Below are positions 1 to 64,000 of a stretch of DNA of 64,000 bases, one piece after another; within the stretch, counting starts at the first letter, position 1, and each line of letters starts with the position of its first letter. Made by a program: the position numbers and the translations under genes. This DNA is from Emcibacter sp. (lineage in GTDB: Bacteria > Pseudomonadota > Alphaproteobacteria > Sphingomonadales > Emcibacteraceae): positions 1 through 64,000 of the forward strand of contig JAJFIQ010000003.1 of assembly GCA_021774785.1 (NCBI GenBank), read 5' to 3'. The notes beneath the pieces were generated by a model. That model saw only the letters and a list, made by a program, of their open reading frames with translations, made no database searches and had not been told where the DNA came from.

Positions 1-1
1 A

Positions 2-79
2 AATAAAAGGCCACGGAAAACTCTAGGCTATAATACTCCTGAAAAGGTAATTTTATATGATGTTGCATTGACAGGTTGA
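2..79 (+). pseudogene. IS30-family-like transposase, C-terminal remnant
   Basis: The open frame entering from the left edge encodes about 25 residues ending in VALTG and a TGA stop at 77-79. It contains the motif RPRKTLGYNTPEKV, which resembles the C-terminal RPRKTLG-x-TP signature of IS30-family DDE transposases. Only the tail lies in the window. The rest may lie to the left or may be deleted, because IS3-like sequence begins within a few bases downstream. The family call rests on this short motif only. Confidence 0.5.
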
Positions 80-162
80 ATCTACAACAGCGTACTTCGC
101 AAGGGATGTCAAGTGAAGTACGCCTTCATTGAAGCGCATCGCCCTGTTTTCGGGTTTGACCT

Positions 163-598
163 ATGTGCCGTATCCTTAAAGTTCACCCCAGCGGGTTTTA
201 TGCATGGCTTAAGGAACCTGTCAGCAACAAGGCCAAGGATGACCATCGGCTAATTGGTCTGTTAAAGCAGGCATGGCTGGAAAGCGGCTGCGTGTATAGA
301 GGTAATGGTATGAACGGTCCCCATCCGGCATCATGTGTGCCATAATGGGGTATCGTTTAACCCATTACCTCTTATGGCTATCGCAAGCTGCATGATGACC
401 TGCGATCCCTTGGCGAGATATGCGGCCTTAACAAGATCGCCCGCCTGACAAGCCTTGCCGGCATTAAGGCCCAGATAGGCTATAGGCGCAAAGCAGGATT
501 TTATGGTGGCAAACCTGCCATTGTTGCCCCTAATCATTTGAACCGTATCTTTGATGTGGCGGAGCCGGACCAAGCCTGGGTTACGGACATCACTTATA
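163..598 (+). pseudogene. IS3-family transposase orfB, 5' part (disrupted)
   Basis: The translation opens with MCRILKVHPSGFYAWL, typical of IS3-family OrfB, and runs to the first catalytic Asp in WVTDITY. A 78-bp in-frame insertion (75-bp element plus a 3-bp duplication) at 298-375 brings a TAA stop at 343-345, so the protein is truncated after about 60 residues. Past the insertion the same frame resumes with YGYRKLHDDL and continues to the group II intron boundary at 598/599. A frameshift also separates the start from the KYAFIEAHRPVF-like sequence just upstream. The gene is certainly dead as a transposase. Confidence 0.8.
298..372. mobile_element. 75-bp MITE-like insertion with inverted ends and TAT duplication
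   Basis: The segment starts AGAGGTAATGG and ends CCATTACCTCT. The inverted repeat extends imperfectly to about 24 bp (AACG-T-CCC shared inside). It is flanked by TAT on both sides (295-297 and 373-375). Removing the element plus one TAT restores the transposase reading VYGYRK. Small size, terminal inverted repeats, a 3-bp target duplication and no coding capacity fit a MITE moved in trans by a DDE transposase. The parent IS is not in this window. Confidence 0.75.
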
Positions 599-2353
599 GT
601 GCGCCTCGACACGTTACATCGGGATACTTATCGGTGGTCGCCAACGAAGCGGACGTATATTCCAAAGAAAAATGGAACACAACGCCCGCTGAGTTTGCCC
701 ACGTGGTCAGACAAGCTGGTGCAAGAAGTCATCCGACTTCTGCTTGAGGCCTATTATGAACCTCAATTCAGCAACCTGTCCCATGGCTTTCGCCCGGGAC
801 GGGGCTGCCACACGGCGACGCGGGAAATCACCCAAAGGTGGCGCGGCGTGAAATGGTTTATCGAGGGTGATATAAAAGGCTGTTTTGACAATATTGACCA
901 TCAGGTCCTAATGTCAATTCTGGCCGAAAGCATCCACGACAATCGCTTTTTACGTCTCGTCTCCAATATGTTGAAGGCAGGTTACCTTGAGGAATGGAAA
1001 TATGAGATGACCCTGAGTGGCACGCCGCAAGGGGGGATCGCAAGTCCAATCCTTTCGAATATCTATCTCAACAAATTGGATCGGTTCATAGAGAAGACGC
1101 TTCTCCCGACGTTCAACAGGGGTAAGCGGCGCAGGGAAAACCCTGCATATAAGGCATTATTGAACGCCGCTCGAAGGGCGGGAGACAAAGGAAATCACGA
1201 AAAGGCACTAATCTTACGAAAGCAGGCACAAACCATGCCCTCTCGTGACCCTGAGGACCCTAACTTCAGGCGGTTACATTATGTTAGATATGCAGATGAC
1301 ACCCTGCTCGGCTTTAGTGGACCCAAATCCGAAGCCGAGGAAATCAAACGACAGATCAGTACGTTCCTCCGCGACATATTGCGGCTTGAACTATCGGCTG
1401 AAAAGACGTTGATAACGCATGCCAAAACTCAAGCGGCACGCTTTCTCGGTTTTGAAGTCGTGATGCTGCACGCTGACAGTAAACATGACCACCGTCAGCA
1501 ACGTTGCATCAACGGCACAGTTCGACTGAAAATCCCAAAGGACGTCATTATGGAGCAATGCCGACTCTATATGCGTAAGGGCAAAGCGGTGCACCGACCT
1601 GAGCGGCTTAGCGATGATGACTTTAGTATCGTCAAGCAGTATCAGGCAACGTACCGTGGATTTGTCCAATATTACCTGTCGGCATTCAACGCACACCGTC
1701 TCTGGAAGGTGCATCATATCATGCAAACTTCCTTGCTCGCGACATTGGCCAACAAGCATAAGACCAAGATCGTCAAGATTGCACGTCGACTGCAAACAGT
1801 GGTCAAAGATTGTCGCGGCCATCCCATTCGGGCTCTGGTCATAGAAAAGCAACGAGGCGAAGGAAAAATGCCATTGGTCGCGCAATTTGGCGGTATCTCC
1901 TTGGCGTGGAACAAAAACATATCCGCCACCGACAGCCCGAAACAAGTCTATAACGGGCTGCGGAGCGAAATTGTTCAACGCCTCCTCGCTGAGGTTTGTG
2001 AATTATGCGAAACTACGGATGGCCCTTTTGAGGTTCATCATATCCGCAAGCTCGCCGACCTTGATCGGCCAGGACAGAGGAAGAAACCCCTCTGGGTCAA
2101 GCGGATGGCATCACGCCGCCGCAAAACACTGGTCACCTGCTCACGGTGCCATCAAGATATCCATAAGGATCGTTCAGGATGGCATTAGAAAATGAGGCAC
2201 TGGAAAGCCGGATGAGATCGAAAGACTCATGTCCGGTTTGGGGAGGGGGCATCGGAAAAGTGCCGTCAATTCTAAGACGGAAACTCGCCGGTGTTCTACT
2301 CTACTGCACGTACGGTTCGGGGAGGAGAAGCGTTTCGGCGCTTCTTACTCCAC
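599..2353 (+). mobile_element. Group II intron derivative inside IS3 transposase, 5'-deleted and with two 3' ends
   Basis: The exon codons join perfectly (ATC ACT TAT A / TC AAA ACC) if 599-2353 is removed. The insert begins GTGCG, the bacterial group II consensus, and ends CCAC (AY rule). It encodes a reverse transcriptase, but only about 30 nt separate the 5' end from RT sequence, so the RNA core domains I-III are missing. Downstream of the protein a domain V-like hairpin lies near 2197-2232 (AGCCGGATGAG / CTCATGTCCGGTT with a GAAA loop). A second 3' end follows (GCACGTACGGTTC near 2308-2320, then a GAAGCG-TTTCG-CGCTTC hairpin). It looks like a fused or nested pair reduced by deletion, not a splicing-competent intron. 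Confidence 0.65.
626..2188 (+). pseudogene. Group II intron reverse transcriptase-maturase with HNH domain, N-terminally truncated
   Basis: Recognisable RT sequence starts at SPTKRTYIPKKNGTQRPLSLP and includes GFRPGRGCHTA, the GTPQGGIASPILSNI block, the catalytic YVRYADDTLLGFSG and a maturase X region. A C-terminal HNH-type endonuclease follows (CELC, HHIRKL, CSRCHQDIH). About 520 residues remain. The first RT blocks, roughly 100 residues in full-length relatives, are missing, and no start codon or ribosome site suits the frame. The catalytic YADD and HNH residues are intact, so the loss came from one deletion on the 5' side rather than general decay. Confidence 0.75.
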
Positions 2354-2820
2354 TCAAAACCCATGAGGGCTGGCTGTATCTGGCAGTTATCATCGACCTT
2401 TATTCCCGCCGGATCATTGGCTGGTCCATGCAGTCACGCATGCAGATGGACTTGGTTTTAAGCGCGCTGTTGATGGCAGTCTGGCGGCGAAAGCCCAAAT
2501 CAAAGGTAATCATTCACTCTGACCAGGGCAGCCAGTTCACCAGTTATGCGTGGCAGAAGTTCCTGAAAGCCAATAATCTGGAAGCCAATATGAGCCGGAG
2601 GGGTAACTGTTATGACAACGCTGTTGCCGAGAGCTTTTTTCAGCTGCTCAAACGGGAACGGATCAGGCGGAAAACCTATGCTACCCGCAAAGAGGCTCGG
2701 CAGGATGTGTTTGATTACATCGAGTTCTTCTATAATCCAAAAAGAAAACATGGTAAGTGTGGGATGTTGTCTCCCATCGAATTTGAAAGGCAACAAAAAT
2801 GGAAGCTCAAAGGTGTCTAA
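2354..2820 (+). pseudogene. IS3-family transposase orfB, 3' part
   Basis: This is the second exon of the interrupted transposase. It carries THEGWLYLAVIIDLYSRRI, the second catalytic Asp in IHSDQGSQFTS, and the Glu in NAVAESFFQLLKRERIRR, ending in NPKRKHGKCGMLSPIEFER. With the first part it would form a complete DDE core, but the MITE stop upstream and the crippled intron prevent expression of a whole protein. Part of this exon stays open in frame with upstream intron sequence; that reading frame is not a real start. Confidence 0.8.
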
Positions 2821-2842
2821 GAAATCGGGGGCAATTCAGCTT

Positions 2843-3412
2843 CTATATATTAGTAGAGGTAGAGTTCGACTTATATAAAAGGGATTTATTTATAAAATTT
2901 GCATTTATAGAGACAAAACCCCTTCTTCTCCCCAGTGATTTTTTATTAGATAAAGAGTACAAATTTGACCAACCCGATGAAATATGATTCTGTTCCAGTG
3001 GGTCATCAAGCAAACAAATAAATTGAGGTTCTACATTAAACTTTTTTACTGTATTTTCACGGTTCAAAAATGATTTTTTCGTTTTTTTAAAATGCTCATA
3101 TGCCCTTTTATTTTCAAGAGGAAAACTTGGAATATAAAAAGTAAGAACATCAATATCATTTGGTTTATCTTTTTTTTCAATGAAAGAACCTGAAATCCAA
3201 TGAACTATCGACCGGATATCATTTTGTATAAGGTAATTATTCCAGGATATAAAGTTTTGAACCATTTTTTTTCTTAATGCGTTAAATACAAATAACGCAT
3301 TAAACTGTTCTCCATTAATAGGATATGGTGACCCTGAAAGAAATGTTCCGTTTTTATCAAAATGCAGAGAAGGCAATAGCCCATAATCATCAAATTTGAG
3401 CGGAGTTGTCAT
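2843..3412 (-). CDS. Nucleotidyltransferase-like protein (DUF6932-like)
   Basis: The 189-residue protein contains SIVHWISGSFIEKKD followed by KPNDIDVLTF. The GS...DxD arrangement marks minimal nucleotidyltransferases, and the GSFxE-x-PNDIDV form matches the DUF6932-type group. The active-site Gly-Ser and both Asp residues are present; a substrate cannot be read from sequence. The C-terminus is low complexity (LLYKSNSTSTNI) and ends only about 5 bp from the IS3 boundary, so the IS may have replaced the true 3' end. It is the last gene of the minus-strand cluster reading from the sulfotransferase. Some relatives sit in defence or toxin settings; no antitoxin partner is seen here. Confidence 0.6.
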   Translation of the reverse strand: MTTPLKFDDYGLLPSLHFDKNGTFLSGSPYPINGEQFNALFVFNALRKKMVQNFISWNNYLIQNDIRSIVHWISGSFIEKKDKPNDIDVLTFYIPSFPLENKRAYEHFKKTKKSFLNRENTVKKFNVEPQFICLLDDPLEQNHISSGWSNLYSLSNKKSLGRRRGFVSINANFINKSLLYKSNSTSTNI

Positions 3413-3462
3413 GGTGTACCTTTCAGAGAATGGTTACTTTTGTGATTTTTTTTAATCAGTAT

Positions 3463-4191
3463 TTAATTGGCTATTTTTCTATAGGGTCTACCAAAGTCAG
3501 CCTGCTTACGCGCTCGATTAATTTCTGAGAATGTTAGTTTTTTGATCTTGTTTTTGGTACGTGGACGCATATTATTACCCTTGCCCGTCATCAGATTATC
3601 AGGATATTTAGAAGCATGGGGCAAACCCAATGAATGGCCAAGCTCATGGGCGAGAACTTCTGGGCGAAGTTCGCCTCTGGGAGATCTCTCAGCGAAAATA
3701 ACTAAAGGCGGAAAGCCTCTTCTGTTAATATAGATACCTCCGGCATTTTTTGAGAAGCGTTTGATGATACAAACATTCCACCCATGATCAAGCCACTGAT
3801 CCGTAGCACAGACACTAGGTAAAACACTTCTCTTCTTACTAGATTTGTTACTTTTTATTCGGACCGCGTTAAGATATTTCCTTTCATTTGTGGCGGCCCT
3901 TCGCATTATGGATTCTATTTCCCATACTATATGAGCTCTTTTCCAGATTTTATTTACTGCCTGAAACAACTGAGAGATTTGAATGTCAGTCAAGTTACTG
4001 TCAAGATTTGCAATTTTTGTTGAACTTAGAATATGCACCCTGACAGGGAGATAAATATTTTTAGTAGCGTTCTGTGCAAATGAGTAGTGAATAGCTATAA
4101 AGCCCAGACAGGAAAATCCGAAAAATATGATACATTTTTTAAAAAAAGTCTGAGCATAATATATATACCTTTTATTTATTAATTCAGGCAT
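3463..4191 (-). CDS. Secreted or membrane-anchored zinc metalloprotease (metzincin-like)
   Basis: The 242-residue protein has the extended zinc site HELGHSLGLPH (HExxHxxGxxH), with three His ligands and the catalytic Glu, followed by a Met in NLMTGKGNNM that could supply a Met-turn. The N-terminus has a hydrophobic segment (IIFFGFSCLGFIAIHYSFAQ), read as a signal peptide or anchor placing the enzyme in the periplasm or outside. AAGGA lies 8 nt before the ATG. It sits downstream of the Tyr/Ser-rich protein gene, so it may process that protein or another substrate. This is inference from position only. Confidence 0.7.
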   Translation of the reverse strand: MPELINKRYIYYAQTFFKKCIIFFGFSCLGFIAIHYSFAQNATKNIYLPVRVHILSSTKIANLDSNLTDIQISQLFQAVNKIWKRAHIVWEIESIMRRAATNERKYLNAVRIKSNKSSKKRSVLPSVCATDQWLDHGWNVCIIKRFSKNAGGIYINRRGFPPLVIFAERSPRGELRPEVLAHELGHSLGLPHASKYPDNLMTGKGNNMRPRTKNKIKKLTFSEINRARKQADFGRPYRKIAN

Positions 4192-4330
4192 GAATTAATT
4201 CCTTGATACTTCTTACTTAGTCTAATTTGTATGATCAAAATTTCTTACAATTTAAAGTAACTTTACTTTTTTACTAAGTAATGTTCTTTACACTTAGCAA
4301 AGTAAAACCGCTACAATTAAAATAACATAT

Positions 4331-4708
4331 TTAGGAACTGGCCAATTGTGAAGTATGCTTATACTCAAAAGCTCCGTCAGATTTCAAAATAACTTCGTGT
4401 TGTCCGCCAAGATTATGAGTCAGATATCCAAATCTAGACGATTCAATAGCTTTGTTATTCCATAACCCTTTAACGACAATATACCCATCCTGTTTTGGAA
4501 AAAAACGTTTGGAGACGGTTTCTTCTGGTAGCAAGGTGCCTTGCCATCTTATTTCACCAGCTGCCCAAATTTCCACTTTATTTATAGGAAACTTCGATTG
4601 GTTAATGAAATCAACCTTAACAACCGTTAAATTATAATATACAATTATGGCAGTTAGGAGGATGACAGAAACAAATACGCCAATACCAAGCACAATTTTA
4701 TTACCCAT
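4331..4708 (-). CDS. Small membrane-anchored protein of unknown function
   Basis: This 125-residue protein has one N-terminal transmembrane segment (VLGIGVFVSVILLTAIIVYYNL). A short soluble domain follows with alternating hydrophobic residues, probably beta strands (VDFINQSKFPINKVEIWAAG), suggestive of a small periplasmic beta domain. No family is recognised. Its ATG lies 20 bp downstream of the stop of the Tyr/Ser-rich protein gene on the same strand, so the two are probably co-transcribed and it may be an accessory factor for that protein. Confidence 0.6.
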   Translation of the reverse strand: MGNKIVLGIGVFVSVILLTAIIVYYNLTVVKVDFINQSKFPINKVEIWAAGEIRWQGTLLPEETVSKRFFPKQDGYIVVKGLWNNKAIESSRFGYLTHNLGGQHEVILKSDGAFEYKHTSQLASS

Positions 4709-4728
4709 GAATAATCCTTAATATGTCT

Positions 4729-5361
4729 TTATGAACCGGGTGAGGTAACGACATCACCATTGTTTATGGCAGCAACAATAAGCTGAATAGCGTTGCCATC
4801 GGGGTTTTGTTCAAATAAGTCCCTGCCAAAATCATTATTAAATAAATCCATTGCAGATGATGAATCAAAAATAGTACCATTTCGTTCATGTGAATCTGCA
4901 AATGCCTTGGCTCCGTCAACACCTATAGCTTGTGCCATCATAAAGTTCCAGTAAGCATGGCGGAAAGCATCTGCAGCATTATCGCCTTGAGGTCCAGGGA
5001 AAAGAATCTTAGCAAGTTCTTCAGCCACACCGGCTAAATTACCAACTTTGTATGCATCAAAAGGGTTTAATAGTGCGTTTTGCACTTCTGATGGTCCATT
5101 GGGATCAAAATCAAATGCTTGTTGTATTTCCTCATTAGAAGAAGAATAAAAATCCTCGATAAGTAAATCGCCAGAAGAAGAACCCCCAAAGGAAGTATAT
5201 GCTGAACTAGAATAGTAAGAACTTGATGAACTAGGGTAGTAAGAACTTGAACTAGAATAGTAAGAACTTGATGAACTAGGATAGTAAGAACTTGAACTAG
5301 AGTAGTAAGAACTAGAGTACCAACTAGTATCAGACGAACCATAATAATAACTATCACTCAT
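4729..5361 (-). CDS. Tyr/Ser-repeat protein with a DUF6973-like C-terminal domain; candidate type I secretion substrate
   Basis: The 210-residue protein splits in two. Residues 1-56 are almost only Ser and Tyr, alternating YYS5 and YYPS5 units, with 15 tyrosines by residue 55. Residues 120-200 form a folded helical domain with GDNAADAFRHAYWNFMMAQA, KAFADSHERNG and DLFNNDFGRDL, resembling DUF6973-type domains. There is no signal peptide, although secretion is likely because a type I exporter is encoded divergently 2.4 kb away. A strong ribosome site (AAGGAGAG) precedes the ATG. The neighbouring sulfotransferase suggests that hydroxyls in the repeat are sulfated. The domain assignment comes from motif memory, not from a search. 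Confidence 0.7.
   Translation of the reverse strand: MSDSYYYGSSDTSWYSSSYYSSSSSYYPSSSSSYYSSSSSYYPSSSSSYYSSSAYTSFGGSSSGDLLIEDFYSSSNEEIQQAFDFDPNGPSEVQNALLNPFDAYKVGNLAGVAEELAKILFPGPQGDNAADAFRHAYWNFMMAQAIGVDGAKAFADSHERNGTIFDSSSAMDLFNNDFGRDLFEQNPDGNAIQLIVAAINNGDVVTSPGS
5167..5346 (-). repeat. Coding tandem repeat (Tyr-Tyr-Ser units)
   Basis: The DNA repeats AGTTCTTACTA-CCTAGTTCATCA and AGTTCTTACTATTCTAGTTCA blocks in tandem, producing alternating YYPS5 and YYS5 units. The copies are nearly identical at nucleotide level, so the tract could change length by slippage or recombination. The reading frame survives loss or gain of whole units. Confidence 0.8.
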
Positions 5362-5444
5362 TTTTTCTCTCCTTTTTATTTAGTAATTAATTTAATTTTT
5401 AATCGCAAAGATTACTCATAGAAATAAACTATAGCTTACTCTTT

Positions 5445-7427
5445 TCATTCACAGAATTTAGGTTTAAGCGTGTTGATTAGACCTGACAAATGTTTCTCAA
5501 AATGTTGCCATTGTTCTACTGAATCTGAATAAATGGGTAATCTCACCTGTTCTGAACTGACCGTACGTACGGGGCGTTTTGTATTATAAAATTCAAGACA
5601 GGCATCTTCAAAAGATAACCCACAAAAATCTAGAATACGGCGAACTTGATTTTTAAAATCGCCAACAACCTCCTCATATTGTACGTGTAAAATTCTCTCA
5701 GGGAGCTGTTCCTGCCAATGTTCCATTAAATCCACATAATTGTTGTAATAATGAGCTAAATGCTCAAGGTCATAGGTAAAAGCCTGCCCCTGTGAGTATA
5801 GCTGTTTGTAATTACTTAAACCTGCACCCATAGGGTGGCGCCGAGCATCAATAAATTTTGCATTGGGGAGAATAAGGTGAATAAAACCAATATTTAGAAA
5901 ATTTCCAGGCATTTTATCAATAAAATAAGGGGCTCCTTTACGCAGAGGCATGGTCCGTTCAATATATTTTTCGCCCAGACTGCAAAACTGGATACTTTCA
6001 AGGTTACTCAGTCGCTCACACTCTCCCTTTCGGGCATAAGGACCCATTACCTTATGGTAAATTTGAGCAATGTCCCCCAACTCCATCGTTCCGTCAACTT
6101 TTGAGTGGCTAGCAAGTATTTGTTCCAGTAAAGTGGAACCTGATCTAGGTAATCCCAGAATGAAAATCGGCGCAGCATCCATACACCCTTTATATGCGTG
6201 TTTAGAAAAGAAATCTGAGTCCCAAGACCGCATTTTTTCATTTATTTTTTCAGAAAAAAATTCAGGATTAAAATTGAATTCCTGTTTTTTTATGTCATTT
6301 CCTATTTTGTAATATTTGAATGAAACGTCAAATTCTTTTTTATCTTCATACGCCTTGCCCAAAGCAAAGCACAGCGGGACATATCCATGATGGTTTAAAT
6401 CCATGTTATCAAGTGCGCTTTTCATTTCCGTTATATCGCTCTCCATAAACGTAAACTTCTTTAAATTGGCTAGACTGACATATGCTTGAGGACGTCGTGA
6501 AGTAATCGTACGAAAAGAGGCTATGGCTTCAGATTGGTTGCCAATTAATCTCTGCGCAAAACCTAGGCCCATCAAAAGAGCGGGGTTTTTAGGAAATAGT
6601 GTCAAGGCATGTTGATAATGTTTGCACGCCTCCTCATTCTGTCCACTATGAGAAAGAATAGTACCTTTCAAATTTAGGTACTTTATTGCCCTTGGCCGGG
6701 ACCTAAGTAAAACATCTATTTCCTCTAACGCCCTGTCATATTCATATTGTTCTAGTAATACCTTAGCATAATCCAACCGAGCTTGTTTGTTTGAAGGGTC
6801 CAATACCAAGCATTTTTCCAGCAGCTCAGAAGCATTATCATATGATGAACGCCGGGCTGCAATTTGTGCCATCATACGTAGAGCATTTGGATTGTTTGGG
6901 TTGATTTTCAGGTATTGTTGACAGATTTTTGCTGCTTTATTAATTTTATTTTTGCGAAGTAATACAGGAACCTTACTGAGGTCAAAATCTGATACATAAA
7001 GCTCCATGTATTTGGATTTTGCATGCTCTGCCTTCTCTATATTATTTGCTTCAGCAAAAATTTCTGACAGTGCTTTCCATCCCATTGCATATTCAGATTC
7101 AACTTTAATAATTTTTTCAAATATGTTTATCGCTTTGAGGTAGTCATTGCCTTGGCGATAACAGAAACCTAATTCCTTAAGAATTTCAATATCATCCAAG
7201 TCTTCATGATGTGCCGACAGTGCAAACTTTAAAGCCTGAGTAACATTTCCTTGTGAGCGTAAGGATATTGCTTTTAAAAAAAGGATTCTGGCAAGTGGGG
7301 CATTATTATCATTGAGCAACTCATCAGCTTTTTTTTCAACTATGTCTGGCCGTTGTAATAATAAAATAGCATTATTTGAGATAGTTTCATTTAAAGGTAA
7401 GTCTAATAATGAGCTGGCATCAAACAT
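5445..7427 (-). CDS. TPR-repeat sulfotransferase
   Basis: About 660 residues. The first 350 form tetratricopeptide repeats (for example LKELGFCYRQGNDYLKAINIFE and NLKGTILSHSGQNEEACKHY). The C-terminal half is a Sulfotransfer_3-type domain: FILGLPRSGSTLLEQILASHS near residue 425 is the 5'-phosphosulfate-binding loop for PAPS, and KFIDARRHPMGAGLSNYKQL fits the 3'-phosphate-binding region. TPR-sulfotransferases are proposed to modify proteins held by the TPR groove; protein-tyrosine sulfotransferases share the PRSGST loop. The ATG at 7427 was preferred over the upstream GTG at 7439 because GGGGG lies just before it. The Tyr/Ser-repeat gene follows 83 bp downstream on the same strand and is the obvious candidate substrate. 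Confidence 0.85.
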   Translation of the reverse strand: MFDASSLLDLPLNETISNNAILLLQRPDIVEKKADELLNDNNAPLARILFLKAISLRSQGNVTQALKFALSAHHEDLDDIEILKELGFCYRQGNDYLKAINIFEKIIKVESEYAMGWKALSEIFAEANNIEKAEHAKSKYMELYVSDFDLSKVPVLLRKNKINKAAKICQQYLKINPNNPNALRMMAQIAARRSSYDNASELLEKCLVLDPSNKQARLDYAKVLLEQYEYDRALEEIDVLLRSRPRAIKYLNLKGTILSHSGQNEEACKHYQHALTLFPKNPALLMGLGFAQRLIGNQSEAIASFRTITSRRPQAYVSLANLKKFTFMESDITEMKSALDNMDLNHHGYVPLCFALGKAYEDKKEFDVSFKYYKIGNDIKKQEFNFNPEFFSEKINEKMRSWDSDFFSKHAYKGCMDAAPIFILGLPRSGSTLLEQILASHSKVDGTMELGDIAQIYHKVMGPYARKGECERLSNLESIQFCSLGEKYIERTMPLRKGAPYFIDKMPGNFLNIGFIHLILPNAKFIDARRHPMGAGLSNYKQLYSQGQAFTYDLEHLAHYYNNYVDLMEHWQEQLPERILHVQYEEVVGDFKNQVRRILDFCGLSFEDACLEFYNTKRPVRTVSSEQVRLPIYSDSVEQWQHFEKHLSGLINTLKPKFCE

Positions 7428-7746
7428 TCTGTCCCCCACTTAACTTTATAGATAGGAATTTACTAATTTTTATGAGCACGGCTGGTATTAATTTTATTTA
7501 TTTATTCTATTATAGCTTGTCTAAAATATAATAAATTTCTCATTAATATTTTTAGAATTGCACCTATGCCCTAAAAAATAGTATTCTATTATTTTATTAT
7601 TCTATATAGTGATGTTTTAAAATAAATGTCAATCAAAGAAATAAATAATAGTATTTTAATCAATTTTAGCTGTACATAATAGGTAGGTGCTACTAAACAT
7701 TCTATATATCCAATTGTGTGCTCCATAAAGGTTTAGAAGGGTTAGT
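7428..7746. promoter_or_regulatory. AT-rich divergent intergenic region
   Basis: About 320 bp of very AT-rich DNA separate the sulfotransferase (minus) and the type I secretion ABC gene (plus). It must hold promoters for both transcripts. I see several TATAAT-like stretches (for example TATTATAGC near 7509) but no single convincing pair, no palindromic operator and no additional gene. Confidence 0.4.
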
Positions 7747-9516
7747 ATGAGGCCAAATATTTCAGGAAAAAAGACCTTAAATGGGCGTAGAAGTATAAAT
7801 GTTCCCTCGGCTATTATGGCTAAGCAACTTAAATCTCTTTTAAAGAACCTTTTTCTTACTGCGTGTATTTCAAGTTTTTTCATCAATATTCTAACCTTAG
7901 CCGGTCCAATATATATGTTACAAATATACGACAGGGTTCTCACAAGTAGAAGTTTGGAAACACTGGCCGCTCTTACTGTTCTATTAGTTGTTATTTATAT
8001 TTCTATGGGAATATTGGAGACTGCCCGCGATGCTCTATTCCAACGTATATCTTTAAGAATCGGGCGTTTCTTGGCAACTCCTGTATTCGCAGAAGCTGTA
8101 AAATCTGCCGGAAAGCTTATGTCTTCTTCTGCAAATGAAGTTACTCAGGATTTGCAGAAAATTAAAAGATTCATTAGCGGCCCTTCTCCCACTGCTTTTC
8201 TTGATGCCCCTTGGGCTATTATCTTAATAACATTTATCTGGTTTATTCATTGGACATTAGGCGTGGTAGCACTTGTTGGTGCCATAGTTCTGTTTGCTCT
8301 GGCCGTTGCCAATCGTTTCTTTTCCCGATCTGCTTTTGAAGCATCTGCGGTGATGGCATCAAAGGCAAATTCCTGGGCAAGAACCACATATAGAAATACA
8401 GATACAGCTATTCCATTGGGGATGCTTGCCGACATCGGTAGAAGGTGGAAAGAAATGCAAGACCAAGCGGCTTTGGAATCAGTAAGGGCTGGAGATATAA
8501 ACGGGAGGTTTTCCGGGGCCATAAAAACTCTGAGAATGATGCTGCAATCCCTGATTTTAGGAGCGGGTGCTTTGCTGGTTATTCAGGACATTATTACCCC
8601 AGGCATGATGATTGCCGTTTCATTAATGTTAGGACGTGCCTTGGCACCTGTTCAACAACTTGTTACGCAATGGCGTTCGATTACAGAAACTGCAGCCTCA
8701 TATGCTCGACTACGCAAAGTAATAAACCAGCATGAACTAAATCACGAAAAACCCTTGCAAATGTTAACTCCAAAAGGAGCATTAAGGGTCCAAAAAGTTT
8801 TTGCTGCCCCCCCCGGAATGGAAAAACCGTTTTTAAAAAACATCAATTTTATTATTGAGCCTGGACAGATGGTTGGGATAATTGGCTCTAGTGGTTCTGG
8901 AAAATCCTTGCTTGCCAGAATTGTTGTAGGGGCATGGTCTCCTATTAGAGGACATGTGCGCCTTGATGGAGCTTCTCTGGATAATTGGGATAATAGTGAG
9001 TTCGGACGGAATATTGGTTTTATGCCACAGGATATTGAACTTTTTCCTGGAACTGTAAAAGAGAATATTGGCCGCTTTCGTCTGGATATTTCATCTGAAT
9101 CAGTTGTTGGCGCTGCTATAACTGCCGGCATCCACGATTTAATATTAAGCTTTCCTAAAGGGTACGACACACTTGTAGGTGAAAGTGGTATGCGTATATC
9201 AGGGGGAGAGCGTCAACGAATAGCTTTTGCACGTGCCTTATATGGAGATCCTCCTTTTATTGTATTGGATGAACCTAATTCCAACCTGGATTCTGAAGGA
9301 GAAAAGGCGCTTAATAGAGCCCTCACACAATTAAAAACACAAAAAAAATCAATTATTGTGATTTCCCATAGATGTGAAGCTTTCACAGAAATTGATAATT
9401 TTCTTATACTTGATCAAGGACGAATAAAGTATTTTGGTCCTCAAAATGAAATACCTGAAAGACAAGACATTCAGCGGAGAAGACTGGCAGGGAAACGCCA
9501 AAGTCTAACATTCTAA
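7747..9516 (+). CDS. Type I secretion ABC transporter, PrtD family
   Basis: The 589-residue protein is an inner-membrane exporter half-unit. The membrane domain has PIYMLQIYDRVLTSRSLETLAALT, the usual PrtD-family N-terminal signature. The ATPase has Walker A GSSGSGKS (about residue 380), Q-loop GFMPQDIELFPGT, signature ISGGERQRIAFARAL, Walker B FIVLDEPNSNLD and an H-loop in ISHR. There is no C39 peptidase domain, so substrates with an uncleaved C-terminal signal are expected rather than double-glycine peptides. AGAAGGG precedes the ATG. The membrane-fusion gene follows 24 bp downstream. No outer-membrane TolC-like gene is in the window, so a TolC encoded elsewhere is needed. Confidence 0.9.
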   Translation: MRPNISGKKTLNGRRSINVPSAIMAKQLKSLLKNLFLTACISSFFINILTLAGPIYMLQIYDRVLTSRSLETLAALTVLLVVIYISMGILETARDALFQRISLRIGRFLATPVFAEAVKSAGKLMSSSANEVTQDLQKIKRFISGPSPTAFLDAPWAIILITFIWFIHWTLGVVALVGAIVLFALAVANRFFSRSAFEASAVMASKANSWARTTYRNTDTAIPLGMLADIGRRWKEMQDQAALESVRAGDINGRFSGAIKTLRMMLQSLILGAGALLVIQDIITPGMMIAVSLMLGRALAPVQQLVTQWRSITETAASYARLRKVINQHELNHEKPLQMLTPKGALRVQKVFAAPPGMEKPFLKNINFIIEPGQMVGIIGSSGSGKSLLARIVVGAWSPIRGHVRLDGASLDNWDNSEFGRNIGFMPQDIELFPGTVKENIGRFRLDISSESVVGAAITAGIHDLILSFPKGYDTLVGESGMRISGGERQRIAFARALYGDPPFIVLDEPNSNLDSEGEKALNRALTQLKTQKKSIIVISHRCEAFTEIDNFLILDQGRIKYFGPQNEIPERQDIQRRRLAGKRQSLTF

Positions 9517-9540
9517 TAGGAAGTTAAAATATAGCAAAAC

Positions 9541-10851
9541 ATGAGTCTAAAAAAAATATCTATAAACATCCAGAATGATGGTGGGAAACTATACTGTTTT
9601 ATCTCAGGCTTCGTCATAATAGTAGTACTTGGCGGACTTCTTCTGTGGTCGATTTTAGCTACACTAGAAGGAGCAGTTGTTTCACCTGGAAAGTTAGTGG
9701 TCGAATCAGATCTAAAAGAAATTCAACACCTAGAAGGAGGAATTGTAAAAGAGATACTTATACAGGAAGGGGACTTTGTCAAGAAAGCTCAACTTATGGT
9801 ATTGTTGGATGCCACAAGAGGTGTATCGGAACTGTCAATTCTTGAAAACGATTATTTTGAAAATTTAGCGAAGAGGGCAAGACTTTATGCGGAAATTAAT
9901 ATTGATGATGACATTGTTTTTCCCCTAGAATTAACTCAGAATAATTACAAGAACATTAATGAAACCCTTAAGCGCCAGAGCCAAATCTTTTATGCTCGTA
10001 AGGGGTCTATCAAAAATGAGGTCAATATTAATAATAACCGTATTGTTCAATATCAATATAGAATTAACGGGCTCAAAGCACAAAAAGAAGCATTGGAAAG
10101 AGAATTTGAACTTGTAAAAGAGCAAAATGAAGAATTAAGTGGTCTATTTGAAAAAGGCTTGATAGCAAAAACAAGAATCATATCCTTGAAACAGGAAATT
10201 GAACGATTAATAGGATCTATAGGACTATCAGATGCGACAATTGCTGAAATTTCGGGTATGATTGAGAGTGTAAACTTGGATACGCTAAAACTTCGCAAAT
10301 CTTTTTTGGAAGAAATACTTTTCGAGCTGCAAGAAACTGAGACCATTATTGCACGTTTAAAAGACCAGATTATTACTTCAAACGATATTATCAAGCGTTC
10401 AAAAATATACGCCCCGCGTTCTGGTCGCATCATTAACCTTAAAGTCAACACTATTGGAGAAGTCGTTACACCAGGCTCGTTATTAATGAATATTGTTCCC
10501 ATTGATGAAAACCTTGTTATAAGAGCTTATATTAAACCTGACAAAATTGATAAAATTATTAAAGGTGGCCCCGCTTGGATTCGATTCACGGCTTTCAACA
10601 AAAAACAAACACCGGTGTCGACTGCGGTAGTAAAAAATATTTCAGCTGATGTTATTTTTGGTTCTGATTCAAGAGAAGAATATTATCAAGTTACTCTAGA
10701 TCTTACAGAAGATGTAAGTGATCTCTTTCAAGGCCGCCCTCTGATACCGGGAATGCCAGTTGAAGTTTATATAAAAACTGAAAAAAGAAACGCCCTTTCC
10801 TATTTTACGCAACCCTTTACCGATGCACTATCTCGAGCTTTCAATGAATAG
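9541..10851 (+). CDS. HlyD-family membrane fusion protein of the type I system
   Basis: The 436-residue adaptor has one N-terminal transmembrane helix (FISGFVIIVVLGGLLLWSILATL). The lipoyl/barrel halves are SPGKLVVESDLKEIQHLEGGIV near the start and IYAPRSGRIINLKVNTIGEVVTPG near residue 300, separated by a long coiled coil. These are features of PrtE/HlyD proteins that bridge the ABC protein and TolC. It is co-transcribed with the upstream ABC gene (24-bp gap). With the divergent sulfotransferase and Tyr/Ser-protein genes it forms a compact export module. Confidence 0.9.
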   Translation: MSLKKISINIQNDGGKLYCFISGFVIIVVLGGLLLWSILATLEGAVVSPGKLVVESDLKEIQHLEGGIVKEILIQEGDFVKKAQLMVLLDATRGVSELSILENDYFENLAKRARLYAEINIDDDIVFPLELTQNNYKNINETLKRQSQIFYARKGSIKNEVNINNNRIVQYQYRINGLKAQKEALEREFELVKEQNEELSGLFEKGLIAKTRIISLKQEIERLIGSIGLSDATIAEISGMIESVNLDTLKLRKSFLEEILFELQETETIIARLKDQIITSNDIIKRSKIYAPRSGRIINLKVNTIGEVVTPGSLLMNIVPIDENLVIRAYIKPDKIDKIIKGGPAWIRFTAFNKKQTPVSTAVVKNISADVIFGSDSREEYYQVTLDLTEDVSDLFQGRPLIPGMPVEVYIKTEKRNALSYFTQPFTDALSRAFNE

Positions 10852-11039
10852 AAGGTGCTATGAAACTGTTACATATATAAACTTTCAAAGGCGAAGTATC
10901 TTAATTGGTCAGTCCTAAAAAAGCATTGAAACCTTCTAAAATTGGGGGTATTATCGGTGCACCAATACCGTACAAAACTGGGAACTAATGTGGATTTGAA
11001 GTGATTACAGTAGAGGTAGGCAGTCGGAGTATAGTTTGA

Positions 11040-11063
11040 GTTCAAATCCTGCCCCCGCAACCA
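11040..11063 (+). other. Displaced 3' end of initiator tRNA-fMet (putative att site)
   Basis: The 24 bases GTTCAAATCCTGCC plus CCCGCAACCA match the T-loop, 3' T-stem, acceptor strand and encoded CCA of bacterial initiator tRNA. The 5' part of the tRNA is missing: the T-stem partner and upstream arms do not fold. Such isolated tRNA 3' ends are created when an element integrates into a tRNA gene and duplicates its end. With the tRNA reading on the plus strand, the intact gene would lie to the left, putting the element on that side. Confidence 0.65.
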
Positions 11064-11348
11064 CGGTAACAGGTCAATCTTTTACAACACAGCCGCTCAA
11101 ACACAAAAGGTCGTTATAGCAACAGGTGGTACGCAAGTGGCACGCAACTCATGCATAAAACCTTGGTTTCCTGCATACCCAAGTCCACGAATGCGTGCCA
11201 ATGCATACTCAAATCATTGATTTCACTCATCTTCAACTTCGTTGACATTGACGTGGTTGTGTTTGGCGTTGTGGCTAATTCGGTGAGGTAGTAGAAAATA
11301 AGTCTCTGGCGCATACAGGCCATTCTATGTTACATTGATATTTCACAT

Positions 11349-11376
11349 ACGGAAAATACCAGTTTCAACAAGTAGC
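11349..11376. repeat. Upstream repeat copy A (ACGGAAAATACC...CAACAAGTAGC)
   Basis: The sequence ACGGAAAATACCAG-TT-TCAACAAGTAGC lies about 30 bp before the accessory DNA-binding gene at 11405. A near copy occurs at 63777-63802 before the related gene at 63841. Similarity extends upstream (TATG-TACA). It is a candidate operator or relaxosome-protein binding site near an origin of transfer. Confidence 0.6.
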
Positions 11377-11404
11377 CTCCATGCATCCCGCCTGGAGATT
11401 ACTG

Positions 11405-11701
11405 ATGACTAAATTAAGACGCCTGAATGTTAGGCTGACACATAATGAGCTTATCGCCCTTGAAGTCCGCGCAAAACTGTGTGGGCAATCCCCTCAAGAT
11501 TACCTGCGCAGGCTTTTAGACGTTGATGCTAGTGGTGGGGCAACCCCCTTACTGAACGCTCTCCTTCCTGAAATTATTTTCACAGCCGTTGGCACTCATC
11601 ATCTGATCACCCTGACTGGTGATCGAAGAGACCTTCCCGCCCTTACGGCTGAGAGCGATCATATTTCAAAAACGTTGGGGGTGGGCCATGTCATATCGTA
11701 A
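11405..11701 (+). CDS. Small accessory DNA-binding protein of the conjugation module (MobC/ribbon-helix-helix-like)
   Basis: About 98 residues starting MTKLRRLNVRLTHNELIALEVRAKLCGQSPQDYLRRLL. The basic strand LRRLNVRLT followed by two helices matches ribbon-helix-helix relaxosome proteins of the MobC/TraY/TrwA type, which bend DNA at oriT and repress their own operon. The ATG at 11405 was chosen over 11381 because GGAG lies 7 nt upstream. The stop overlaps the start of the coupling-protein gene by 14 bp. A relative starts at 63841. Confidence 0.6.
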   Translation: MTKLRRLNVRLTHNELIALEVRAKLCGQSPQDYLRRLLDVDASGGATPLLNALLPEIIFTAVGTHHLITLTGDRRDLPALTAESDHISKTLGVGHVIS

Positions 11702-13631
11702 AAATATTAAATCTGATCAGGGGCAAAGCAGCCTGCGATCATTTGTACGCGGTGGTCAAACCACGATCCATTCTCTACGCATGTTTGCGCAGGTGATGCG
11801 GGTGGTCGCCGGTGCTTATTTTATTGCCGTTGCTGTAGTCGTTGCCGTTTGGCTCTGGGGCTGGACCGAACCCTATGCCAGATATCTGACATATAAATTC
11901 TATCAGGCAGAATTCTTTGTGTTGGCAGGAGCGCATGAGACCAAAGAACTCTGGATTGATTTTCCCGAAGGGGAGCGTGTAATGGCTACATTGGTCCAGA
12001 TATTGACAAACCCCACTATACAGGCGGCAAAGGATGATTTGATTGCGACAGTTTATCTGTCCTTTGCCTGGGGCAGTGTGCTGGGGGGGCTTCTCATCAT
12101 GATTATCCTCTGGTTTTTCGTTGGTCATGGTTTTGGTGTCGTCAAGACCCGGCAAACACGCGGTGCGGAACTGGTCGCCCACGGTATTTTAAACCGCATG
12201 ATCCGGGCCCATAATCGAAGCTTGCGCCGCGCGCGTAAATGGCGGGCTATCTGGCGACGTTCGCCTGTCTCATCATATCAGCCTTTCCATATTGCCGACA
12301 CACCCTATCCGTGGCGGGCAGAAACGCTACATACCATGATCGCAGGCACTACTGGAACCGGCAAGACAACAATCATCCGTAAACTTGTTGCGGATTTGCG
12401 GGAAAGGGAAGAGAAGGCGGTTATCTTTGATAAGATGGGTAATTATGTTGAAGAGTTTTACGACAGTGAACGTGACATCATTCTAAATCCGCTCGACCAA
12501 CGTTGCCCCCATTGGAGCTTGTTCATGGACGCGCAGGGTCCCAATGACTTTGATACCATCGCTGAGGCCATGATCCCCCAACCTAAAAAGGCAGAGCCTG
12601 TCTGGGCGGATTCTGCTCGTGCTATTTTTTCGACCGGGGCACAACTCCTTAAACGCGAGGGCCGTGCACATAATGACACCCTGATCGAACTATTGCTTAA
12701 AACCGGTCTTGAAGAACTGGCAGAATTCTTTGTGGGCACTATTGGCGCACCGATTATCAATACGGACAGCGCACGCATGTCCAACAGTGTGCGTATGATG
12801 CTGAATACCTACCTCCGGCCCTTGGCATTATTACCAAATGACGGACCGCCCTTTTCCATCGGTGACTGGATGCGCGACGATAGCCAGAATGGTTTTTTGT
12901 TTCTCACATCACGGGCAGACATGCATGCCACTTTAAGGCCGTTAATTTCCGCCTGGATGGATATTGCCATAAAGACGTTACTCAGTCGCCCCCGTAGCAT
13001 GGATCGTATTACCTGGTTTGTCATTGATGAAGTCGCTGCCCTCCACCGGTTGCCATCTCTGGAAGAAGGTTTGAAGGAAGGCAGACAGTTCGGGGCCTGC
13101 TACGCCCTCGGCGTACAGGTCCAGTCACAGCTCCGGGAAATTTACGGGCAGGATGGTGCGCAAACCATTAGTGGCCTTTGCCGTAACCGGGTTGTTCTTG
13201 GCGCATCTGATCGCGAAACGGCTGAATGGTATGCGGGAGCTCTTGGCAAACGTGAGATTAAACGCCTTGAGGAAGGTTTCTCTTACGGAGCCAGTATCAT
13301 CCGCGACGGGGTTAGCTTTAATGCGCGGGAGAAATCAGAATTGATCGTTCTGCCTGAAGAAATCCTCAACTTAAGAAACCTCACAGGCTATATCAAAATG
13401 GCTGAGGGATTTCCTGCGGCTCGCTTTCATTTGCCTTATCACCACTATGACAAGATTGCGGCGGCATATATTGAACGACCCGGGGCACAGGAATTGGCAG
13501 AGCGGACTGAGCGGGAGGACAAAGATAAGAAACTCACGGAAAAAGCCGCGAAGGGCAATGTTCAGAGAAAACGCGTGGATAAGAAAAAGATTAAGAAAAA
13601 TATATCTTCACAAACTGAATTTCCCCTGTGA
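11688..13631 (+). CDS. traD: Type IV coupling protein, TraD/TrwB family
   Basis: About 647 residues. Two N-terminal transmembrane helices (YFIAVAVVVAVWLWGW and LGGLLIMIILWFFVG) are followed by a hexameric motor ATPase with Walker A GTTGTGKTTI (about residue 220), Walker B WFVIDEVAAL and GRQFGACYALGVQ. It would link the relaxosome to the mating-pair channel and pump DNA. The true start is the internal ATG at 11688 (MSYRKNIKSDQ). It forms an operon with the flanking accessory and relaxase genes, as in other MobF systems. The Lys-rich C-terminus may contact the relaxosome. Confidence 0.9.
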   Translation: MSYRKNIKSDQGQSSLRSFVRGGQTTIHSLRMFAQVMRVVAGAYFIAVAVVVAVWLWGWTEPYARYLTYKFYQAEFFVLAGAHETKELWIDFPEGERVMATLVQILTNPTIQAAKDDLIATVYLSFAWGSVLGGLLIMIILWFFVGHGFGVVKTRQTRGAELVAHGILNRMIRAHNRSLRRARKWRAIWRRSPVSSYQPFHIADTPYPWRAETLHTMIAGTTGTGKTTIIRKLVADLREREEKAVIFDKMGNYVEEFYDSERDIILNPLDQRCPHWSLFMDAQGPNDFDTIAEAMIPQPKKAEPVWADSARAIFSTGAQLLKREGRAHNDTLIELLLKTGLEELAEFFVGTIGAPIINTDSARMSNSVRMMLNTYLRPLALLPNDGPPFSIGDWMRDDSQNGFLFLTSRADMHATLRPLISAWMDIAIKTLLSRPRSMDRITWFVIDEVAALHRLPSLEEGLKEGRQFGACYALGVQVQSQLREIYGQDGAQTISGLCRNRVVLGASDRETAEWYAGALGKREIKRLEEGFSYGASIIRDGVSFNAREKSELIVLPEEILNLRNLTGYIKMAEGFPAARFHLPYHHYDKIAAAYIERPGAQELAERTEREDKDKKLTEKAAKGNVQRKRVDKKKIKKNISSQTEFPL

Positions 13632-13649
13632 TAAAATTGGAGAAAACGG

Positions 13650-16625
13650 ATGCTTTCCATGGCAGCTATCCCCAGCGCACAGAATGCGAGTGAATATTAT
13701 TTTAAGGCCGAGAACTATTATACGGCAGAAAAAAGCGCCGCTCAGAAAGCCGAGTGGCATGGAAAAGGGGGAGCCACACTTGGTCTTGAAGGGCAAGTGA
13801 TACAACCAGTATTTGGAGCGATACTCAAAGGCCAATTGCCCAATGGTGTTAAACTGGGTCGGACTGTGGGGGACGAATGGAAGCATTTTCCGGGCGTTGA
13901 TATGACCTTTTCCGCGCCCAAATCACTCTCACTGCTGGCTTATATAGGTGGGGACAGCCGTTTACTTGATGCAAACCGCGAAGCTGTTAAATCCACCCTC
14001 AACTGGGTCGAGGAAAATATGATTATGACCCGTATTAAAGAGAAAGGAGAAACCCGTCACGTAAAGACAGGTTCTCTGGTTGCCGCCCTCTTTCCCCATG
14101 ACATGAGTCGGACAAATGATCCGCAGGCCCATATCCATGCCATCGTGATGAATGCGACCGAGAGGCCGGACAGAAAATGGGCGTCGGTTCATAATCCACC
14201 TCTCTGGCGCGACAGTATGCTTGTAGGGCGTATTTACCGCAACTTCCTCGGGGAAAATGTGCGGAATCTGGGTTATCAAACCCGGCTCACCCATCGTGAC
14301 GGGCGTTTTGAAATCAAGGGTGTGAGTGATGAGGCCATTACTGAATTCTCTGGTCGATCAAAAGAGATTGACGACCTGTTTAAAAGATTCACTCATCAGA
14401 ATACGAAAACCCGTGATATTGCGGCTGTGATGTCCCGTAGTCACAAGCAGAGGATAGGGCGTGACGATCTTGCCGAAGACTGGCGAGGGCGGGCAGTTCA
14501 TATTGGCTTTAATCCCATGAAAACCATTGAGGCTTCTGTGAACCGCCTTGAAGAGAAAATTTCCAAAACAATAGATGAGGGAGGTTCCATTACACCGTTT
14601 GAAGATAATTCTTATCCAAAGCCTTCCCTCCTGACCCGTATCAAGGCATTCTTTGTTCGCACCCCTGAGCAGGAAACGGCTAGAAATGATCCCTATGCGA
14701 TTAGGGGTAATCAGGTATCTGATGCACGCATACGCGACCGTTCTGCGGTGTCTTACGCTCTGCGGGTTTTGTCTGAGCGGGAGGCGGCTTTTCGGGAAAA
14801 TGATATTCGAGGCGAAGCTTTGAATGCGGGCATTAAGAGTCTCAATATCACCGGTATAGATTATGAAATCAAAGAGCTTAAAGCTGATGGATTAATTCTG
14901 GACGGGAAAGGGCAGAATGCAGATATGGTTACAACACGGCAGGCACTGGCGTTGGAGACAGCCACAATCCGGCAGATGCGGGCCCTGAGCAAGACGGGGA
15001 AAGGGTTTTTATCTCATACTGAGGCCAATTCTGCAGTTGCTTCATATGACCTGAATGACAGACAAACGGACGCGGCAGTAATGATCCTGTCATCATCATC
15101 ACGGATGGTGGGCATACAGGGCTATGCCGGTACTGGCAAAACCCGCATGTTAAAATCTGTGGCCGGCATATTAAAGAGCGAGGGAAAGAGATTAATAGGG
15201 TTGGCCCCAACTCATTCAGCAAAGGAAGTACTTTCCAGAGAGGCAGGCATTGAAGCCAGTACCCTGCAACATTTTCTCATGAAATATGACGGTGTGATAA
15301 AGGGACGGGCCACAAGACAAGGCCTTGCAAAAATGAGGACTGAGTTCAAGAATACTATTCTGGTCGTTGATGAAGCATCCATGAAGTCTATGCGCCAAAC
15401 GCACGACCTTCAGGTTATCATGAGCAGGCTGGAAATTCCAAAGCTTGTTCTCGTGGGGGATACAAAACAGTTATCGGCAATTCAGGCAGGTAAACCCTAT
15501 AAACTTCTGCTAGAAAATGGCATGGAAAGTAAAACACTTGATATTCTCATGCGCCAAAGGCATGAAAAGCTTAAAGGCGCGGTCCGTGATATGACACAGG
15601 ATAATGTGGCGGCCAGTTTTGACAAGCTCAGAAACGGTATTATTGAGGCGCACCCGGAGGGGCCGGATAAAGGCCCGCCGATTTCAGAAGTGGTGGTCGA
15701 TCTCTGGACCACAAAAAGTGAAGACGTGCGGGAGAATACCCTTGTTGTTGCTGCGAGCAACCGTATTCGTAAAGAAATTAATCAGGGGGTCCGCAGTCAA
15801 CTTAAAAGCGAGGGAAAAATAACCGGACCGGAAATATCACAGCCCATTCTTGTAAACCGCCATCTGACCCGTGAAGAAAACCGATATGTGGCAACTTATA
15901 ACATAGATGATAAAATACGCTTTCACCGTGCTGTCCCCAGCCTGAAAATTAAAAGGGATAGTCTGTGGACAGTGGCAGATGTTGATCATGACTCCGGCAA
16001 GCTTCACCTGAAAGATAAGGATGATCATGAACAGATCTTCCGGCCAGACCTCATTCCGGCTACTGGGAATCAAAACTTCCTCTCGGTATTTGAACAGGGA
16101 ACACTGGATTTAAGTTCGGGTGATAAAATACGCTGGACCGGAAACGATTCGGAGCAGAATATTATTAATGGCCAGCGGGCAACTATTGTGAGTGTCATGG
16201 GCGATGCTGTTACCATGAAAATGGCGGATGGTAAGGAAATATCCTTCGGTCGGGACAACCCGATCCTCAAACATCTTGATCATGGCTATGCTCTAACGGC
16301 TTATGCGTCTCAAGGCACCACATTTGACAGGGTTATTGCCGCCCTCGATTCCAGTGAGAAGATGTTAACCAATCGTCAGACATTCTATGTGGAGATCAGC
16401 CGCGCTCGGGAGCATGTGGACCTGGTAGTCGATTCCAAAAAATCTGTGATGGATGAGCTAGTAATCCGTAGTGGCGAGAAAACTTCAGCGATAGAGATAT
16501 TGTTCCCTGGGGATGAAGGGTATTCTGGTCCTTTCACTGAGCGGGAACAAGAGGTCGGACATGAATTATCCGAGCCGGGGGTGGAGCAGGTAAATGAGAC
16601 GGATTCCATGTTGGATATTTTTTGA
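13650..16625 (+). CDS. traI: MobF-family conjugative relaxase-helicase (TraI/TrwC)
   Basis: The 991-residue protein nicks oriT and unwinds the transferred strand. The N-terminal TrwC domain has paired tyrosines (Y16/Y17 and Y23/Y24) and the metal triad H150, H161, H163 in PHDMSRTNDPQAHIHAIVMN. The C-terminal RecD-like helicase has Walker A GYAGTGKT (about residue 494), DEASM, GDTKQLSAI and a C-terminal SRAREHVDLVV motif. GGAG stands 7 nt before the ATG, 18 bp after traD. It is smaller than F TraI (1756 residues) and close to TrwC (966). The oriT should lie near the start of this operon or at the 63.8-kb repeat. Confidence 0.92.
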   Translation: MLSMAAIPSAQNASEYYFKAENYYTAEKSAAQKAEWHGKGGATLGLEGQVIQPVFGAILKGQLPNGVKLGRTVGDEWKHFPGVDMTFSAPKSLSLLAYIGGDSRLLDANREAVKSTLNWVEENMIMTRIKEKGETRHVKTGSLVAALFPHDMSRTNDPQAHIHAIVMNATERPDRKWASVHNPPLWRDSMLVGRIYRNFLGENVRNLGYQTRLTHRDGRFEIKGVSDEAITEFSGRSKEIDDLFKRFTHQNTKTRDIAAVMSRSHKQRIGRDDLAEDWRGRAVHIGFNPMKTIEASVNRLEEKISKTIDEGGSITPFEDNSYPKPSLLTRIKAFFVRTPEQETARNDPYAIRGNQVSDARIRDRSAVSYALRVLSEREAAFRENDIRGEALNAGIKSLNITGIDYEIKELKADGLILDGKGQNADMVTTRQALALETATIRQMRALSKTGKGFLSHTEANSAVASYDLNDRQTDAAVMILSSSSRMVGIQGYAGTGKTRMLKSVAGILKSEGKRLIGLAPTHSAKEVLSREAGIEASTLQHFLMKYDGVIKGRATRQGLAKMRTEFKNTILVVDEASMKSMRQTHDLQVIMSRLEIPKLVLVGDTKQLSAIQAGKPYKLLLENGMESKTLDILMRQRHEKLKGAVRDMTQDNVAASFDKLRNGIIEAHPEGPDKGPPISEVVVDLWTTKSEDVRENTLVVAASNRIRKEINQGVRSQLKSEGKITGPEISQPILVNRHLTREENRYVATYNIDDKIRFHRAVPSLKIKRDSLWTVADVDHDSGKLHLKDKDDHEQIFRPDLIPATGNQNFLSVFEQGTLDLSSGDKIRWTGNDSEQNIINGQRATIVSVMGDAVTMKMADGKEISFGRDNPILKHLDHGYALTAYASQGTTFDRVIAALDSSEKMLTNRQTFYVEISRAREHVDLVVDSKKSVMDELVIRSGEKTSAIEILFPGDEGYSGPFTEREQEVGHELSEPGVEQVNETDSMLDIF

Positions 16626-17146
16626 ATTGGTCGCGAGAGTTAGTTGTTATATTATTTTCTCACCGTCCTTTGAATCAGGAAATCAATGATGATCATAATG
16701 TTAACTGACCTTAAATGAGGCCCATTTTACAAGTGGCATGGACATTCAGGATCATTGTACCTTAAATATATTAGTTCAGGTTTCCTTCGGTTGACGGCTA
16801 TGTTATTATTTAATTTCGGCTTTGGCCGATGAGAGCGTCGCCATGGTTGTTCCCCCCAGACGATCAGGCGACGTTTTCTGTTATCAGTGATTTTTCAGAA
16901 CCACTTCTTATTTGTGGTCCGGTGTATATGCCGCGTTCTTATCTAACCAATATTCAGATAAATCCAGAATAAAATATCCCCCATATAAAATATTAGGTTT
17001 GTTGATTTTAAGATTATGGGAGACAAGTTTATCAGTAAAAAGGCCGCCCTGACTGAGCGACCTTTATAACTTTTAACCAATTCTGTGGAGACCATCTCCA
17101 CAGAAGTATTCATGGTTATGAGGTATTAACTGTATTGTCAAGTTGT
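16626..17146. other. Intergenic region between convergent traI and luxR; hairpins only
   Basis: About 520 bp without a supportable gene. It contains an imperfect AAGGCCGC...GCGACCTT stem at about 17039-17067 and a perfect hairpin at 17081-17105. A CGTCGCC/GGCGACG inverted pair lies near 16834-16880. These are plausible transcription ends for the converging genes. Confidence 0.5.
17081..17105. terminator. Perfect 11-bp hairpin downstream of luxR
   Basis: TTCTGTGGAGA - CCA - TCTCCACAGAA is a perfect inverted repeat with a 3-nt loop, lying about 40 bp beyond the stop of the minus-strand luxR gene. It lacks a clear U-tract, so it could be a terminator or a protein-binding palindrome. Confidence 0.45.
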
Positions 17147-17863
17147 TCAGGGCAGGATAATTCCGCAGGATACGGCAATGGCAACCGCCTGAATTCTGGT
17201 TCTTACTTTGAACTTGCCCCGCATACTTTTCATATAGCCTGTTACAGTAGAAGATGAGATTGACAACATAACGCCGATATCATGGTCACTTAGGCCCTTG
17301 GCCGCCCATATCAGACATTCCTTTTCCCTTGGGCTTAGTTTGGGAGGCTTAAAAAGCTCATCATCGAGGCGCATAATTTTAATCACTTGATGATGATAAT
17401 TCACGGCCAATAGATATAAGATTTGATAGTTGACGGGATTGATGTCCAGATTTTCTCCGGCCATATTAACGCTGCAGGGATAATGACCTGGCAAGTTCAG
17501 GGGAACGGTCATGCCATTAACGATACCAAATTCCTTTGCTTCAGAGAATATCTGAGGATTGCGCCCACCGGTTTTATCCAGCTCTTTCCATGAGTAGGGG
17601 CCTGTTTTCGAGAATACACTTTTCAGGACAATGTCATCTCTGAAATATTCCTGTTGTTTATAACGTTCAATCCATTTTTCAGGAAAAGAATACAGCAATA
17701 TTGCGTTGGGAGGAGGGTTATTGATATCAACCAATGACATGCAGGTATGTTTATCAAAACCCAAAAGTTTGATTTCTTTACTAAAGACCTGCTGTAGCTC
17801 TTTCAGGTTGTCAACTTTTTGGATTCTGGTAACAAAATCCTGTATCATAGAAAATCCAACCAA
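17147..17863 (-). CDS. LuxR-family quorum-sensing regulator (canonical type)
   Basis: The 238-residue protein has an N-terminal autoinducer-binding domain with the standard residues: W64 and Y68 in PEKWIERYKQQEYF, D76/D77 in RDDIV, W92 in YSWKEL and Gly in GIVNGMTVPL. A classical LuxR helix-turn-helix follows (KLSPREKECLIWAAKGLSDHDIGVMLSISSSTVTGYM). A TTG start at 17863 is supported by AGGAG 6 nt before it. It lies downstream of and converges on the relaxase gene. No luxI is adjacent, so it probably responds to the LuxI product made from 42 kb. A 20-bp palindrome 210 bp upstream is a candidate target. Confidence 0.88.
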   Translation of the reverse strand: MVGFSMIQDFVTRIQKVDNLKELQQVFSKEIKLLGFDKHTCMSLVDINNPPPNAILLYSFPEKWIERYKQQEYFRDDIVLKSVFSKTGPYSWKELDKTGGRNPQIFSEAKEFGIVNGMTVPLNLPGHYPCSVNMAGENLDINPVNYQILYLLAVNYHHQVIKIMRLDDELFKPPKLSPREKECLIWAAKGLSDHDIGVMLSISSSTVTGYMKSMRGKFKVRTRIQAVAIAVSCGIILP

Positions 17864-18196
17864 TTCCCTCTCCTTTAGGGTGGATACGGTCAGAAGATGA
17901 ATGACTTAAATTACTGGCTGGATTTTCTATCCACATTCAAGCTTCAAGTGTATACATACTCATATTGCGATAATGTAGTATTGTGAAACCCTGAGTTTTC
18001 CTAAAAATAAAAATGCCCATTATTATTGTTAGAGATTAATTGTAAGATTTTATTAATTTTCAACAGTCTAGCATATAGGTACCTATATGCAACCATAATG
18101 CCTTATGTGCTATCTGTAGTTGTGGATTGTGTCTGTTTTATGGCTGTTGGTTATTCAATAATCGTTAGCAATTATTGAAAATTCTGTTTTCCTTAG
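17864..18196. promoter_or_regulatory. AT-rich upstream region of luxR
   Basis: About 330 bp between luxR and the small minus-strand gene at 18197-18436. Apart from the palindrome at 18071-18090 it shows no gene. A TATACATACTCATATTG stretch near 17950 could hold a promoter for luxR. Confidence 0.4.
18071..18090. promoter_or_regulatory. 20-bp perfect palindrome, candidate lux-type box
   Basis: GCATATAGGTACCTATATGC is a perfect 20-bp palindrome. Length and symmetry match lux/tra boxes bound by LuxR dimers, and it lies upstream of a canonical luxR gene. The ATAGGT half is also found inside ACCTATAGGT upstream of luxI and the ABC exporter gene, though spacing differs. Confidence 0.6.
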
Positions 18197-18436
18197 TTAA
18201 TTGACGGGGGACAGAATGGTTTCTACAGTTTGCCAAAATTGTATGTTTTTGTGATGACCCTCTTTTTGTGCAGTGTCTTTTCGGCGTAATATTTCTTTCA
18301 TGGGATTTGCATAAACTTCTCTCAAGACCCGAACCGTTTCTTCTGGCGTAGAAAGTTGTTTCAGGTCTTGCGTATGTATAATCTTGTTATGCATTTCTTG
18401 TAATCTCGAAAAGTAATGGCCAGCAGTTAAAAACAT
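18197..18436 (-). CDS. Small protein of unknown function, paralogue of the 39.3-kb gene
   Basis: The 79-residue protein has the core LSTPEETVRVLREVYANPM...ILRRKDTAQKEGHHKNIQFWQTVETIL. The protein encoded at 39323-39538 shares this layout: L(S/T)TPE, VLRE-Y-NP, RR, then I-FW--V--LL. The recurrence within one element near LuxR or FecR regulators argues that both are real genes. Predicted helical and charged, with no signal peptide. The start may instead be the internal Met at 18394. Function is unknown; a small regulatory partner is only a guess. Confidence 0.5.
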   Translation of the reverse strand: MFLTAGHYFSRLQEMHNKIIHTQDLKQLSTPEETVRVLREVYANPMKEILRRKDTAQKEGHHKNIQFWQTVETILSPVN

Positions 18437-18633
18437 CTGCTCAATATCATAATTCTATGTACTTAAAATAATGTGCTCAATGGCATGTTTCCGTAATTTA
18501 TGGATGATTTTCTGAGGGGGATGGATTTTTAATCCTGAGGTTTAGAAAAAACAGATCAAGAGGTATCCCATCTGGCTGAGATCGTTATTGCACTTTAGAT
18601 TCTTTTGTGAATTTAGTTGCTATGAGGAGAATA
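18437..18633. other. Short intergenic region, nothing recognised
   Basis: About 200 bp between two minus-strand small frames. I see no gene, repeat or strong hairpin in it. Confidence 0.4.
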
Positions 18634-18819
18634 TTAAAGCCATTCACCCCTGTTTTGTCGGCCTAAAATATTCATGATTTCGACCGTATCATCCTCAACA
18701 CGGTAATAAATTGTATCCACACCGCATACGCTTTGTCTGTAGCCTTTCCGTATATTGTCACAGCCTTGATATAAAAACGGCTGCTCTGCAATCTGTTCAA
18801 AACGCGTGTCATTCACCAA
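18634..18819 (-). pseudogene. ParE-family toxin remnant
   Basis: The frame encodes NDTRFEQIAEQPFLYQGCDNIRKGYRQ...DTIYYRVEDDTVEIMNILGRQN, matching the C-terminal two-thirds of ParE-type toxins (FRVGRH-x-IFYR-x-DD-x-IEI-RVLH). The N-terminal helices are absent in this frame. A possible N-terminal fragment (MIKSNISYEAISNQ) lies in another frame upstream. No antitoxin gene is adjacent. Probably a decayed toxin gene. Confidence 0.6.
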
Positions 18820-18942
18820 GCATAAATAATGCTATCTGGTTTGAAATGGCTTCATATGAAATATTACTTTTAATCATAGTGATTTATTGAGTAGAATATC
18901 AGATACTCTTTGGAGAGTATATTACACGAAGGAGACATTCAT

Positions 18943-19908
18943 ATGGGGGACACCACAGCCCGCCTCAGGGCATTTACCAGAACGGGAGTTCATCTTGACG
19001 GGGTACGGGAACAGGACCGAATAGAATTCAGCCATATTCTGATCCTCATTCGCGAGGGCTTTGCCCGGGCCAGCAAGCCTGTACCGCGTCGTGCACCACC
19101 CGAAAATCCAGACGGCACATTCAAGCCGCCTGTGAAAATACTCCGCGCGGGTCAGGTCATAAAATCCCAGAAAGAACCCTGGAATCTTAACAAGAATAAT
19201 CCGGGTAAGGTCTTGCGGGTGTTTATTTTTAATAAAAGCCCGATCGAAATATTTGTTGAGGTGAATCAGAAGAAAATGACCAGACCCAAATATTGGCAGG
19301 ATGTACGTGCAAAACTGGCGCAGGAACAACAAGATATCTATCTGCGAGTGGATTATGCCCGCAAGGTCAACGGTCATATCCGCAAACGGCACTCCTTTTA
19401 TACGCATGTCTTGTCCAGTGAATTTTTGATCTATGAAACAGCCTGCAACATCTGGGCTTACGACCCGGTGCCCATTCCCAATATAGCAGAAGCCGCGTCA
19501 AAGCAGATAGAGCAGTTTCAGGAAAAAATAAAAGACCATACCACCAAACAGCATAAGTTCTGGAAGCAGAAGAATTACCGGCGTACCGGTTTTCAGATCC
19601 GAAGCAGTATTGAGCTGGCCTATAATATGGTCTTGACGATCATCGGCGGCCATAGTTATCCGGAAACGGATATTGCCTTCCTGCGCAAGCGAGCCGAGGC
19701 CCTGATCCCCGATCTCCGACAGCCCTGGTTTCACAAGGATGAAACTTATGAAACCGAATTTGAACAGGTGCGCCATGCGAGTAAAGATACCCATAAATTC
19801 CGCCAATATAAAATGAGCAAAGAGGAGATCACAGTCATAATGCGAAGTCAGAAAAGGCTCCTCAAAATGGCGAATAACCTATGCCGGAAAAAGATTGAGG
19901 GTCTATGA
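18943..19908 (+). CDS. Conserved-looking hypothetical protein, 321 residues
   Basis: Starts MGDTTARLRAFTRTGVHLDGVREQDRIEF. The ATG at 18943 is set by GAAGGAGA 7 nt upstream; a longer TTG-started frame from 18910 would include that site. The protein is soluble and highly basic, with a Lys-rich central helix (IEQFQEKIKDHTTKQHKFWKQKNYRR) and a C-terminal KMSKEEITVIMRSQKRLLKM stretch. No family, catalytic motif or signal peptide is recognised. Codon usage looks like that of the conjugation genes rather than the AT-rich secretion module. Nucleic-acid binding is possible from its charge but is unproven. Confidence 0.65.
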   Translation: MGDTTARLRAFTRTGVHLDGVREQDRIEFSHILILIREGFARASKPVPRRAPPENPDGTFKPPVKILRAGQVIKSQKEPWNLNKNNPGKVLRVFIFNKSPIEIFVEVNQKKMTRPKYWQDVRAKLAQEQQDIYLRVDYARKVNGHIRKRHSFYTHVLSSEFLIYETACNIWAYDPVPIPNIAEAASKQIEQFQEKIKDHTTKQHKFWKQKNYRRTGFQIRSSIELAYNMVLTIIGGHSYPETDIAFLRKRAEALIPDLRQPWFHKDETYETEFEQVRHASKDTHKFRQYKMSKEEITVIMRSQKRLLKMANNLCRKKIEGL

Positions 19909-20006
19909 AGCCAGTCGGCATTAACACCCGGACTTTGAAGGGAAGACAAATTGAACCATCTATCTGATTATTTGCCTTGCCACTTAGTAACATATATGTT
20001 ACCTTT

Positions 20007-20333
20007 ATGACAGAAGTGAGAGAATATCTGCGGCGGGATGGCCATAGCCCTTTTGCCGATTGGTTTGACAGACTTAATGTGCAGGCTGCTCTCAAGGTGA
20101 ACACTTATCTGACCCGTGTTGGCATCGGACACACCTCCATGATGAAGAGTGTTGGGGGTGGTGTTCATGAATGCCGTATAGACTGGGGTCCGGGATACCG
20201 GGTTTACCTTGGCAAAGATGGCGACAGGCTGGTAATCCTGCTTGGTGGAGGCACCAAAAAACGCCAGCAAAAGGATATAGAGGCCGCAAAGACCCTGTGG
20301 CAGGACTATAAGAAACGAAAGAAAGAACAGTGA
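20007..20333 (+). CDS. Type II toxin, HigB/Gp49-like (RelE superfamily)
   Basis: About 108 residues beginning [23 protein letters not shown]. The blocks [34 protein letters not shown] are characteristic of the Gp49/HigB 'addiction module killer' group of RelE-fold mRNA-cutting toxins. The start at 20007 matches family length; upstream codons read from a TTG or ATG are unsupported. The stop overlaps or abuts the next gene, the putative antitoxin, in the toxin-first order usual for higBA. Confidence 0.8.
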   Translation: [108 protein letters not shown]

Positions 20334-20335
20334 GC

Positions 20336-20650
20336 ATGACCCTTACCCGTAATTTTAAACAGACTATTCAGGCCAGAGCCTTGCGCGATCCTGAATTTCG
20401 GGCAGGCCTGTTCCGGGAAAGCATTGACGCCATGCTGGCGGGCGATACCGAAACCGGGAAAATGCTGCTCCGCGATTATATCAATGCCACCATAGGCTTT
20501 GAGGAACTGGGCCGGGCTGCCGACAGATCGCCAAAAAGCCTTATGCGCATGTTCAGTTCCAGAGGAAACCCAACAGCCAATAACCTGTTTGGCATTATTC
20601 ACGTCCTGCAGAAAAAGGAAGGATTGCGGTTGGAGGTGAAAGCTTCCTGA
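20336..20650 (+). CDS. Antitoxin partner of the HigB-like toxin
   Basis: About 104 residues: MTLTRNFKQTIQARALRDPEFRAGLFRESIDAML...GFEELGRAADRSPKSLMRMFSSRGNPTANNLFGII. The helix-turn-helix block (LGRAADRSPKSLMRMFSSRGNP) matches the antidote proteins paired with Gp49-type toxins. A GTG at 20330 overlaps the toxin stop, and an ATG follows at 20336; either gives translational coupling. It should neutralise the toxin and repress the pair. Confidence 0.75.
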   Translation: MTLTRNFKQTIQARALRDPEFRAGLFRESIDAMLAGDTETGKMLLRDYINATIGFEELGRAADRSPKSLMRMFSSRGNPTANNLFGIIHVLQKKEGLRLEVKAS

Positions 20651-20689
20651 ACAATGTCAATTCGCAACAGGCGGGCGAATTCTGATCCG

Positions 20690-20986
20690 CTATAATTTTC
20701 TGTCCATGGCACGATGGCGGATGTGCAGGACCTCGACAACCTCACCGACAATATAATAAAGCACCCGGTAATCACCAATTATCAGATGCCGGATACCTTG
20801 GCCTATTTCCAAATCTTCCGGGGCAAGTGGGCAACGCTCCGCCAGTTCATCAAGCTTTTCAATGGCATCAATAATATTCAGGTACCAGTTTAAAGCATTC
20901 TGCGGCGAATCTTCCCCAATTTCATGATAGCGTTTTACAAGGTCGGCTTCTGCGGTTGGCTTGATGTCAACGCAGTATTTTTTCAA
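20690..20986 (-). CDS. ParE/RelE-family toxin
   Basis: The 98-residue protein begins MKKYCVDIKPTAEADLVKRYHEIGEDSPQNALNWY and ends QGIRHLIIGDYRVLYYIVGEVVEVLHIRHRAMD. The GDYRVLYYI...V-VLHIRH block is the conserved beta core of the RelE/ParE superfamily. Its start overlaps the antitoxin stop by 4 bp (ATGA), giving translational coupling. It would target gyrase or ribosome-bound mRNA; sequence alone cannot separate these. Confidence 0.85.
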   Translation of the reverse strand: MKKYCVDIKPTAEADLVKRYHEIGEDSPQNALNWYLNIIDAIEKLDELAERCPLAPEDLEIGQGIRHLIIGDYRVLYYIVGEVVEVLHIRHRAMDRKL

Positions 20987-21258
20987 CGCGAAATACCGTG
21001 TCTGGCTTCAAATTCAGCCGTGAAGTCTTTAAGCGGACGGCCTTTTTCAGATAACGCCTGACGGATATTGACAATACTGTCGGCATAATCGGCAAGCTGC
21101 GCCATTCTTTCATATGTCTCGGCATCCTGAACCACAACGGCAGCTTTGCCGTTTACGGTTAAAATTTCGGGACGCTTGCTCTTTTTAAGCCGCTTGATAT
21201 GCTCCGCAGGCTTGCGGCTGAAATCCGTAACAGTGTGAATATCTGAGCTTTGAAACAT
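20983..21258 (-). CDS. Phd/YefM-family antitoxin
   Basis: The 91-residue protein has VTDFSRKPAEHIKRLKKSKRPEILTVNGKAAVVVQDAETYERM, the Phd/YefM N-terminal DNA-binding fold, and an acidic, probably disordered C-terminus (DFTAEFEARHG) that would wrap the toxin. It is first in the operon and overlaps the toxin gene by 4 bp. It probably represses its own promoter just upstream of 21258. Confidence 0.85.
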   Translation of the reverse strand: MFQSSDIHTVTDFSRKPAEHIKRLKKSKRPEILTVNGKAAVVVQDAETYERMAQLADYADSIVNIRQALSEKGRPLKDFTAEFEARHGISR

Positions 21259-21438
21259 GGGGCAACCTTTGTAAACAGTGAATAAACATGTTATTTTCTG
21301 TTTATATCTCTTTCAGGCTTTCCTGTCAAATAAAATACCACCCAAACGAAGCCTTCCCAAAGGATACAGGCGTCGCACTTGCATCTGAACTCACCTTTTT
21401 ATAAATCAATTTATACTGACCCTAACGATCATAGTTTA

Positions 21439-21770
21439 TTGAAATTTTATCACTAATCCTGACGCAGTATTGTACCTTTCATTCCATACTTTCATTGAAA
21501 TGCAGGCAAATTTCTTATCTTTACTAATCGTAGGACCGCTAAAGGCTCTTGACCAGCCAGCCTTACAATCACCCTTTTTCCCATCGCATAGTCGCATATG
21601 TTGATGTCTTGTATCCCAATACAGTGCTGTGGCCGTGACAATTTCTTTCCCTCCTGGTGCCATATTACACACAACGGCACAAAGAGATCGAATATCAGAT
21701 TCACTTTTTGTACCTATTGCTTGTTCCAGGTCAAATAAAACTTGAGGTGTTATTACCTTGTTTAAGAATT
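21439..21770 (-). pseudogene. Cys-containing hypothetical protein, 5' end frameshifted
   Basis: One frame runs from a stop near 21788 through TPQVLFDLEQAIGTKSESDI, RSLCAVVCNMAPGGKEIVTA and TALYWDTRHQHMRLCDGKKG to ...ASGLVIKFQ. It has no start codon before an internal Met at 21672. A nearby ATG in another frame (MIKKILKQGNN) would fit as the true N-terminus if one frameshift were repaired. The coherent, hydrophilic sequence with four to five Cys looks like a real protein. No family is recognised. Confidence 0.4.
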
Positions 21771-21822
21771 TTCTTTATCATTTCCGCCTTGGCGTTCGTG
21801 CGCAAAGCTTGGCATGACGCTT

Positions 21823-21895
21823 AGAATGCGCCTTTGCCTCCCGAGTGTCTTTTGACATATACGGATTTGCGCAAAATGAGATTTGTGGTTTACAG
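21823..21895. repeat. Direct repeat copy 1 (~72 bp)
   Basis: The stretch beginning AGAATGCGCCTTTG and ending ATTTGTGGTTTACAG recurs at 22391-22462 in the same orientation with scattered differences. The two copies flank the XRE regulator gene. Confidence 0.75.
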
Positions 21896-21985
21896 TATAA
21901 CTATCCCGCTCCTTCGTTATTCCTGCGCTCGGTTATCACACCCTTCTTCGCCACGCCCAAAACCTGTGTCAGAAGAAGATATCTG

Positions 21986-22207
21986 TCATTTGAATAGTTC
22001 ACTGGGATGTAATTTTAGAGTATCAGCTATACGGTGTATATTAATAAGGCTGATATTGCGTTCACCTCTTTCAACACCACCAATGTAGGTACGATCTAAA
22101 TTACAAGAAAGGGCAAGACTCTCTTGCGAAAAACCTTTTTCTTTACGAATTGCACGCAAGCGTTTGCCAAAGGATTGCTTAACATCTATTTTAATTTCTT
22201 GAATCAT
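21986..22207 (-). CDS. XRE-family transcriptional regulator
   Basis: This 73-residue protein is a single Cro/C1-type helix-turn-helix domain: [42 protein letters not shown]. Minimal XRE proteins of this form often act as controllers of restriction-modification or other accessory operons, but no such partner is seen next to it. It is bracketed by ~72-bp direct repeats, which suggests it moved or was duplicated as a unit. Confidence 0.85.
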
Positions 22208-22390
22208 AAATTTAGTGCATCATATTTGATGACATTAAGTCTACGGACTTTGAGTATCTATTTTAAGTTGCAAACACTTTAAATTATTACTATAATCAAT
22301 CTCACTCACGGGCCTTTGTTTTTCCGTGGGAAATCGTTGTTCATATGTTTTGCATGTGGAATGGCGTATGCTTCGAAGAGCATAACGATC

Positions 22391-22462
22391 AGAATGCGCC
22401 TTTGTCTCCCGAGTGTCTTTCGGCACATACGGATCAGCGCAAACAAAATTTGTGGTTTACAG
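22391..22462. repeat. Direct repeat copy 2 (~72 bp)
   Basis: Near copy of 21823-21895 in the same orientation. It shares AGAATGCGCCTTTG, CTCCCGAGTGTCTTT and ATTTGTGGTTTACAG. Confidence 0.75.
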
Positions 22463-22597
22463 AATGGGGGTTTACCCTTATTTTCGTGAATTCATTGACT
22501 TGTGCAAACAGGCCAATGTGGCCGGGCGGAAAGATTCGTCTTTTTGTCGGGAGCGCTGCAAAACAACTTGCAGCAGGCGTCTGATCGCGTCTCTTCG

Positions 22598-22636
22598 AGC
22601 CCCGAGCCGGGCTTTTTTTATGTAAAAAAAGCCCGG
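22598..22636. terminator. Bidirectional-looking intrinsic terminator
   Basis: On the plus strand AGCCC...GGGCT is followed by seven T. A longer inverted repeat CCGGGCTTTTTTTA - TG - TAAAAAAAGCCCGG (22607-22636) gives the same structure on the minus strand. It isolates the luxR gene that follows from upstream transcription. Confidence 0.75.
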
Positions 22637-22695
22637 TCCCAGTCCAGGGTTTGATCATGTCAGGCCTTGGTCATTCAGGACATAGAGGCCACACA

Positions 22696-23628
22696 ATGAC
22701 AACGCAAAAACCCATTCTCCCTTATAATTCACTTCTGCATATGCGGGAGCCTGACCACACCACAATAATGGATACCCGCTTTGGTGAGTATGACGATGGA
22801 GGGAGCCGTCATGACGTCAGTAACGGGAATGATAATTCCACATGGGAACATAAATATCGGCAGGAATTTTCCAGGGCCTATAATCTAAATAGTTTTTGTC
22901 TTCATATCGGCCAGTCTCTGCGGTTCATGGGTTTTGATGAATATTCCCTTTATTATCTGGAAAACAATCGCAGGCCCTTTATCTCTATTTTCACCACAAT
23001 GGCTGAAGACGATATCAATGCTTATTTTGGTGACTCTCAGTGGCAGCATGACCCCATAAGAGATTATGTTATAAAAGAAAAGGGGGACATTCTGCTGTCC
23101 ACCATAAAAAAGTATTTTGATGAATGTCCCTTCCAACTAGAATCCCTTTGTTGTGCGCAGGTAATGTTTGATCATCTGAAATCTTTCGGTTATCGCGATA
23201 TGTATATTATCCCCCGCCGTGATCCGGGAAGTGAAAGCTGTCTTGTCCTGACGGTTGCGACCAAAGACCAGAATATAGAGGAGTTTCACAGGCTTGTATC
23301 CGAAAACGGTTCTCGCCTGCGGTCTCTTGTCACCGCCATAGAATATGTCGGGATCGGGAAATTTCCGGATATCTTTCGGGACCAAAATGAAAGAAACCAA
23401 ATTCAGATAGGTTCGAACTCTCTTGAACTTTTGCGGATCATGGTTCGGGATGACTTGAAATTGATTGACGCAGCAATGCAGATGAATGTTAGTAGAGATA
23501 TTGCAAATCGCTGGATTAAATCTGTTAAAAACGCATTGAATGCAGATACCACTGCAAGAGCCATTTATCTCGCGACTAAAGCCGGGCTAATTGAGGAAAA
23601 GAACTCTGGTAAGGAATGCCATTCCTGA
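22696..23628 (+). CDS. LuxR-family regulator, divergent type (paralogue 1)
   Basis: About 310 residues. The N-terminal part resembles an autoinducer-binding domain (FSRAYNLNSFCLHIGQSLRFMGFDEYSLYYL; the conserved Asp is kept in WQHDPIRDY). The C-terminal helix-turn-helix, LKLIDAAMQMNVSRDIANRWIKSVKNALN...TTARAIYLATKAGLI, is LuxR-like but lacks the usual TPRE motif. The start at 22696 is set by AGAGG 7 nt upstream; two earlier starts lack a site. The HTH coding DNA is nearly identical to that at 35.5 kb, showing recent duplication or gene conversion. It lies just upstream of the ABC exporter and lasso operon and is their best candidate activator. Confidence 0.75.
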   Translation: MTTQKPILPYNSLLHMREPDHTTIMDTRFGEYDDGGSRHDVSNGNDNSTWEHKYRQEFSRAYNLNSFCLHIGQSLRFMGFDEYSLYYLENNRRPFISIFTTMAEDDINAYFGDSQWQHDPIRDYVIKEKGDILLSTIKKYFDECPFQLESLCCAQVMFDHLKSFGYRDMYIIPRRDPGSESCLVLTVATKDQNIEEFHRLVSENGSRLRSLVTAIEYVGIGKFPDIFRDQNERNQIQIGSNSLELLRIMVRDDLKLIDAAMQMNVSRDIANRWIKSVKNALNADTTARAIYLATKAGLIEEKNSGKECHS

Positions 23629-24021
23629 AAATCTTCCGCCAAAAAATTATTGAAACAGAAGTTGCACGACGGCTTTACTAATTTATTTTAGTTCCTTAAC
23701 TGCTTGTAATGAAGTACGCGGCGCACGATCTGATCGCCATAGCCTCGTGAACAAGACATTATAGAGCCGACAGCATCCTGAAGTTTCTGTCATTTTTACT
23801 CAAACTGATTCTAATATTTTGTACTTTTATCGATGGATAGAAGTCTATTGTTTGCGATTTAATTTTAAAATCAGGCCTTTTATCCATTAAGAACAAAATA
23901 TTTAATTTCTAACTATCTGCAATTACAGAATTATTCTGTCAATCCCCCAACCTATAGGTGTTTTCATTGTTTTGCATCTGTTTCATAATGGCTTTCAAAT
24001 ATTTAATTGAAGCGGAAACAT
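23629..24021. promoter_or_regulatory. Intergenic region with quorum-sensing-type promoter
   Basis: About 390 bp, AT-rich, with no gene. Its right part holds the promoter block shared with luxI (23931-23990). Confidence 0.6.
23931..23990 (+). promoter_or_regulatory. Promoter block shared with luxI: ACCTATAGGT box, -35 and -10
   Basis: Sixty bases match 41911-41970 at 56 positions without gaps; the first 35 are identical. The block contains the 10-bp palindrome ACCTATAGGT (23950-23959), abutting a weak -35 TTTTCA (23961-23966). A 17-bp spacer then leads to -10 CATAAT (23984-23989). A palindrome touching a weak -35 is the layout of LuxR-activated promoters. Confidence 0.75.
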
Positions 24022-25914
24022 ATGATTTCAACATTACGACGAGCAATATCATTGGGTTGGGAAGAAGCGGATGGCTTTGTTAAAAAGCGTCTTATGGTTG
24101 TTGTGGCTTTTGTAATAATCACCGCCGTATTTTCGGCACTAGCACCCGTTGCTTTAAAGTATGCCGTTGATGGGTTGGGAACGGGAGAGTTTAAACCCCT
24201 TGATGTGAAAATTTTTCAGGACTGGGGCATCTCTGCTCCATCCTCTGTTATAATTGTTCCAGCACTTTTCATCCTCATTTATATATTCAGTCTTTGGCTT
24301 GCCCGAAGCAGCGGTGAACTCCGATGGTATTTTTATGGCACGGCTGATCAGAGATTACACCGTAATATTAGCCGCCGCCTGTTTGATCACGTTCTGAAGC
24401 TGCCAATGGCGTTTCATCTTGACCGTCAAACTGGTGCCTTAAATCAGACTTTGGCGCAGGGCATAGCAGGATATAGTATTCTGTTCAATCATTTGGTTTT
24501 TACTATCTTTCCGGTCATTATAGAAATTGCCCTCATTAGTGCGGTGTTGGCAGTATTTCTGCCACCGAGCTTTATTATCATTCTGTTGTTATCCGTCATC
24601 GGCTATGGCGTTGTGTTCGCCATTGGGGTTGCTCAGATTACAGGCCCGAGCCGTGAAATTTCTTCAACCCAGATTGAGGCCTATGCGGCTCTGACAGATA
24701 GTATTCTCAATAGTGAAACGGTAAAATATTTCACCGCCGAAAATTATATCAATGAACATTATGATAACAGATTGGCCACTGCAGAAAGCGGGTGGGCGAA
24801 ATTTTACGCCTGCAAAACCCAAAATGGATTGCTGGTGGCTTGCGTCTTTGCCTTGTCGCTTGGATCTGCCATCACCCTCGCTGCAAGCCAGGTGATGCAG
24901 GGCCACATGACAATCGGAGACTTTGTGCTCATTAACGCATATATGCTTCAGATCATTCGGCCGATGGAACAATTGGGCGACGCCTTCAAGAGTATTGTTC
25001 ATGGTATTACTTTTATTGAAAAGATGTTGGTTCTTCTGGACAAGAAAACTGAAATTTTTGAGAATATTAAACCCATTGGCTCTTCAATCTCATTTCCATT
25101 AATTGATGGTAAAAAGTTTCCAACCGGTCAGGGCGGTGAGCTGGTCTTTGATCATGTGATATTTTCCTATTGCCTTGATCGGCTGGGACCCCATGACAAG
25201 TATAAACCAGTGCTTAGAAATATTAGCTTTACCATTAAGCCGGGAAAGATCACGGCCATTGTAGGCAGTAGCGGTGCCGGCAAGTCTTCTATCATACGGC
25301 TACTACTCAGGTTCTTTGAACCTGATCATGGCGACATCATGTTAAATGGCATATCGCTACAGGATATTCCTTTATCTGACCTGCGGCAGTATATCGCCGT
25401 GGTGCCGCAAGATACGGTTCTGTTTAACAATACTATTGCCTATAACATCGGCTTTGGCAAACAAGGATGCAATCAGGCAGAAATCGAACAGGCCGCGAAG
25501 AAGGCTCATATCCATGACAAGATCATGGCCATGCCCAGGGGATACCAGACCATAGTCGGCGAGAGAGGGCTGAAGCTTTCCGGTGGTGAAAAGCAACGGA
25601 TATCCATTGCGCGAGCTTCCCTCATGAATCCCCGGGTTTTTGTATTTGATGAAGCAACCAGCTCCCTGGATACCAAAACCGAACGACAGATACTTGATAA
25701 CCTGATTACTGTGGCAAAAAACACGACAACACTGATGATTGCCCATCGTTTGTCAACCGTGATCCATGCTGATGAAATACTGGTACTGGATCAGGGCGAA
25801 ATTATTGAGCGTGGCAACCATCAACTTTTACTTCAGATTGATGGGACGTATTCAGCCATGTGGAGGAGCCAACAAAAGGACCGAAAGGTCATCAAAATAC
25901 ACCATCAGAATTGA
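24022..25914 (+). CDS. Atm1-type ABC exporter, first gene of the lasso peptide region
   Basis: The 630-residue half-transporter has about six membrane helices with the Atm1/HMT1 motif RLFDHVLKLPMAFHLDRQTGALNQTL. The ATPase has Walker A GSSGAGKSS (about residue 415), VVPQDTVLFNNTIAYNI, LSGGEKQRISIARA and VFDEATSSLDT. Family members export glutathione-linked or peptide cargo; the McjD lasso exporter is a different ABC subgroup. ATG at 24022 was chosen over an in-frame TTG at 24007. It stands 290 bp before the lasso precursors, under a promoter shared with luxI. It is therefore a candidate peptide exporter and immunity factor, an inference from position. Confidence 0.8.
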   Translation: MISTLRRAISLGWEEADGFVKKRLMVVVAFVIITAVFSALAPVALKYAVDGLGTGEFKPLDVKIFQDWGISAPSSVIIVPALFILIYIFSLWLARSSGELRWYFYGTADQRLHRNISRRLFDHVLKLPMAFHLDRQTGALNQTLAQGIAGYSILFNHLVFTIFPVIIEIALISAVLAVFLPPSFIIILLLSVIGYGVVFAIGVAQITGPSREISSTQIEAYAALTDSILNSETVKYFTAENYINEHYDNRLATAESGWAKFYACKTQNGLLVACVFALSLGSAITLAASQVMQGHMTIGDFVLINAYMLQIIRPMEQLGDAFKSIVHGITFIEKMLVLLDKKTEIFENIKPIGSSISFPLIDGKKFPTGQGGELVFDHVIFSYCLDRLGPHDKYKPVLRNISFTIKPGKITAIVGSSGAGKSSIIRLLLRFFEPDHGDIMLNGISLQDIPLSDLRQYIAVVPQDTVLFNNTIAYNIGFGKQGCNQAEIEQAAKKAHIHDKIMAMPRGYQTIVGERGLKLSGGEKQRISIARASLMNPRVFVFDEATSSLDTKTERQILDNLITVAKNTTTLMIAHRLSTVIHADEILVLDQGEIIERGNHQLLLQIDGTYSAMWRSQQKDRKVIKIHHQN

Positions 25915-26204
25915 GTTCTGCTGGGAGTAAAATAGAGGCATAAAAACGACTCGACGCCAATATTTATCCTGACTTGAGAATGCGGATCAGGGACTGAGTA
26001 AGCGCGTTTGTTTTTTTGAAATTGTTCAACTTTTATGTGGCTTGACGGGCAGGTAAGAGCAGGGTGGTCTATGGTGTGAAATAATAAGAATTTAGGAAAA
26101 AAACTATTATATATCAATAGCTTGACTCATTAGTAAAAATTATTTTAACATAACATTGCCGGAATGTTCCGGCGAAATTTAACTCTAATCTGAAAGGAAA
26201 TATT
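25915..26204 (+). promoter_or_regulatory. Leader region and promoter of the lasso precursor genes
   Basis: TTGACT at 26122-26127, a 17-bp spacer and TTAACA at 26145-26150 form a plausible sigma-70 promoter. The 14-bp inverted repeat CCGGAATGTTCCGG at 26159-26172 sits just after the -10, where a repressor could act. AAAGGA (26193-26198) is the ribosome site of the first precursor. Confidence 0.5.
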
Positions 26205-26294
26205 ATGATTAATCTTGGAAAAGTATCTGAAGTGACTATGGGTCCACTTCAAGGCTTTGAAATAGATGCTTTTGGTGCAAATAAGCGCCTGTAA
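26205..26294 (+). CDS. Lasso peptide precursor A1
   Basis: The 29-residue ORF reads leader MINLGKVSEVTM and core GPLQGFEIDAFGANKRL. The leader keeps LGxxSxxT, with Thr at the penultimate leader position as lasso B1 and B2 enzymes need. The core starts with Gly and has Glu7 and Asp9; by analogy with astexin-1 (GLSQGVEPD ring) a Gly1-Asp9 nine-residue ring is most likely, giving an 8-residue tail. The leader is unusually short, 12 residues; the frame is open for 17 codons upstream but has no credible start there. AAAGGA 6 nt before the ATG fixes the start. The B and C genes follow 230 bp later. Confidence 0.88.
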   Translation: MINLGKVSEVTMGPLQGFEIDAFGANKRL

Positions 26295-26332
26295 GTGATC
26301 TGATAGATCCTCGTTAACATAACGAAGGTCTA

Positions 26333-26356
26333 GGTGCGCGGTTTATACCGCGTACC
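26333..26356 (+). other. Stem-loop between the two lasso precursor genes
   Basis: GGTGCGCGGT - TTAT - ACCGCGTACC forms a 10-bp stem with one G-U pair. It is followed by TCCTT and nine A, not a U-tract. It may stabilise or punctuate the precursor mRNA, raising A1 over downstream enzyme genes. Confidence 0.6.
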
Positions 26357-26379
26357 TCCTTAAAAAAAAAGACATTAAA

Positions 26380-26472
26380 ATGATTAACCTTGGAAGAGTA
26401 TCAACACTGACTATGGGCCCCCTTTCTGGCACAGAAATAGATGGTGCTGGTCAGTATAAGCGCATGTTGTAA
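26380..26472 (+). CDS. Lasso peptide precursor A2
   Basis: The 30-residue ORF reads leader MINLGRVSTLTM and core GPLSGTEIDGAGQYKRML. It is a paralogue of A1: leaders match at 9 of 12 positions and cores share GPL-G-EID---G--KR. Thr-2, Gly1 and Asp9 are kept; the tail is one residue longer and its tail residues differ (GQY for GAN, plus a Met before the last Leu). Two precursors with a constant ring and variable tail suggest two related products from one enzyme set. The ribosome site is weak (an A-rich stretch after CCTCCTT), so relative expression may differ from A1. Confidence 0.88.
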   Translation: MINLGRVSTLTMGPLSGTEIDGAGQYKRML

Positions 26473-26527
26473 GGCGACTAGCTAGATACTAATCAAATGA
26501 GAAGGTACTAGAACATATAGGTGAAAT

Positions 26528-27295
26528 ATGACGTCACATTCTACCCAGTATTATTTGCCTAAAGGTGTTTTCCTTTGCGTTGTAGATGCACTTGTTGTGT
26601 TTCTTGATTTGCATAATGATAAATATATCAGTCTGGAACCGGAAAGAACCACAGCTCTCCTTTCACTCTTATCAATCAGACCAGAGTCTCTGCATTCTTC
26701 AACTCTCAGCGTGCTCAAACGAAATGCCAGGAATTGGGATAAAGAAACCGATCAGGAAGACTTTGATATCATGGATATTGCAGAGGATTTGGTCACGCAA
26801 AATCTTTTAACCACTGATCCGACTGTTGGTGCTGAAGCAAGTTTGACGATAATAGATATCCCGCCCTTGGATTTGTCAGGATACGAATTTGGCAAGACCC
26901 CAATCATAAAGGTTGGACATATTTTCAAGTTTTTTATGGCCTGTTGTGCAGCTTCTTTCAATTTGCGTTTTTTTTCTACAGAAAAGGCCGTAAAGTCAGT
27001 CAAAAAAGCGAGAAACGGGCACTATAAATCCACATCTTCAGATTTGGATAAGATTAGAGACCTTGTGGAAATTTATAATATTTTAAAGCCACTATTCTTC
27101 ACTGCCAAAGACAATTGTTTATTTGATTCTCTGGCCTTAATTAAATTTATGGAACGTTTTGACATATATCCAACATGGGTATTTGGTGTGAAAATGGGGC
27201 CATTTTTAGCTCACTGCTGGGTGCAGGATGATAATTTTATCTATAACGAAGCACTTGATCAGGCACATAGGTTTACGCCAATCATGGCAGTGTAG
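26528..27295 (+). CDS. Lasso peptide leader-binding and leader peptidase protein (fused B1-B2)
   Basis: The 255-residue protein combines two domains. Residues 1-95 are a PqqD/RRE-like leader-binding domain (GVFLCVVDALVVFLDLHNDKYISLEPE). Residues 125-255 are a transglutaminase-like cysteine protease: Cys197 in DNCLFDSLALIKFM and His229 in GPFLAHCWVQ. The spacing of 32 equals that of the McjB Cys-His pair; the third residue is probably the acid in IYNE. It cuts after the leader Thr-x to free Gly1. The fused form is normal in proteobacteria. It is followed 20 bp later by the cyclase gene. Confidence 0.88.
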   Translation: MTSHSTQYYLPKGVFLCVVDALVVFLDLHNDKYISLEPERTTALLSLLSIRPESLHSSTLSVLKRNARNWDKETDQEDFDIMDIAEDLVTQNLLTTDPTVGAEASLTIIDIPPLDLSGYEFGKTPIIKVGHIFKFFMACCAASFNLRFFSTEKAVKSVKKARNGHYKSTSSDLDKIRDLVEIYNILKPLFFTAKDNCLFDSLALIKFMERFDIYPTWVFGVKMGPFLAHCWVQDDNFIYNEALDQAHRFTPIMAV

Positions 27296-27315
27296 TAAAA
27301 AAAGGATTTTCAGAA

Positions 27316-29142
27316 ATGTATAGATATATCGCCATGGTCTGGGACAAAGAAGATATTTCAGCAACACAAGCCGCCGTACATATAAGAAATAAAATCCTAA
27401 ATAGTCCTACCTCTTGGCGTATAGCATATGAAAGTAAGGGGTTAACTGTTCTTCATACGGGTGAAAATAAGGGGCGAATGCAGGCGTGCAAATTGGAAAA
27501 TAGCGGTGGTGTTATTCTAGGTAAACTCTTTAAAACATCGCCCCGTGGCGACCATTCATCAGTAGATTATAATCTTGGAGAGGGTGAATCTAGGAAGATA
27601 GTCAAAACGTCAGGCAAATATCTTATCAACCATTATTGGGGTCGTTATATCGCTTTTTTGAATGATAAAGAAGCTGACAAAATGTTTGTTTTAAAGGGGC
27701 CGGTTGAAGGATTTGGTAGTTATTATTTTGATTATCATGGGGTAACGTTCTATTTTTCCTTTTTTCAGGATATATCTGAATTAAACCTTCTAAATTTTTC
27801 TATTAATTGGCATTATATTGCTGTTTATATGAAGTTTAGCACAACTAAGAAGTTCAGCACTGCCTTAAATGAATTATTCATGCTTCAATCCGGTGAATGT
27901 AGACAATATGGGCGCGGAAAGGTAACAAACTTTCTTATTTGGAGTATGACTAAAGTCTCTTCCGAGATGGGTGCAATTGAGGATCCTATGGAAGCCGCTC
28001 AGCTATTACGTCAGACAGTAGTAGGTTGCGTTACGGCTTGGGCTAAAAACCATGATAAAATAATTCTCAAACTTTCTGGTGGTCTTGATTCTTCTATTAT
28101 CCTTGCCAGTTTGATGGAAACTCGTAATGCAGAGGATATTTGTTGTTTAAATTATTTTCCATTCTCTGACAAATCCGGCGATGAGCGTCATTTTGCACGC
28201 TTGATCGCGCAACGTTTCGGCGTGCAGCTTATCGAAAAAGGGCTAGGGTCTTCCATAACTAAAATGGAACGATTATTTGACATTTCTCCTTTGCCGGCAC
28301 CAGAATCCTATAGAAACGCTTTGGAGCAATATTCCTATAATGCACAACTTGCAAGGGACATAGGGGTAAATATGCTTTTTGCAGGAGAGGGTGGCGACAG
28401 CCTTTTTTTCCAACCATCTACACATTATGTTACCAGTGATTATTTGCGAAAATATGGACTAGCCCCAAATTTATTAACGGTTGCATTGAATAATGCTCGT
28501 AGGATGAAAAAGTCAATATGGACAGTTTTATTTAGCGCCGTTAAAGACCGGGTGATAAATCCGAGAGGGCAGGACTTGATGGGCGAATTCAGGAAGGAAA
28601 GTTCTATACTGAATTCGGAAATTATGAAGAATATTGACTATAAGGATACTTTAAATCCCCGGTTGGAAACAGCACGCGACTTGCCAAATGGAAAGCTTTT
28701 TCATATTGCTTTGTCAGAAATGCCTAACGATTATTATTATACAAGCAAAGTGGATGATTTTCTTGAGGTTTGCTCGCCGCTGCTATCGCAACCCGTAATC
28801 GAATTAGTTTTAAGGATTCCTTCCTATGTTTTGGCAACTGGTCGTAAGGATCGTGGATTGGCAAGGGGTGCTTTTAAAAATGATCTTCCTCTTGAAATTT
28901 TAAGACGAGAGTCAAAAGGAGGAATCATGATTTATATTCAAGAGGTTCTGGATCAAAATATTGATTTTGTTAGAGAAATTCTTTTGGATGGTATTTTAGT
29001 GAAAGAAAAACTGCTAAACCGGAATGAATTGGAAAAGTCCTTAGGGGGAAGCCAGGTGTTGGTTGATTCAGAGACATTCAATATTTTTGAACATGTCTGT
29101 ACAGAAATCTGGGTTAGAAAAATGATGGAAGCAACTATTTAG
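27316..29142 (+). CDS. Lasso cyclase (asparagine synthetase-like, C protein)
   Basis: The 608-residue protein has an N-terminal Ntn-like domain without the glutaminase Cys. Its C-terminal ATP-pyrophosphatase domain has the PP-loop LKLSGGLDSSIIL (SGGLDSS at 254-260) and LFAGEGGDSLFF. In lasso pathways it adenylates the ring Asp or Glu side chain and joins it to Gly1. It starts 20 bp after the B gene (AAGGATTTTCAGAAATG). Its stop lies 4 bp from the stop of the convergent isopeptidase gene. Together A1-A2-B-C is the minimal biosynthetic set. Confidence 0.9.
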   Translation: MYRYIAMVWDKEDISATQAAVHIRNKILNSPTSWRIAYESKGLTVLHTGENKGRMQACKLENSGGVILGKLFKTSPRGDHSSVDYNLGEGESRKIVKTSGKYLINHYWGRYIAFLNDKEADKMFVLKGPVEGFGSYYFDYHGVTFYFSFFQDISELNLLNFSINWHYIAVYMKFSTTKKFSTALNELFMLQSGECRQYGRGKVTNFLIWSMTKVSSEMGAIEDPMEAAQLLRQTVVGCVTAWAKNHDKIILKLSGGLDSSIILASLMETRNAEDICCLNYFPFSDKSGDERHFARLIAQRFGVQLIEKGLGSSITKMERLFDISPLPAPESYRNALEQYSYNAQLARDIGVNMLFAGEGGDSLFFQPSTHYVTSDYLRKYGLAPNLLTVALNNARRMKKSIWTVLFSAVKDRVINPRGQDLMGEFRKESSILNSEIMKNIDYKDTLNPRLETARDLPNGKLFHIALSEMPNDYYYTSKVDDFLEVCSPLLSQPVIELVLRIPSYVLATGRKDRGLARGAFKNDLPLEILRRESKGGIMIYIQEVLDQNIDFVREILLDGILVKEKLLNRNELEKSLGGSQVLVDSETFNIFEHVCTEIWVRKMMEATI

Positions 29143-29146
29143 TAAT

Positions 29147-31570
29147 TCAATTTTTTGGGTTCGCATCCCGCATGCGAGCCAGAATGGCTGAGTTTCTGCT
29201 TTTTTTCTGCTGAATACGTAGTTCTCGCCAGCGTTTATATTGATCAACTTTGGTGGGATCGGTATCCTCTTCGCCTTTGAGCCAGAAGGCAAACCAGTCA
29301 ACATTTCCCCCTTGGGAGGCAATCCTGTGCTCCGGTTTTACAAGTTCATGGGGAGCATCATTAAATACATAAAATTCTACAGGTTTATGTTGGCGTTTGA
29401 GAATTGTATATGTCCCCCACCAAAGAGAGGGAGGAGTTATGTATTGCTCCAATCTTAGCGGTGTTTTTAATCTGTTCAGATGGAAAGTAGGATCGTTAAT
29501 TATCCACTTTTCTAAGCTTTGCCCCCAAGGCACCGCTCCGTCAGTCATTTTTTCCACAAATTTCATGCCAGGGGGCATGGTGCCAAACCAAGTGCTATAA
29601 GGCCCGATACCAATATTATAGCTATCAGCCAGCGTTGACGCCGCAATAGAATAATCTGAATATAATAACATATGTAGAATAGGAGTGCTGGTGGCACTCC
29701 ATCCAATCAACCCTACCTTTTCTCTGTCGATTAAGTTCATGGTAGCCAGATTGTCAATGGCAGACTCAAAACCAAGCTGAAAGATCGATAACGAATTGTG
29801 GTTTTGCGCCACAGGTGGACTTTTCATTTGAAGAACCATCATACCTTTGTTGGCCAGAGCTTGAGCAGCGAAGGCGCTAGCTGTTCCATAAGGCCCGTCA
29901 ATAAGAAACTCATGTGGGTCGAATCCATGAGTTTGAATGACCAAAGGGTATTTATGTCCTTCCATAAAGTCCGGAGGATAGACAAGTCCCGCTTGTAAAG
30001 CTCTTCCATCACTGTCCTTCCAATTTAACACTTGCGTTTTGCCAAAAGTCAAATTCCGGAACTGTGGATTGAGATCAGTGATAACTTTCTTTCGACCAGT
30101 AGATATGTCGAGTGCCATAATTTCGGGCGGTGTATTTAGGTCCTGGTGGATGGAAATATTAAGACGATTTTTGTGAATTGTTTTTCTTGTAGGCATTTGA
30201 ACCCACTTGCTATTTTCTTTCTTAAATAATTTTGTTCGTAGATTATCCTCTCCTTCGTTTTTTTCCTTAATTTCCAATAGCCCGGTGGGCGATATGTTTA
30301 ATGCCCAAAATTGAGCATCCGAGGTTACGAGCGTATCTGGATTTCTGTAATATTTTTCAACCGTATGATTAGTGATTAGTGATATGATCCTGGTATTAAC
30401 ATTATATTCAACAGTCGAAAACAAATGGCTACGGCGTTTTCTTTCTTGCTTATCCGAAACATCAAGAGGCAAACTGGTGTTGGCAAGAATTACACTATTG
30501 CTATTTGGCAACCAATGGGCAGCGATATTTACTCCTCCCGGAATAAAGCCAGTGGGTGCATCAAAGACCGGTCTGATCTCCTCTGTCATTAGGTCAATTA
30601 GGCTAAATTGTAATATAAGGCCCTCTTGCGGTATCATATAATTGTCATCAAAACTTTCATGAATATTTTTAAAACCTGGATTTTTTAGGTAGTTGTAACC
30701 TTCCCGCCAACGTATGGGAATATCTTTTTGTGTTGTAAGAACTATGACCCGGCGACCGTCAGGTGATAACGACATAAGTGGTTCCCATACTGCACTATTG
30801 TAAACTCGCCCAACGGCTTGTGAGTGACCTGGTCGTCCTAAGTTTTGTATATAAAAATGGTTTGCTGCTACTGGAGATTCAGAATCTGGATCACTAATGG
30901 AAGTCATAGGCCTGACTCCAACTAGATAACTGGTTTTAGTACGATCTGTATTGTGTTTTGATACTGTTGAGGCAAAGACGATTTTTTGCGAAGCAATATT
31001 GAAGGCGTAACCCGTAATTGACCTCGGGTGGTTTGTCAGCTTATTCATGGTTTTTGAACGAATATCAAACCTGTAAACTTGTCCAGGTGTCTGACCTTTC
31101 TCTGCATCAAACCAGCCAATAAAGGCAAGCGTTTTACTGTCTCCAAGCCAGGTGATTTCCTGAAAAGCACTTTCATTAAGTGATGTGGAGACGTGTACCA
31201 AAATTTCCCCTTTTGGCAACATAGATTTCGATTTTGAAGTTGTTTTGTCATCTTCATTCAGGAATGAGAGAATGTGCTTTGATTGGTATAAGAGAAGACT
31301 ATAATCATTTTTACCTGAATCGGGATTGCCACTACGGATAACGATGACGAAATATTTCCCGTCCGGGGACATCTTGATCTTAGCTGAACTAAATGTCGAA
31401 TACGCAGCCCTTGGTTCAATAATTTGAACCATTTTAATTGAGTCCTTAATCGTAAAGGCTCTTTTTGTATAGGCCGATTGAGCAAACGCCGCATGACTAA
31501 AGAATGAGAGGCTAATGAAGATGAGAAAAACAAGTCTGTGAAACATTCTGAATGGCCTTCTTGGTAACAA
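29147..31570 (-). CDS. Lasso peptide isopeptidase (S9 prolyl-oligopeptidase-like, AtxE2 type)
   Basis: The 807-residue protein has a signal peptide (RLVFLIFISLSFFSHAAFAQ), a beta-propeller-like N-terminal part and a C-terminal alpha/beta hydrolase. Its nucleophile is Ser625 in LIGWSATSTP, and the His is probably in FNDAPHELVKPEHR. Isopeptidases of astexin-type clusters open the lasso ring by cutting the Gly-Asp isopeptide bond. It forms an operon with the upstream TonB receptor gene (101-bp gap) on the strand opposite to the biosynthetic genes, the usual order in these loci. It would act in the periplasm on peptide brought back in. Confidence 0.85.
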   Translation of the reverse strand: MLPRRPFRMFHRLVFLIFISLSFFSHAAFAQSAYTKRAFTIKDSIKMVQIIEPRAAYSTFSSAKIKMSPDGKYFVIVIRSGNPDSGKNDYSLLLYQSKHILSFLNEDDKTTSKSKSMLPKGEILVHVSTSLNESAFQEITWLGDSKTLAFIGWFDAEKGQTPGQVYRFDIRSKTMNKLTNHPRSITGYAFNIASQKIVFASTVSKHNTDRTKTSYLVGVRPMTSISDPDSESPVAANHFYIQNLGRPGHSQAVGRVYNSAVWEPLMSLSPDGRRVIVLTTQKDIPIRWREGYNYLKNPGFKNIHESFDDNYMIPQEGLILQFSLIDLMTEEIRPVFDAPTGFIPGGVNIAAHWLPNSNSVILANTSLPLDVSDKQERKRRSHLFSTVEYNVNTRIISLITNHTVEKYYRNPDTLVTSDAQFWALNISPTGLLEIKEKNEGEDNLRTKLFKKENSKWVQMPTRKTIHKNRLNISIHQDLNTPPEIMALDISTGRKKVITDLNPQFRNLTFGKTQVLNWKDSDGRALQAGLVYPPDFMEGHKYPLVIQTHGFDPHEFLIDGPYGTASAFAAQALANKGMMVLQMKSPPVAQNHNSLSIFQLGFESAIDNLATMNLIDREKVGLIGWSATSTPILHMLLYSDYSIAASTLADSYNIGIGPYSTWFGTMPPGMKFVEKMTDGAVPWGQSLEKWIINDPTFHLNRLKTPLRLEQYITPPSLWWGTYTILKRQHKPVEFYVFNDAPHELVKPEHRIASQGGNVDWFAFWLKGEEDTDPTKVDQYKRWRELRIQQKKSRNSAILARMRDANPKN

Positions 31571-31671
31571 TGAGAACCCGTATCTGCCTCCCCCCCTTTT
31601 TTGATATGCTGGAAAACAAATCAGGGAAGCAAATTGTACGGTGATAACGCGTTAATATTTAAGCGTGATAA

Positions 31672-34374
31672 TTACCATTTTCGGGTAATTTGAAAGGCGA
31701 TAAACCTACCCAAAGAAGTCGCATTGTCAGGGTCGAAATTAATTTTTGAGTTAAATTCACTTTTGACAAAGGGCGGGTCCTGATCAAACATATTTTGAAT
31801 GCTGAGCGAGAAGACGGTGTCCTTTAACCAGGGGCTGTCGTAACGGTTTTCAGTGTTATAGCTTAAATTAAGATCAAATGTCGTCCAGGAACTAACATCG
31901 ACAGCTGGAGTAACGCGGTCATCTTTATAGGAACCTATGTGGTTCACACGAAGATTTGTCGCAAAACCACCCCGGCTCCAGGAAAGGCCGCCGTTAATCT
32001 TGAGGGCCGCAGGATTGAAAATCGTATCCACAACGTCGAATGGATCTGAAGTTTCAGTTAATTGAGTAGATTGTTTAAACAGATAGGTACTGTTAAGTAT
32101 GAAATTCCAATCACCCAAGTCTGTTTCCAGTTCATAAGAAATGGAAAAATCCAATCCACTTGTATCGACCAATGACATGTTACGAAGACGTATATTAAAA
32201 ACTATTTCTGTGTCTGCAGGATTAAAGGTCGAAAAATTTCTGAAATTTGGTATTGATGTCCAAAAATCTACGAAATCAGCATCAGGGTTCCTTGTTACAA
32301 ATGATGCAAATCTGGGGTCTGAAAATCCATCAAGAAAAGCCTGAGGTCTCTTTATTCGATCTTTATATTTTATGTTGAAATAGGTCAGACTAATATTTAA
32401 GCCGGAAACAAAATTGGACGTCATATCAAAACCAACAGTCCAGGTGGTCGCCGTCTCGGGTTGAAGTTTGGCATTATTGCCACCCAAAATTAAGCCTGGA
32501 ATATTCTGTGATGGATCGTCTGGATCTGGAATACTGAACAGTAATGATGACAGATTGTGTTCTGACAACTCTTGCAATAGGGGAGCCCTGAAGGAAGTGC
32601 CATAAGTTCCACGCAGGTTAAAACCACTTGCGGGGGACCAAAGTAATCCGATTTTTGGGTCCGTCGATGATCCAAAATCGCTGTAATGTTCATACCGTGC
32701 TGCCAATGTTATTTCCAAACGCTCAAGTCCCGGTTTTCTATTGTCGGCGCTGATAAAAGGTACGAATGCTTCGCCAAAAATTGCATAATTTTCCCGGTCA
32801 GAATCTATAAATCTCTCCAGGATATTAAATGACTCTTTCCGATATTGCCCGCCAATGGCTATTTTAACTTCGCCTCCTTCCAGTTGAAACAAAGTCCCGT
32901 CAGCCTTCGTATCAAGTGCTGTGACCTTTGAAGTGACGTTATCTTCATCTTCAAGAAAGGGAGTATTCGTTGGGGCAAATGGAGCGGTGAAGAATTTAAG
33001 CAGACGAAATGTGTCATTTTGACTATATGTGCCAACCAGTTCACCTTGCCAAGAATCGCTAAAAGTTGTCTGTAAGCCTATTGTCGCTCCATATTGTTCA
33101 TTTTGTGCAGGGGTTAAAAACACGGTACTCCCAAATCTTTGAGATTGTTCTATTTCACGATTGCTGTAAAATGCGGTCCCAAATAGTTTGACTTGTTCTG
33201 TAATATTTTGTCCACTTTTCACAAAAACACTGTGCCGGGTTTGTTTAGGGAGTAGGGTGGTGGGGTCCTCAGCATCCTTTGTAAAACTGCGGTCTTCGGA
33301 ATCCAACGCACTACGCTGATAAAATTCATAACTGATCAGAGCATGTCCGTTGTCCCAGGCTTTGCCAAAAACCTGTCCTACCTGTATTTCATCGCTATTG
33401 CCCTCTGTAACAGAACCATACCGAAGCCGAGTTTCTGCACCATCATAATTGTCCCGCATAATAAAATTAATTACACCACCAACGGCATCAGAACCATAGA
33501 TCGCGGAGGCACCATCTGTTAATACTTCCACCCGTTCAAGCGCGGTTAGGGGAATCATTGAAATATCGACAAAATCACTACCTAAGCCAGCCCCTGGCAT
33601 ACGACGGCCATCCAATAAAATGAGGGTCGATTCCGTACCGAGGCCACGTAGATTGACACTTGATCCCCCATTAACATTCAGACCAGCGTTTGGTGAAAAG
33701 CCGTTATTGCCTTCTGAGGCTCCCCCTCCAAAAACCTGGGGAAGTGTACGGATGAATTGTGGTATTGTTGAAAGGCCGGTTTTCTCAATGTCCTCCCTAC
33801 CGTAAATAAAGACGGGAGAGGCGGATTTGGCACCGCGGATGTGTGAGCCGGTAGTGACAACCTCTTCCATATATTCTTCTGCCTCTTCCTCGATTGTCTC
33901 TGCGGCTGAGTTGTTTTCTTCGGTTAAGAGTTTTTTGTAAGTGAGATTACTGTCGTCAGAAACGTATAAGGCACTGGCAACTTTGATATTTCTGTTTTTG
34001 GAATTTATTGAACTTATATCTTTGGAGTGGGCCGGAACAATAAGAACTTGCCCTTTGTCGTCTATGATATAGTCAAGACCAGTCCCTTTTAAGAGTTGTT
34101 TCAGGGCTTCACCCCTCGACATCGTTCCTTTGACAGCAGTTGCTTTTTTACCTTTCAATAATTTTTGAGGAGACAGAAACTGCCATTGAGATTGGATGGT
34201 AAATTGAATTAGTGCCTCGTTGAGGGGTATGTCGGCGACGTCAATTTTATAGGCTTTGTCATCCGCGCTTGCCGAAAAAACCACCGACAGCGTTAAAGCT
34301 GAAATAATTCCTACTTGAGCGGCTCTTTTTGCCATGGACTTCTTGTTAATCATTGCTGCTATCTCCCTTAGCAA
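31672..34374 (-). CDS. TonB-dependent receptor with STN signalling domain (probable lasso peptide importer)
   Basis: The 900-residue outer-membrane receptor has a signal sequence, then an STN domain (about residues 45-110: YKIDVADIPLNEALIQFTIQSQW and LKQLLKGTGLDYIIDDKGQVLIV). A plug domain (DIEKTGLSTIPQFIRTLP; GLGTESTLILLDGRRMPG) and a barrel ending in FQITRKW with terminal aromatic Trp region follow. STN receptors signal to FecR-type anti-sigma factors, and a FecI/FecR pair lies 6 kb away in the same region. Pairing with an isopeptidase gene is typical of astexin-type clusters. Cargo is inferred from context. Confidence 0.85.
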   Translation of the reverse strand: MLREIAAMINKKSMAKRAAQVGIISALTLSVVFSASADDKAYKIDVADIPLNEALIQFTIQSQWQFLSPQKLLKGKKATAVKGTMSRGEALKQLLKGTGLDYIIDDKGQVLIVPAHSKDISSINSKNRNIKVASALYVSDDSNLTYKKLLTEENNSAAETIEEEAEEYMEEVVTTGSHIRGAKSASPVFIYGREDIEKTGLSTIPQFIRTLPQVFGGGASEGNNGFSPNAGLNVNGGSSVNLRGLGTESTLILLDGRRMPGAGLGSDFVDISMIPLTALERVEVLTDGASAIYGSDAVGGVINFIMRDNYDGAETRLRYGSVTEGNSDEIQVGQVFGKAWDNGHALISYEFYQRSALDSEDRSFTKDAEDPTTLLPKQTRHSVFVKSGQNITEQVKLFGTAFYSNREIEQSQRFGSTVFLTPAQNEQYGATIGLQTTFSDSWQGELVGTYSQNDTFRLLKFFTAPFAPTNTPFLEDEDNVTSKVTALDTKADGTLFQLEGGEVKIAIGGQYRKESFNILERFIDSDRENYAIFGEAFVPFISADNRKPGLERLEITLAARYEHYSDFGSSTDPKIGLLWSPASGFNLRGTYGTSFRAPLLQELSEHNLSSLLFSIPDPDDPSQNIPGLILGGNNAKLQPETATTWTVGFDMTSNFVSGLNISLTYFNIKYKDRIKRPQAFLDGFSDPRFASFVTRNPDADFVDFWTSIPNFRNFSTFNPADTEIVFNIRLRNMSLVDTSGLDFSISYELETDLGDWNFILNSTYLFKQSTQLTETSDPFDVVDTIFNPAALKINGGLSWSRGGFATNLRVNHIGSYKDDRVTPAVDVSSWTTFDLNLSYNTENRYDSPWLKDTVFSLSIQNMFDQDPPFVKSEFNSKINFDPDNATSLGRFIAFQITRKW

Positions 34375-34795
34375 TAGACACTTTAAGCTTGTTTGATCAA
34401 TAACTCAAAATGCACATAATTATTAAGTATTGAATACTGAGTTAATTTTCTAATAGTTGAAATTTTTACGCTCAGCATTTGCAAGGAAGACAGTATAAAA
34501 GTTCTCTTCCCCCACATATGTGCGCGAAGTTTTTCGCACATATGTGGTCATTTTTATTTATGCAGAAGAGACGATTGATATTATCTTCTGTCACACCAAA
34601 TGGGTGATTTTACGCACTTAACTGTCTTCTTTAGGAGAGCGCGGTTTCGGTTCCTCAACTGAGATGGCTGATGCAAACGAGAGGCAAGCAGGATTTCACT
34701 GAAGAATTCTTTTGCATCTTTTCAGAATTATTGCCGTCAGTGGCTCAGGGAGTAGATAAAAGTTGTTTGATAAGTATTAATTGCGGGAGATTGTA
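34375..34795. promoter_or_regulatory. Divergent control region between STN receptor and luxR-P450 operon
   Basis: About 420 bp without a gene. It carries the double palindrome at 34512-34547 and must hold promoters for both divergent transcripts. No copy of the ACCTATAGGT block was seen here. Confidence 0.5.
34512..34547. promoter_or_regulatory. Inverted repeat made of two CACATATGTG palindromes
   Basis: CCACATATGTGCG and CGCACATATGTGG form 13-bp perfect inverted arms around 10 nt. Each arm itself holds the 10-bp palindrome CACATATGTG (34513-34522 and 34537-34546), with centres 24 bp apart. In a divergent promoter region this fits two operator sites better than a terminator. Confidence 0.55.
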
Positions 34796-35647
34796 TTGAC
34801 TGAAAGTATATCCATAAATTCGAGCTTGAATTCACGAGGAACCGATATCATCAAAGGGTATGGCAAGACTTCCGTTACTATTTCCGAATTAGAAGCCAAA
34901 TATTGCCAGGAACTATCTTTGGCCAGAGATATAAATCAATTTTATATGCATATAGGAATAACTCTGCGGTATATGGGTTTCTCCGAATATTCATTTTCCA
35001 GATTGGCAGCCAAGTCTGAAATTCCTGTCCCTTTATTTACCATGCCCTTAGAGATGAACAACATCTATTTTGCCGACGCTCATTTCGAATGTGATCCCGT
35101 AATTCAGTATGTGTTAGCTAATGATAAACCCATCTTCTTGTCCGATATTAAGAATTCTATCGAATCCCTTGCATATGACACAGAAATAACCAAGCGCAAC
35201 AAAGAGATGTTCGCTCTATTGAAAGCCTATGGTTATAATGATTTTTACTTTATTCCTGTCAAAGCATCCAACGATAACGGTACAGTTATGCTGGCGGTTG
35301 CCACAAAATCCCAGGATTTACGTATGTTTCGTAACCTTGTTAAAAAAATGAAATCTCAATTGACAGCTCTTGTAAAAGCAATTGATTTTGTAGGTACCAA
35401 AAAGTTTCCGGCTTTTTTTCTGAGTGAACTTGAAGGCAACCATTACCTGATAAATCCGGAGCGTCTCGAACTTCTGCAGATCATGGTTCGGGATGATTTG
35501 AAACTTATCGACGCCGCAAAGCGGTTAAACGTTAGTAGAGATATTGCAAATCGCTGGATTAAATCCATTAAACGCACATTGCAAGTAGATACGACCGCGA
35601 GAGCTATATATCTAGCCGTAAAAGCAGGACTTATAGATGAAAAATAA
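34796..35647 (+). CDS. LuxR-family regulator, divergent type (paralogue 2)
   Basis: About 283 residues with the same layout as paralogue 1. The ligand-domain-like N-terminus (DINQFYMHIGITLRYMGFSEYSF, FECDPVIQYV) and HTH (RLNVSRDIANRWIKSIKRTLQ...TTARAIYLAVKAGLI) are shared. A TTG start at 34796 has GGGAG 6 nt upstream. A run of about 34 nucleotides over the recognition helix is identical to paralogue 1, so both may bind the same DNA site. It is first in an operon with the P450 and a TonB receptor (37- and 23-bp gaps). Confidence 0.75.
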   Translation: MTESISINSSLNSRGTDIIKGYGKTSVTISELEAKYCQELSLARDINQFYMHIGITLRYMGFSEYSFSRLAAKSEIPVPLFTMPLEMNNIYFADAHFECDPVIQYVLANDKPIFLSDIKNSIESLAYDTEITKRNKEMFALLKAYGYNDFYFIPVKASNDNGTVMLAVATKSQDLRMFRNLVKKMKSQLTALVKAIDFVGTKKFPAFFLSELEGNHYLINPERLELLQIMVRDDLKLIDAAKRLNVSRDIANRWIKSIKRTLQVDTTARAIYLAVKAGLIDEK

Positions 35648-35684
35648 GTCCTGATATAACAATAAATCACTTGAAGGCAGACAT

Positions 35685-36908
35685 ATGACCAAGGATAAAC
35701 ACAAGAATCCCCTTAGACCCGGCATTCATATTGACGAATTGACGAATACCGCTACGCCATATAAAGTTTATGGAACCTTGCGTGACCACTACCCCGTCTG
35801 CCTGTTGGAGCCCAATGGATATTGGGCGATCAGTCGGCATGAGGATGTATATTTTGCCTGCCGGAATCCGGGTTTATTTTCATCAAAGGGAGTAGAATCT
35901 CTACTTCAACCGGACTGGATGCCGGAAGATTGTATACGTGACTTGTTTGTCTTAACACGAGACCCTCCGGAGCACAGACCCCGGCGACGAATACTTGATG
36001 CAATCGTAGGGTCAAAATTACTTGAAGTTTTAGCCCCGGCCATGCGTCGGTGCGCTTTACAGCGCATTGAGAAAATCAACCCTTCTCAAGAAGTGAACTT
36101 TTTGGCGGAGTTTGCCCAACCCTACATTGAAACATTTGTAAACAAGATTGTTGGATCAGAAAAAGATCAGCCTTCGCAGGAGTTGGCTAAACATCCAGAA
36201 CGAACGAATAAGAATATCGGTTCACCGCCATCAAAACAGTATATTGAGGATCAGCTAGAGGGTTTGCGAAAAACCAAAAGTTATTTCCATGCTCTCATTC
36301 AGGAAAGAAAACAATGTCCTCGAAATGACTTGATTAGCTCGCTCCTTTCGGGTGAACTTGACGGCCAGCCCTTAAGTGACGACATGATCTTTAATGCAGC
36401 CGAATTGGTCAGTTTGGCGGGAACACAAGGTCCTATTATATTATTATGTCATGCTATGATCCGGTTGGGACGACAACCCGAACTATTACAGGCTCTTGTC
36501 AAGAAGCCAGATTTGATACCGGCCTTTATTGAGGAATTGTTGCGACATGTGTCTGTTGCACCAGCCGTCCTTAGAAAAACGACAGTCGATATTACTCTGT
36601 CTGGAGTGAAAATCCCAAAGGATGCCATTGTTCTCTTGCTGTTCGCCGCGGCAAACCGTGACCCACGTGTGTTTCATGACCCGGATACATTCAATATATC
36701 ACGCGAAAATATCAATCAACATCTCGCTTTTGGTTTTGGACCACACTATTGCCTCGGTGCCGCTCTAACCCGGCTTGAAGTCAAAATTGCACTCGAGGTC
36801 ATTCTATCCAGATTTCACAATATTTCCTGTCCACCCGATAACAAAATCCAATGGAACAATTCATGGATGGCAAACTCTATGAGCAGCCTTCCCATTCAGT
36901 TTAAGTAA
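35685..36908 (+). CDS. Cytochrome P450 with altered I-helix
   Basis: The 407-residue soluble bacterial P450 has ExxR at 284-287 (EELLRH), the C-helix DPPEHRPRRR and the heme loop FGFGPHYCLG with axial Cys356. The I-helix, normally AG-x-(D/E)-T-T, reads AGTQGP (245-250), so both the proton-relay acid and the Thr are missing. P450s without this pair often use peroxide or do chemistry other than simple hydroxylation. Lying between a LuxR gene and a TonB receptor gene, and next to a lasso locus, it could act on a signal, an imported ligand or the peptide; none is proved. No ferredoxin partner is adjacent. Confidence 0.85.
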   Translation: MTKDKHKNPLRPGIHIDELTNTATPYKVYGTLRDHYPVCLLEPNGYWAISRHEDVYFACRNPGLFSSKGVESLLQPDWMPEDCIRDLFVLTRDPPEHRPRRRILDAIVGSKLLEVLAPAMRRCALQRIEKINPSQEVNFLAEFAQPYIETFVNKIVGSEKDQPSQELAKHPERTNKNIGSPPSKQYIEDQLEGLRKTKSYFHALIQERKQCPRNDLISSLLSGELDGQPLSDDMIFNAAELVSLAGTQGPIILLCHAMIRLGRQPELLQALVKKPDLIPAFIEELLRHVSVAPAVLRKTTVDITLSGVKIPKDAIVLLLFAAANRDPRVFHDPDTFNISRENINQHLAFGFGPHYCLGAALTRLEVKIALEVILSRFHNISCPPDNKIQWNNSWMANSMSSLPIQFK

Positions 36909-36931
36909 AAACAATATTCAGGGAGAAAAAA

Positions 36932-39160
36932 ATGTCTGCTCACCACAAGAGGCCGAAATCATATTTATATGTAACAGCGATCACAGGTTTGACATTGTTC
37001 GCTCAAAGTCCCTCGTTAGCTCAGGATAATTTACCTCCAACTATCCCGGATCGGATACAAGATCTGGAAGAAATCATTGTCAGTTCGGAACGAAGAGAAA
37101 AATCATTACAAGATACGCCGATTGCCGTTACCGTATTGACCGGTTCTCAACTCGAAAATCACGGCATATCAAGTCTGGACCGCTTCGGAGAAGGTATTGT
37201 CCCATCCCTCAAAGTGCAGCCTATAGGCAACACCCCGTCGACTTTGATCATTGCGATCCGCGGCAATGGGGTTAGTGATGCCACCCAAATCACACGCGAA
37301 GCAGCGGTTGCAATTTATCAGGATGGTTTTTATCTCGGTCGCACCCAAGGCTTGAGTATGGAACTTGCGGATCCGGAACGCATTGAAATATTACGGGGTC
37401 CTCAGGGAACCCTTTTTGGAAGAAATGCGACTGGCGGCGCGATTAATGTGATCTCCACAAAGCCCACAGGAGAATTAGGTTTTCGGCAGACGATTGGCTA
37501 CGGCAACTTTGACGCCCTGCGTAGTGTGACAACCCTCAATTTGCCGGAATTCTCGGGCATCAGCCTCAAGTTCGATTACATACATTCGGAACGGGAGGGT
37601 TGGGTTGACAATACGGCCAAAGATCAGGCCGATTATAATGCCTTTAACAAGGATGGAGGCCGAGTGAGTTTGACCTGGCGGTTAGGTGACAGCTTTCGTC
37701 TTGATTATAGTTACGAGCGTACAGAAGTCGTTGCCTCCCAGGTTTATTTTCAGTTGGCAGAAGACAATATAGGAATCGTAGGTGTTGAGCCGGGCAGGGC
37801 TGGTATAACGCGGTTTCCCGTGACACCATTGAAGCCGACGACAACGGACCATTCCATGCACACCCTAACGCTGGCGTGGGAGGCTTCCGAACATCTGATG
37901 GTTAAATCTCTGACATCTTATCGAAAGATGGAAGAGGAAACGAACAATAATTATGCCGGGGTTCTGTATTTTAATGGGCTGATTATCGAAGAGGACTTCA
38001 AACAAGACCAGTTTTCACAGGAATTACAAGTGATTGGCACCTATGACAGACTTGAATGGATTGCCGGTCTATATCATTTTGAAGAAGACGCCAGACAGGA
38101 TTCACAGAATTTATTTTCGCTCGATATTTTTGGACTTATTACCGGTACGCCGCTTACCCCCATTTCGCCCACCACCTTCAATATATTCACCGGCGTCGAT
38201 GAACCTTTGCTGGCGGCGAATGCCAGGGCCAACTCTCAGGCGATTTATGGTCAGGCAACATGGGCGCCGCCAATTCTTGATGACCGGCTTGAGCTGACTT
38301 TTGGGTTGCGATATACCGATGATGAACGAAAAGGCGGTCGGACACTCGGCGCGGCCTCAAAGTTTAACCTTGAAACAAATCATTTGGACCCTCTTGTTAC
38401 CCTCAATTACCATTGGACCGATCATGTCTCGACCTATGCCAAATGGTCCAGTGCTTATCGTGCCGGGGGCGTTAGCATCCGTTCCGTCAGTTTTGTGCCT
38501 TACGGGCAGGAAGATGTCGAGACATTTGAGTTTGGTCTCAAATCGGAATTCTGGGACCATCGTGTTCGGTTGAATGCCGCAATTTTCAGCACCGACTTCA
38601 AAGGGTCACAACTCGATTTCACCAACCCTTTAAATCCAACCATATCGGAAACCATTAATGCCGCCAATTTAGTTCAAGTGGACGGGTTGGAGATAGAATT
38701 TACGATGATTCCACTAACGGGACTGGTGGTCGGCATCAACTACACCTATCTGGACGGCCAGATGCCCTTGCAACCTAACCCGCTGGCTGGTGGTGCTTTA
38801 CAACAGTTTAATCTTGTGCAGACCCCCAGGCACGCCGGGTCTTTTACGCTGGATTATACGTTCATTCCCTTTAGTTTCGGCATATTGAGCGCACATATTG
38901 ATGTCTCCGCGACAGACGAATATGCCTATATTGGCAGTGGCACGATGACGTTGGATTCATATGCCCTGATCAACGGAAGATTAATTTTGTCGGATGTTGT
39001 ATTAAGCAATAATGCAGGTAAGCTCAAAATTTCTTTATGGGCGAAAAATATCACTGATGAAGAATATATCGTATATGGTGTTCCGCTAACGGGTGTTGGT
39101 GCCGTCCAGGTTTTTGGTGCGCCGCGCACTTACGGTCTTGATCTGACGTATCAGTTTTAA
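36932..39160 (+). CDS. TonB-dependent receptor without STN domain
   Basis: The 742-residue receptor has a signal peptide (ITGLTLFAQSPSLAQ) and a TonB-box-like region (DLEEIIVSSERREKSLQDTPIAVTVLT). Its plug domain has RIEILRGPQGTLFGRNATGGAINVIS, and the barrel ends in GLDLTYQF with the terminal Phe recognised by BAM. It resembles the large 'iron complex receptor' group whose ligands include siderophores, sterols and plant or algal compounds. It is third in the luxR-P450 operon (AGGGAG before the ATG, 23-bp gap), so import of the P450 substrate is the simplest reading. Confidence 0.88.
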   Translation: MSAHHKRPKSYLYVTAITGLTLFAQSPSLAQDNLPPTIPDRIQDLEEIIVSSERREKSLQDTPIAVTVLTGSQLENHGISSLDRFGEGIVPSLKVQPIGNTPSTLIIAIRGNGVSDATQITREAAVAIYQDGFYLGRTQGLSMELADPERIEILRGPQGTLFGRNATGGAINVISTKPTGELGFRQTIGYGNFDALRSVTTLNLPEFSGISLKFDYIHSEREGWVDNTAKDQADYNAFNKDGGRVSLTWRLGDSFRLDYSYERTEVVASQVYFQLAEDNIGIVGVEPGRAGITRFPVTPLKPTTTDHSMHTLTLAWEASEHLMVKSLTSYRKMEEETNNNYAGVLYFNGLIIEEDFKQDQFSQELQVIGTYDRLEWIAGLYHFEEDARQDSQNLFSLDIFGLITGTPLTPISPTTFNIFTGVDEPLLAANARANSQAIYGQATWAPPILDDRLELTFGLRYTDDERKGGRTLGAASKFNLETNHLDPLVTLNYHWTDHVSTYAKWSSAYRAGGVSIRSVSFVPYGQEDVETFEFGLKSEFWDHRVRLNAAIFSTDFKGSQLDFTNPLNPTISETINAANLVQVDGLEIEFTMIPLTGLVVGINYTYLDGQMPLQPNPLAGGALQQFNLVQTPRHAGSFTLDYTFIPFSFGILSAHIDVSATDEYAYIGSGTMTLDSYALINGRLILSDVVLSNNAGKLKISLWAKNITDEEYIVYGVPLTGVGAVQVFGAPRTYGLDLTYQF

Positions 39161-39322
39161 CCGCCACAACATAACGGCTGAGGTGTGAAAGAAAGGGGTT
39201 AGCGACCTCGACAGTACAGAGGAGTGGAACAGATTCTAAAGCACGGTATTATAGAGGCGTAATTTATATACTTAGTTTGGCCCGAACTATTACAGTTGAA
39301 TATCAGTTGTTCATAAAATCGT

Positions 39323-39538
39323 TCAGTTCCTTAAAAGAGCCGTAACCTGATCCCAAAAACGGATGTCCTCCAGACTCTTTTTTTTCACCGCGTGTTTTCG
39401 CCGCCGTGGAACGTCTGTCAACGGATTATCCGGGTAAGTCTCTCTCAATACTTCCGCCATATCTTCAGGTGTTGTAAGCCTGCATACGCTTTTTGGAAGC
39501 TTATTGTCTTGTCGTTTTATTTTTACCATTGAATCCAC
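39323..39538 (-). CDS. Small protein, paralogue of the 18.2-kb gene
   Basis: The 71-residue protein reads RLTTPEDMAEVLRETYPDNPLTDVPRRRKHAVKKKSLEDIRFWDQVTALL. It shares the TPE...VLRE-Y-NP...RR...I-FW--V--LL skeleton with the product of 18197-18436. It is charged and helical, without a signal peptide. It lies downstream of fecR on the same strand, with a GCACT-GTGC type hairpin (39594-39607) in the gap. Function unknown. Confidence 0.55.
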   Translation of the reverse strand: MDSMVKIKRQDNKLPKSVCRLTTPEDMAEVLRETYPDNPLTDVPRRRKHAVKKKSLEDIRFWDQVTALLRN

Positions 39539-39593
39539 AAAAATAAGTAATTGCTTTTTGGAATAGATTATATTCTTGTAAAATTATAATGAT

Positions 39594-39607
39594 AACGCAC
39601 TTTAGTG
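39594..39607. terminator. Short hairpin CGCACT-TT-AGTGCG after fecR
   Basis: A 6-bp perfect inverted repeat with a 2-nt centre lies 52 bp beyond the fecR stop on the minus strand and upstream of the small gene. It is either a weak terminator or an operator; no U-tract is evident. Confidence 0.35.
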
Positions 39608-39658
39608 CGGTTTGGGAATAAATTTGGTCTGAAATAGGCGAATTACAGGCAAATGACC

Positions 39659-40804
39659 TCAACTTTGGTTCTGATTTAATCCAATGATAACGATATGATC
39701 ACCTTGATACTGTATATTAACCGGAAGATATTGTGGCAGTGTTTCAATTAAATCATTGATCTTTGATGTCCAGAAAACGCCGCTGATCCGTATTTTACCC
39801 ACATCCTTTGAAGCTAACCGTATCTCTCCGTCATAATATCGGCTTATGTCGGCGACAAGCTCAGCAAAACTGGCATCTACATACACCAATCTGCCATCAC
39901 GCCACGCACTTGGTAGTGAAGCCGTTTCATTGATCTGAACCTCACCCAATAGACCCTCCTGGCTCGAAGTTATCTGCTCACCAGCCGTCAACACGGCTTT
40001 GGATGCAAAATTTTTGGGCACATTTTCGGAAGAGATGAGGTCAGGTGCTGTATCATTTTCAATGCCAGCAGGGTAAGTTGGCTGTGCTTCGGGAGTTTTT
40101 TCAAGAATTTTTCGCGGCTTTCCACTGACTTTAACAACACCTTCTTCTACTGCTACCCGCAACCCATTTGGTCCTTTATGTACATTGAATCTGGTTCCGA
40201 CGACCTTAATCTCAATGCCGTTCGATTGCACAAAGAATGGCCGGTCCATATCTTTGACAACGACAAAGAAAGCCTCACCATTCTTTAATTTCACATGCCG
40301 TTCGTCTTTGTTAAAAATAACTTCAATCTGCGAGCGAGCGCCCAGCGTCACGATACTGCCATCAGTCAAACGAATATCTCTGATTTCAGCGGTCTCAGTA
40401 GAAAACGACTGCCCTGCCGTAAAATATACCATGCTTACGCCGATGACCGAGACCATGATAAGAATTGCCATTAGTCCGGTTGCGACGAGAGGACGTTTCA
40501 GTGCAAGGGGTGAGAATATGATAGACCCAGCCCAGCCAGAAAGTCGGTGGAAAACACCTTCCTGCGAATATTTGGGATCGGCCAGTTTTAAAAGATCTTG
40601 ATCTTCGATATCGCCCATAAGAGAAAATGTGTCTGAAATACGCTTATAAACTTCCCTATGGCGAGGGTCAGCCTCGCACCACTGCTCAAACTTTTCCATT
40701 GTATCTGAAGCCGTATCCGGACGGGTTAATATAGTTACCCAGTCACTGGCTTCTTGTCTTATTTTCTTATCTTCAGATGTCTGAATGTTCATGGTCATTC
40801 TCAT
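39659..40804 (-). CDS. FecR-family anti-sigma/signal transducer
   Basis: About 381 residues. The N-terminal cytoplasmic DUF4880-like part (ASDWVTILTRPDTASDTMEKFEQWCEADPRHREVYKR) is followed by one transmembrane helix (VATGLMAILIMVSVIGVSMVYF). The FecR beta domain reads TETAEIRDIRLTDGSIVTLGARSQIEVIFNKDERHVKLKNGEAFFVV. A C-terminal STN-like repeat (YVDASFAELVADISRYYDGEIRL) ends it. It receives the STN signal from an outer-membrane receptor and controls FecI. The start overlaps fecI by 32 bp; several ATGs are possible. Confidence 0.88.
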   Translation of the reverse strand: MRMTMNIQTSEDKKIRQEASDWVTILTRPDTASDTMEKFEQWCEADPRHREVYKRISDTFSLMGDIEDQDLLKLADPKYSQEGVFHRLSGWAGSIIFSPLALKRPLVATGLMAILIMVSVIGVSMVYFTAGQSFSTETAEIRDIRLTDGSIVTLGARSQIEVIFNKDERHVKLKNGEAFFVVVKDMDRPFFVQSNGIEIKVVGTRFNVHKGPNGLRVAVEEGVVKVSGKPRKILEKTPEAQPTYPAGIENDTAPDLISSENVPKNFASKAVLTAGEQITSSQEGLLGEVQINETASLPSAWRDGRLVYVDASFAELVADISRYYDGEIRLASKDVGKIRISGVFWTSKINDLIETLPQYLPVNIQYQGDHIVIIGLNQNQS

Positions 40805-41351
40805 TTTTCATCAAACAGATAATTTCGTCGAGTTCCCGTATTGCATCGCCAATATGTCTCTGTACGGTAGTTTCCGGTATTTTAATGGTCCGCGCTATGG
40901 CTGCGTAGGACAACCCGCTAATCCTGTATAATATCAATAATCTTTGTTTCTCTGGCGACATTTGTTTGATGGCATGTGTAATCAGGGATAGTTCTTCCTT
41001 TCCGGCGGCGATACGCTCTGGGTTTAATTCATCAAAAAACTGTCCTTCACCACTGATTTCTTCTAGATATTTGTTTTGAACCTGCCTCCTGCGATTATCA
41101 TTATATACGACGTGATCGACCGCGCGGTAGAGATAACCTTTAGGGTGTTCAATTTTTTCAAGGTTTGATCGCTGGGCCATTTTTAAAAAAACGGTCTGGA
41201 TAACTTCTTCATGATCGGCATTCCTGAATTTGGAAAGAATATAGGCTTTAAGTCCCTGACTATATTTTTTGTAAAGTTCGCCAAGTCCCATTTCATCATT
41301 CAAGGGGTTTTTAGAATATGTCGCTATATTTTTAAGTCTAACCTCATTCAC
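40773..41351 (-). CDS. FecI-type ECF sigma factor
   Basis: The 192-residue protein has sigma-2 (LYKKYSQGLKAYILSKFRNADHEEVIQTVFLKM) and sigma-4 (KQMSPEKQRLLILYRISGLSYAAIARTIKIPETTVQRHIGDAI) regions with no sigma-3, as in ECF factors of the FecI group. It is translationally coupled to fecR. The likely targets are the STN receptor and isopeptidase operon, because that is the only STN receptor in the window. The pair is separated from it by the luxR-P450-receptor operon. Confidence 0.88.
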   Translation of the reverse strand: MNEVRLKNIATYSKNPLNDEMGLGELYKKYSQGLKAYILSKFRNADHEEVIQTVFLKMAQRSNLEKIEHPKGYLYRAVDHVVYNDNRRRQVQNKYLEEISGEGQFFDELNPERIAAGKEELSLITHAIKQMSPEKQRLLILYRISGLSYAAIARTIKIPETTVQRHIGDAIRELDEIICLMKNENDHEHSDI

Positions 41352-41997
41352 AACTATCTTCTCCCTGGTTTTCCAGTCCTGATAATTTCAATATTCTATT
41401 GTACGAATATCTGGTTCTTAGAACATATAGGCTTAAGTAAACTTGGACCTGTCTTGATATAATTAGGTATTTGCTACAGTGATTTCTGTGAGTGCTAATA
41501 ATAATTTTTTTCATAATTATAACTGAAACTGCTTATTTATCAAAGACACTTAAGTGCGCAATATTTTATGTCATATCCCGATGATCTATATTATAGCGGA
41601 AAGTGGGATCCTCTGTAAAATCAAATACAAAGGTTCCTTATTGCAAGCTCTCTTGATCTATAAAGAATACCCTTAATCATCTGGGAGGTAATTTCTTCAT
41701 CGCAAAAATTTCTTTTGATCCGCTGCAACCTTTAATGCCTAACCTCTGTCCTGAAATTCATGTAATTATGAAAAACTGAATGTAGTTACCGTGGATTTTA
41801 ACTCATCGAATTGTCATTTCCGGCTCATAAATATTTGAATATTGAGCATTTAGCCTCTTATTTGGCGGCAATAGATTTTTTTCCAAATCTAAACTATTGT
41901 AATCATTGTATTATTCTGTCAATCCCCCAACCTATAGGTGTTTTCTTAATTTTGCATTTGTTTCATAATGATTTTTAACCCTTGAAATAGATGGATA
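41352..41997. promoter_or_regulatory. Divergent intergenic region between fecI and luxI
   Basis: About 650 AT-rich bases without a supportable gene. It contains a CACTTAAGTG palindrome near 41550 and, at the right, the promoter block shared with the ABC exporter (41911-41970). Confidence 0.5.
41911..41970 (+). promoter_or_regulatory. luxI promoter block shared with the ABC exporter gene
   Basis: Matches 23931-23990 at 56 of 60 bases. The ACCTATAGGT palindrome is at 41930-41939, TTTTCT at 41941-41946 and CATAAT at 41964-41969, 28 bp before the luxI ATG. The four differences all lie between the palindrome and the -10, so the operator is the conserved part. Confidence 0.75.
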
Positions 41998-42822
41998 ATG
42001 AGCATGGCGATCGTTGTAACAAATCAAAATAGACAACAATACAGACCAGAATTACAGCAAATGTATCGTCAGCGGTATCATGTGTTTGTTGAGCAACTCC
42101 AGTGGGATTTGCCCCATGCTAATGATGGTCTGGAATGTGATGAGTTCGATACGGAAGATACTGTATATCTGCTTTTATTGGACAGACAGGGCAATATACA
42201 AGGCTCCAGCCGTTTGCTTCCCACTTTGAACCCCCACCTGATGTCAGAAATCTTCTCCCACCTGGTTGAAGGTGAGATTCCCAGAGGAAGCCATATATGG
42301 GAAAGCTCCCGCTCCTATATACTTCCTGATCGTCGAGCCAAAGGCGTCCTTGGAGAATTATTTCTGGCAATGCTGGAAATAGGACTATTGCTGGAAATCC
42401 AGAAAATCACATTTGTTTGCGACATGAACTTTCTTTCACGCATACTTCATGCTGGCTGGGAGGTCGATCCATTGGGGATGCCTGAAGCCAACGCGATGGG
42501 GGATATTATCAGTGCTTCTTCCGTGAATATAAATTTCAGCACCTTGCATAACCTGCGTCGGCACTACAATGTTTTTGAATCTGTTTTGGATGATATGCCC
42601 ATCAACATTGCCGCCCGATTAAGGGCGGCAAAACAACGGGAGAGCGGATTTGACCATAACCATCACGCCGGGGACATCACCTGTTTACAGGGAACGACCT
42701 GGGTTTCACATCCAGATACACATAATACTTTGCTTTGTGATGGTCCAAATCTTGAAACGATGATGAATGAGGAGTGCCAAAACAAGCGTCAAAACCACCT
42801 CAAGAATGATGGAAACAGATGA
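41998..42822 (+). CDS. LuxI-family acyl-homoserine lactone synthase
   Basis: The 274-residue protein has the conserved synthase residues: R26, F30 and W36 in RQRYHVFVEQLQW, the acidic pair in CDEFDTED (D48, D51), R72 in GSSRLLPT, and E102/R105 in WESSRSYI. It should make an acyl-homoserine lactone from SAM and an acyl carrier. The C-terminal 60 residues extend beyond usual LuxI length (about 200-220). Its promoter carries the ACCTATAGGT block, consistent with positive feedback. The next gene encodes a LuxR and begins 1 bp after the stop. Confidence 0.88.
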   Translation: MSMAIVVTNQNRQQYRPELQQMYRQRYHVFVEQLQWDLPHANDGLECDEFDTEDTVYLLLLDRQGNIQGSSRLLPTLNPHLMSEIFSHLVEGEIPRGSHIWESSRSYILPDRRAKGVLGELFLAMLEIGLLLEIQKITFVCDMNFLSRILHAGWEVDPLGMPEANAMGDIISASSVNINFSTLHNLRRHYNVFESVLDDMPINIAARLRAAKQRESGFDHNHHAGDITCLQGTTWVSHPDTHNTLLCDGPNLETMMNEECQNKRQNHLKNDGNR

Positions 42823-42823
42823 T

Positions 42824-43702
42824 ATGAAAAATAAAACACTATCGGATGTTTATTCTTATTGTTCCGGCCAACAGCGTGGAAAACATTCTGTTCCCTCGCG
42901 GGAAGATTTTTTTGGTGATGCGACATCTGTTTCCAGGTCTGTATTTAAAATCAGGTTTTACAAGGCGTTATCAATCTCCCGAAACTTTGATGAATTTTCA
43001 ACAAAGATAAAGAAAATTCTGGAAGATCTGGGGTTTGGAGAATACGCTTTTACCCGAACTTCTGTCACGGGGGAAATCCCAAGACCCATAATTACAATGC
43101 CTGACGCCATGAATGACATATATTTCCGTGAGGGCTTTTATGAGCATGATCTGACATTGCAATGTGCCATGAGTGACAACGGTCCAATATTTCATTCGGT
43201 CATTGAGGAATATGTCAATAAAGCTTCTTTTGTGACGGATGCCATTAAACAAAATCGGGAAATTTTCAAGTTACTTAAAAGTTTTGGCTATATTGATTTT
43301 TATTTTATTCCTCTGGGTGCCCATAATGGCAATGGCCGCGTCTTGTTATCGGTGGCCACCAGAGATGAGAGTGCAGTCAACTTCAGAACTCGTGTGGAAA
43401 ACTGTAAAGAGACATTGCATTTGCTCGCGGAAGCCATCGATTATGTTGGAACCCGTAAATTCCCCAATTTTTTTCTTTGTGAGAGTGATAATAAGGACAT
43501 TATTATTACGCCAAAACCGCTAATTCTGTTGAATATACTGGCTCAGGAAGACCTGACACTGAGGCAAACGGCGAATAAGCTCTGTATTAGTATTCATACG
43601 GCTGACAAGCATATTTCCGCCGTTAAAAAGGCGCTGGGCGCACATACAATTCATGGGGCGATATACAAGGCGATTAAAGCAGGCCTTATTGATGGCAAGT
43701 GA
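42824..43702 (+). CDS. LuxR-family regulator, divergent type (paralogue 3, luxI partner)
   Basis: About 292 residues. The N-terminal region (RNFDEFSTKIKKILEDLGFGEYAF; YEHDLTLQCAM with the conserved Asp) and C-terminal HTH (LTLRQTANKLCISIHTADKHISAVKKALG...IHGAIYKAIKAGLI) match the other two divergent LuxR proteins in plan. The recognition helix is different, so target sites probably differ. The start at 42824 follows the luxI stop directly with GGAA upstream; earlier in-frame ATGs overlap luxI. A luxI-luxR operon makes this the likely primary receptor. Confidence 0.8.
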   Translation: MKNKTLSDVYSYCSGQQRGKHSVPSREDFFGDATSVSRSVFKIRFYKALSISRNFDEFSTKIKKILEDLGFGEYAFTRTSVTGEIPRPIITMPDAMNDIYFREGFYEHDLTLQCAMSDNGPIFHSVIEEYVNKASFVTDAIKQNREIFKLLKSFGYIDFYFIPLGAHNGNGRVLLSVATRDESAVNFRTRVENCKETLHLLAEAIDYVGTRKFPNFFLCESDNKDIIITPKPLILLNILAQEDLTLRQTANKLCISIHTADKHISAVKKALGAHTIHGAIYKAIKAGLIDGK

Positions 43703-43941
43703 TCATGAGCCTGATCCACACAGGCTGAGATAACTTAAAAAAGAAATGGGATGAGAGCAAAATTGTTTCAAAAAAACCTGATATTCATATTTGTACACTA
43801 AATATTTTTCAGATCCTAATTTAGTCCTAGCCGCCGGACGAGATCTGGCGTGGGATAATATCGAGCCGCGCCATCATCTGTCGGCTTGACTTGAATTGTC
43901 AACCGTCACCGATTGTGGCTGTCATGGGGAAGGGGATGCAT

Positions 43942-44196
43942 ATGAAACAGAAAAATGATCTATGTATCAATTGGCGTGATCCTGCCTGTTGTGATTATAC
44001 AGACCATTTCAATAGACAGGACTGGGCATGGGAATATCTCAGGATAAACCCGGAATATAGAAAAGAATATAATAGCCAGGATAAAAAAAGCCCTGCCAAT
44101 AACCATAAAAATACCAGTCGGGGCGATATCAGGATTATTCATCAGAAACCATCAGATTTAAAAGCGGGAGAGTGGGGATTGCTCAACTTTCGCTGA
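43942..44196 (+). CDS. DUF6499 protein, 0-frame part of a frameshifted activator (FseA-like N-terminus)
   Basis: About 84 residues. INWRDPACCDYTDHFNRQDWAWEYLRINPEYRKEY is the DUF6499 signature. ATG 43942 has AAGGGG 6 nt upstream. The frame ends GEWGLLNFR-stop, and the +1 frame continues FADPEKTA...FWHPDV as a DUF2285 domain. At AAC UUU CGC UGA (44185-44196) tRNA-Phe can slip from UUU to UUC. The fusion would be 274 residues. In Mesorhizobium ICEMlSymR7A the excision activator FseA is made by +1 frameshifting between msi172 and msi171, genes of the same domain pair under quorum control. Confidence 0.75.
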   Translation: MKQKNDLCINWRDPACCDYTDHFNRQDWAWEYLRINPEYRKEYNSQDKKSPANNHKNTSRGDIRIIHQKPSDLKAGEWGLLNFR

Positions 44197-44767
44197 TCCT
44201 GAAAAAACAGCTGTTGAGCAAAGCATATTCTGGCACCCGGATGTCTGTGGAAAAATACTCAATATGCAGTTCCGCCAAGCCCCGGATGAGAATTTTCAAA
44301 CTTACATGCAGTTGGATGAGCTGGACTGTGACAAGCATATGCTGGTCATTAATGATGGTCGGCAATATCTTTCTATTCGCCAAAAGCACGTCAGTTTTCA
44401 GCTCCATTGTGAGGGTCATGATTCCTTACACCAGTGTAATCATTTCTGCATCAATATGAATCTCATGGACGGTGTGGAGCAGAAAGCAGCTAAATTCCAG
44501 CAGTTAATGAAGTTGTTTAACAAGACAAAAAAGCCAGTGACCGCACCACTTTCAAGCCAGAAACTGAAGCTTTTCAAAGAGAGTTTACAGGCTGTATATG
44601 CCCGTAGGGAGGATGTAATTTATAGAGATATCGCTATTGTATATTTTGGTAAGGAACGGGTCATGCAGGAATGGTCTGATAGCTCTCGAGCACTGGAAGA
44701 TTATGTTCGCTTCCGGGTAAAAAAAGGACTGAAACTGATGAATGGCGGCTATAAAAATCTTCTGTAA
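44192..44767 (+). CDS. DUF2285 domain, +1-frame part of the frameshifted activator (FseA-like C-terminus)
   Basis: Read in the +1 frame from the shift site, the sequence gives ADPEKTAVEQSIFWHPDVCGKIL, continues through LVINDGRQYLSIRQKHVSFQLHCEG, and ends with a DUF2285 helical domain (KLFKESLQAVYARREDVIYRDIAIVYFGKERV...DYVRFRVKKGLKLMNGGY). The only good internal start (44264) would lose the conserved ADP...FWHPD block, so independent translation is unlikely. It is the probable DNA-binding or activator half. It ends about 135 bp before the F-type transfer genes. Confidence 0.75.
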   Translation, partial: ADPEKTAVEQSIFWHPDVCGKILNMQFRQAPDENFQTYMQLDELDCDKHMLVINDGRQYLSIRQKHVSFQLHCEGHDSLHQCNHFCINMNLMDGVEQKAAKFQQLMKLFNKTKKPVTAPLSSQKLKLFKESLQAVYARREDVIYRDIAIVYFGKERVMQEWSDSSRALEDYVRFRVKKGLKLMNGGYKNLL

Positions 44768-44801
44768 TAACAGTATTGTCTGGAAGCTTTGCAATATGAG
44801 A

Positions 44802-44838
44802 GGGGGGGGGGTACAGTTCGTTTTTTAATCTGTACCCC
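44802..44838. terminator. Long hairpin with a G10 tract upstream of the transfer operon
   Basis: Ten consecutive G (44802-44811) lead into TACAG, and the opposite arm reads CTGTACCCCTCCCC, giving a ~14-bp stem around a T-rich loop. It separates the DUF2285 gene from traA. It could end upstream transcription or be a binding site; the poly-G run could also vary in length. Confidence 0.5.
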
Positions 44839-44901
44839 TCCCCAAGACGAAATTATTGATGCAGGCTGTTTTCTCCAATTGACACTGAAGGAGATTAAAA
44901 A

Positions 44902-45294
44902 ATGGCCCCCAAATCTAAAAACAGACCCAAAATAAGTTCACTCAATAATCACATATTGAAAACCAATAAGCAGGTTATTGATTGCCTCCAACCAAAAACC
45001 AAAGCGCGAGAAAAAATTCTTACCTTTGCGCTTCCTGCATTAGCAACATTTCTGGTAGCAAGTAGTGCTGTCGCAGGCACGGATACCTCGTTCGGTGGTG
45101 CGCTCGCACAAATATCCCTCTACCTCCAGGGCTCGCTCGGTCAGTTACTGGCAGTAGCAAGCCTGATCGCTGGCTTGGTCGCCATGGTGATCTTTGGATT
45201 TCGTCTTTCTCAGGTCGCGGTCCCTGTGATCATCGGGGTCGGGGCCGCCACGGGCATTCCCATCGTGACGTCTGCCATTACGGCGACCATATGA
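44902..45294 (+). CDS. traA: TraA-like F-type pilin precursor
   Basis: The 130-residue precursor has a long basic leader and a hydrophobic signal ending ATFLVASSAVA, with a likely cut after Ala58. Two membrane helices follow (YLQGSLGQLLAVASLIAGLVAMVIFGF and VAVPVIIGVGAATGIPIVTSAI). A mature pilin of about 72 residues matches the 70-residue F pilin made from a 51-residue leader. AAGGAG stands before the ATG. It is first in the mating-pair operon. Confidence 0.85.
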   Translation: MAPKSKNRPKISSLNNHILKTNKQVIDCLQPKTKAREKILTFALPALATFLVASSAVAGTDTSFGGALAQISLYLQGSLGQLLAVASLIAGLVAMVIFGFRLSQVAVPVIIGVGAATGIPIVTSAITATI

Positions 45295-45312
45295 GTTTGG
45301 GGGTGTGCAGTG

Positions 45313-45606
45313 ATGAACAACCAAAACAGATATAGAATACCACAACATCTTGATGATCCTGAGAAGCTTGGCTTCTGGACCATTGATGAAGCAGGGGCTT
45401 TTCTTCTACCCGTAATCCTGGGGATCATCGGGAAGGTATTCATTACCGGCTTTTTTGCCGGATGTGTTGCAGGTTATTTGTTGAAAAAAGCCAAAGGCAC
45501 CGAACAGGCCAACATCCTGTTGTCAGTGGCTTACTGGTATTTTCCGTATCGATTTTTCAACTTATCCTACACACCCCCGTCCTATCAACGAAAATTGGTG
45601 GGGTAA
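45313..45606 (+). CDS. traL: TraL pilus assembly protein
   Basis: About 97 residues, RIPQHLDDPEKLGFWTIDEAGAFLLPVILGIIG with two membrane helices and GTEQANILLSVAYWYFP, a TraL pattern. It is part of the inner-membrane base of the F-type channel. The ATG at 45313 is used; the preceding GTG is in frame. It lies 18 bp after traA and 6 bp before traE. Confidence 0.85.
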   Translation: MNNQNRYRIPQHLDDPEKLGFWTIDEAGAFLLPVILGIIGKVFITGFFAGCVAGYLLKKAKGTEQANILLSVAYWYFPYRFFNLSYTPPSYQRKLVG

Positions 45607-45612
45607 CTTATT

Positions 45613-46176
45613 ATGGAACTCTCCCTCTCAATCCGTGAAGCGCAGGCAATTTTGAAACAACGCAATATGCTTATGCTTTTCTCCCTTGGTCTCATGGTTC
45701 TGAATAGTTGGACCTGGATTGAATTACGTGGCCAGGAGGAGAAAATTATTCTCATTCCCACGCTTGATAGTGAGGTGATGATCTCAAACAAAGGCGTGTC
45801 TGCGGATTATCTGGAGCGGGTCACACGGGATGTGGTTGCCTTGATGCTCAACCGAACACCGCGTTCCTTGCCTTACTTTCAGGATCAGATTTTGCGGATC
45901 GTGCATCCGGGCAGTTACGGTGATGTTAAAAGCCAGTTGGTCAAAATGGCCGATGAAGCCCGCAAGGGCGATATATCGACAATCTTTTTTCCCGTTCATA
46001 TGAGCACTGACCCCGCGAACTTAACGTCTGAAGTGACCGGCGAACTGCATGTTTATGTGGGCAAGACCCGTGTGGCCAAAGATCGGCGTCATTACCGCAT
46101 GACCTGGAACTATGCGGGGGTTCGTCTTTCCCTACTCAGTTTTGAGAATTTTGACGACAAGGAGCTTTCAGAATGA
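45613..46176 (+). CDS. traE: TraE (VirB8-like) channel protein
   Basis: The 187-residue protein has one N-terminal transmembrane helix (QRNMLMLFSLGLMVLNSWTWIEL) and a periplasmic VirB8-like domain (ISNKGVSADYLERVTRDVVALMLNRTP; STIFFPVHM). The VirB8 role is bridging inner and outer complexes. Its stop overlaps the traK start by 4 bp (ATGA). Confidence 0.85.
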   Translation: MELSLSIREAQAILKQRNMLMLFSLGLMVLNSWTWIELRGQEEKIILIPTLDSEVMISNKGVSADYLERVTRDVVALMLNRTPRSLPYFQDQILRIVHPGSYGDVKSQLVKMADEARKGDISTIFFPVHMSTDPANLTSEVTGELHVYVGKTRVAKDRRHYRMTWNYAGVRLSLLSFENFDDKELSE

Positions 46177-46940
46177 ACGGCAATTCAATATTACGAGGAC
46201 TTTTCATAGGTATCTTCATTGTTACGGCTTTGCCGGTCATGGTTTATGCTGACCAGTTTCTTACCGCCGCTGATAATGCGACGCTTAGCGGTTCAGTAAG
46301 CCGGAGCGAGGTCACCCGCATTTCTTTTACGGGCGATGACGTGGCCTCTTTACAGAAGATCAAACCGTTAAATTCATTGGATGATTTTTCTGTTGCCCAT
46401 GATCCGGTAACCGGTGACATATATGTGACGTTGCCCGAAAGATATTCCGGCAAATTCGTTAATTTCTTTGCTACTTCAAAGCGGGGCTATACCTATAAAT
46501 TTGTTCTGAGGGTGAGCGATATTCCGGCCACCCAGATTTTTGTGCAAAATCCAGCCCTGGCTTCTGATCGTGCCCGGCAGTTCGAGCGTGCGCAGCCTTA
46601 CAGGCAAACCCTTGTTAGATTGATGCGGGCCATGTGGAACCGGGAGGTGCTGCCCGGATTCAAGATAAAATGGCGGCGGGGACACAGGATCAAGGCCGGA
46701 CCATTGAAATACCGCGAGGTCGGTACTTACAACGGCAATGGTCTTGTTGGTCAGGTTTATGAGGTTCACAATAAGTCAAGGAAACCTGTTCACCTTTCAG
46801 AGGCAGCCTTTGAAACAGACAATATAACATCTAATATTTTGGCCATAAGCCTTCAGGCTCGCCATCTCGCCCCCAAAGCAAAAACGATTGTCTTTACCAT
46901 AGCCTCAAAGCAGGGAGGTCATCCAAGTGGAAAGCAATAA
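46173..46940 (+). CDS. traK: TraK (VirB9/secretin-like) outer core protein
   Basis: The 255-residue protein has a signal peptide (LFIGIFIVTALPVMVYA) and a beta-rich TraK domain (RSEVTRISFTGDDVASLQKI; GDIYVTLPERYSGKFVNFFATSKRGYTYKFVL). It should form the outer-membrane core with TraV and TraB. It overlaps traE by 4 bp and traB by 14 bp. Confidence 0.85.
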   Translation: MNGNSILRGLFIGIFIVTALPVMVYADQFLTAADNATLSGSVSRSEVTRISFTGDDVASLQKIKPLNSLDDFSVAHDPVTGDIYVTLPERYSGKFVNFFATSKRGYTYKFVLRVSDIPATQIFVQNPALASDRARQFERAQPYRQTLVRLMRAMWNREVLPGFKIKWRRGHRIKAGPLKYREVGTYNGNGLVGQVYEVHNKSRKPVHLSEAAFETDNITSNILAISLQARHLAPKAKTIVFTIASKQGGHPSGKQ

Positions 46941-48132
46941 AAAAACACTAGACCGGCAATGGTTCTATGGCCTCGGCGCCATCGCCATAATACTTGGACT
47001 TATTGGCTTTCTGATCGTCTGGACCAATGAGCATAACTCAGGTGCCAACCGTGCTGAAAATCTGAAACGCAGTATGGATCTGGAAGGTCTGGTCTCTAAA
47101 CCGACACTTCGGGACGACTGGTTGAGCCGCAACGAACTTCGCCTTGAAGAAATGGAAAAACGCCTGAAAAAACTGGTCGATGATAAGGGTAAAAACAGCG
47201 ATCTTCAGAAACGGCTTAATGCTGCGGCGAGTGAGAAGGAGGCTCTGGTCAAGGATGCAAAACATACTCTTGATGTTTATGAAAAACGTATCTCTGATCT
47301 TGAGCATACCGCTGCTGCGTCACAAAAATCGTCCAGGACAAAGACCCTGCCTCGTAGCAGACCTCCCTTTCAACCTACTGGTCCTGTCAGTGCGAAAGTT
47401 ACAGGTTCCGTCACTTCGACGCGAACCGTAGAAATACTGCGTTTTGAGAGCGATGGGCCAGAAGATGTCTTACCAATCGCCTATGATGTTCGTAATTATT
47501 TACCGCCGAACGCTTACGTAAAAGCCAAAGTACTTGTGGGCGTTGATGCGACGGTGGGTGTGAAAGCACAAAATGATCCAAAGCCCGTCGAATTCCGTAT
47601 CATCGGCCCGGCCTATTCGGCCAGTCATAATGGCAAACGTCTTGAGACAGATGTTGAGGGCTGCGTTGTTAACGGTGCTGCTTACGGCGAACTTTCCAGT
47701 GAAAAGATATTCGTCAAGCTCCAGAAGATGACCTGTCCTGATGGCCCGGGTCGGGTGGCGGTCGCTAATGTGGAAGGTTACCTCGCCTTTCAGGGCAAGG
47801 CCGGCATCCGGGGCCGTGTGGTGAGCCGTGAAGGGGATCTGGTGACACAGGCTCTCCTCGCCGGGATTGCCGGGGGATTTGGCCGTGGGTTTTCTGCCAA
47901 TGCCAACAGTCAGTTTCGCAGCGTTGGCATTGGCTCTACGGACAATCAACTGTCTGCGCAGCAAATTCTCACCGGCGGTCTTGGTCAGGGTGTGGCCACA
48001 GCGGCGCAAACAGTCTCTGAATATCTCATTGAACGGGCCGAGCAATATCAGCCGGTGATTGAAATGCCAACTGGTGTTGAGGTCGAACTGGTGTTTATCA
48101 ATGGGGCATACATCAGGAGATCAGGTTCATGA
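46927..48132 (+). CDS. traB: TraB (VirB10-like) channel protein
   Basis: The 401-residue protein has one N-terminal transmembrane helix (FYGLGAIAIILGLIGFLIVW), a coiled coil (about residues 60-115) and a short Pro-containing linker (RSRPPFQPTGPV). The conserved TraB/VirB10 domain reads LPPNAYVKAKVLVGVDATVG and VVNGAAYGELSSEKIFVKLQKMTC. It spans both membranes and senses energy from the ATPase. The start is GTG with GGGAGGT before it. It overlaps the next small gene by 4 bp (ATGA). Confidence 0.88.
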   Translation: MESNKKTLDRQWFYGLGAIAIILGLIGFLIVWTNEHNSGANRAENLKRSMDLEGLVSKPTLRDDWLSRNELRLEEMEKRLKKLVDDKGKNSDLQKRLNAAASEKEALVKDAKHTLDVYEKRISDLEHTAAASQKSSRTKTLPRSRPPFQPTGPVSAKVTGSVTSTRTVEILRFESDGPEDVLPIAYDVRNYLPPNAYVKAKVLVGVDATVGVKAQNDPKPVEFRIIGPAYSASHNGKRLETDVEGCVVNGAAYGELSSEKIFVKLQKMTCPDGPGRVAVANVEGYLAFQGKAGIRGRVVSREGDLVTQALLAGIAGGFGRGFSANANSQFRSVGIGSTDNQLSAQQILTGGLGQGVATAAQTVSEYLIERAEQYQPVIEMPTGVEVELVFINGAYIRRSGS

Positions 48133-48404
48133 AAAAACGTCTGATCAAGTCATTTTTAAACTCTTTTGCAGCTTTGGTAATAGTGAAGGTTTCCCCTGCG
48201 ATATGGAGCCTTTTCCCCCCGGCCTGTCGTACCACTTCCTCCGATGAAAGGTCGGGTGCACCATATCGCACAACCTTGCTGGTTTCCCGTTTGGCATCTT
48301 TTCTGCCCTTAGCCCCCGAACAGGAGAGTGGTCGCGGGAAGCCAGCTTTTTTATCACAGTTTTTGCCAATATCTTTACCAATAATATTAAAGGATTCATC
48401 ATGA
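48129..48404 (+). CDS. Small protein of unknown function inside the tra operon
   Basis: The 91-residue frame starts MKKRLIKSFLNSFAALVIVKVSPAIWSLFPPAC and continues with a Ser/Pro/Arg-rich sequence of no recognised family. It shares ATGA overlaps with traB at its start and with the dsbC-like gene at its end, and AGGAG lies upstream. That argues it is translated. The hydrophobic N-terminus may be a signal or anchor. The composition is odd and frames on the other strand are also open, so confidence is moderate. Confidence 0.5.
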   Translation: MKKRLIKSFLNSFAALVIVKVSPAIWSLFPPACRTTSSDERSGAPYRTTLLVSRLASFLPLAPEQESGRGKPAFLSQFLPISLPIILKDSS

Positions 48405-49234
48405 AAGCCTACAGTCAAATAATAGCACTTGGCATATTGGGTTTAACCCTTTCCGGCTGTCAGGAAAGAGGCCGACTGACCTATCACCTTGATACAGATC
48501 CGCAAGCCGCTATTCGCGCCGCACTGCCCGCGACAGACATCACCCATATTGATTGTGAAAAGTTACCCGGCCTTTGTGAGGTGGTAACGGGCAAAAACGT
48601 GTTCTATGCCACACCGGATGGTCACTATCTGCTTATCGGGCGTGTGTTTGATGTTCAGGCCCTCGAAGACCTGACCGAACCGGTTCTTCTGAAACTTGAT
48701 CCTGGCCGTATGCTCTCAGGTGCTGTTGGTAACACTGTTGAGGTTGACAACAGGACGGGGTTGGCCCCAAAACCTCGCCTTCCTCAAAGGATAGCCTGGT
48801 CCGCGTTGCCGAAGGATAGTGCTGTTATCTGGGGCAAAATTGGTGCGCGCAAACTCGCGGTTTTCAGTGACCCAAAATGTCCCTATTGCCGGAGACTGTC
48901 GGCGGCACTGGAAGATATGAACGTTGAAGTTCATGAGTATTTTGTCAATTTTCTCGGCAGTCGATCCCTGTCCGCCGCCATTATCTGTGCTGATGATCCA
49001 GATGCCGTGCGACGCTCTGTGTTCGCGGGCGAAATCCCTGCCGCCGCGTCTCCTGACTGCGACACATCGGCTCTGGACCACAACGACCGGTTTGCTGCCG
49101 CTCATACCATTCAGGGTACGCCAACGTTAATCAGCGCGGACGGACGTGTCTTGCCCGGATTTGCCGGGCGGCAGCAGCTTTTGGCCTGGCTCGGAAAGGA
49201 AACACTTGGAGCAGGAAAAGGGGCCGCACAATGA
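48401..49234 (+). CDS. DsbC-like thiol-disulfide isomerase lipoprotein (TrbB role)
   Basis: The 277-residue protein has a lipobox LTLSGC (Cys20), a DsbC dimerisation-like part (FYATPDGHYLLIGRVFD) and a thioredoxin fold with the active site FSDPKCPYCRRL (about residues 161-164). The cis-Pro loop is probably TIQGTPTLIS. It would shuffle disulfides of Cys-rich TraU, TraN and TraH in the periplasm. It overlaps both neighbours by 4 bp, showing tight coupling. Confidence 0.85.
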   Translation: MKAYSQIIALGILGLTLSGCQERGRLTYHLDTDPQAAIRAALPATDITHIDCEKLPGLCEVVTGKNVFYATPDGHYLLIGRVFDVQALEDLTEPVLLKLDPGRMLSGAVGNTVEVDNRTGLAPKPRLPQRIAWSALPKDSAVIWGKIGARKLAVFSDPKCPYCRRLSAALEDMNVEVHEYFVNFLGSRSLSAAIICADDPDAVRRSVFAGEIPAAASPDCDTSALDHNDRFAAAHTIQGTPTLISADGRVLPGFAGRQQLLAWLGKETLGAGKGAAQ

Positions 49235-49740
49235 CATACTTTAAACTTATTGCCCTTATGGCGATCTCTCTCACCATGGCAGCTTGCTCCACGCTGGGCA
49301 GTAATGTCTCTGGGGACTGGTCCTGCGATATCGGCAACGTTCCGGATATTAAAAGTAAATGTCCTACCATACATGAAATCGACGAGAAAATTCTCAAGTC
49401 TGAGAGTGTGCCGCCGGTTCCTGTCGCGGGGAAGTCTTTCCCCAAATTGCAGATCACAGCCGGTTTCTCCTTCACTGATGACTTGATCGCGTGGAACGAA
49501 GGCCCAACCCGGACCTCTGACCGGATCGGGCGCATCGTTATTATGCCGTTTGTGGATGCCAGTGGCATCTTTCATGACCGGGCGGTTGTTTATGCCGTGA
49601 TGGAAGAAGGTACATGGAAACCAACCCCCAAAAAACTAATTCTCAAGGCACTCGTTTTCAGGAAACCGGTTTTTAAAAAATCTGTTCTTAAAAAGCCGGT
49701 TTTCAAAGAACTGGTTCCCAAGAAAAATGATAAGAAATAG
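49231..49740 (+). CDS. traV: TraV outer-membrane lipoprotein
   Basis: The 169-residue lipoprotein has the lipobox LTMAAC (Cys19) followed by SGDWSCDIGNVPDIKSKCPTIHEID, with the paired Cys typical of TraV. The C-terminus is an unusual Lys/Val/Phe repeat (KPVFKKSVLKKPVFKELVPKK), possibly a slippage-made extension. It anchors the TraK/TraB ring to the outer membrane. Confidence 0.82.
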   Translation: MTYFKLIALMAISLTMAACSTLGSNVSGDWSCDIGNVPDIKSKCPTIHEIDEKILKSESVPPVPVAGKSFPKLQITAGFSFTDDLIAWNEGPTRTSDRIGRIVIMPFVDASGIFHDRAVVYAVMEEGTWKPTPKKLILKALVFRKPVFKKSVLKKPVFKELVPKKNDKK

Positions 49741-49749
49741 GAGCTGATT

Positions 49750-52281
49750 ATGGTACGGGAAATGCTCAATAAATTAATCGGGAATTTGTTCGGCGATTCC
49801 GGAAGGGCAGACAGGGCGCAGCCCGGTCTTGACGCCAATTTCCTTGCCGACATTCTGCCCTACCGGGTTTATGACAAGCGGCGCAAGTTATTCTTCAACC
49901 GGGCAAGTTCTGGCTTTATCATCGAGATATCACCGTTTCTGGGCGCTGACGAGAAGGTGGTCTCCATCCTGACCGAATTCATGTCCCAGGCAATCCCCGA
50001 TAAAACCCATATCCAGATTCTCAACTGGGCATCGCCGCGTATCGGGGCAATCACCAACCGCTGGCTGGCACCCCGGTGCCGGACGGGCGGCATTTACGCA
50101 AAGCTGGGGACAGAACGGGCGCGCTATATTGACGGCGGAGCCTGGGACAGCCTTTCCACCCACGCGCCCTTCCATGCCCGCACCTTTAGAACCCTCATAG
50201 CCGTTGGTATGGAAGGCAACGAGGATGATGGGCGGATTGATGGCCTTCTCAGCCTGCGGGATGGTCTTCTGGCCAATCTCGCGTCTTTAAGTGTTGCGAC
50301 AACGATCTTTTCACCGGAAGACCTGATTTCCTTTCTGGGTGAGATTATTAATATCTCGGAAACCGTAACCCCTGATGACGGCAATTATGTGCCGACAGAT
50401 CCCATCAATACGCAGATTGCAAAGCCGGATACGTCAATTATCACCGAACCCGGACGGCTCATGATTGAGACCATTACAGAAACGGATTACCCGGATCACC
50501 CCCACGGCGAATGGCAGTCAGACCGCATTGACGTGCGCTGTTATTCGGCACCGAATTTGCCCGAAGAATGGGCGCAGTGGAAATCGGCGAGGCTGATTGG
50601 CGACCCGTTTAATGACCAACTGCGTTTTCCCTGCCCGGTCCTGACGGTGCTGTGCATTTCCTTTCCCGACCAGGCGGCTATCGAAGCCCGTGCCGGTATT
50701 AAATTAGTCCGTGCCACACAGCAGTCTGAAACACCATTTGCAAAATATAATCCAACCCTCCATGAGATAGCCGAAGACTGGAAGTTTACCCAGCTAAAAC
50801 TTAAAGAAGGCGAGAAACTGGTCAAGGCCGCTTATTTTGTTATGGCCTTCGCCCGTGACGGCGAAGGAGACGAGGTGGAGCGCACCCTTCGCGCACTCTA
50901 TAAAGCAGCAGGCTGGACCCTGGCTTTTGAACGCTATGTCCAACTTCCCACCTTCACAGCGGCTTTTCCGTTAAGCCTTGCGGATGGTCTTGGCAGCGAT
51001 TTGCAGATGATGAAAAGGCTCCAGACCCGGCTCACTTCCACCTGCGTTAATATCGCGCCGGTACAGGGGGAATATCTGGGCCATAAGGAGCCGCATCTGA
51101 TGTTGCTTGGTCGGCGCGGCCAGCCATTTTTCTGGTCGCCGTTCGGCAATTCATCAGGCAATCACAATGTGGCCGTTCTCGGCGCGTCCGGATCCGGCAA
51201 GTCGGTACTCATTCAGGAGATTGTTACCAGCCTGCGCGGGGCAGGAGCGCGGGTTTTTATCATCGATGACGGACGCTCGTTTGAGCATAGCGTCAAACTT
51301 CAGGGCGGCAGGTTTGTTGAGTTCCGCCTTGAAGCCGGAATTTGCATCAATCCCTTTTCCATGGTCGATGCGGTTCTCGCCAAAAGCGACAAGGATTACC
51401 GCATGGAAGTGCTTGAGCTGTTGAAGCTTACCGTGCTCCAGATGTGCCGCTCGAACAGCCAGGCCAGTGATTCCGAGAAAGGACTGATCGAAAGCGCCAT
51501 CGTCCATGTCTGGAACACTCAGGCGGATGAAGGCGATATCGATAAAGTGGCTGATTATCTGCATCACCTCAAGGATGATGAGCAGGCGCGAGATCTGGCA
51601 CGTTCCTTAATCCCCTATACAAGCGGCGGAGCTTACGGCGAATATTTTAATGGCCGGGCCACCGTCACCATTGATAATGACCTGATGGTTTTTGAGATGG
51701 CCGAACTGGAATCCAAGAAAGATTTACGCTCGGTCATATTGCTTAGCGTTCTGTTTCTGATCAATAACGCCATGCACGCGGAAGGCCGTGACAGAAAGAA
51801 AGCCCTCGTTATTGATGAAAGCTGGGCTTTGCTCGGAGACGGATCGACCGGTGAATTCATCGAAGGATTTGCGCGCAGGTGCCGTAAATACGGCGGCGCA
51901 CTGATCACGTCCACCCAGTCGGTCAATGACTTTTATAAAACCGAGGGTGCCAAGGCGGCTTACGAAAATTCTGATTGGGTATTGGTGCTGTCCCAGAAAT
52001 CAGAGTCCATTGCGGAACTGAAACGCTCCGAGCGCATTATCGTGGATCGTTATCTGGAAGAACTTCTGGAAAGCCTGCGGGTATCAGACGGAGAATTTTC
52101 GGAAGTGGTGATCCACGGCCCAACCGGCAGTCATATTGGTCGGCTGGTGCTCGATCCCTTTTCGGCAGCACTCTATAGCTCATCACCCGCAACCTTCGTT
52201 GCCATAGATCGCCTGGTTGCTTCCGGCGTGCCTTTGAGAGATGCGGTTCTTCAAGTCTCTAATCAGGGAGATCTGTCATGA
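49750..52281 (+). CDS. traC: TraC (VirB4-like) transfer ATPase
   Basis: The 843-residue protein has Walker A LGASGSGKSVLIQEI (about residue 480), Walker B KALVIDESWALLGDG, FARRCRKYGGALITSTQSVNDF, and a TraC-type N-terminal domain. Length is close to F TraC (875). It powers pilus assembly at the inner membrane. AGGAG precedes the ATG. Its stop overlaps the next gene by 4 bp. Confidence 0.92.
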   Translation: MVREMLNKLIGNLFGDSGRADRAQPGLDANFLADILPYRVYDKRRKLFFNRASSGFIIEISPFLGADEKVVSILTEFMSQAIPDKTHIQILNWASPRIGAITNRWLAPRCRTGGIYAKLGTERARYIDGGAWDSLSTHAPFHARTFRTLIAVGMEGNEDDGRIDGLLSLRDGLLANLASLSVATTIFSPEDLISFLGEIINISETVTPDDGNYVPTDPINTQIAKPDTSIITEPGRLMIETITETDYPDHPHGEWQSDRIDVRCYSAPNLPEEWAQWKSARLIGDPFNDQLRFPCPVLTVLCISFPDQAAIEARAGIKLVRATQQSETPFAKYNPTLHEIAEDWKFTQLKLKEGEKLVKAAYFVMAFARDGEGDEVERTLRALYKAAGWTLAFERYVQLPTFTAAFPLSLADGLGSDLQMMKRLQTRLTSTCVNIAPVQGEYLGHKEPHLMLLGRRGQPFFWSPFGNSSGNHNVAVLGASGSGKSVLIQEIVTSLRGAGARVFIIDDGRSFEHSVKLQGGRFVEFRLEAGICINPFSMVDAVLAKSDKDYRMEVLELLKLTVLQMCRSNSQASDSEKGLIESAIVHVWNTQADEGDIDKVADYLHHLKDDEQARDLARSLIPYTSGGAYGEYFNGRATVTIDNDLMVFEMAELESKKDLRSVILLSVLFLINNAMHAEGRDRKKALVIDESWALLGDGSTGEFIEGFARRCRKYGGALITSTQSVNDFYKTEGAKAAYENSDWVLVLSQKSESIAELKRSERIIVDRYLEELLESLRVSDGEFSEVVIHGPTGSHIGRLVLDPFSAALYSSSPATFVAIDRLVASGVPLRDAVLQVSNQGDLS

Positions 52282-52613
52282 AACATTACCTCCTTCAGGC
52301 GACGTGGTACCACATCAGATGTTTTATGCAGGTGAGTGTGTTTCTTCTCCATGCTGGACTACTGGTGCCTGGCCTGGTTTTTTGGGTCGCATTCATTCTT
52401 CTGCAGGGTGATATGACAGCCTTCGCATTGGCATCTGATAATCTGATCAGCCGATACCTAACCGCAAGTATGGCAGTACAACAGAATTTCCTAAACCTGC
52501 TCTGCGTAATAGCTACCGTGATTTATTTGATCGTAGCGGGCTTTCGCTGGCCCAACTTTTGGCGCGAAATCAAATCAGAAAATAAACAACGGAGGAAACA
52601 ACGTGATGTCTGA
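52278..52613 (+). CDS. Small two-helix membrane protein in the tra operon, unknown
   Basis: The 111-residue protein has two hydrophobic segments (FLLHAGLLVPGLVFWVAFILL and FLNLLCVIATVIYLIVAGF) and a basic C-terminus (REIKSENKQRRKQRDV). It is coupled to traC (ATGA overlap) and overlaps trbI. I cannot match it to a named F transfer protein. Position between traC and trbI suggests an inner-membrane accessory factor. Confidence 0.65.
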   Translation: MKHYLLQATWYHIRCFMQVSVFLLHAGLLVPGLVFWVAFILLQGDMTAFALASDNLISRYLTASMAVQQNFLNLLCVIATVIYLIVAGFRWPNFWREIKSENKQRRKQRDV

Positions 52614-52998
52614 CACACTATTGAAATGGCTGCTTATTGGTACCAACATTATCCTGCTGTTTATTTGCTGTCTTTTGACCTGGAATCAAATGAAAGTAAT
52701 GCCTCAGAATATAGTGCAACTTTCAGTGAGATCACTCTTTGATGATTTTATGAAAGACCAGACGGAAAATGCTGACAGAGCCGTAATTGAAGCCAATACC
52801 GTGAACTATTCGCGTGAACTGAATAATATTCTGAAAGAACTCTCGGAGCGGGAAAATATTGTCATTCTGGTTTCGGAAGCAGTGCTGTCGGAACATGTGC
52901 TGGATATCACACCGGAAATAAAAGTGCTTCTTGAAAGGCGGTTGAAAGAGCGTGCCGGTTTCCGGATTATGGAAAAGGGGGCGCGCGAGGATGGCTAA
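52603..52998 (+). CDS. trbI: TrbI pilus outgrowth protein
   Basis: The 131-residue protein has one N-terminal membrane helix (LLIGTNIILLFICCLLTW) and a periplasmic helical domain with SEAVLSEHVLDITPEI, a TrbI pattern; F TrbI has 128 residues. It is linked to pilus retraction and outgrowth in F. It overlaps both neighbours. Confidence 0.82.
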   Translation: MMSDTLLKWLLIGTNIILLFICCLLTWNQMKVMPQNIVQLSVRSLFDDFMKDQTENADRAVIEANTVNYSRELNNILKELSERENIVILVSEAVLSEHVLDITPEIKVLLERRLKERAGFRIMEKGAREDG

Positions 52999-53491
52999 GA
53001 CCTATACAAATAGTCGCTTCAAAAGCATGGCTGTTCTTACGGGCCTGATACTGTGCGTTGCGGTGGGCCTGTCCTCTTATCAGGCCACTGCCAATCAGAT
53101 ATTTGTCATCAACTATAGTGACAGCCTGCCCCATTGGGCTTTTGTCATTGATCGCGGGCGAGAGCCTCATGTGGGTGATATGGTTTTTTTCCTGCCGCCT
53201 GAGAACCGCTTTTATGGCAAACGCCCCTTTGTCAAAACCATTGCCGCCGGTCCCGGTGACAGGGTCACAATCAGACAAAACCAACTCTTTATCAACGGCG
53301 AGCTACTTTGCCTACTTCTTGATGTGGCAAAAGACGGGTCTCCGCTTCACCCTGGTCCCACGGGCATCATCCCTGACGGCCAGTATTTTATCCATTCAAA
53401 CCATGAGCGCAGTTATGATTCACGATATAGCGATATCGGCTGGGTGCCGACAGAACAGATCATTGGTATCGTCACAGACACGATCCTCTGA
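52991..53491 (+). CDS. S26-family signal peptidase of the transfer system (TraF/LepB-like)
   Basis: About 166 residues from ATG 52991 (MAKTYTN). The earlier in-frame start inside trbI is unlikely. It has one membrane helix, the catalytic Ser in SDSLPHWAFV, the general-base Lys in KRPFVKTIAAGPGDRVTI, and a C-terminal GYxP-like loop (GWVPTEQIIG). RP4 TraF-type peptidases cut pilin precursors, so TraA is the natural substrate. It overlaps trbI by 8 bp. Confidence 0.85.
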   Translation: MAKTYTNSRFKSMAVLTGLILCVAVGLSSYQATANQIFVINYSDSLPHWAFVIDRGREPHVGDMVFFLPPENRFYGKRPFVKTIAAGPGDRVTIRQNQLFINGELLCLLLDVAKDGSPLHPGPTGIIPDGQYFIHSNHERSYDSRYSDIGWVPTEQIIGIVTDTIL

Positions 53492-54125
53492 CCTGAACAG
53501 AAAAAAGCCTTTTGTAACCGTGGTGCTGGCCGCACTCTGGCTGACGGCTGTTGTTGATACGCAGGCAAAGGATCTCGGCGTTCACGGCGACCTGTTTCCC
53601 ATTACCGAACCGGATATTCTGATGGTTATCCGGGCGCGATTAACGGCACTCGGCAAAGCAGGTGAAATTGACCGTCTTAATTTTGAGTTTCGTGACCGTG
53701 CCGTGGCTTCCATCAAGCGTCCACAAGCCCCCGCTGGAATCCGGCATACCGACGTACCAAGACAGTGGTTTTTCGACCCGACGATCACAGTGGGCGAGGA
53801 TTTGCGTGATAACGAAGGACGTCTGATCCATGCCGCAGGCACCAGAGTAAACCCGTTGGAGATTATGGGTCTGACCCAGAAAATACTGTTTATCGACGGC
53901 GATGATACTGATCAGGTTGAATGGGCACTGACCCAAAGACGAGAGGCGGGACGGGCCAAGATCGTACTGGTGGGCGGGGCACCCCTTGAGTTGATGGAAA
54001 ATCACAAAATCCCCTTTTATTTTGACCAGCGTGGCCTTTTGACCTCACGTTTTCAGATCACCCAGGTTCCGGCAAGCATTGAACAGATTGGCAGTTTGCT
54101 GTCAATTTCGGAGGTAAAGCCGTGA
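53463..54125 (+). CDS. traW: TraW pilus assembly protein, non-ATG start
   Basis: The protein has a signal peptide (NRKKPFVTVVLAALWLTAVVDTQA) then KDLGVHGDLFPITEPDIL, the TraW start, and continues with FDPTITVGEDLRDNEGRLIHAAGTRVNPL and KILFIDGDDTDQVEWAL. No ATG fits. A TTG at 53463 inside the peptidase gene, or a CTG at 53493 just after its stop, are the candidates; the latter leaves a signal peptide of normal length. F TraW is 210 residues; this one is about 210-220. Translation may depend on coupling to the upstream gene. Confidence 0.8.
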   Translation: MVSSQTRSSDLNRKKPFVTVVLAALWLTAVVDTQAKDLGVHGDLFPITEPDILMVIRARLTALGKAGEIDRLNFEFRDRAVASIKRPQAPAGIRHTDVPRQWFFDPTITVGEDLRDNEGRLIHAAGTRVNPLEIMGLTQKILFIDGDDTDQVEWALTQRREAGRAKIVLVGGAPLELMENHKIPFYFDQRGLLTSRFQITQVPASIEQIGSLLSISEVKP

Positions 54126-55147
54126 AGAATAAAATAATCAGACAAACCTTACTCATTACAGGATTTTTGATATTTGTTGCAACGGGTACGACGGCGGTTG
54201 CGCAAAATGTCACGGGTGGGTCCGGAACCTGCACAGGTCATTTCGTCAACCCCATTACTGACATTTGTTGGGAATGTCTGTTTCCGATCTCGCTTGGCTC
54301 AATTCATGTCTGGCCATCGGGAAAACCTGATCCCAAAAATCCCACATTGCCCATTTGCTTTTGCGGCACACCTATTCCCAGAGTTGGTCTTGCTTTTGGT
54401 TTTTGGGAGCCGGTTCGCCTTGTGGACGCCACTAAGAAACCCTGGTGTTTCCCTAACCTTGGCGGTCTTAGCCTGTCCCCCGGCATTAATATCGGCCTCA
54501 ATAAGATGACGAGCCGGGACAATGCGCAGGACAAAGGTAATTGGGAGATTCACTGGTATATCTATCCGCTTATCTACTGGCTTGAAGTTGTCGTTGATTT
54601 TCTATGTCTGGAAGCTGCGAGTTTTGACATTGCCTATATCTCCGAGCTTGATCCGCTGTGGCAGGATGATGAACTGACCTTTCTCATAAACCCGGAAGCG
54701 GCCCTGTTCGGGAGTTTGATCGCTCAGGCGGCCTGTGCCGCCGATTGTGTTGCGGCGACAGCCGGACTTCCCATTGATGAGCTATTCTGGTGTGCGGGAT
54801 GCCAAGGCTCAATGTATCCGCTCAACGGTAATATACAGGCGGAATATGGCCAGATTCAGGGCAGTGTGCTTGCCGTTCAGCGTATGGCCTATAAGCTGCA
54901 TCGGGAACTTGTTGCTTTTGGCACCATGGGATCAAAGGGGCTTTGTGCCAAATATCCCATGCCGATTATGCGCAAGCAGCAGTACCGTATTCAGCTTGTC
55001 AATCCGGTGCCCGCCGTCAGCGGCCCCAATACCTGCGTACCCATGGGGCGGTCCAATGTTTTGTTTGAATCTGGTCGTATGATACCTGTAATCGGTGAGG
55101 ATTTTGGTTATTTGATTTGGCGCAAACGCAATTGTTGTGTGCTCTGA
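54122..55147 (+). CDS. traU: TraU, Cys-rich periplasmic transfer protein
   Basis: The 341-residue protein has a signal peptide and an extended set of cysteines (CTGHFVNPITDICWECLFPISLG; CFCGTPIPRVGLAFGFWEP; CAADCVAATAGLPIDELFWCAGCQG), diagnostic of TraU. It is needed for DNA transfer more than for pilus formation in F. It starts with GTG overlapping the traW stop. DsbC from the same operon would fold it. Confidence 0.9.
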   Translation: MKNKIIRQTLLITGFLIFVATGTTAVAQNVTGGSGTCTGHFVNPITDICWECLFPISLGSIHVWPSGKPDPKNPTLPICFCGTPIPRVGLAFGFWEPVRLVDATKKPWCFPNLGGLSLSPGINIGLNKMTSRDNAQDKGNWEIHWYIYPLIYWLEVVVDFLCLEAASFDIAYISELDPLWQDDELTFLINPEAALFGSLIAQAACAADCVAATAGLPIDELFWCAGCQGSMYPLNGNIQAEYGQIQGSVLAVQRMAYKLHRELVAFGTMGSKGLCAKYPMPIMRKQQYRIQLVNPVPAVSGPNTCVPMGRSNVLFESGRMIPVIGEDFGYLIWRKRNCCVL

Positions 55148-55157
55148 GGATAATATC

Positions 55158-55922
55158 ATGAAACAAAAATCAAATTATCTGTTGATGCTTTCGGTTCTGG
55201 CAATAGCGGTATTGGTTGAACCAGTTTTCGGTGAGCAGGCCTATAATGAAAAATTAAAGCAGGCGGTCGAACAGGCCCTCCCGGACGCTGAGGCTTTTGC
55301 CCAGAAATTACGCGCAGCCATCAAAGCGGCGAACGCGCAAGCAGTCACTGTTAAAAAACAGGCCAATGCGCAGGTTCGACGTTACGAAGATCAACTTGGG
55401 GTGCCGGGTTCTGACAATCCTTCAAAGAGTTTTGATCTGGATCGTTTGTTGAACCAGAATGTGCCGGTCTTTGCCGAGGCCCGCGATGCCAGCTTTAACA
55501 GCATCCCCCCTTTGCTGGTCATGGTCAGTCTCTCAATGCCCGACGATAGCCTGAAGGCCCTCATTCGTGACGTCGGTGCGGTCGGTGGCCAAGTGATTAT
55601 GAGGGGCTTCCATGAAGGCTCCCTGAAAGCAACGGCAGCCCGTCTGCAAACCCTTGTCATCAAAGACAGTGACAAGAGCGGTGTTGGTATCGACCCGCGT
55701 CTTTTCCAGACCTTCGATGTTAAAGCCGTTCCCACTTTCATTATGCCTGCCGGACCCATAGGGGAATGCAATACACCCGGCTGTATCCCTGCAGCCCCGG
55801 TCCATGACCGGATCAGCGGCAATATCACCCTGCGCTATGCTCTGGAGACGCTGCGCTCAGATGGCGTCAAGGCAAAATCGCGTTCTGCCCAATATCTGAA
55901 ACGTTTGGGAGGCTCTCCATGA
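55158..55922 (+). CDS. trbC: TrbC F-type pilus assembly protein
   Basis: About 254 residues from ATG 55158 (MKQKSNYLLML); an upstream GTG frame overlapping traU is less likely. A signal peptide, a coiled N-terminal part (KLRAAIKAANAQAVTVKKQA) and the TrbC domain (PPLLVMVSLSMPDDSLKALIRDVGAVGGQVIMRGF; FDVKAVPTFIMP) are clear. It works with TraW in pilus assembly and overlaps traN by 4 bp. Confidence 0.85.
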   Translation: MKQKSNYLLMLSVLAIAVLVEPVFGEQAYNEKLKQAVEQALPDAEAFAQKLRAAIKAANAQAVTVKKQANAQVRRYEDQLGVPGSDNPSKSFDLDRLLNQNVPVFAEARDASFNSIPPLLVMVSLSMPDDSLKALIRDVGAVGGQVIMRGFHEGSLKATAARLQTLVIKDSDKSGVGIDPRLFQTFDVKAVPTFIMPAGPIGECNTPGCIPAAPVHDRISGNITLRYALETLRSDGVKAKSRSAQYLKRLGGSP

Positions 55923-57589
55923 AATATTACCCAATATTATTTCTATTGGTTTTTGTAATGGTGCCCCTACATGTCTTTGCCCAAACAGCAAAAGAAGAAG
56001 GTAAAAATCTTGGCAATGATTTAAAGGCGATGGTTGAGCAGGCTGCTACAGCACCGGTGAACGCAGATACGGTTCCGGGGTTTCAAACGGACAGTCCCGC
56101 AGAGCAGGAATATTACGATAACCCGTCTGCCATAGGCGTAAATGCGGCCACCGTTTCTGATCCCGCAGCCGAGGCCCTCCGCGACAGCATGGCGCTTCGG
56201 CCCCGCGTTGAACCAGCAGCGATTGAGGCCTTTTTGGGGCTTGGTTTTGAAGCACAAAATAATCCCGATGCTTATGTGAGCGGTTTTTCCGGGGAGTACG
56301 GCGAATGTGTTGAACTGCCCGTGGGCAATGGCCCTGACACCTATTATATCCGCACCTGTAACGAGGGTTTCGCTGTTGAGAATACGCCTGGCATTTGTCT
56401 GATCACGCTCACCCACAACTTTGATGAGATATTTGGCTATCGTTGCCGGGATAGCGCGTCCATCGGTTTGCGGGCCACTTGCGGGGAGACAGATTTTTCT
56501 GGCTGCCGTATTGTTGATGTGTTTTATGAATGTCCTCGGGATCCACGTCGTCCGTTTCAAACCATCTGTGACCCTGACAGAGCGATTTTCTTTGAGTTCA
56601 CCTATGAGTGCAGCGTAGCGAGGCCGCTCCTGACGCCGGATTATCACCAAATTACCTATCTGGGTTCGTCGCGTAATGAAAGTGCCTGTGCCAACCTGGA
56701 AAATGAGGCTACTTGCATTCAGCTGTCTGAGGTCTGTACCGAAGGCCCTGAGACCCGTGTCATTAACGGTATAGCCATAACCAAGGACTGTTGGGCATGG
56801 CGGCAGGATTATGATTGTGTCAGCTTCCGGGCCGCGACCGACTGCACGCTGGCAGAGGATGATCCGGCTTGCAGGTTCGATCATCAGGAATGCCTGTCTA
56901 CGGCAGAGGATGGCTCCTGCACCATGTATGAAAAAATTTACCACTGCACCGTCCCCGGTGGTCCCACCGGAGAGGTTGCGGTCTCCTGCGGTGAAGACAT
57001 TTATTGTCTGGACGGCAGTTGTGACTCAATTACGCGTGAAGCAAATACCAGCTTCCCGGAAGCCGCCGCCGCCCTTCAGATGATGGCGCAACAGAGACAA
57101 GAATTTGACAAGACCGATTATACCATCTTTGACGGTGACAATCTGACCTGTCCCAAGACCCTGTTTGGGGTGGTGAACTGTTGTACCGATGACGGTATCC
57201 TTGTTGATATAGGTCTTGTGGGATGCGACGGCGAAGCCAAGGCGCTCGCCGAGAAAAAAGTCGCCGGGCTTTGTCATTATGTGGGTACCTATTGTTCTTC
57301 AAAAATCTTTGGTATCTGTGTCAAGAAACGTAAATCCTATTGCTGCTTCAAGGGCAAACTTTCACGGATTATCATGGAGCAGGGTCGTGTTCAGCTTGGG
57401 GTCAGTTGGGGGGAAGCCAAGGAACCTAACTGCGAAGGGTTCACGGTGGCACAGTTTCAAAGTCTCGACTTTTCACGCATGGACCTCAGCGAATTTTATG
57501 CTGATGCCCAGGCCACTACAATTTTACGCGCAGAAGACGGTGTGATCAATGATCTAAAATCACGGATTGAGGCTTATTATGACCGTTGA
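55919..57589 (+). CDS. traN: TraN mating-pair stabilisation protein
   Basis: The 556-residue protein has a signal peptide (LFLLVFVMVPLHVFAQ) and more than 30 Cys arranged in CxxD/CxxE blocks, ending in the conserved TraN C-terminal region (NLTCPKTLFGVVNCCTDDGI; CHYVGTYCSSKIFGICVKKRKSYCCFKGKLSRI). It is an outer-membrane protein that contacts the recipient and stabilises pairs. Recipient specificity lies in the variable middle part. Confidence 0.9.
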   Translation: MKYYPILFLLVFVMVPLHVFAQTAKEEGKNLGNDLKAMVEQAATAPVNADTVPGFQTDSPAEQEYYDNPSAIGVNAATVSDPAAEALRDSMALRPRVEPAAIEAFLGLGFEAQNNPDAYVSGFSGEYGECVELPVGNGPDTYYIRTCNEGFAVENTPGICLITLTHNFDEIFGYRCRDSASIGLRATCGETDFSGCRIVDVFYECPRDPRRPFQTICDPDRAIFFEFTYECSVARPLLTPDYHQITYLGSSRNESACANLENEATCIQLSEVCTEGPETRVINGIAITKDCWAWRQDYDCVSFRAATDCTLAEDDPACRFDHQECLSTAEDGSCTMYEKIYHCTVPGGPTGEVAVSCGEDIYCLDGSCDSITREANTSFPEAAAALQMMAQQRQEFDKTDYTIFDGDNLTCPKTLFGVVNCCTDDGILVDIGLVGCDGEAKALAEKKVAGLCHYVGTYCSSKIFGICVKKRKSYCCFKGKLSRIIMEQGRVQLGVSWGEAKEPNCEGFTVAQFQSLDFSRMDLSEFYADAQATTILRAEDGVINDLKSRIEAYYDR

Positions 57590-58409
57590 AAAGATAATGA
57601 TTAATATGCAGATTCCGGGAAATCTCATTGTTGAGCTTGTCGCCATCTTTGTTCTCACAATGATATTTATGTGTGATGGCGCTATAGCGCAGGAGGATCC
57701 GTTCTACTGCCTTGAGCGCAAGTTGGGTCATTATTTTTACTGCGGGTCGCCCAAGCTGGAAAAACCCGTGAAGGAAGAAGCCCTGGCCAGTATTCCGCAG
57801 GCAACAGCCAGTGAACGCATAAGTGAGATCCGGGCGCAACTCGAAGAAATTCGGGCTACCGCCATCCTTAATCCGACAACCGACAATGTTTCAGCTTACA
57901 TTCGCTTTCAGCGCATCCAGCTCGACCGGGCATCGCGATTTGCCGATGTCTGGCAGCGCGCCCTGTGGCAGCAGCCCGATCTGGATTACACGCTTTTGCG
58001 CCCTGTCTCTAATCTGGCGAAAAAAATCTGGTCCGATGCGCGCGGGGCCGAGCAGGAAGATCTGCTCGCCCATTTGGGGGAGCGATACGGCATCTTCTAT
58101 ATCTATTCAGGGTCATGTGGTGCCTGCCGGGCCTTTTCACCTCTGATGCGGGCTTTTGCCGACCGGTATGATCTTCCCGTTAAAGCGGTGAGTACGGACG
58201 GCGCGCCCAATGATTATTTCCCCAATGCCTCCATTGACGGTGGTCAGGTCACGGCCCTTGGTCTGAGCGGTCAGCCTGTCCCGGCTGTCATCCTGTTTGA
58301 TTCTGTAAGCCGGGATGTCATTCCGGTGGGCTTTGGCCTGATGACCGAAGAGGATTTGAAGGAACGTATCTATCTGTTGATTTTGAAAGGAGCCGGAAAT
58401 GATTATTAA
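57579..58409 (+). CDS. traF: TraF thioredoxin-like pilus assembly protein
   Basis: About 277 residues with a signal peptide (VAIFVLTMIFMCDGAIAQ), the TraF helical part (DVWQRALWQQPDLDYTLLRPVSNLAKK) and a thioredoxin fold with CGAC in IYSGSCGACRAFSPLM (about residues 180-183). F TraF lacks this CxxC, so the copy here may be redox active beside the DsbC-like protein. The start could also be 57597; the ATG at 57579 overlaps traN. Confidence 0.85.
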   Translation: MTVEKIMINMQIPGNLIVELVAIFVLTMIFMCDGAIAQEDPFYCLERKLGHYFYCGSPKLEKPVKEEALASIPQATASERISEIRAQLEEIRATAILNPTTDNVSAYIRFQRIQLDRASRFADVWQRALWQQPDLDYTLLRPVSNLAKKIWSDARGAEQEDLLAHLGERYGIFYIYSGSCGACRAFSPLMRAFADRYDLPVKAVSTDGAPNDYFPNASIDGGQVTALGLSGQPVPAVILFDSVSRDVIPVGFGLMTEEDLKERIYLLILKGAGNDY

Positions 58410-59856
58410 AAGAGTGATGACTATTAATGACTTCAAAGAAACCCTGAAAAAAAGAATTACCCGTTTTGTTGCAACTATTTTTGTATGGGGTGTTTTTACG
58501 TCAGTAGCCTACGGCGATGTCGGTACCGCCATGGAAGATTTCTGGAACGGGATGGGTGGTGTTGCCAATGTGACCGGCCCGACCGCATTTCAGGGGCAAT
58601 CGGCAGGCTATTATACGCTGGGTAATGTCTATCTCCGCACGCCACAAAAGCGCACACAGTTCGCTACCTTAAACCTGCCATCATATCGGGCGGGATGCGG
58701 TGGTATTGACTTGTTCGCCGGTTCTTTTTCTTACATTAACTCAAACGAGCTGGTCGCCATGATGAAGGCCATTGCCAATAATGCCGCGAGCTTTGCCTTT
58801 CAGGTGGCGTTGGAGACCATATCGCCGGTGATTGCCGAGAAGATCGGCGAGTTGAATGATCTGGCCCAGAAAATCAATTCGGCCTCCATTAACAGCTGCG
58901 AAACCGCCCAGGCTCTTGTCGGTTCCGTCTGGCCGCGAACGGACCGTTCTTCAAAGGCCATCTGTGAAGCCCTTGGCACCAATAAGGGTATATTTTCTGA
59001 TTATGCCGCCGCCCGGCAGGGATGCGGTGCAAAGGGGCAACGGGCATCTGTACTGGCAGGAGCCACGCCTGAAGAGAGAGAACAAATTCCTATCAATAAG
59101 AATCTTACATGGGAGGCCATTAAAAAGCATCCAATCTTAAGCCGTGATAATGATCTTGCAGAACTTTTCATGACCATTGCGGGCACGGTAATATTAAGAG
59201 GCGGTGCTAATGATAATGATCCTGCAAGTATGGATGTTTATGAGCCCAAGATAATAGATGACGGCATAATCAAGGCACTTCTGGATGGGGGAGAAGTGCA
59301 GGTTCATAGCTGTGACGAACCTGACCTTTGCCTGAACCCGGCACGCTTTGGCAAAACCATAACCATCCCTGCAAATCGCGCCTTTCGTCGGCGGATAGAT
59401 GTTTTGCTGACGGGTATGGTGACCAGTGTGCGCAGCGATACTGCTCTGACCCAGGAGATGATTGATTTTCTCAATCTCTCCACCCTGCCGGTTTATAAAT
59501 TCGTCAATGTCCATGTGGCCTATTCCGGCGGTAACGCCATCAGTGATCTTCTGCAATATTCTGAAGTTCTGGCGATAGATTTTGTCTTTGCTTTTCTGGA
59601 TTCCGCCGTGGAGGATGTGCAGGACGCGGCAAGTTACGTCCAGGGCGGTTCAAGCGATGTCCTGGAAATGTGGACAGACCGCTTGTCAGAAAGCCGGGTT
59701 AACCTGATCCGCCATCGCACACAGTCCGGTCAGCATCTCCAGATTGCCCTTGATATTGTCAAGCGTGTGCAGGTTCTAGAAGCGTTCCTTGCCAGCAATC
59801 TTTCGTCTAGATTGGCCCATAGCGTAACCTATTCCCGCCGACTGATAAGCAGGTAA
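58399..59856 (+). CDS. traH: TraH pilus assembly protein
   Basis: The 485-residue protein has a signal-like N-terminus (FVATIFVWGVFTSVAYG), then MEDFWNGMGGVANVTGPTAFQGQSAGYYTLGNVY and SYRAGCGGIDLFAGSFSYINSNELVAMMKAI, the TraH hallmark blocks. A long helical C-terminal domain follows. It forms an outer-membrane complex with TraF, TraU, TraW and TrbI in F. It overlaps traF by 11 bp. Confidence 0.9.
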   Translation: MIIKRVMTINDFKETLKKRITRFVATIFVWGVFTSVAYGDVGTAMEDFWNGMGGVANVTGPTAFQGQSAGYYTLGNVYLRTPQKRTQFATLNLPSYRAGCGGIDLFAGSFSYINSNELVAMMKAIANNAASFAFQVALETISPVIAEKIGELNDLAQKINSASINSCETAQALVGSVWPRTDRSSKAICEALGTNKGIFSDYAAARQGCGAKGQRASVLAGATPEEREQIPINKNLTWEAIKKHPILSRDNDLAELFMTIAGTVILRGGANDNDPASMDVYEPKIIDDGIIKALLDGGEVQVHSCDEPDLCLNPARFGKTITIPANRAFRRRIDVLLTGMVTSVRSDTALTQEMIDFLNLSTLPVYKFVNVHVAYSGGNAISDLLQYSEVLAIDFVFAFLDSAVEDVQDAASYVQGGSSDVLEMWTDRLSESRVNLIRHRTQSGQHLQIALDIVKRVQVLEAFLASNLSSRLAHSVTYSRRLISR

Positions 59857-59866
59857 GGGGGGATCT

Positions 59867-62758
59867 ATGGAAGTCTTTACTTACGGCGGCGGGGTCTATC
59901 TTGTTGATATTTTCAATGCGGTCGCGGCACTGGCCGGTTCCGGGGCTATGGAAAGCCTGATGCGGCTTGCCCTTGCCTTGGGTCTGGTCTTCGTTCTGGT
60001 TCATTATGTGTTTTCAACGGATTTTCTGGTTATCCTGCGCTGGTATCTGTCTGCCTTGTTGATTTACGGCATTCTTTTTGTGCCAAAACTCGATGTGCAG
60101 ATCACGGACCGGCTTAATCCAACATTGCCATCTGCTACCGTGGCCAATGTTCCCTTTGGATTAGCTTACTTTGCCGGCCTGTCCAGTCAGGTCGGGGATT
60201 ATATCACCCGCCAGTCTGAAACGGCTTATTCCCTGCCAAATGACCTGCTCTATTCGGCAAATGGGGTGATCTTCGGAGCGCGGCTTCTGGAAATGACCAC
60301 AAGTTTCCAGATCACCAATACGGAGCTGGCCGCTAATGTCAGTGCTTATGTGCAGCAATGTGTTTTCTATGGGTTGCTTCTTGGCCACCTGGACCTTGAA
60401 GAAATGAAGAAAACGCCGGATATCTGGAATTACCTGACCGTTCAGAACAGTCCCTCTGAAGCCAGAAGTTTTGCCTATAGGGAGGGAACTTCGGAAACCA
60501 TCGTCACCTGTCTCGATGGCGCGACCCGCTTGAGCGTGCTCTGGACAGCCGAACTTAACCGCGCCGCTGAAATTTATGGCGCACGCATATATTCCGACCG
60601 ACTGCCATCCTTGGCCCGTGCAGCGATTATCTCGGACTTACCCATAGCTCATGAATATCTTGTGGGTACGTCCCGGGATGCGCTCGGTCTGATACAGCAG
60701 GCCATGCTGATCAATGCCATTAATCGCTCGGCTCTGGAGTTTGCCGGTGATACCGGCAGCACATCCGCCCTTGAGATCTATGCCCAGGCACGGGCTGAGA
60801 GTCAGGCGACGTCCACTTATCGCGCCGTCGCTAGGCAAGCCGAGAAATGGGTGCCGCTTTTACGGATTGTACTGGAGACATTATATTACGGCCTGTTCCC
60901 CTTTATCTTTCCGCTGCTTTTATTGCCCGTGATTGGGCGGAAATTCTTCACGGCATATTTTGGCGTATTTATCTGGCTTCAGAGCTGGGGACCGGCTTAT
61001 GTCATCCTGCACCGGATTATGATGGGGGAGGCGGCGGAAGCCACAAAAGCGGCTGCCTTTATGGAAGGCGGAACCCATGGTTTCTCACTGGTGACCATGA
61101 GCGGTATTGACGCGGTGAACTCTGATGTGGCCCTGCTGGCAGGGTTTTTTCTGATCATGATCCCGTTCCTCACCGCAGGGCTTGCCCGCGGGGCCGTCGC
61201 CATTGGCAGCATGTCCCAGTCGATCCTTGCTCCGGTTCAAAGTGCCGCGACAGCGGCGGGCGGTGAAGCCGCTACCGGTAATATTTCTCTGGGCAATACG
61301 TCAATAGATACTCACCGTTACAATCAAACCTCCGCCCATTCCCTGACCACCAGTCCCCATGTGGATACGGGCGTGTTCTCTTATCGGACACCGGAAGGCG
61401 CAACAGTCTCAATCACTCCGGATGGCCGGCAGGTAGTGCAGGGTGGCGGGGCGGCGTCAAACTTTCCCAACAGCATCAATTATGGCCATTCGGTATCTGA
61501 GGCACTGTCAAGCCGGGCGGCGGCATCCCGGGAGCAGGGAACGAGTATGCAAGCCCAGAGCCGGGAGAGTTACGCCACAGTTAACCAGCAGATTGCTGAC
61601 CTGGCCCAGGGGGTCAATGAAGGCAAAAGTGTTTCTGAACAAACGGGCTTTACGACAGATGCGCGGGTGTCCGAGAATGTCAGTAAACTTAATGAACATG
61701 CGCGGACATTTGCCAAGCAGAATAATACGACAACACAAGCTTCACTAAGTGCCTTTGCGCGAGCAACAGCAGGTGTAAAGCTATCAGCCCCGGGCATTGT
61801 GGATTTTTTTAGCCCAATTGATGGTACGTTGTCTGCTGAAGGGGGAGCTAGTGGGGAAGCAAGGACTTTATCCTCAGAGCAATATACAGATGCACAGAAT
61901 TATGCTGAGCGGAATAATTTATCCTCTCTTTTTGATGAAACAAGAAGTGCAATGCTTGGTCAGTCTTCTACTGTGTCAGGCGGTGAAACATCTCAGTTCA
62001 GATCAGTATTGGCACAGAACTACAATCAGGCGAAGAGTTTTGATGAATCTTCCAGCCGAAGCTTTTCTCAGGCTGAGAGGTTTGAGGATGCGATGGTTTC
62101 TCAGCAGCGGGATAGCACCGATTTTAATCAGCGACTTGATCAATCCTTTTTTGAATATCTTTCAGATGCCCGCAGTGAAACAGGGACGCCTTACGGGCCA
62201 TCAGAAGCCCGGCGGTTATTGGTCTCACAAAATGCCGATGACCAGGCGGTTGTTCGTGCCCATGTGGGGGATTTTGTTGATAGCTATGTGGATCAGAATT
62301 TTGGGGCCGTTAATACTCCGAATATCAGTGAGCCAACAGTAGATTCAGTGACTACAGGCAGGGAAGAGGATATAGCAGAAGTGCAGGAGGTTTTTAATGC
62401 GGGAAGGGAGGTAATCGAAAGTCAGGCACCAGAGCCGGATATAACTGGCAAGGCTTCATCAATTAAGTCTTCAAATGCCATTGTGCACGAGAATACGTCA
62501 AATGCTTTATTTGAAAGGAAAGCTGAACGAGATACCGCAGCACCGCAGAAAGAGGCGATATCCAAAGAGGCAGGCAAGGGTGTGTTTGAAAAGACATTCA
62601 CTACATCACCCGATGACCTGGAAGCCTGGACGAAGGAAAATTCTGGTTCTCAAAGCCAATCTGATAACAGGTCCGATTTACGAGGGGGACTTGAAAATCC
62701 GGTTCAGAATAGGCGGGGCAGTCGTCGTTCTTTGCCAAAATCAGGTGATGATGAATGA
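59867..62758 (+). CDS. traG: TraG mating-pair protein (VirB6-like N-terminus, entry-exclusion-type C-terminus)
   Basis: The 963-residue protein has several N-terminal membrane helices (LMRLALALGLVFVLVHYVF; LYYGLFPFIFPLLLLPVIG; VALLAGFFLIMIPFLTAGLARGAV). A long hydrophilic Ser/Gln/Ala-rich periplasmic tail follows with a TraG-type SHSLTTSPHVDTG...GQQVVQGG region. It takes part in pilus tip assembly and mating aggregate formation. From about nt 61800 the codons become more AT-rich, suggesting a recombined C-terminal half, the part that meets exclusion proteins. Confidence 0.88.
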   Translation: MEVFTYGGGVYLVDIFNAVAALAGSGAMESLMRLALALGLVFVLVHYVFSTDFLVILRWYLSALLIYGILFVPKLDVQITDRLNPTLPSATVANVPFGLAYFAGLSSQVGDYITRQSETAYSLPNDLLYSANGVIFGARLLEMTTSFQITNTELAANVSAYVQQCVFYGLLLGHLDLEEMKKTPDIWNYLTVQNSPSEARSFAYREGTSETIVTCLDGATRLSVLWTAELNRAAEIYGARIYSDRLPSLARAAIISDLPIAHEYLVGTSRDALGLIQQAMLINAINRSALEFAGDTGSTSALEIYAQARAESQATSTYRAVARQAEKWVPLLRIVLETLYYGLFPFIFPLLLLPVIGRKFFTAYFGVFIWLQSWGPAYVILHRIMMGEAAEATKAAAFMEGGTHGFSLVTMSGIDAVNSDVALLAGFFLIMIPFLTAGLARGAVAIGSMSQSILAPVQSAATAAGGEAATGNISLGNTSIDTHRYNQTSAHSLTTSPHVDTGVFSYRTPEGATVSITPDGRQVVQGGGAASNFPNSINYGHSVSEALSSRAAASREQGTSMQAQSRESYATVNQQIADLAQGVNEGKSVSEQTGFTTDARVSENVSKLNEHARTFAKQNNTTTQASLSAFARATAGVKLSAPGIVDFFSPIDGTLSAEGGASGEARTLSSEQYTDAQNYAERNNLSSLFDETRSAMLGQSSTVSGGETSQFRSVLAQNYNQAKSFDESSSRSFSQAERFEDAMVSQQRDSTDFNQRLDQSFFEYLSDARSETGTPYGPSEARRLLVSQNADDQAVVRAHVGDFVDSYVDQNFGAVNTPNISEPTVDSVTTGREEDIAEVQEVFNAGREVIESQAPEPDITGKASSIKSSNAIVHENTSNALFERKAERDTAAPQKEAISKEAGKGVFEKTFTTSPDDLEAWTKENSGSQSQSDNRSDLRGGLENPVQNRRGSRRSLPKSGDDE

Positions 62759-62764
62759 TATAGT

Positions 62765-63058
62765 TTAACGGTTGTTTCTTTGATAATCATCGTCATGTAA
62801 TCTGTCGAGAAAATCGTCATTGATGTTGGCTGTGAGATCTAGTTGCCGTTCGGCATCACTATCAAATGAATTAACAATCACACCAGGTGAAGTTGATCCA
62901 TTCCATGGTTCAAAAGCATCATTTAGTACCTGTGATCGGGGATTATTTGGATTTAACTTATTTTTTCTCACAATGAGCACACCGATCACAACCACCCACA
63001 ACAGTGCGAGGATGAAAATAACGCCGAAAGGCATATTAATATTTGAAAGGAAATTCAT
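62765..63058 (-). CDS. Small single-helix membrane protein, unknown
   Basis: The 97-residue protein has an N-terminal helix (FGVIFILALLWVVVIGVLIV), then a basic patch (RKNKLNPNNPRS) and an acidic, probably disordered tail (DLTANINDDFLDRLHDDDYQ). Its gene converges on traG with a 6-bp gap. The location after traG is where F-type systems often keep exclusion genes, but no sequence similarity supports that role. Confidence 0.5.
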   Translation of the reverse strand: MNFLSNINMPFGVIFILALLWVVVIGVLIVRKNKLNPNNPRSQVLNDAFEPWNGSTSPGVIVNSFDSDAERQLDLTANINDDFLDRLHDDDYQRNNR

Positions 63059-63152
63059 AGTAAATTAGCTCACTTTAATGAATTGTATTATCTAAGAATA
63101 TTGTGAGTTTTAATCAATATTCTGGCCGAAAATATGAGCGGGTTTTGTGGTA

Positions 63153-63410
63153 TTATCTATAATGAAACCTTGCCTGGGCAATAAGAATAGCGTCATCCGT
63201 ATATTTATATATTAGGCGATCACTCTGGCTGATCCTTCTTGACCAATAGCCAGACCAATTGTGTTTAAGGGGTTCCGGTTTCCCAAGGCCGGCATAGGGA
63301 GTTCTTTTGATATCCTTGATCAGGTTATTAATCCGCTTGACCATCTTTTTATCGTTTTCCTGCCAATAGAGATAATCATTCCAGGCATTATCACTCCAGA
63401 TAAGTTTCAT
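63153..63410 (-). CDS. yoeB: YoeB-family toxin
   Basis: The 85-residue protein MKLIWSDNAWNDYLYWQENDKKMVKRINNLIKDIKRTPYAGLGKPEPLKHN...GYWSRRISQSDRLIYKY...ARFHYR has all hallmark blocks of YoeB: WQENDK, GKPEPLK, WSRRI-xx-RLIY, and the C-terminal HYR. It is a ribosome-dependent mRNA interferase. It overlaps the antitoxin gene by 4 bp. The pair should stabilise the element. Confidence 0.92.
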   Translation of the reverse strand: MKLIWSDNAWNDYLYWQENDKKMVKRINNLIKDIKRTPYAGLGKPEPLKHNWSGYWSRRISQSDRLIYKYTDDAILIAQARFHYR

Positions 63411-63661
63411 ATATCATTCAAACCATGTTCGGTGCCGCCACCTGCTTCCAGTTCAGCAATGCTCTCATTCAGACGGGCCGCATTGACGGGGCTTGAAAGT
63501 AAATGCAGTGTTTCTTCGAGGGCGTCAAAATCAGACTTGCTCATGACCACCACATCATCTCCTGATTTTTGGGTGACATGAACCGTTGTATGGTCGGCAT
63601 TTACTGTTTTCATGAGGTTAGCAAAGCTTTGCCGCGCTCGGGTATATGACATAACTTCCAT
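63407..63661 (-). CDS. yefM: YefM-family antitoxin
   Basis: The 84-residue protein MEVMSYTRARQSFANLMKTVNADHTTVHVTQKSGDDVVVMSKSDFDALEETLHLL matches YefM. The N-terminal half dimerises and binds DNA, and the acidic C-terminal half binds YoeB. It is the first gene of the pair, with a TGTACA-type operator just upstream. Confidence 0.92.
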   Translation of the reverse strand: MEVMSYTRARQSFANLMKTVNADHTTVHVTQKSGDDVVVMSKSDFDALEETLHLLSSPVNAARLNESIAELEAGGGTEHGLNDI

Positions 63662-63686
63662 TGTATCTTCCTTGCTTGTTCATGAT

Positions 63687-63702
63687 ATTGTACATGTACG
63701 AT
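63687..63702. promoter_or_regulatory. YefM operator palindrome
   Basis: ATTGTACATGTACGAT is a near-perfect palindrome with core GTACATGTAC, 25 bp before the yefM ATG. E. coli YefM-YoeB binds palindromes with a TGTACA core, and that hexamer is present. Confidence 0.65.
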
Positions 63703-63776
63703 AAGCAGTACGCAAGAGAAATTTCTTTAGTTTACTGATGGGAATTTATTCAGGCCTATGCTACAATAACATCAGT

Positions 63777-63802
63777 ACGGAAAATACCATTCAACAAGTA
63801 GC
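63777..63802. repeat. Upstream repeat copy B (ACGGAAAATACC...CAACAAGTAGC)
   Basis: Near copy of 11349-11376 in the same orientation, 2 bp shorter in the middle. It lies 38 bp before the start of a related accessory gene. Candidate regulator or relaxosome site. Confidence 0.6.
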
Positions 63803-63840
63803 GGCAGCACATCTGTTAACTTAAAAACAAGGTGTGTGAA

Positions 63841-64000
63841 TGAAAAAAGAATGTCGTATTAATCTAAGGCTTACGGATATTCAATACCGGGAAGTGGATC
63901 GCCGGGCGACTTACGCTGGTTTGCCAACTTCAGAATATATTCGCTCGCTTATCCAGCAGGATATTTCCACAAATACAGATGAAGTGATCAAGCGACTTGC
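63841..64000 (+). CDS. Accessory DNA-binding protein (MobC/ribbon-helix-helix-like), truncated by window edge
   Basis: The frame starts MKKECRINLRLTDIQYREVDRRATYAGLPTSEYIRSLI and is still open at the window end. The basic strand followed by a two-helix pattern and the upstream repeat match those of the gene at 11405. It probably opens another mobilisation or regulatory transcript. AAGGTGTG lies just before the ATG. Confidence 0.6.

What the first reader, a model, noticed from the sequence alone, without database searches (positions are those of the whole stretch)
2843..10851. Putative sulfated Tyr/Ser-repeat protein with its own sulfotransferase and type I exporter
Seen: a protein whose first 55 residues hold 15 Tyr in YYS5/YYPS5 units lies directly after a TPR-sulfotransferase gene with an intact PRSGST PAPS loop. 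It is divergent from a PrtD/HlyD exporter and followed by a secreted zinc protease. Known: Xanthomonas RaxST sulfates a Tyr of RaxX, which is exported by the RaxABC type I system. Inference: this is a separate arrangement in which many repeat hydroxyls (Tyr, perhaps Ser) are sulfated before export, yielding a highly anionic surface or secreted protein.
Basis: partly seen in the sequence, partly recalled or inferred. Interest (0 to 1): 0.85.

Follow-up and report, generated by a model that had tools for sequence, protein, structure and literature searches.

The report
Wnt-fold toxin locus with sulfotransferase
The protein with the odd tyrosine/serine-rich start looks like an antibacterial toxin whose working end shares its fold with animal Wnt proteins, encoded with a likely immunity protein, a protein exporter and an enzyme that may decorate the tyrosines with sulfate.

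Summary
In detail: 15 Tyr and 31 Ser in the first 55 residues, beside a TPR-sulfotransferase and a divergent PrtD/HlyD exporter. The reading needs changing. The rest of the protein is Pfam DUF6973, which models as a Wnt/serum-amyloid-type Lipocone domain (Z 12.9 to the B. fragilis T6SS effector BteO, 10.7 to a Wnt) and keeps the published active-site pattern. Elsewhere DUF6973 ends phage MuF and WXG100-like proteins, and 72 of 80 homologous genes precede a small ORF with a hydrophobic N-terminus (control 73 of 933). So this is best read as a polymorphic-toxin locus, not an anionic surface-protein system. Sulfation remains possible but untested: the enzyme's nearest solved relatives include human protein-tyrosine sulfotransferases, and it groups with a clade mostly paired with TonB receptors (38 of 47) that carry acidic Tyr-rich loops. 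No other locus combining toxin, tract, sulfotransferase and exporter was found in the sets searched. New variant of a known kind.

The parts
4729..5361 (-). Tyr/Ser-tract Lipocone (DUF6973) protein, 210 aa; putative toxin and putative sulfation and T1SS cargo
5197..5361 (-). Tyr/Ser-rich tract, residues 1-55 (15 Y, 31 S); DNA tandem repeat at 5203-5314
4762..5076 (-). DUF6973 / Wnt-SAA-type Lipocone domain, residues 96-200
   Evidence: Pfam 1.1e-23; coordinates; fold; profile hit to BteO 2.9e-10
4331..4708 (-). Putative immunity protein, 125 aa: one N-terminal TM-like helix and an eight-stranded beta domain
5445..7439 (-). TPR-sulfotransferase, TPST-like catalytic domain; real start probably the ATG at 7427
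7747..9516 (+). PrtD-type type I secretion permease/ATPase, no C39 domain match
   Evidence: TIGR01842 640.9 bits, cut-off 510.15
9541..10851 (+). HlyD-family type I secretion adaptor
   Evidence: TIGR01843 318.6 bits, cut-off 208.65
3463..4191 (-). Secreted metzincin-like zinc protease (HELGHSLGLPH), N-terminal signal-like segment; role in the locus uncertain
   Evidence: sub-threshold M10/M12/M6 matches; motif and signal read by eye
2843..3412 (-). DUF6932 protein; membership in the locus doubtful
   Evidence: Pfam 1.7e-19

Best explanation
A probably horizontally acquired antibacterial effector-immunity locus. The 210-aa protein is a small polymorphic toxin: a Min-Wnt/SAA-type Lipocone domain that would attack the phosphate-linked head group of a membrane or carrier lipid (lipid II or a phospholipid) on the periplasmic side of a competitor, preceded by a flexible Tyr/Ser tract. 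The 125-aa protein, anchored in the inner membrane with a periplasmic domain, is its immunity protein. The toxin has no visible Sec signal and is most likely exported by the divergent PrtD/HlyD system. The TPR-sulfotransferase most likely sulfates tyrosines of the tract in the cytoplasm before export, giving an anionic N-terminus that could help export, solubility, surface retention or receptor binding. Shown by computation: domain identity, active-site residues, the usual gene pairing of this domain, a TPST-like enzyme. Inferred: toxicity, lipid target, type I export, sulfation and its purpose. My odds: toxin plus immunity 0.8; export by this T1SS 0.5; Tyr sulfation of the tract 0.35.
For: DUF6973 at 1.1e-23. 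The modelled domain (pLDDT 83.5) matches BteO Z 12.9, a Wnt8 complex 10.7, Wnt3a 9.9, SAA3 8.1; a profile search finds 9uu0 at 2.9e-10 and Wnt-7a at 0.0024. The SAW-clade features given in PMC12419801 (sections 5, 7 and 9 read) are present: His in H2 (FRHAYW), Glu at the end of H3 (HE), Asp in H4 (MDL), NxxGR, and a fifth helix. DUF6973 ends a phage portal-MuF protein, a DUF4226 protein and a WXG100-like protein (the last below cut-off). A downstream ORF with a hydrophobic N-terminus follows 72 of 80 homologues against 73 of 933 control ORFs. The 125-aa protein is a distant relative of such partners (E 1.1e-4 in a set of 668 sequences) and models as TM helix plus beta domain. Sulfotransferase: TPST2 at E 4.9e-6 with R, E and K aligned (their catalytic role is recalled). 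It groups (SH-aLRT 99) with 47 enzymes, of which 38 lie beside a TonB receptor (1 of 58 outside); 14 of 15 adjacent receptors over 500 aa carry DY[ST]xY, 0 of 22 other receptors of this genome do.
Against: No other locus joining these parts was found, so the link rests on one arrangement. PrtD/HlyD genes (over 100 bits) were in none of 60 fetched chromosomal regions around related TPR-sulfotransferases (56 with the enzyme's ORF recovered) and in 1 of 13 plasmid regions; the 9 other best PrtD loci of the order, some on short contigs, showed no sulfotransferase hit. The toxin has no RTX match and ends 10 residues after the domain, so no classical C-terminal T1SS signal is apparent. The tract region has 5 acidic residues in 76, unlike typical TPST sites (recalled). 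Of 43 viral DUF6973 loci, 31 lack a hydrophobic downstream ORF and many are small stand-alone phage proteins, so the domain alone does not prove a bacteriocin. The immunity match is only E 0.15 when the closest partner is left out of the model. One of 3 receptors not adjacent to an enzyme in the surveyed loci also has DY[ST]xY.
Confidence: 0.55

Rival explanations
1. Toxin-immunity locus in which the sulfotransferase does not touch the toxin. The enzyme acts on a glycan, lipid or another exported protein, and the Tyr/Ser tract is only a flexible linker expanded by DNA repeats.
For: Tract DNA is a tandem repeat. T1SS/sulfotransferase neighbourhoods on two roseobacter plasmids also carry glycosyltransferase or sugar-nucleotide genes. 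The enzyme's closest group has TonB receptors, not toxins, as usual neighbours. Few acidic residues in the tract.
Against: No glycosyltransferase ORF recognised in this locus. The enzyme gene is immediately upstream of the Tyr-rich gene in the same direction. A Tyr fraction of 27% is not expected of a neutral linker. The partners of the enzyme's closest group are also exported proteins with Tyr clusters.
Confidence: 0.4
2. One reading: a secreted or surface protein made highly anionic by sulfation of many Tyr/Ser, a separate Rax-like arrangement without toxin function.
For: TPR-sulfotransferase, exporter and Tyr-rich protein adjacent; TPST-like enzyme.
Against: About half of the protein (residues 96-200) is a conserved Lipocone domain with intact active-site motif, followed by an immunity-type gene. 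Nothing found here speaks for Ser sulfation.
Confidence: 0.08
3. The exporter, the sulfotransferase and the DUF6973 pair are unrelated genes brought together by mobile elements; the DUF6973 protein reaches its target by lysis or acts in antiviral or intracellular conflict.
For: Low-GC stretch (31-44% per kb against 47-51% in the kilobases next to it) beside a group II intron/IS3 and conjugation genes; phage stand-alone DUF6973 proteins exist; no conserved linkage elsewhere.
Against: Tight same-strand spacing sulfotransferase-toxin-immunity (83 and 20 bp) and the divergent exporter sharing one 307-bp upstream region suggest one unit.
Confidence: 0.2

Closest known systems
Lipocone (Min-Wnt / prok-SAA) polymorphic toxins, PMC12419801
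   Same: Same fold, active-site pattern and C-terminal toxin position; TM or lipoprotein immunity proteins; published members with T4SS, T6SS, T7SS, T9SS and MuF hallmarks and, by RTX fusion, T1SS (passages)
   Different: Very small protein with a Tyr/Ser tract instead of a known trafficking domain; sulfotransferase gene; non-RTX
BteO, Bacteroides fragilis T6SS effector (PDB 9uu0)
   Same: Closest solved relative by sequence profile and fold
   Different: T6SS context; only 24-25% identity
RaxX-RaxST-RaxAB of Xanthomonas, PMC6637879
   Same: Sulfotransferase and type I exporter beside a Tyr-containing secreted product; enzyme modelled on TPST2
   Different: RaxX is a 60-residue double-glycine-leader precursor with one named sulfated Tyr; here a 210-aa toxin-like protein, TPR-fused enzyme, exporter without a peptidase match
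Cdz contact-dependent bacteriocin of Caulobacter, PMC5380434
   Same: T1SS-exported antibacterial proteins with a TM immunity protein in divergent operons in an alphaproteobacterium
   Different: CdzC/D are 86- and 84-aa glycine-zipper proteins thought not to be modified
TPR-sulfotransferase / TonB-receptor gene pairs of Alphaproteobacteria
   Same: Closest relatives of the sulfotransferase (about 40% identity)
   Different: Partner is an outer-membrane receptor, not a toxin and T1SS

Membership tests
Lipocone SAW clade (Min-Wnt/SAA) | Conserved His (H2), Glu (H3), Asp (H4) and sNxxGR motif | tested here: met
   H59, E83, D96, N100, G103 invariant in the 5 rows of A1, the R in 4 of 5; definition from PMC12419801
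Lipocone SAW clade (Min-Wnt/SAA) | All-helical core with a fifth helix | tested here: met
   Helices 24-44, 48-70, 72-82, 91-109, 115-124; Z 12.9/10.7/9.9/8.1 to BteO, two Wnts, SAA3. Helical models can reach high Z by chance, but the six BteO/Wnt/SAA rows stand clear of the rest (4.2 and below)
Polymorphic toxin / effector-immunity pair | Toxin domain shared between several delivery contexts | tested here: met
   Phage portal-MuF, DUF4226, WXG100-like and PG-binding-like N-termini (the last two below cut-off)
Polymorphic toxin / effector-immunity pair | Small cognate immunity gene directly downstream | tested here: met
   72 of 80 cellular homologues against 73 of 933 controls; window gene 4331-4708. 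In viral contigs only 12 of 43
Polymorphic toxin / effector-immunity pair | Toxicity and neutralisation | not testable with these tools
   needs expression experiments
Type I secretion cargo | RTX repeats or C-terminal secretion signal | tested here: not met
   DUF6973 is the only Pfam match at E 0.05; the protein ends 10 residues after the domain. A non-classical signal is not excluded
Type I secretion cargo | Adjacent ABC and MFP genes | tested here: met
Rax-type sulfated peptide system | Exporter that removes a double-glycine leader | tested here: not met
   No Peptidase_C39 among Pfam matches of the ABC protein; no GG leader seen in the 210-aa protein; leader removal by RaxB from PMC6637879 passages, its C39 domain recalled
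Protein-tyrosine sulfotransferase | PAPS loop and R/E/K residues equivalent to TPST2 | tested here: met
   Aligned; catalytic role and human numbering (R78, E99, K158) are recalled. The best single hit is a polyketide-synthase sulfotransferase (4gox, 3.8e-6), so the class is not decided
Protein-tyrosine sulfotransferase | Tyr acceptor activity | not testable with these tools
   needs enzyme assay

The most novel reading that the evidence does not exclude
A lineage of bacterial TPR-fused, TPST-like sulfotransferases sulfates tyrosine clusters on exported proteins: in most members the acidic Tyr-rich surface loop of a partner TonB receptor, and here a Tyr/Ser array grafted onto a Wnt-fold bacteriocin, so that the toxin leaves the cell as a polysulfated protein.
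Probability: 0.25. Interest if true: 0.85.

Novelty: new variant of a known kind. Interest (0 to 1): 0.6.

Why it matters
The one bacterial protein named as tyrosine-sulfated in the papers I saw is RaxX (listing, passages; I did not search for others exhaustively). A toxin with its own TPST-like enzyme, and a large related group of enzyme/receptor pairs with Tyr-rich loops, would give an easily testable case for wider protein sulfation in bacteria. Independently, a Wnt-fold toxin with a membrane-anchored immunity protein beside a non-RTX type I exporter would extend how Lipocone toxins may be delivered.

Tried and rejected
Rax homology: rejected on exporter and cargo. Hidden small RaxX-like peptide: ORFs of 25 aa and more around the exporter, read by eye, showed no convincing Tyr peptide. 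Tyr/Ser repeat elsewhere: a pattern for YYxSSSSYY hit 17 of 367 alphaproteobacterial genomes at 21 places; two are in this gene and none of the other 19 encodes four consecutive Ser (other spacings would be missed). A T1SS beside related sulfotransferases: 0 of 60 fetched regions (56 with the enzyme's ORF recovered); not every match listed was fetched. Tyr density alone does not separate sulfotransferase-linked TonB receptors from others in this genome (7 against up to 7 per 50); the DY[ST]xY loop does, but those receptors are one subfamily, so the rows are not independent. No tRNA found by ARAGORN. Papers: DUF6973 in none of the held library; 'BteO' in 8 papers, all on other subjects by title; tyrosine sulfation with bacteriocin in 6, four on Xanthomonas Rax/Ax21 or XA21 and two unrelated; TPR, sulfotransferase and T1SS together in none; sulfotransferase with TonB-dependent and tetratricopeptide in one unrelated. 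DUF6973 against INPHARED phages: no match at E 1e-3. Foldseek alone gave BteO only E 0.95, prob 0.97. The fold search of the 125-aa protein gave only a low-identity best match to an uncharacterised E. rectale protein (2mca, 3.3e-4) and a mixed list of beta-rich proteins, nothing that names a function.

Full report
What is there. On the minus strand from 7439 down lie a TPR-sulfotransferase (5445-7439), a 210-aa protein with a Tyr/Ser-rich start (4729-5361), a 125-aa protein (4331-4708), a secreted metzincin-like protease (3463-4191) and a DUF6932 protein (2843-3412). Divergent from the sulfotransferase, across 307 bp, are a PrtD-type ABC exporter and an HlyD adaptor. The region is AT-rich (GC 31-44% per kb from 3001 to 11000, against 47-51% in the three kilobases to the left and the two to the right; other parts of the window, such as 41001-42000, are AT-rich too). 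It lies near coupling-protein and relaxase-like genes and beside a group II intron and IS3-type integrase. Contig C677 of genome G036, of the same order, has the length and the DUF6973 and partner proteins of L068, a record titled Sphingomonadales, so the window is probably from a Sphingomonadales relative (inference).

The repeat. Residues 1-55 hold 15 Tyr and 31 Ser; the first 76 residues hold no Lys or Arg and five acidic residues. The tract is a DNA tandem repeat. A degenerate pattern for YYxSSSSYY occurs twice here and nowhere else with four Ser codons among 367 alphaproteobacterial genomes.

The domain. Residues 96-200 are Pfam DUF6973. A profile from five family members finds the B. fragilis T6SS effector BteO (9uu0) at 2.9e-10 and, weakly, Wnt proteins (Wnt-7a 0.0024). 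The AlphaFold model (pLDDT 83.5) aligns to BteO (Z 12.9), Wnt8 and Wnt3a structures (10.7, 9.9) and serum amyloid A (8.1, 7.8, 7.7), clear of the next rows at 4.2 and below. Foldseek alone was weak (E 0.95). The Lipocone paper (PMC12419801; abstract, sections 5, 7 and 9 and search passages seen) defines this group: His/Glu/Asp in helices 2 to 4, an sNxxGR motif and a fifth helix, predicted to act on phosphate-linked lipid head groups, used as toxin tips, with TM or lipoprotein immunity proteins. The sequence features are present. The term DUF6973 does not occur in that paper's main text.

Toxin context. DUF6973 was found in 9 of 289 alphaproteobacterial genomes including this one, 8 over the family cut-off. 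A genome-collection scan found 462 relatives and kept the best 80. In 72 of 80 there is an ORF of 80-400 aa with a hydrophobic N-terminus starting at the end of the gene (61 of them lipobox-like by a loose motif), against 73 of 933 control ORFs of the same loci (many loci are close relatives, so they are not independent). N-termini include a phage portal fused to a MuF domain (3.4e-87 and 1.8e-8), DUF4226 and, below cut-off, WXG100. In the portal-MuF locus the partner is a recognisable relative of the window's 125-aa protein (26% identity, 41.6 bits). An HMM of alphaproteobacterial partners finds the 125-aa protein at 1.1e-4, above every decoy, but only at 0.15 when that closest partner is left out (best decoy 0.21). 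It models as one helix and eight strands (pLDDT 85.7). Against this, 31 of 43 viral DUF6973 loci have no such ORF, and many are stand-alone phage proteins of 131-154 aa (several contigs are near-copies). In none of the 80 cellular or 43 viral loci was there a sulfotransferase hit or a PrtD/HlyD hit over 100 bits, and no DUF6973 protein exceeded 6 Tyr per 50 residues.

The sulfotransferase. Its catalytic domain is closest among solved structures to a polyketide-synthase sulfotransferase (4gox, 3.8e-6) and to human protein-tyrosine sulfotransferase 2 (4.9e-6), with R, E and K aligned. In a quick-method tree of 106 enzymes the window copy is a long branch that groups with 47 others (support 99) and branches first among them (support 92 for the other 47); its composition was flagged as unusual. 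Of those 47, 38 have a TonB receptor within 1.5 kb; of the 58 outside the group, 1 has (the receptor references come from the group itself, so the test favours it). This genome has three such pairs, and its three closest receptors of this subfamily are all beside an enzyme. Of 15 adjacent receptors longer than 500 aa, 14 carry DY[ST]xY in a Tyr-rich loop; none of 22 other receptors of this genome does, and 1 of 3 non-adjacent receptors in the surveyed loci does. These receptors are one subfamily, so this is a suggestion, not proof, that Tyr clusters on exported proteins are what this lineage modifies. Among 13 plasmid regions with other TPR-sulfotransferases the enzyme lies next to or within a few genes of an autotransporter in three, a TonB receptor in three, and a porin, flagellin, a metalloprotease or a T1SS with a calcium-binding protein in one each; three show no obvious exported neighbour. 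T1SS genes were in 1 of these 13 and in 0 of 60 chromosomal regions.

Judgement. The locus is best read as a Lipocone toxin with its immunity gene, probably using the divergent type I exporter, and with a sulfotransferase that may modify the tract. The toxin reading is well supported by computation. The export and sulfation steps rest on adjacency in a single locus and on enzyme kinship. Papers seen only as passages: PMC6637879, PMC5380434, PMC5576092, PMC11699363.

Noticed in passing
window 24007-34374: Looks like a lasso-peptide-type cluster: ABC exporter (24007-25914), transglutaminase-like protein (26528-27295), asparagine-synthase-like protein (27316-29142), prolyl-oligopeptidase-like protein (29147-31570) and an STN-type TonB receptor (31672-34374). 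Read by eye, not searched.
   Followed up: no
window 22651-23628, 34781-35647, 41998-43702: Several LuxR-like regulators and a LuxI-like autoinducer synthase (41998-42822), read by eye.
   Followed up: no
G000 contigs C8, C18, C25 (L193, L209, L188) and many relatives: Conserved gene pair: TPR-sulfotransferase with a TonB-dependent receptor that has an acidic Tyr-rich loop (DYTxY...YY). Function unknown.
   Followed up: partly
L270 3538-9254 (Sulfitobacter mediterraneus plasmid P5): TPR-sulfotransferase beside a PrtD/HlyD T1SS, a DUF6447 protein, a glycosyltransferase and a calcium-binding protein.
   Followed up: partly
L271 5947-8957 (Paroceanicella profunda plasmid): TPR-sulfotransferase homologue next to flagellin inside a flagellar gene cluster.
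   Followed up: no
L310-L341 (viral contigs): Many phages carry small stand-alone DUF6973 proteins, some just upstream of a terminase-like gene, without an immunity-like neighbour.
   Followed up: no
L052/L068 (Sphingomonadales MAG): Phage portal protein fused to MuF and DUF6973 with a small lipoprotein-like partner gene: a phage-encoded toxin candidate.
   Followed up: partly
window 11040-11066: Sequence resembling the 3' end of a tRNA (GTTCAAATCCTGCCCCCGCAACCA) near the right edge of the AT-rich stretch; ARAGORN finds no tRNA. Possibly an integration-site remnant.
   Followed up: no
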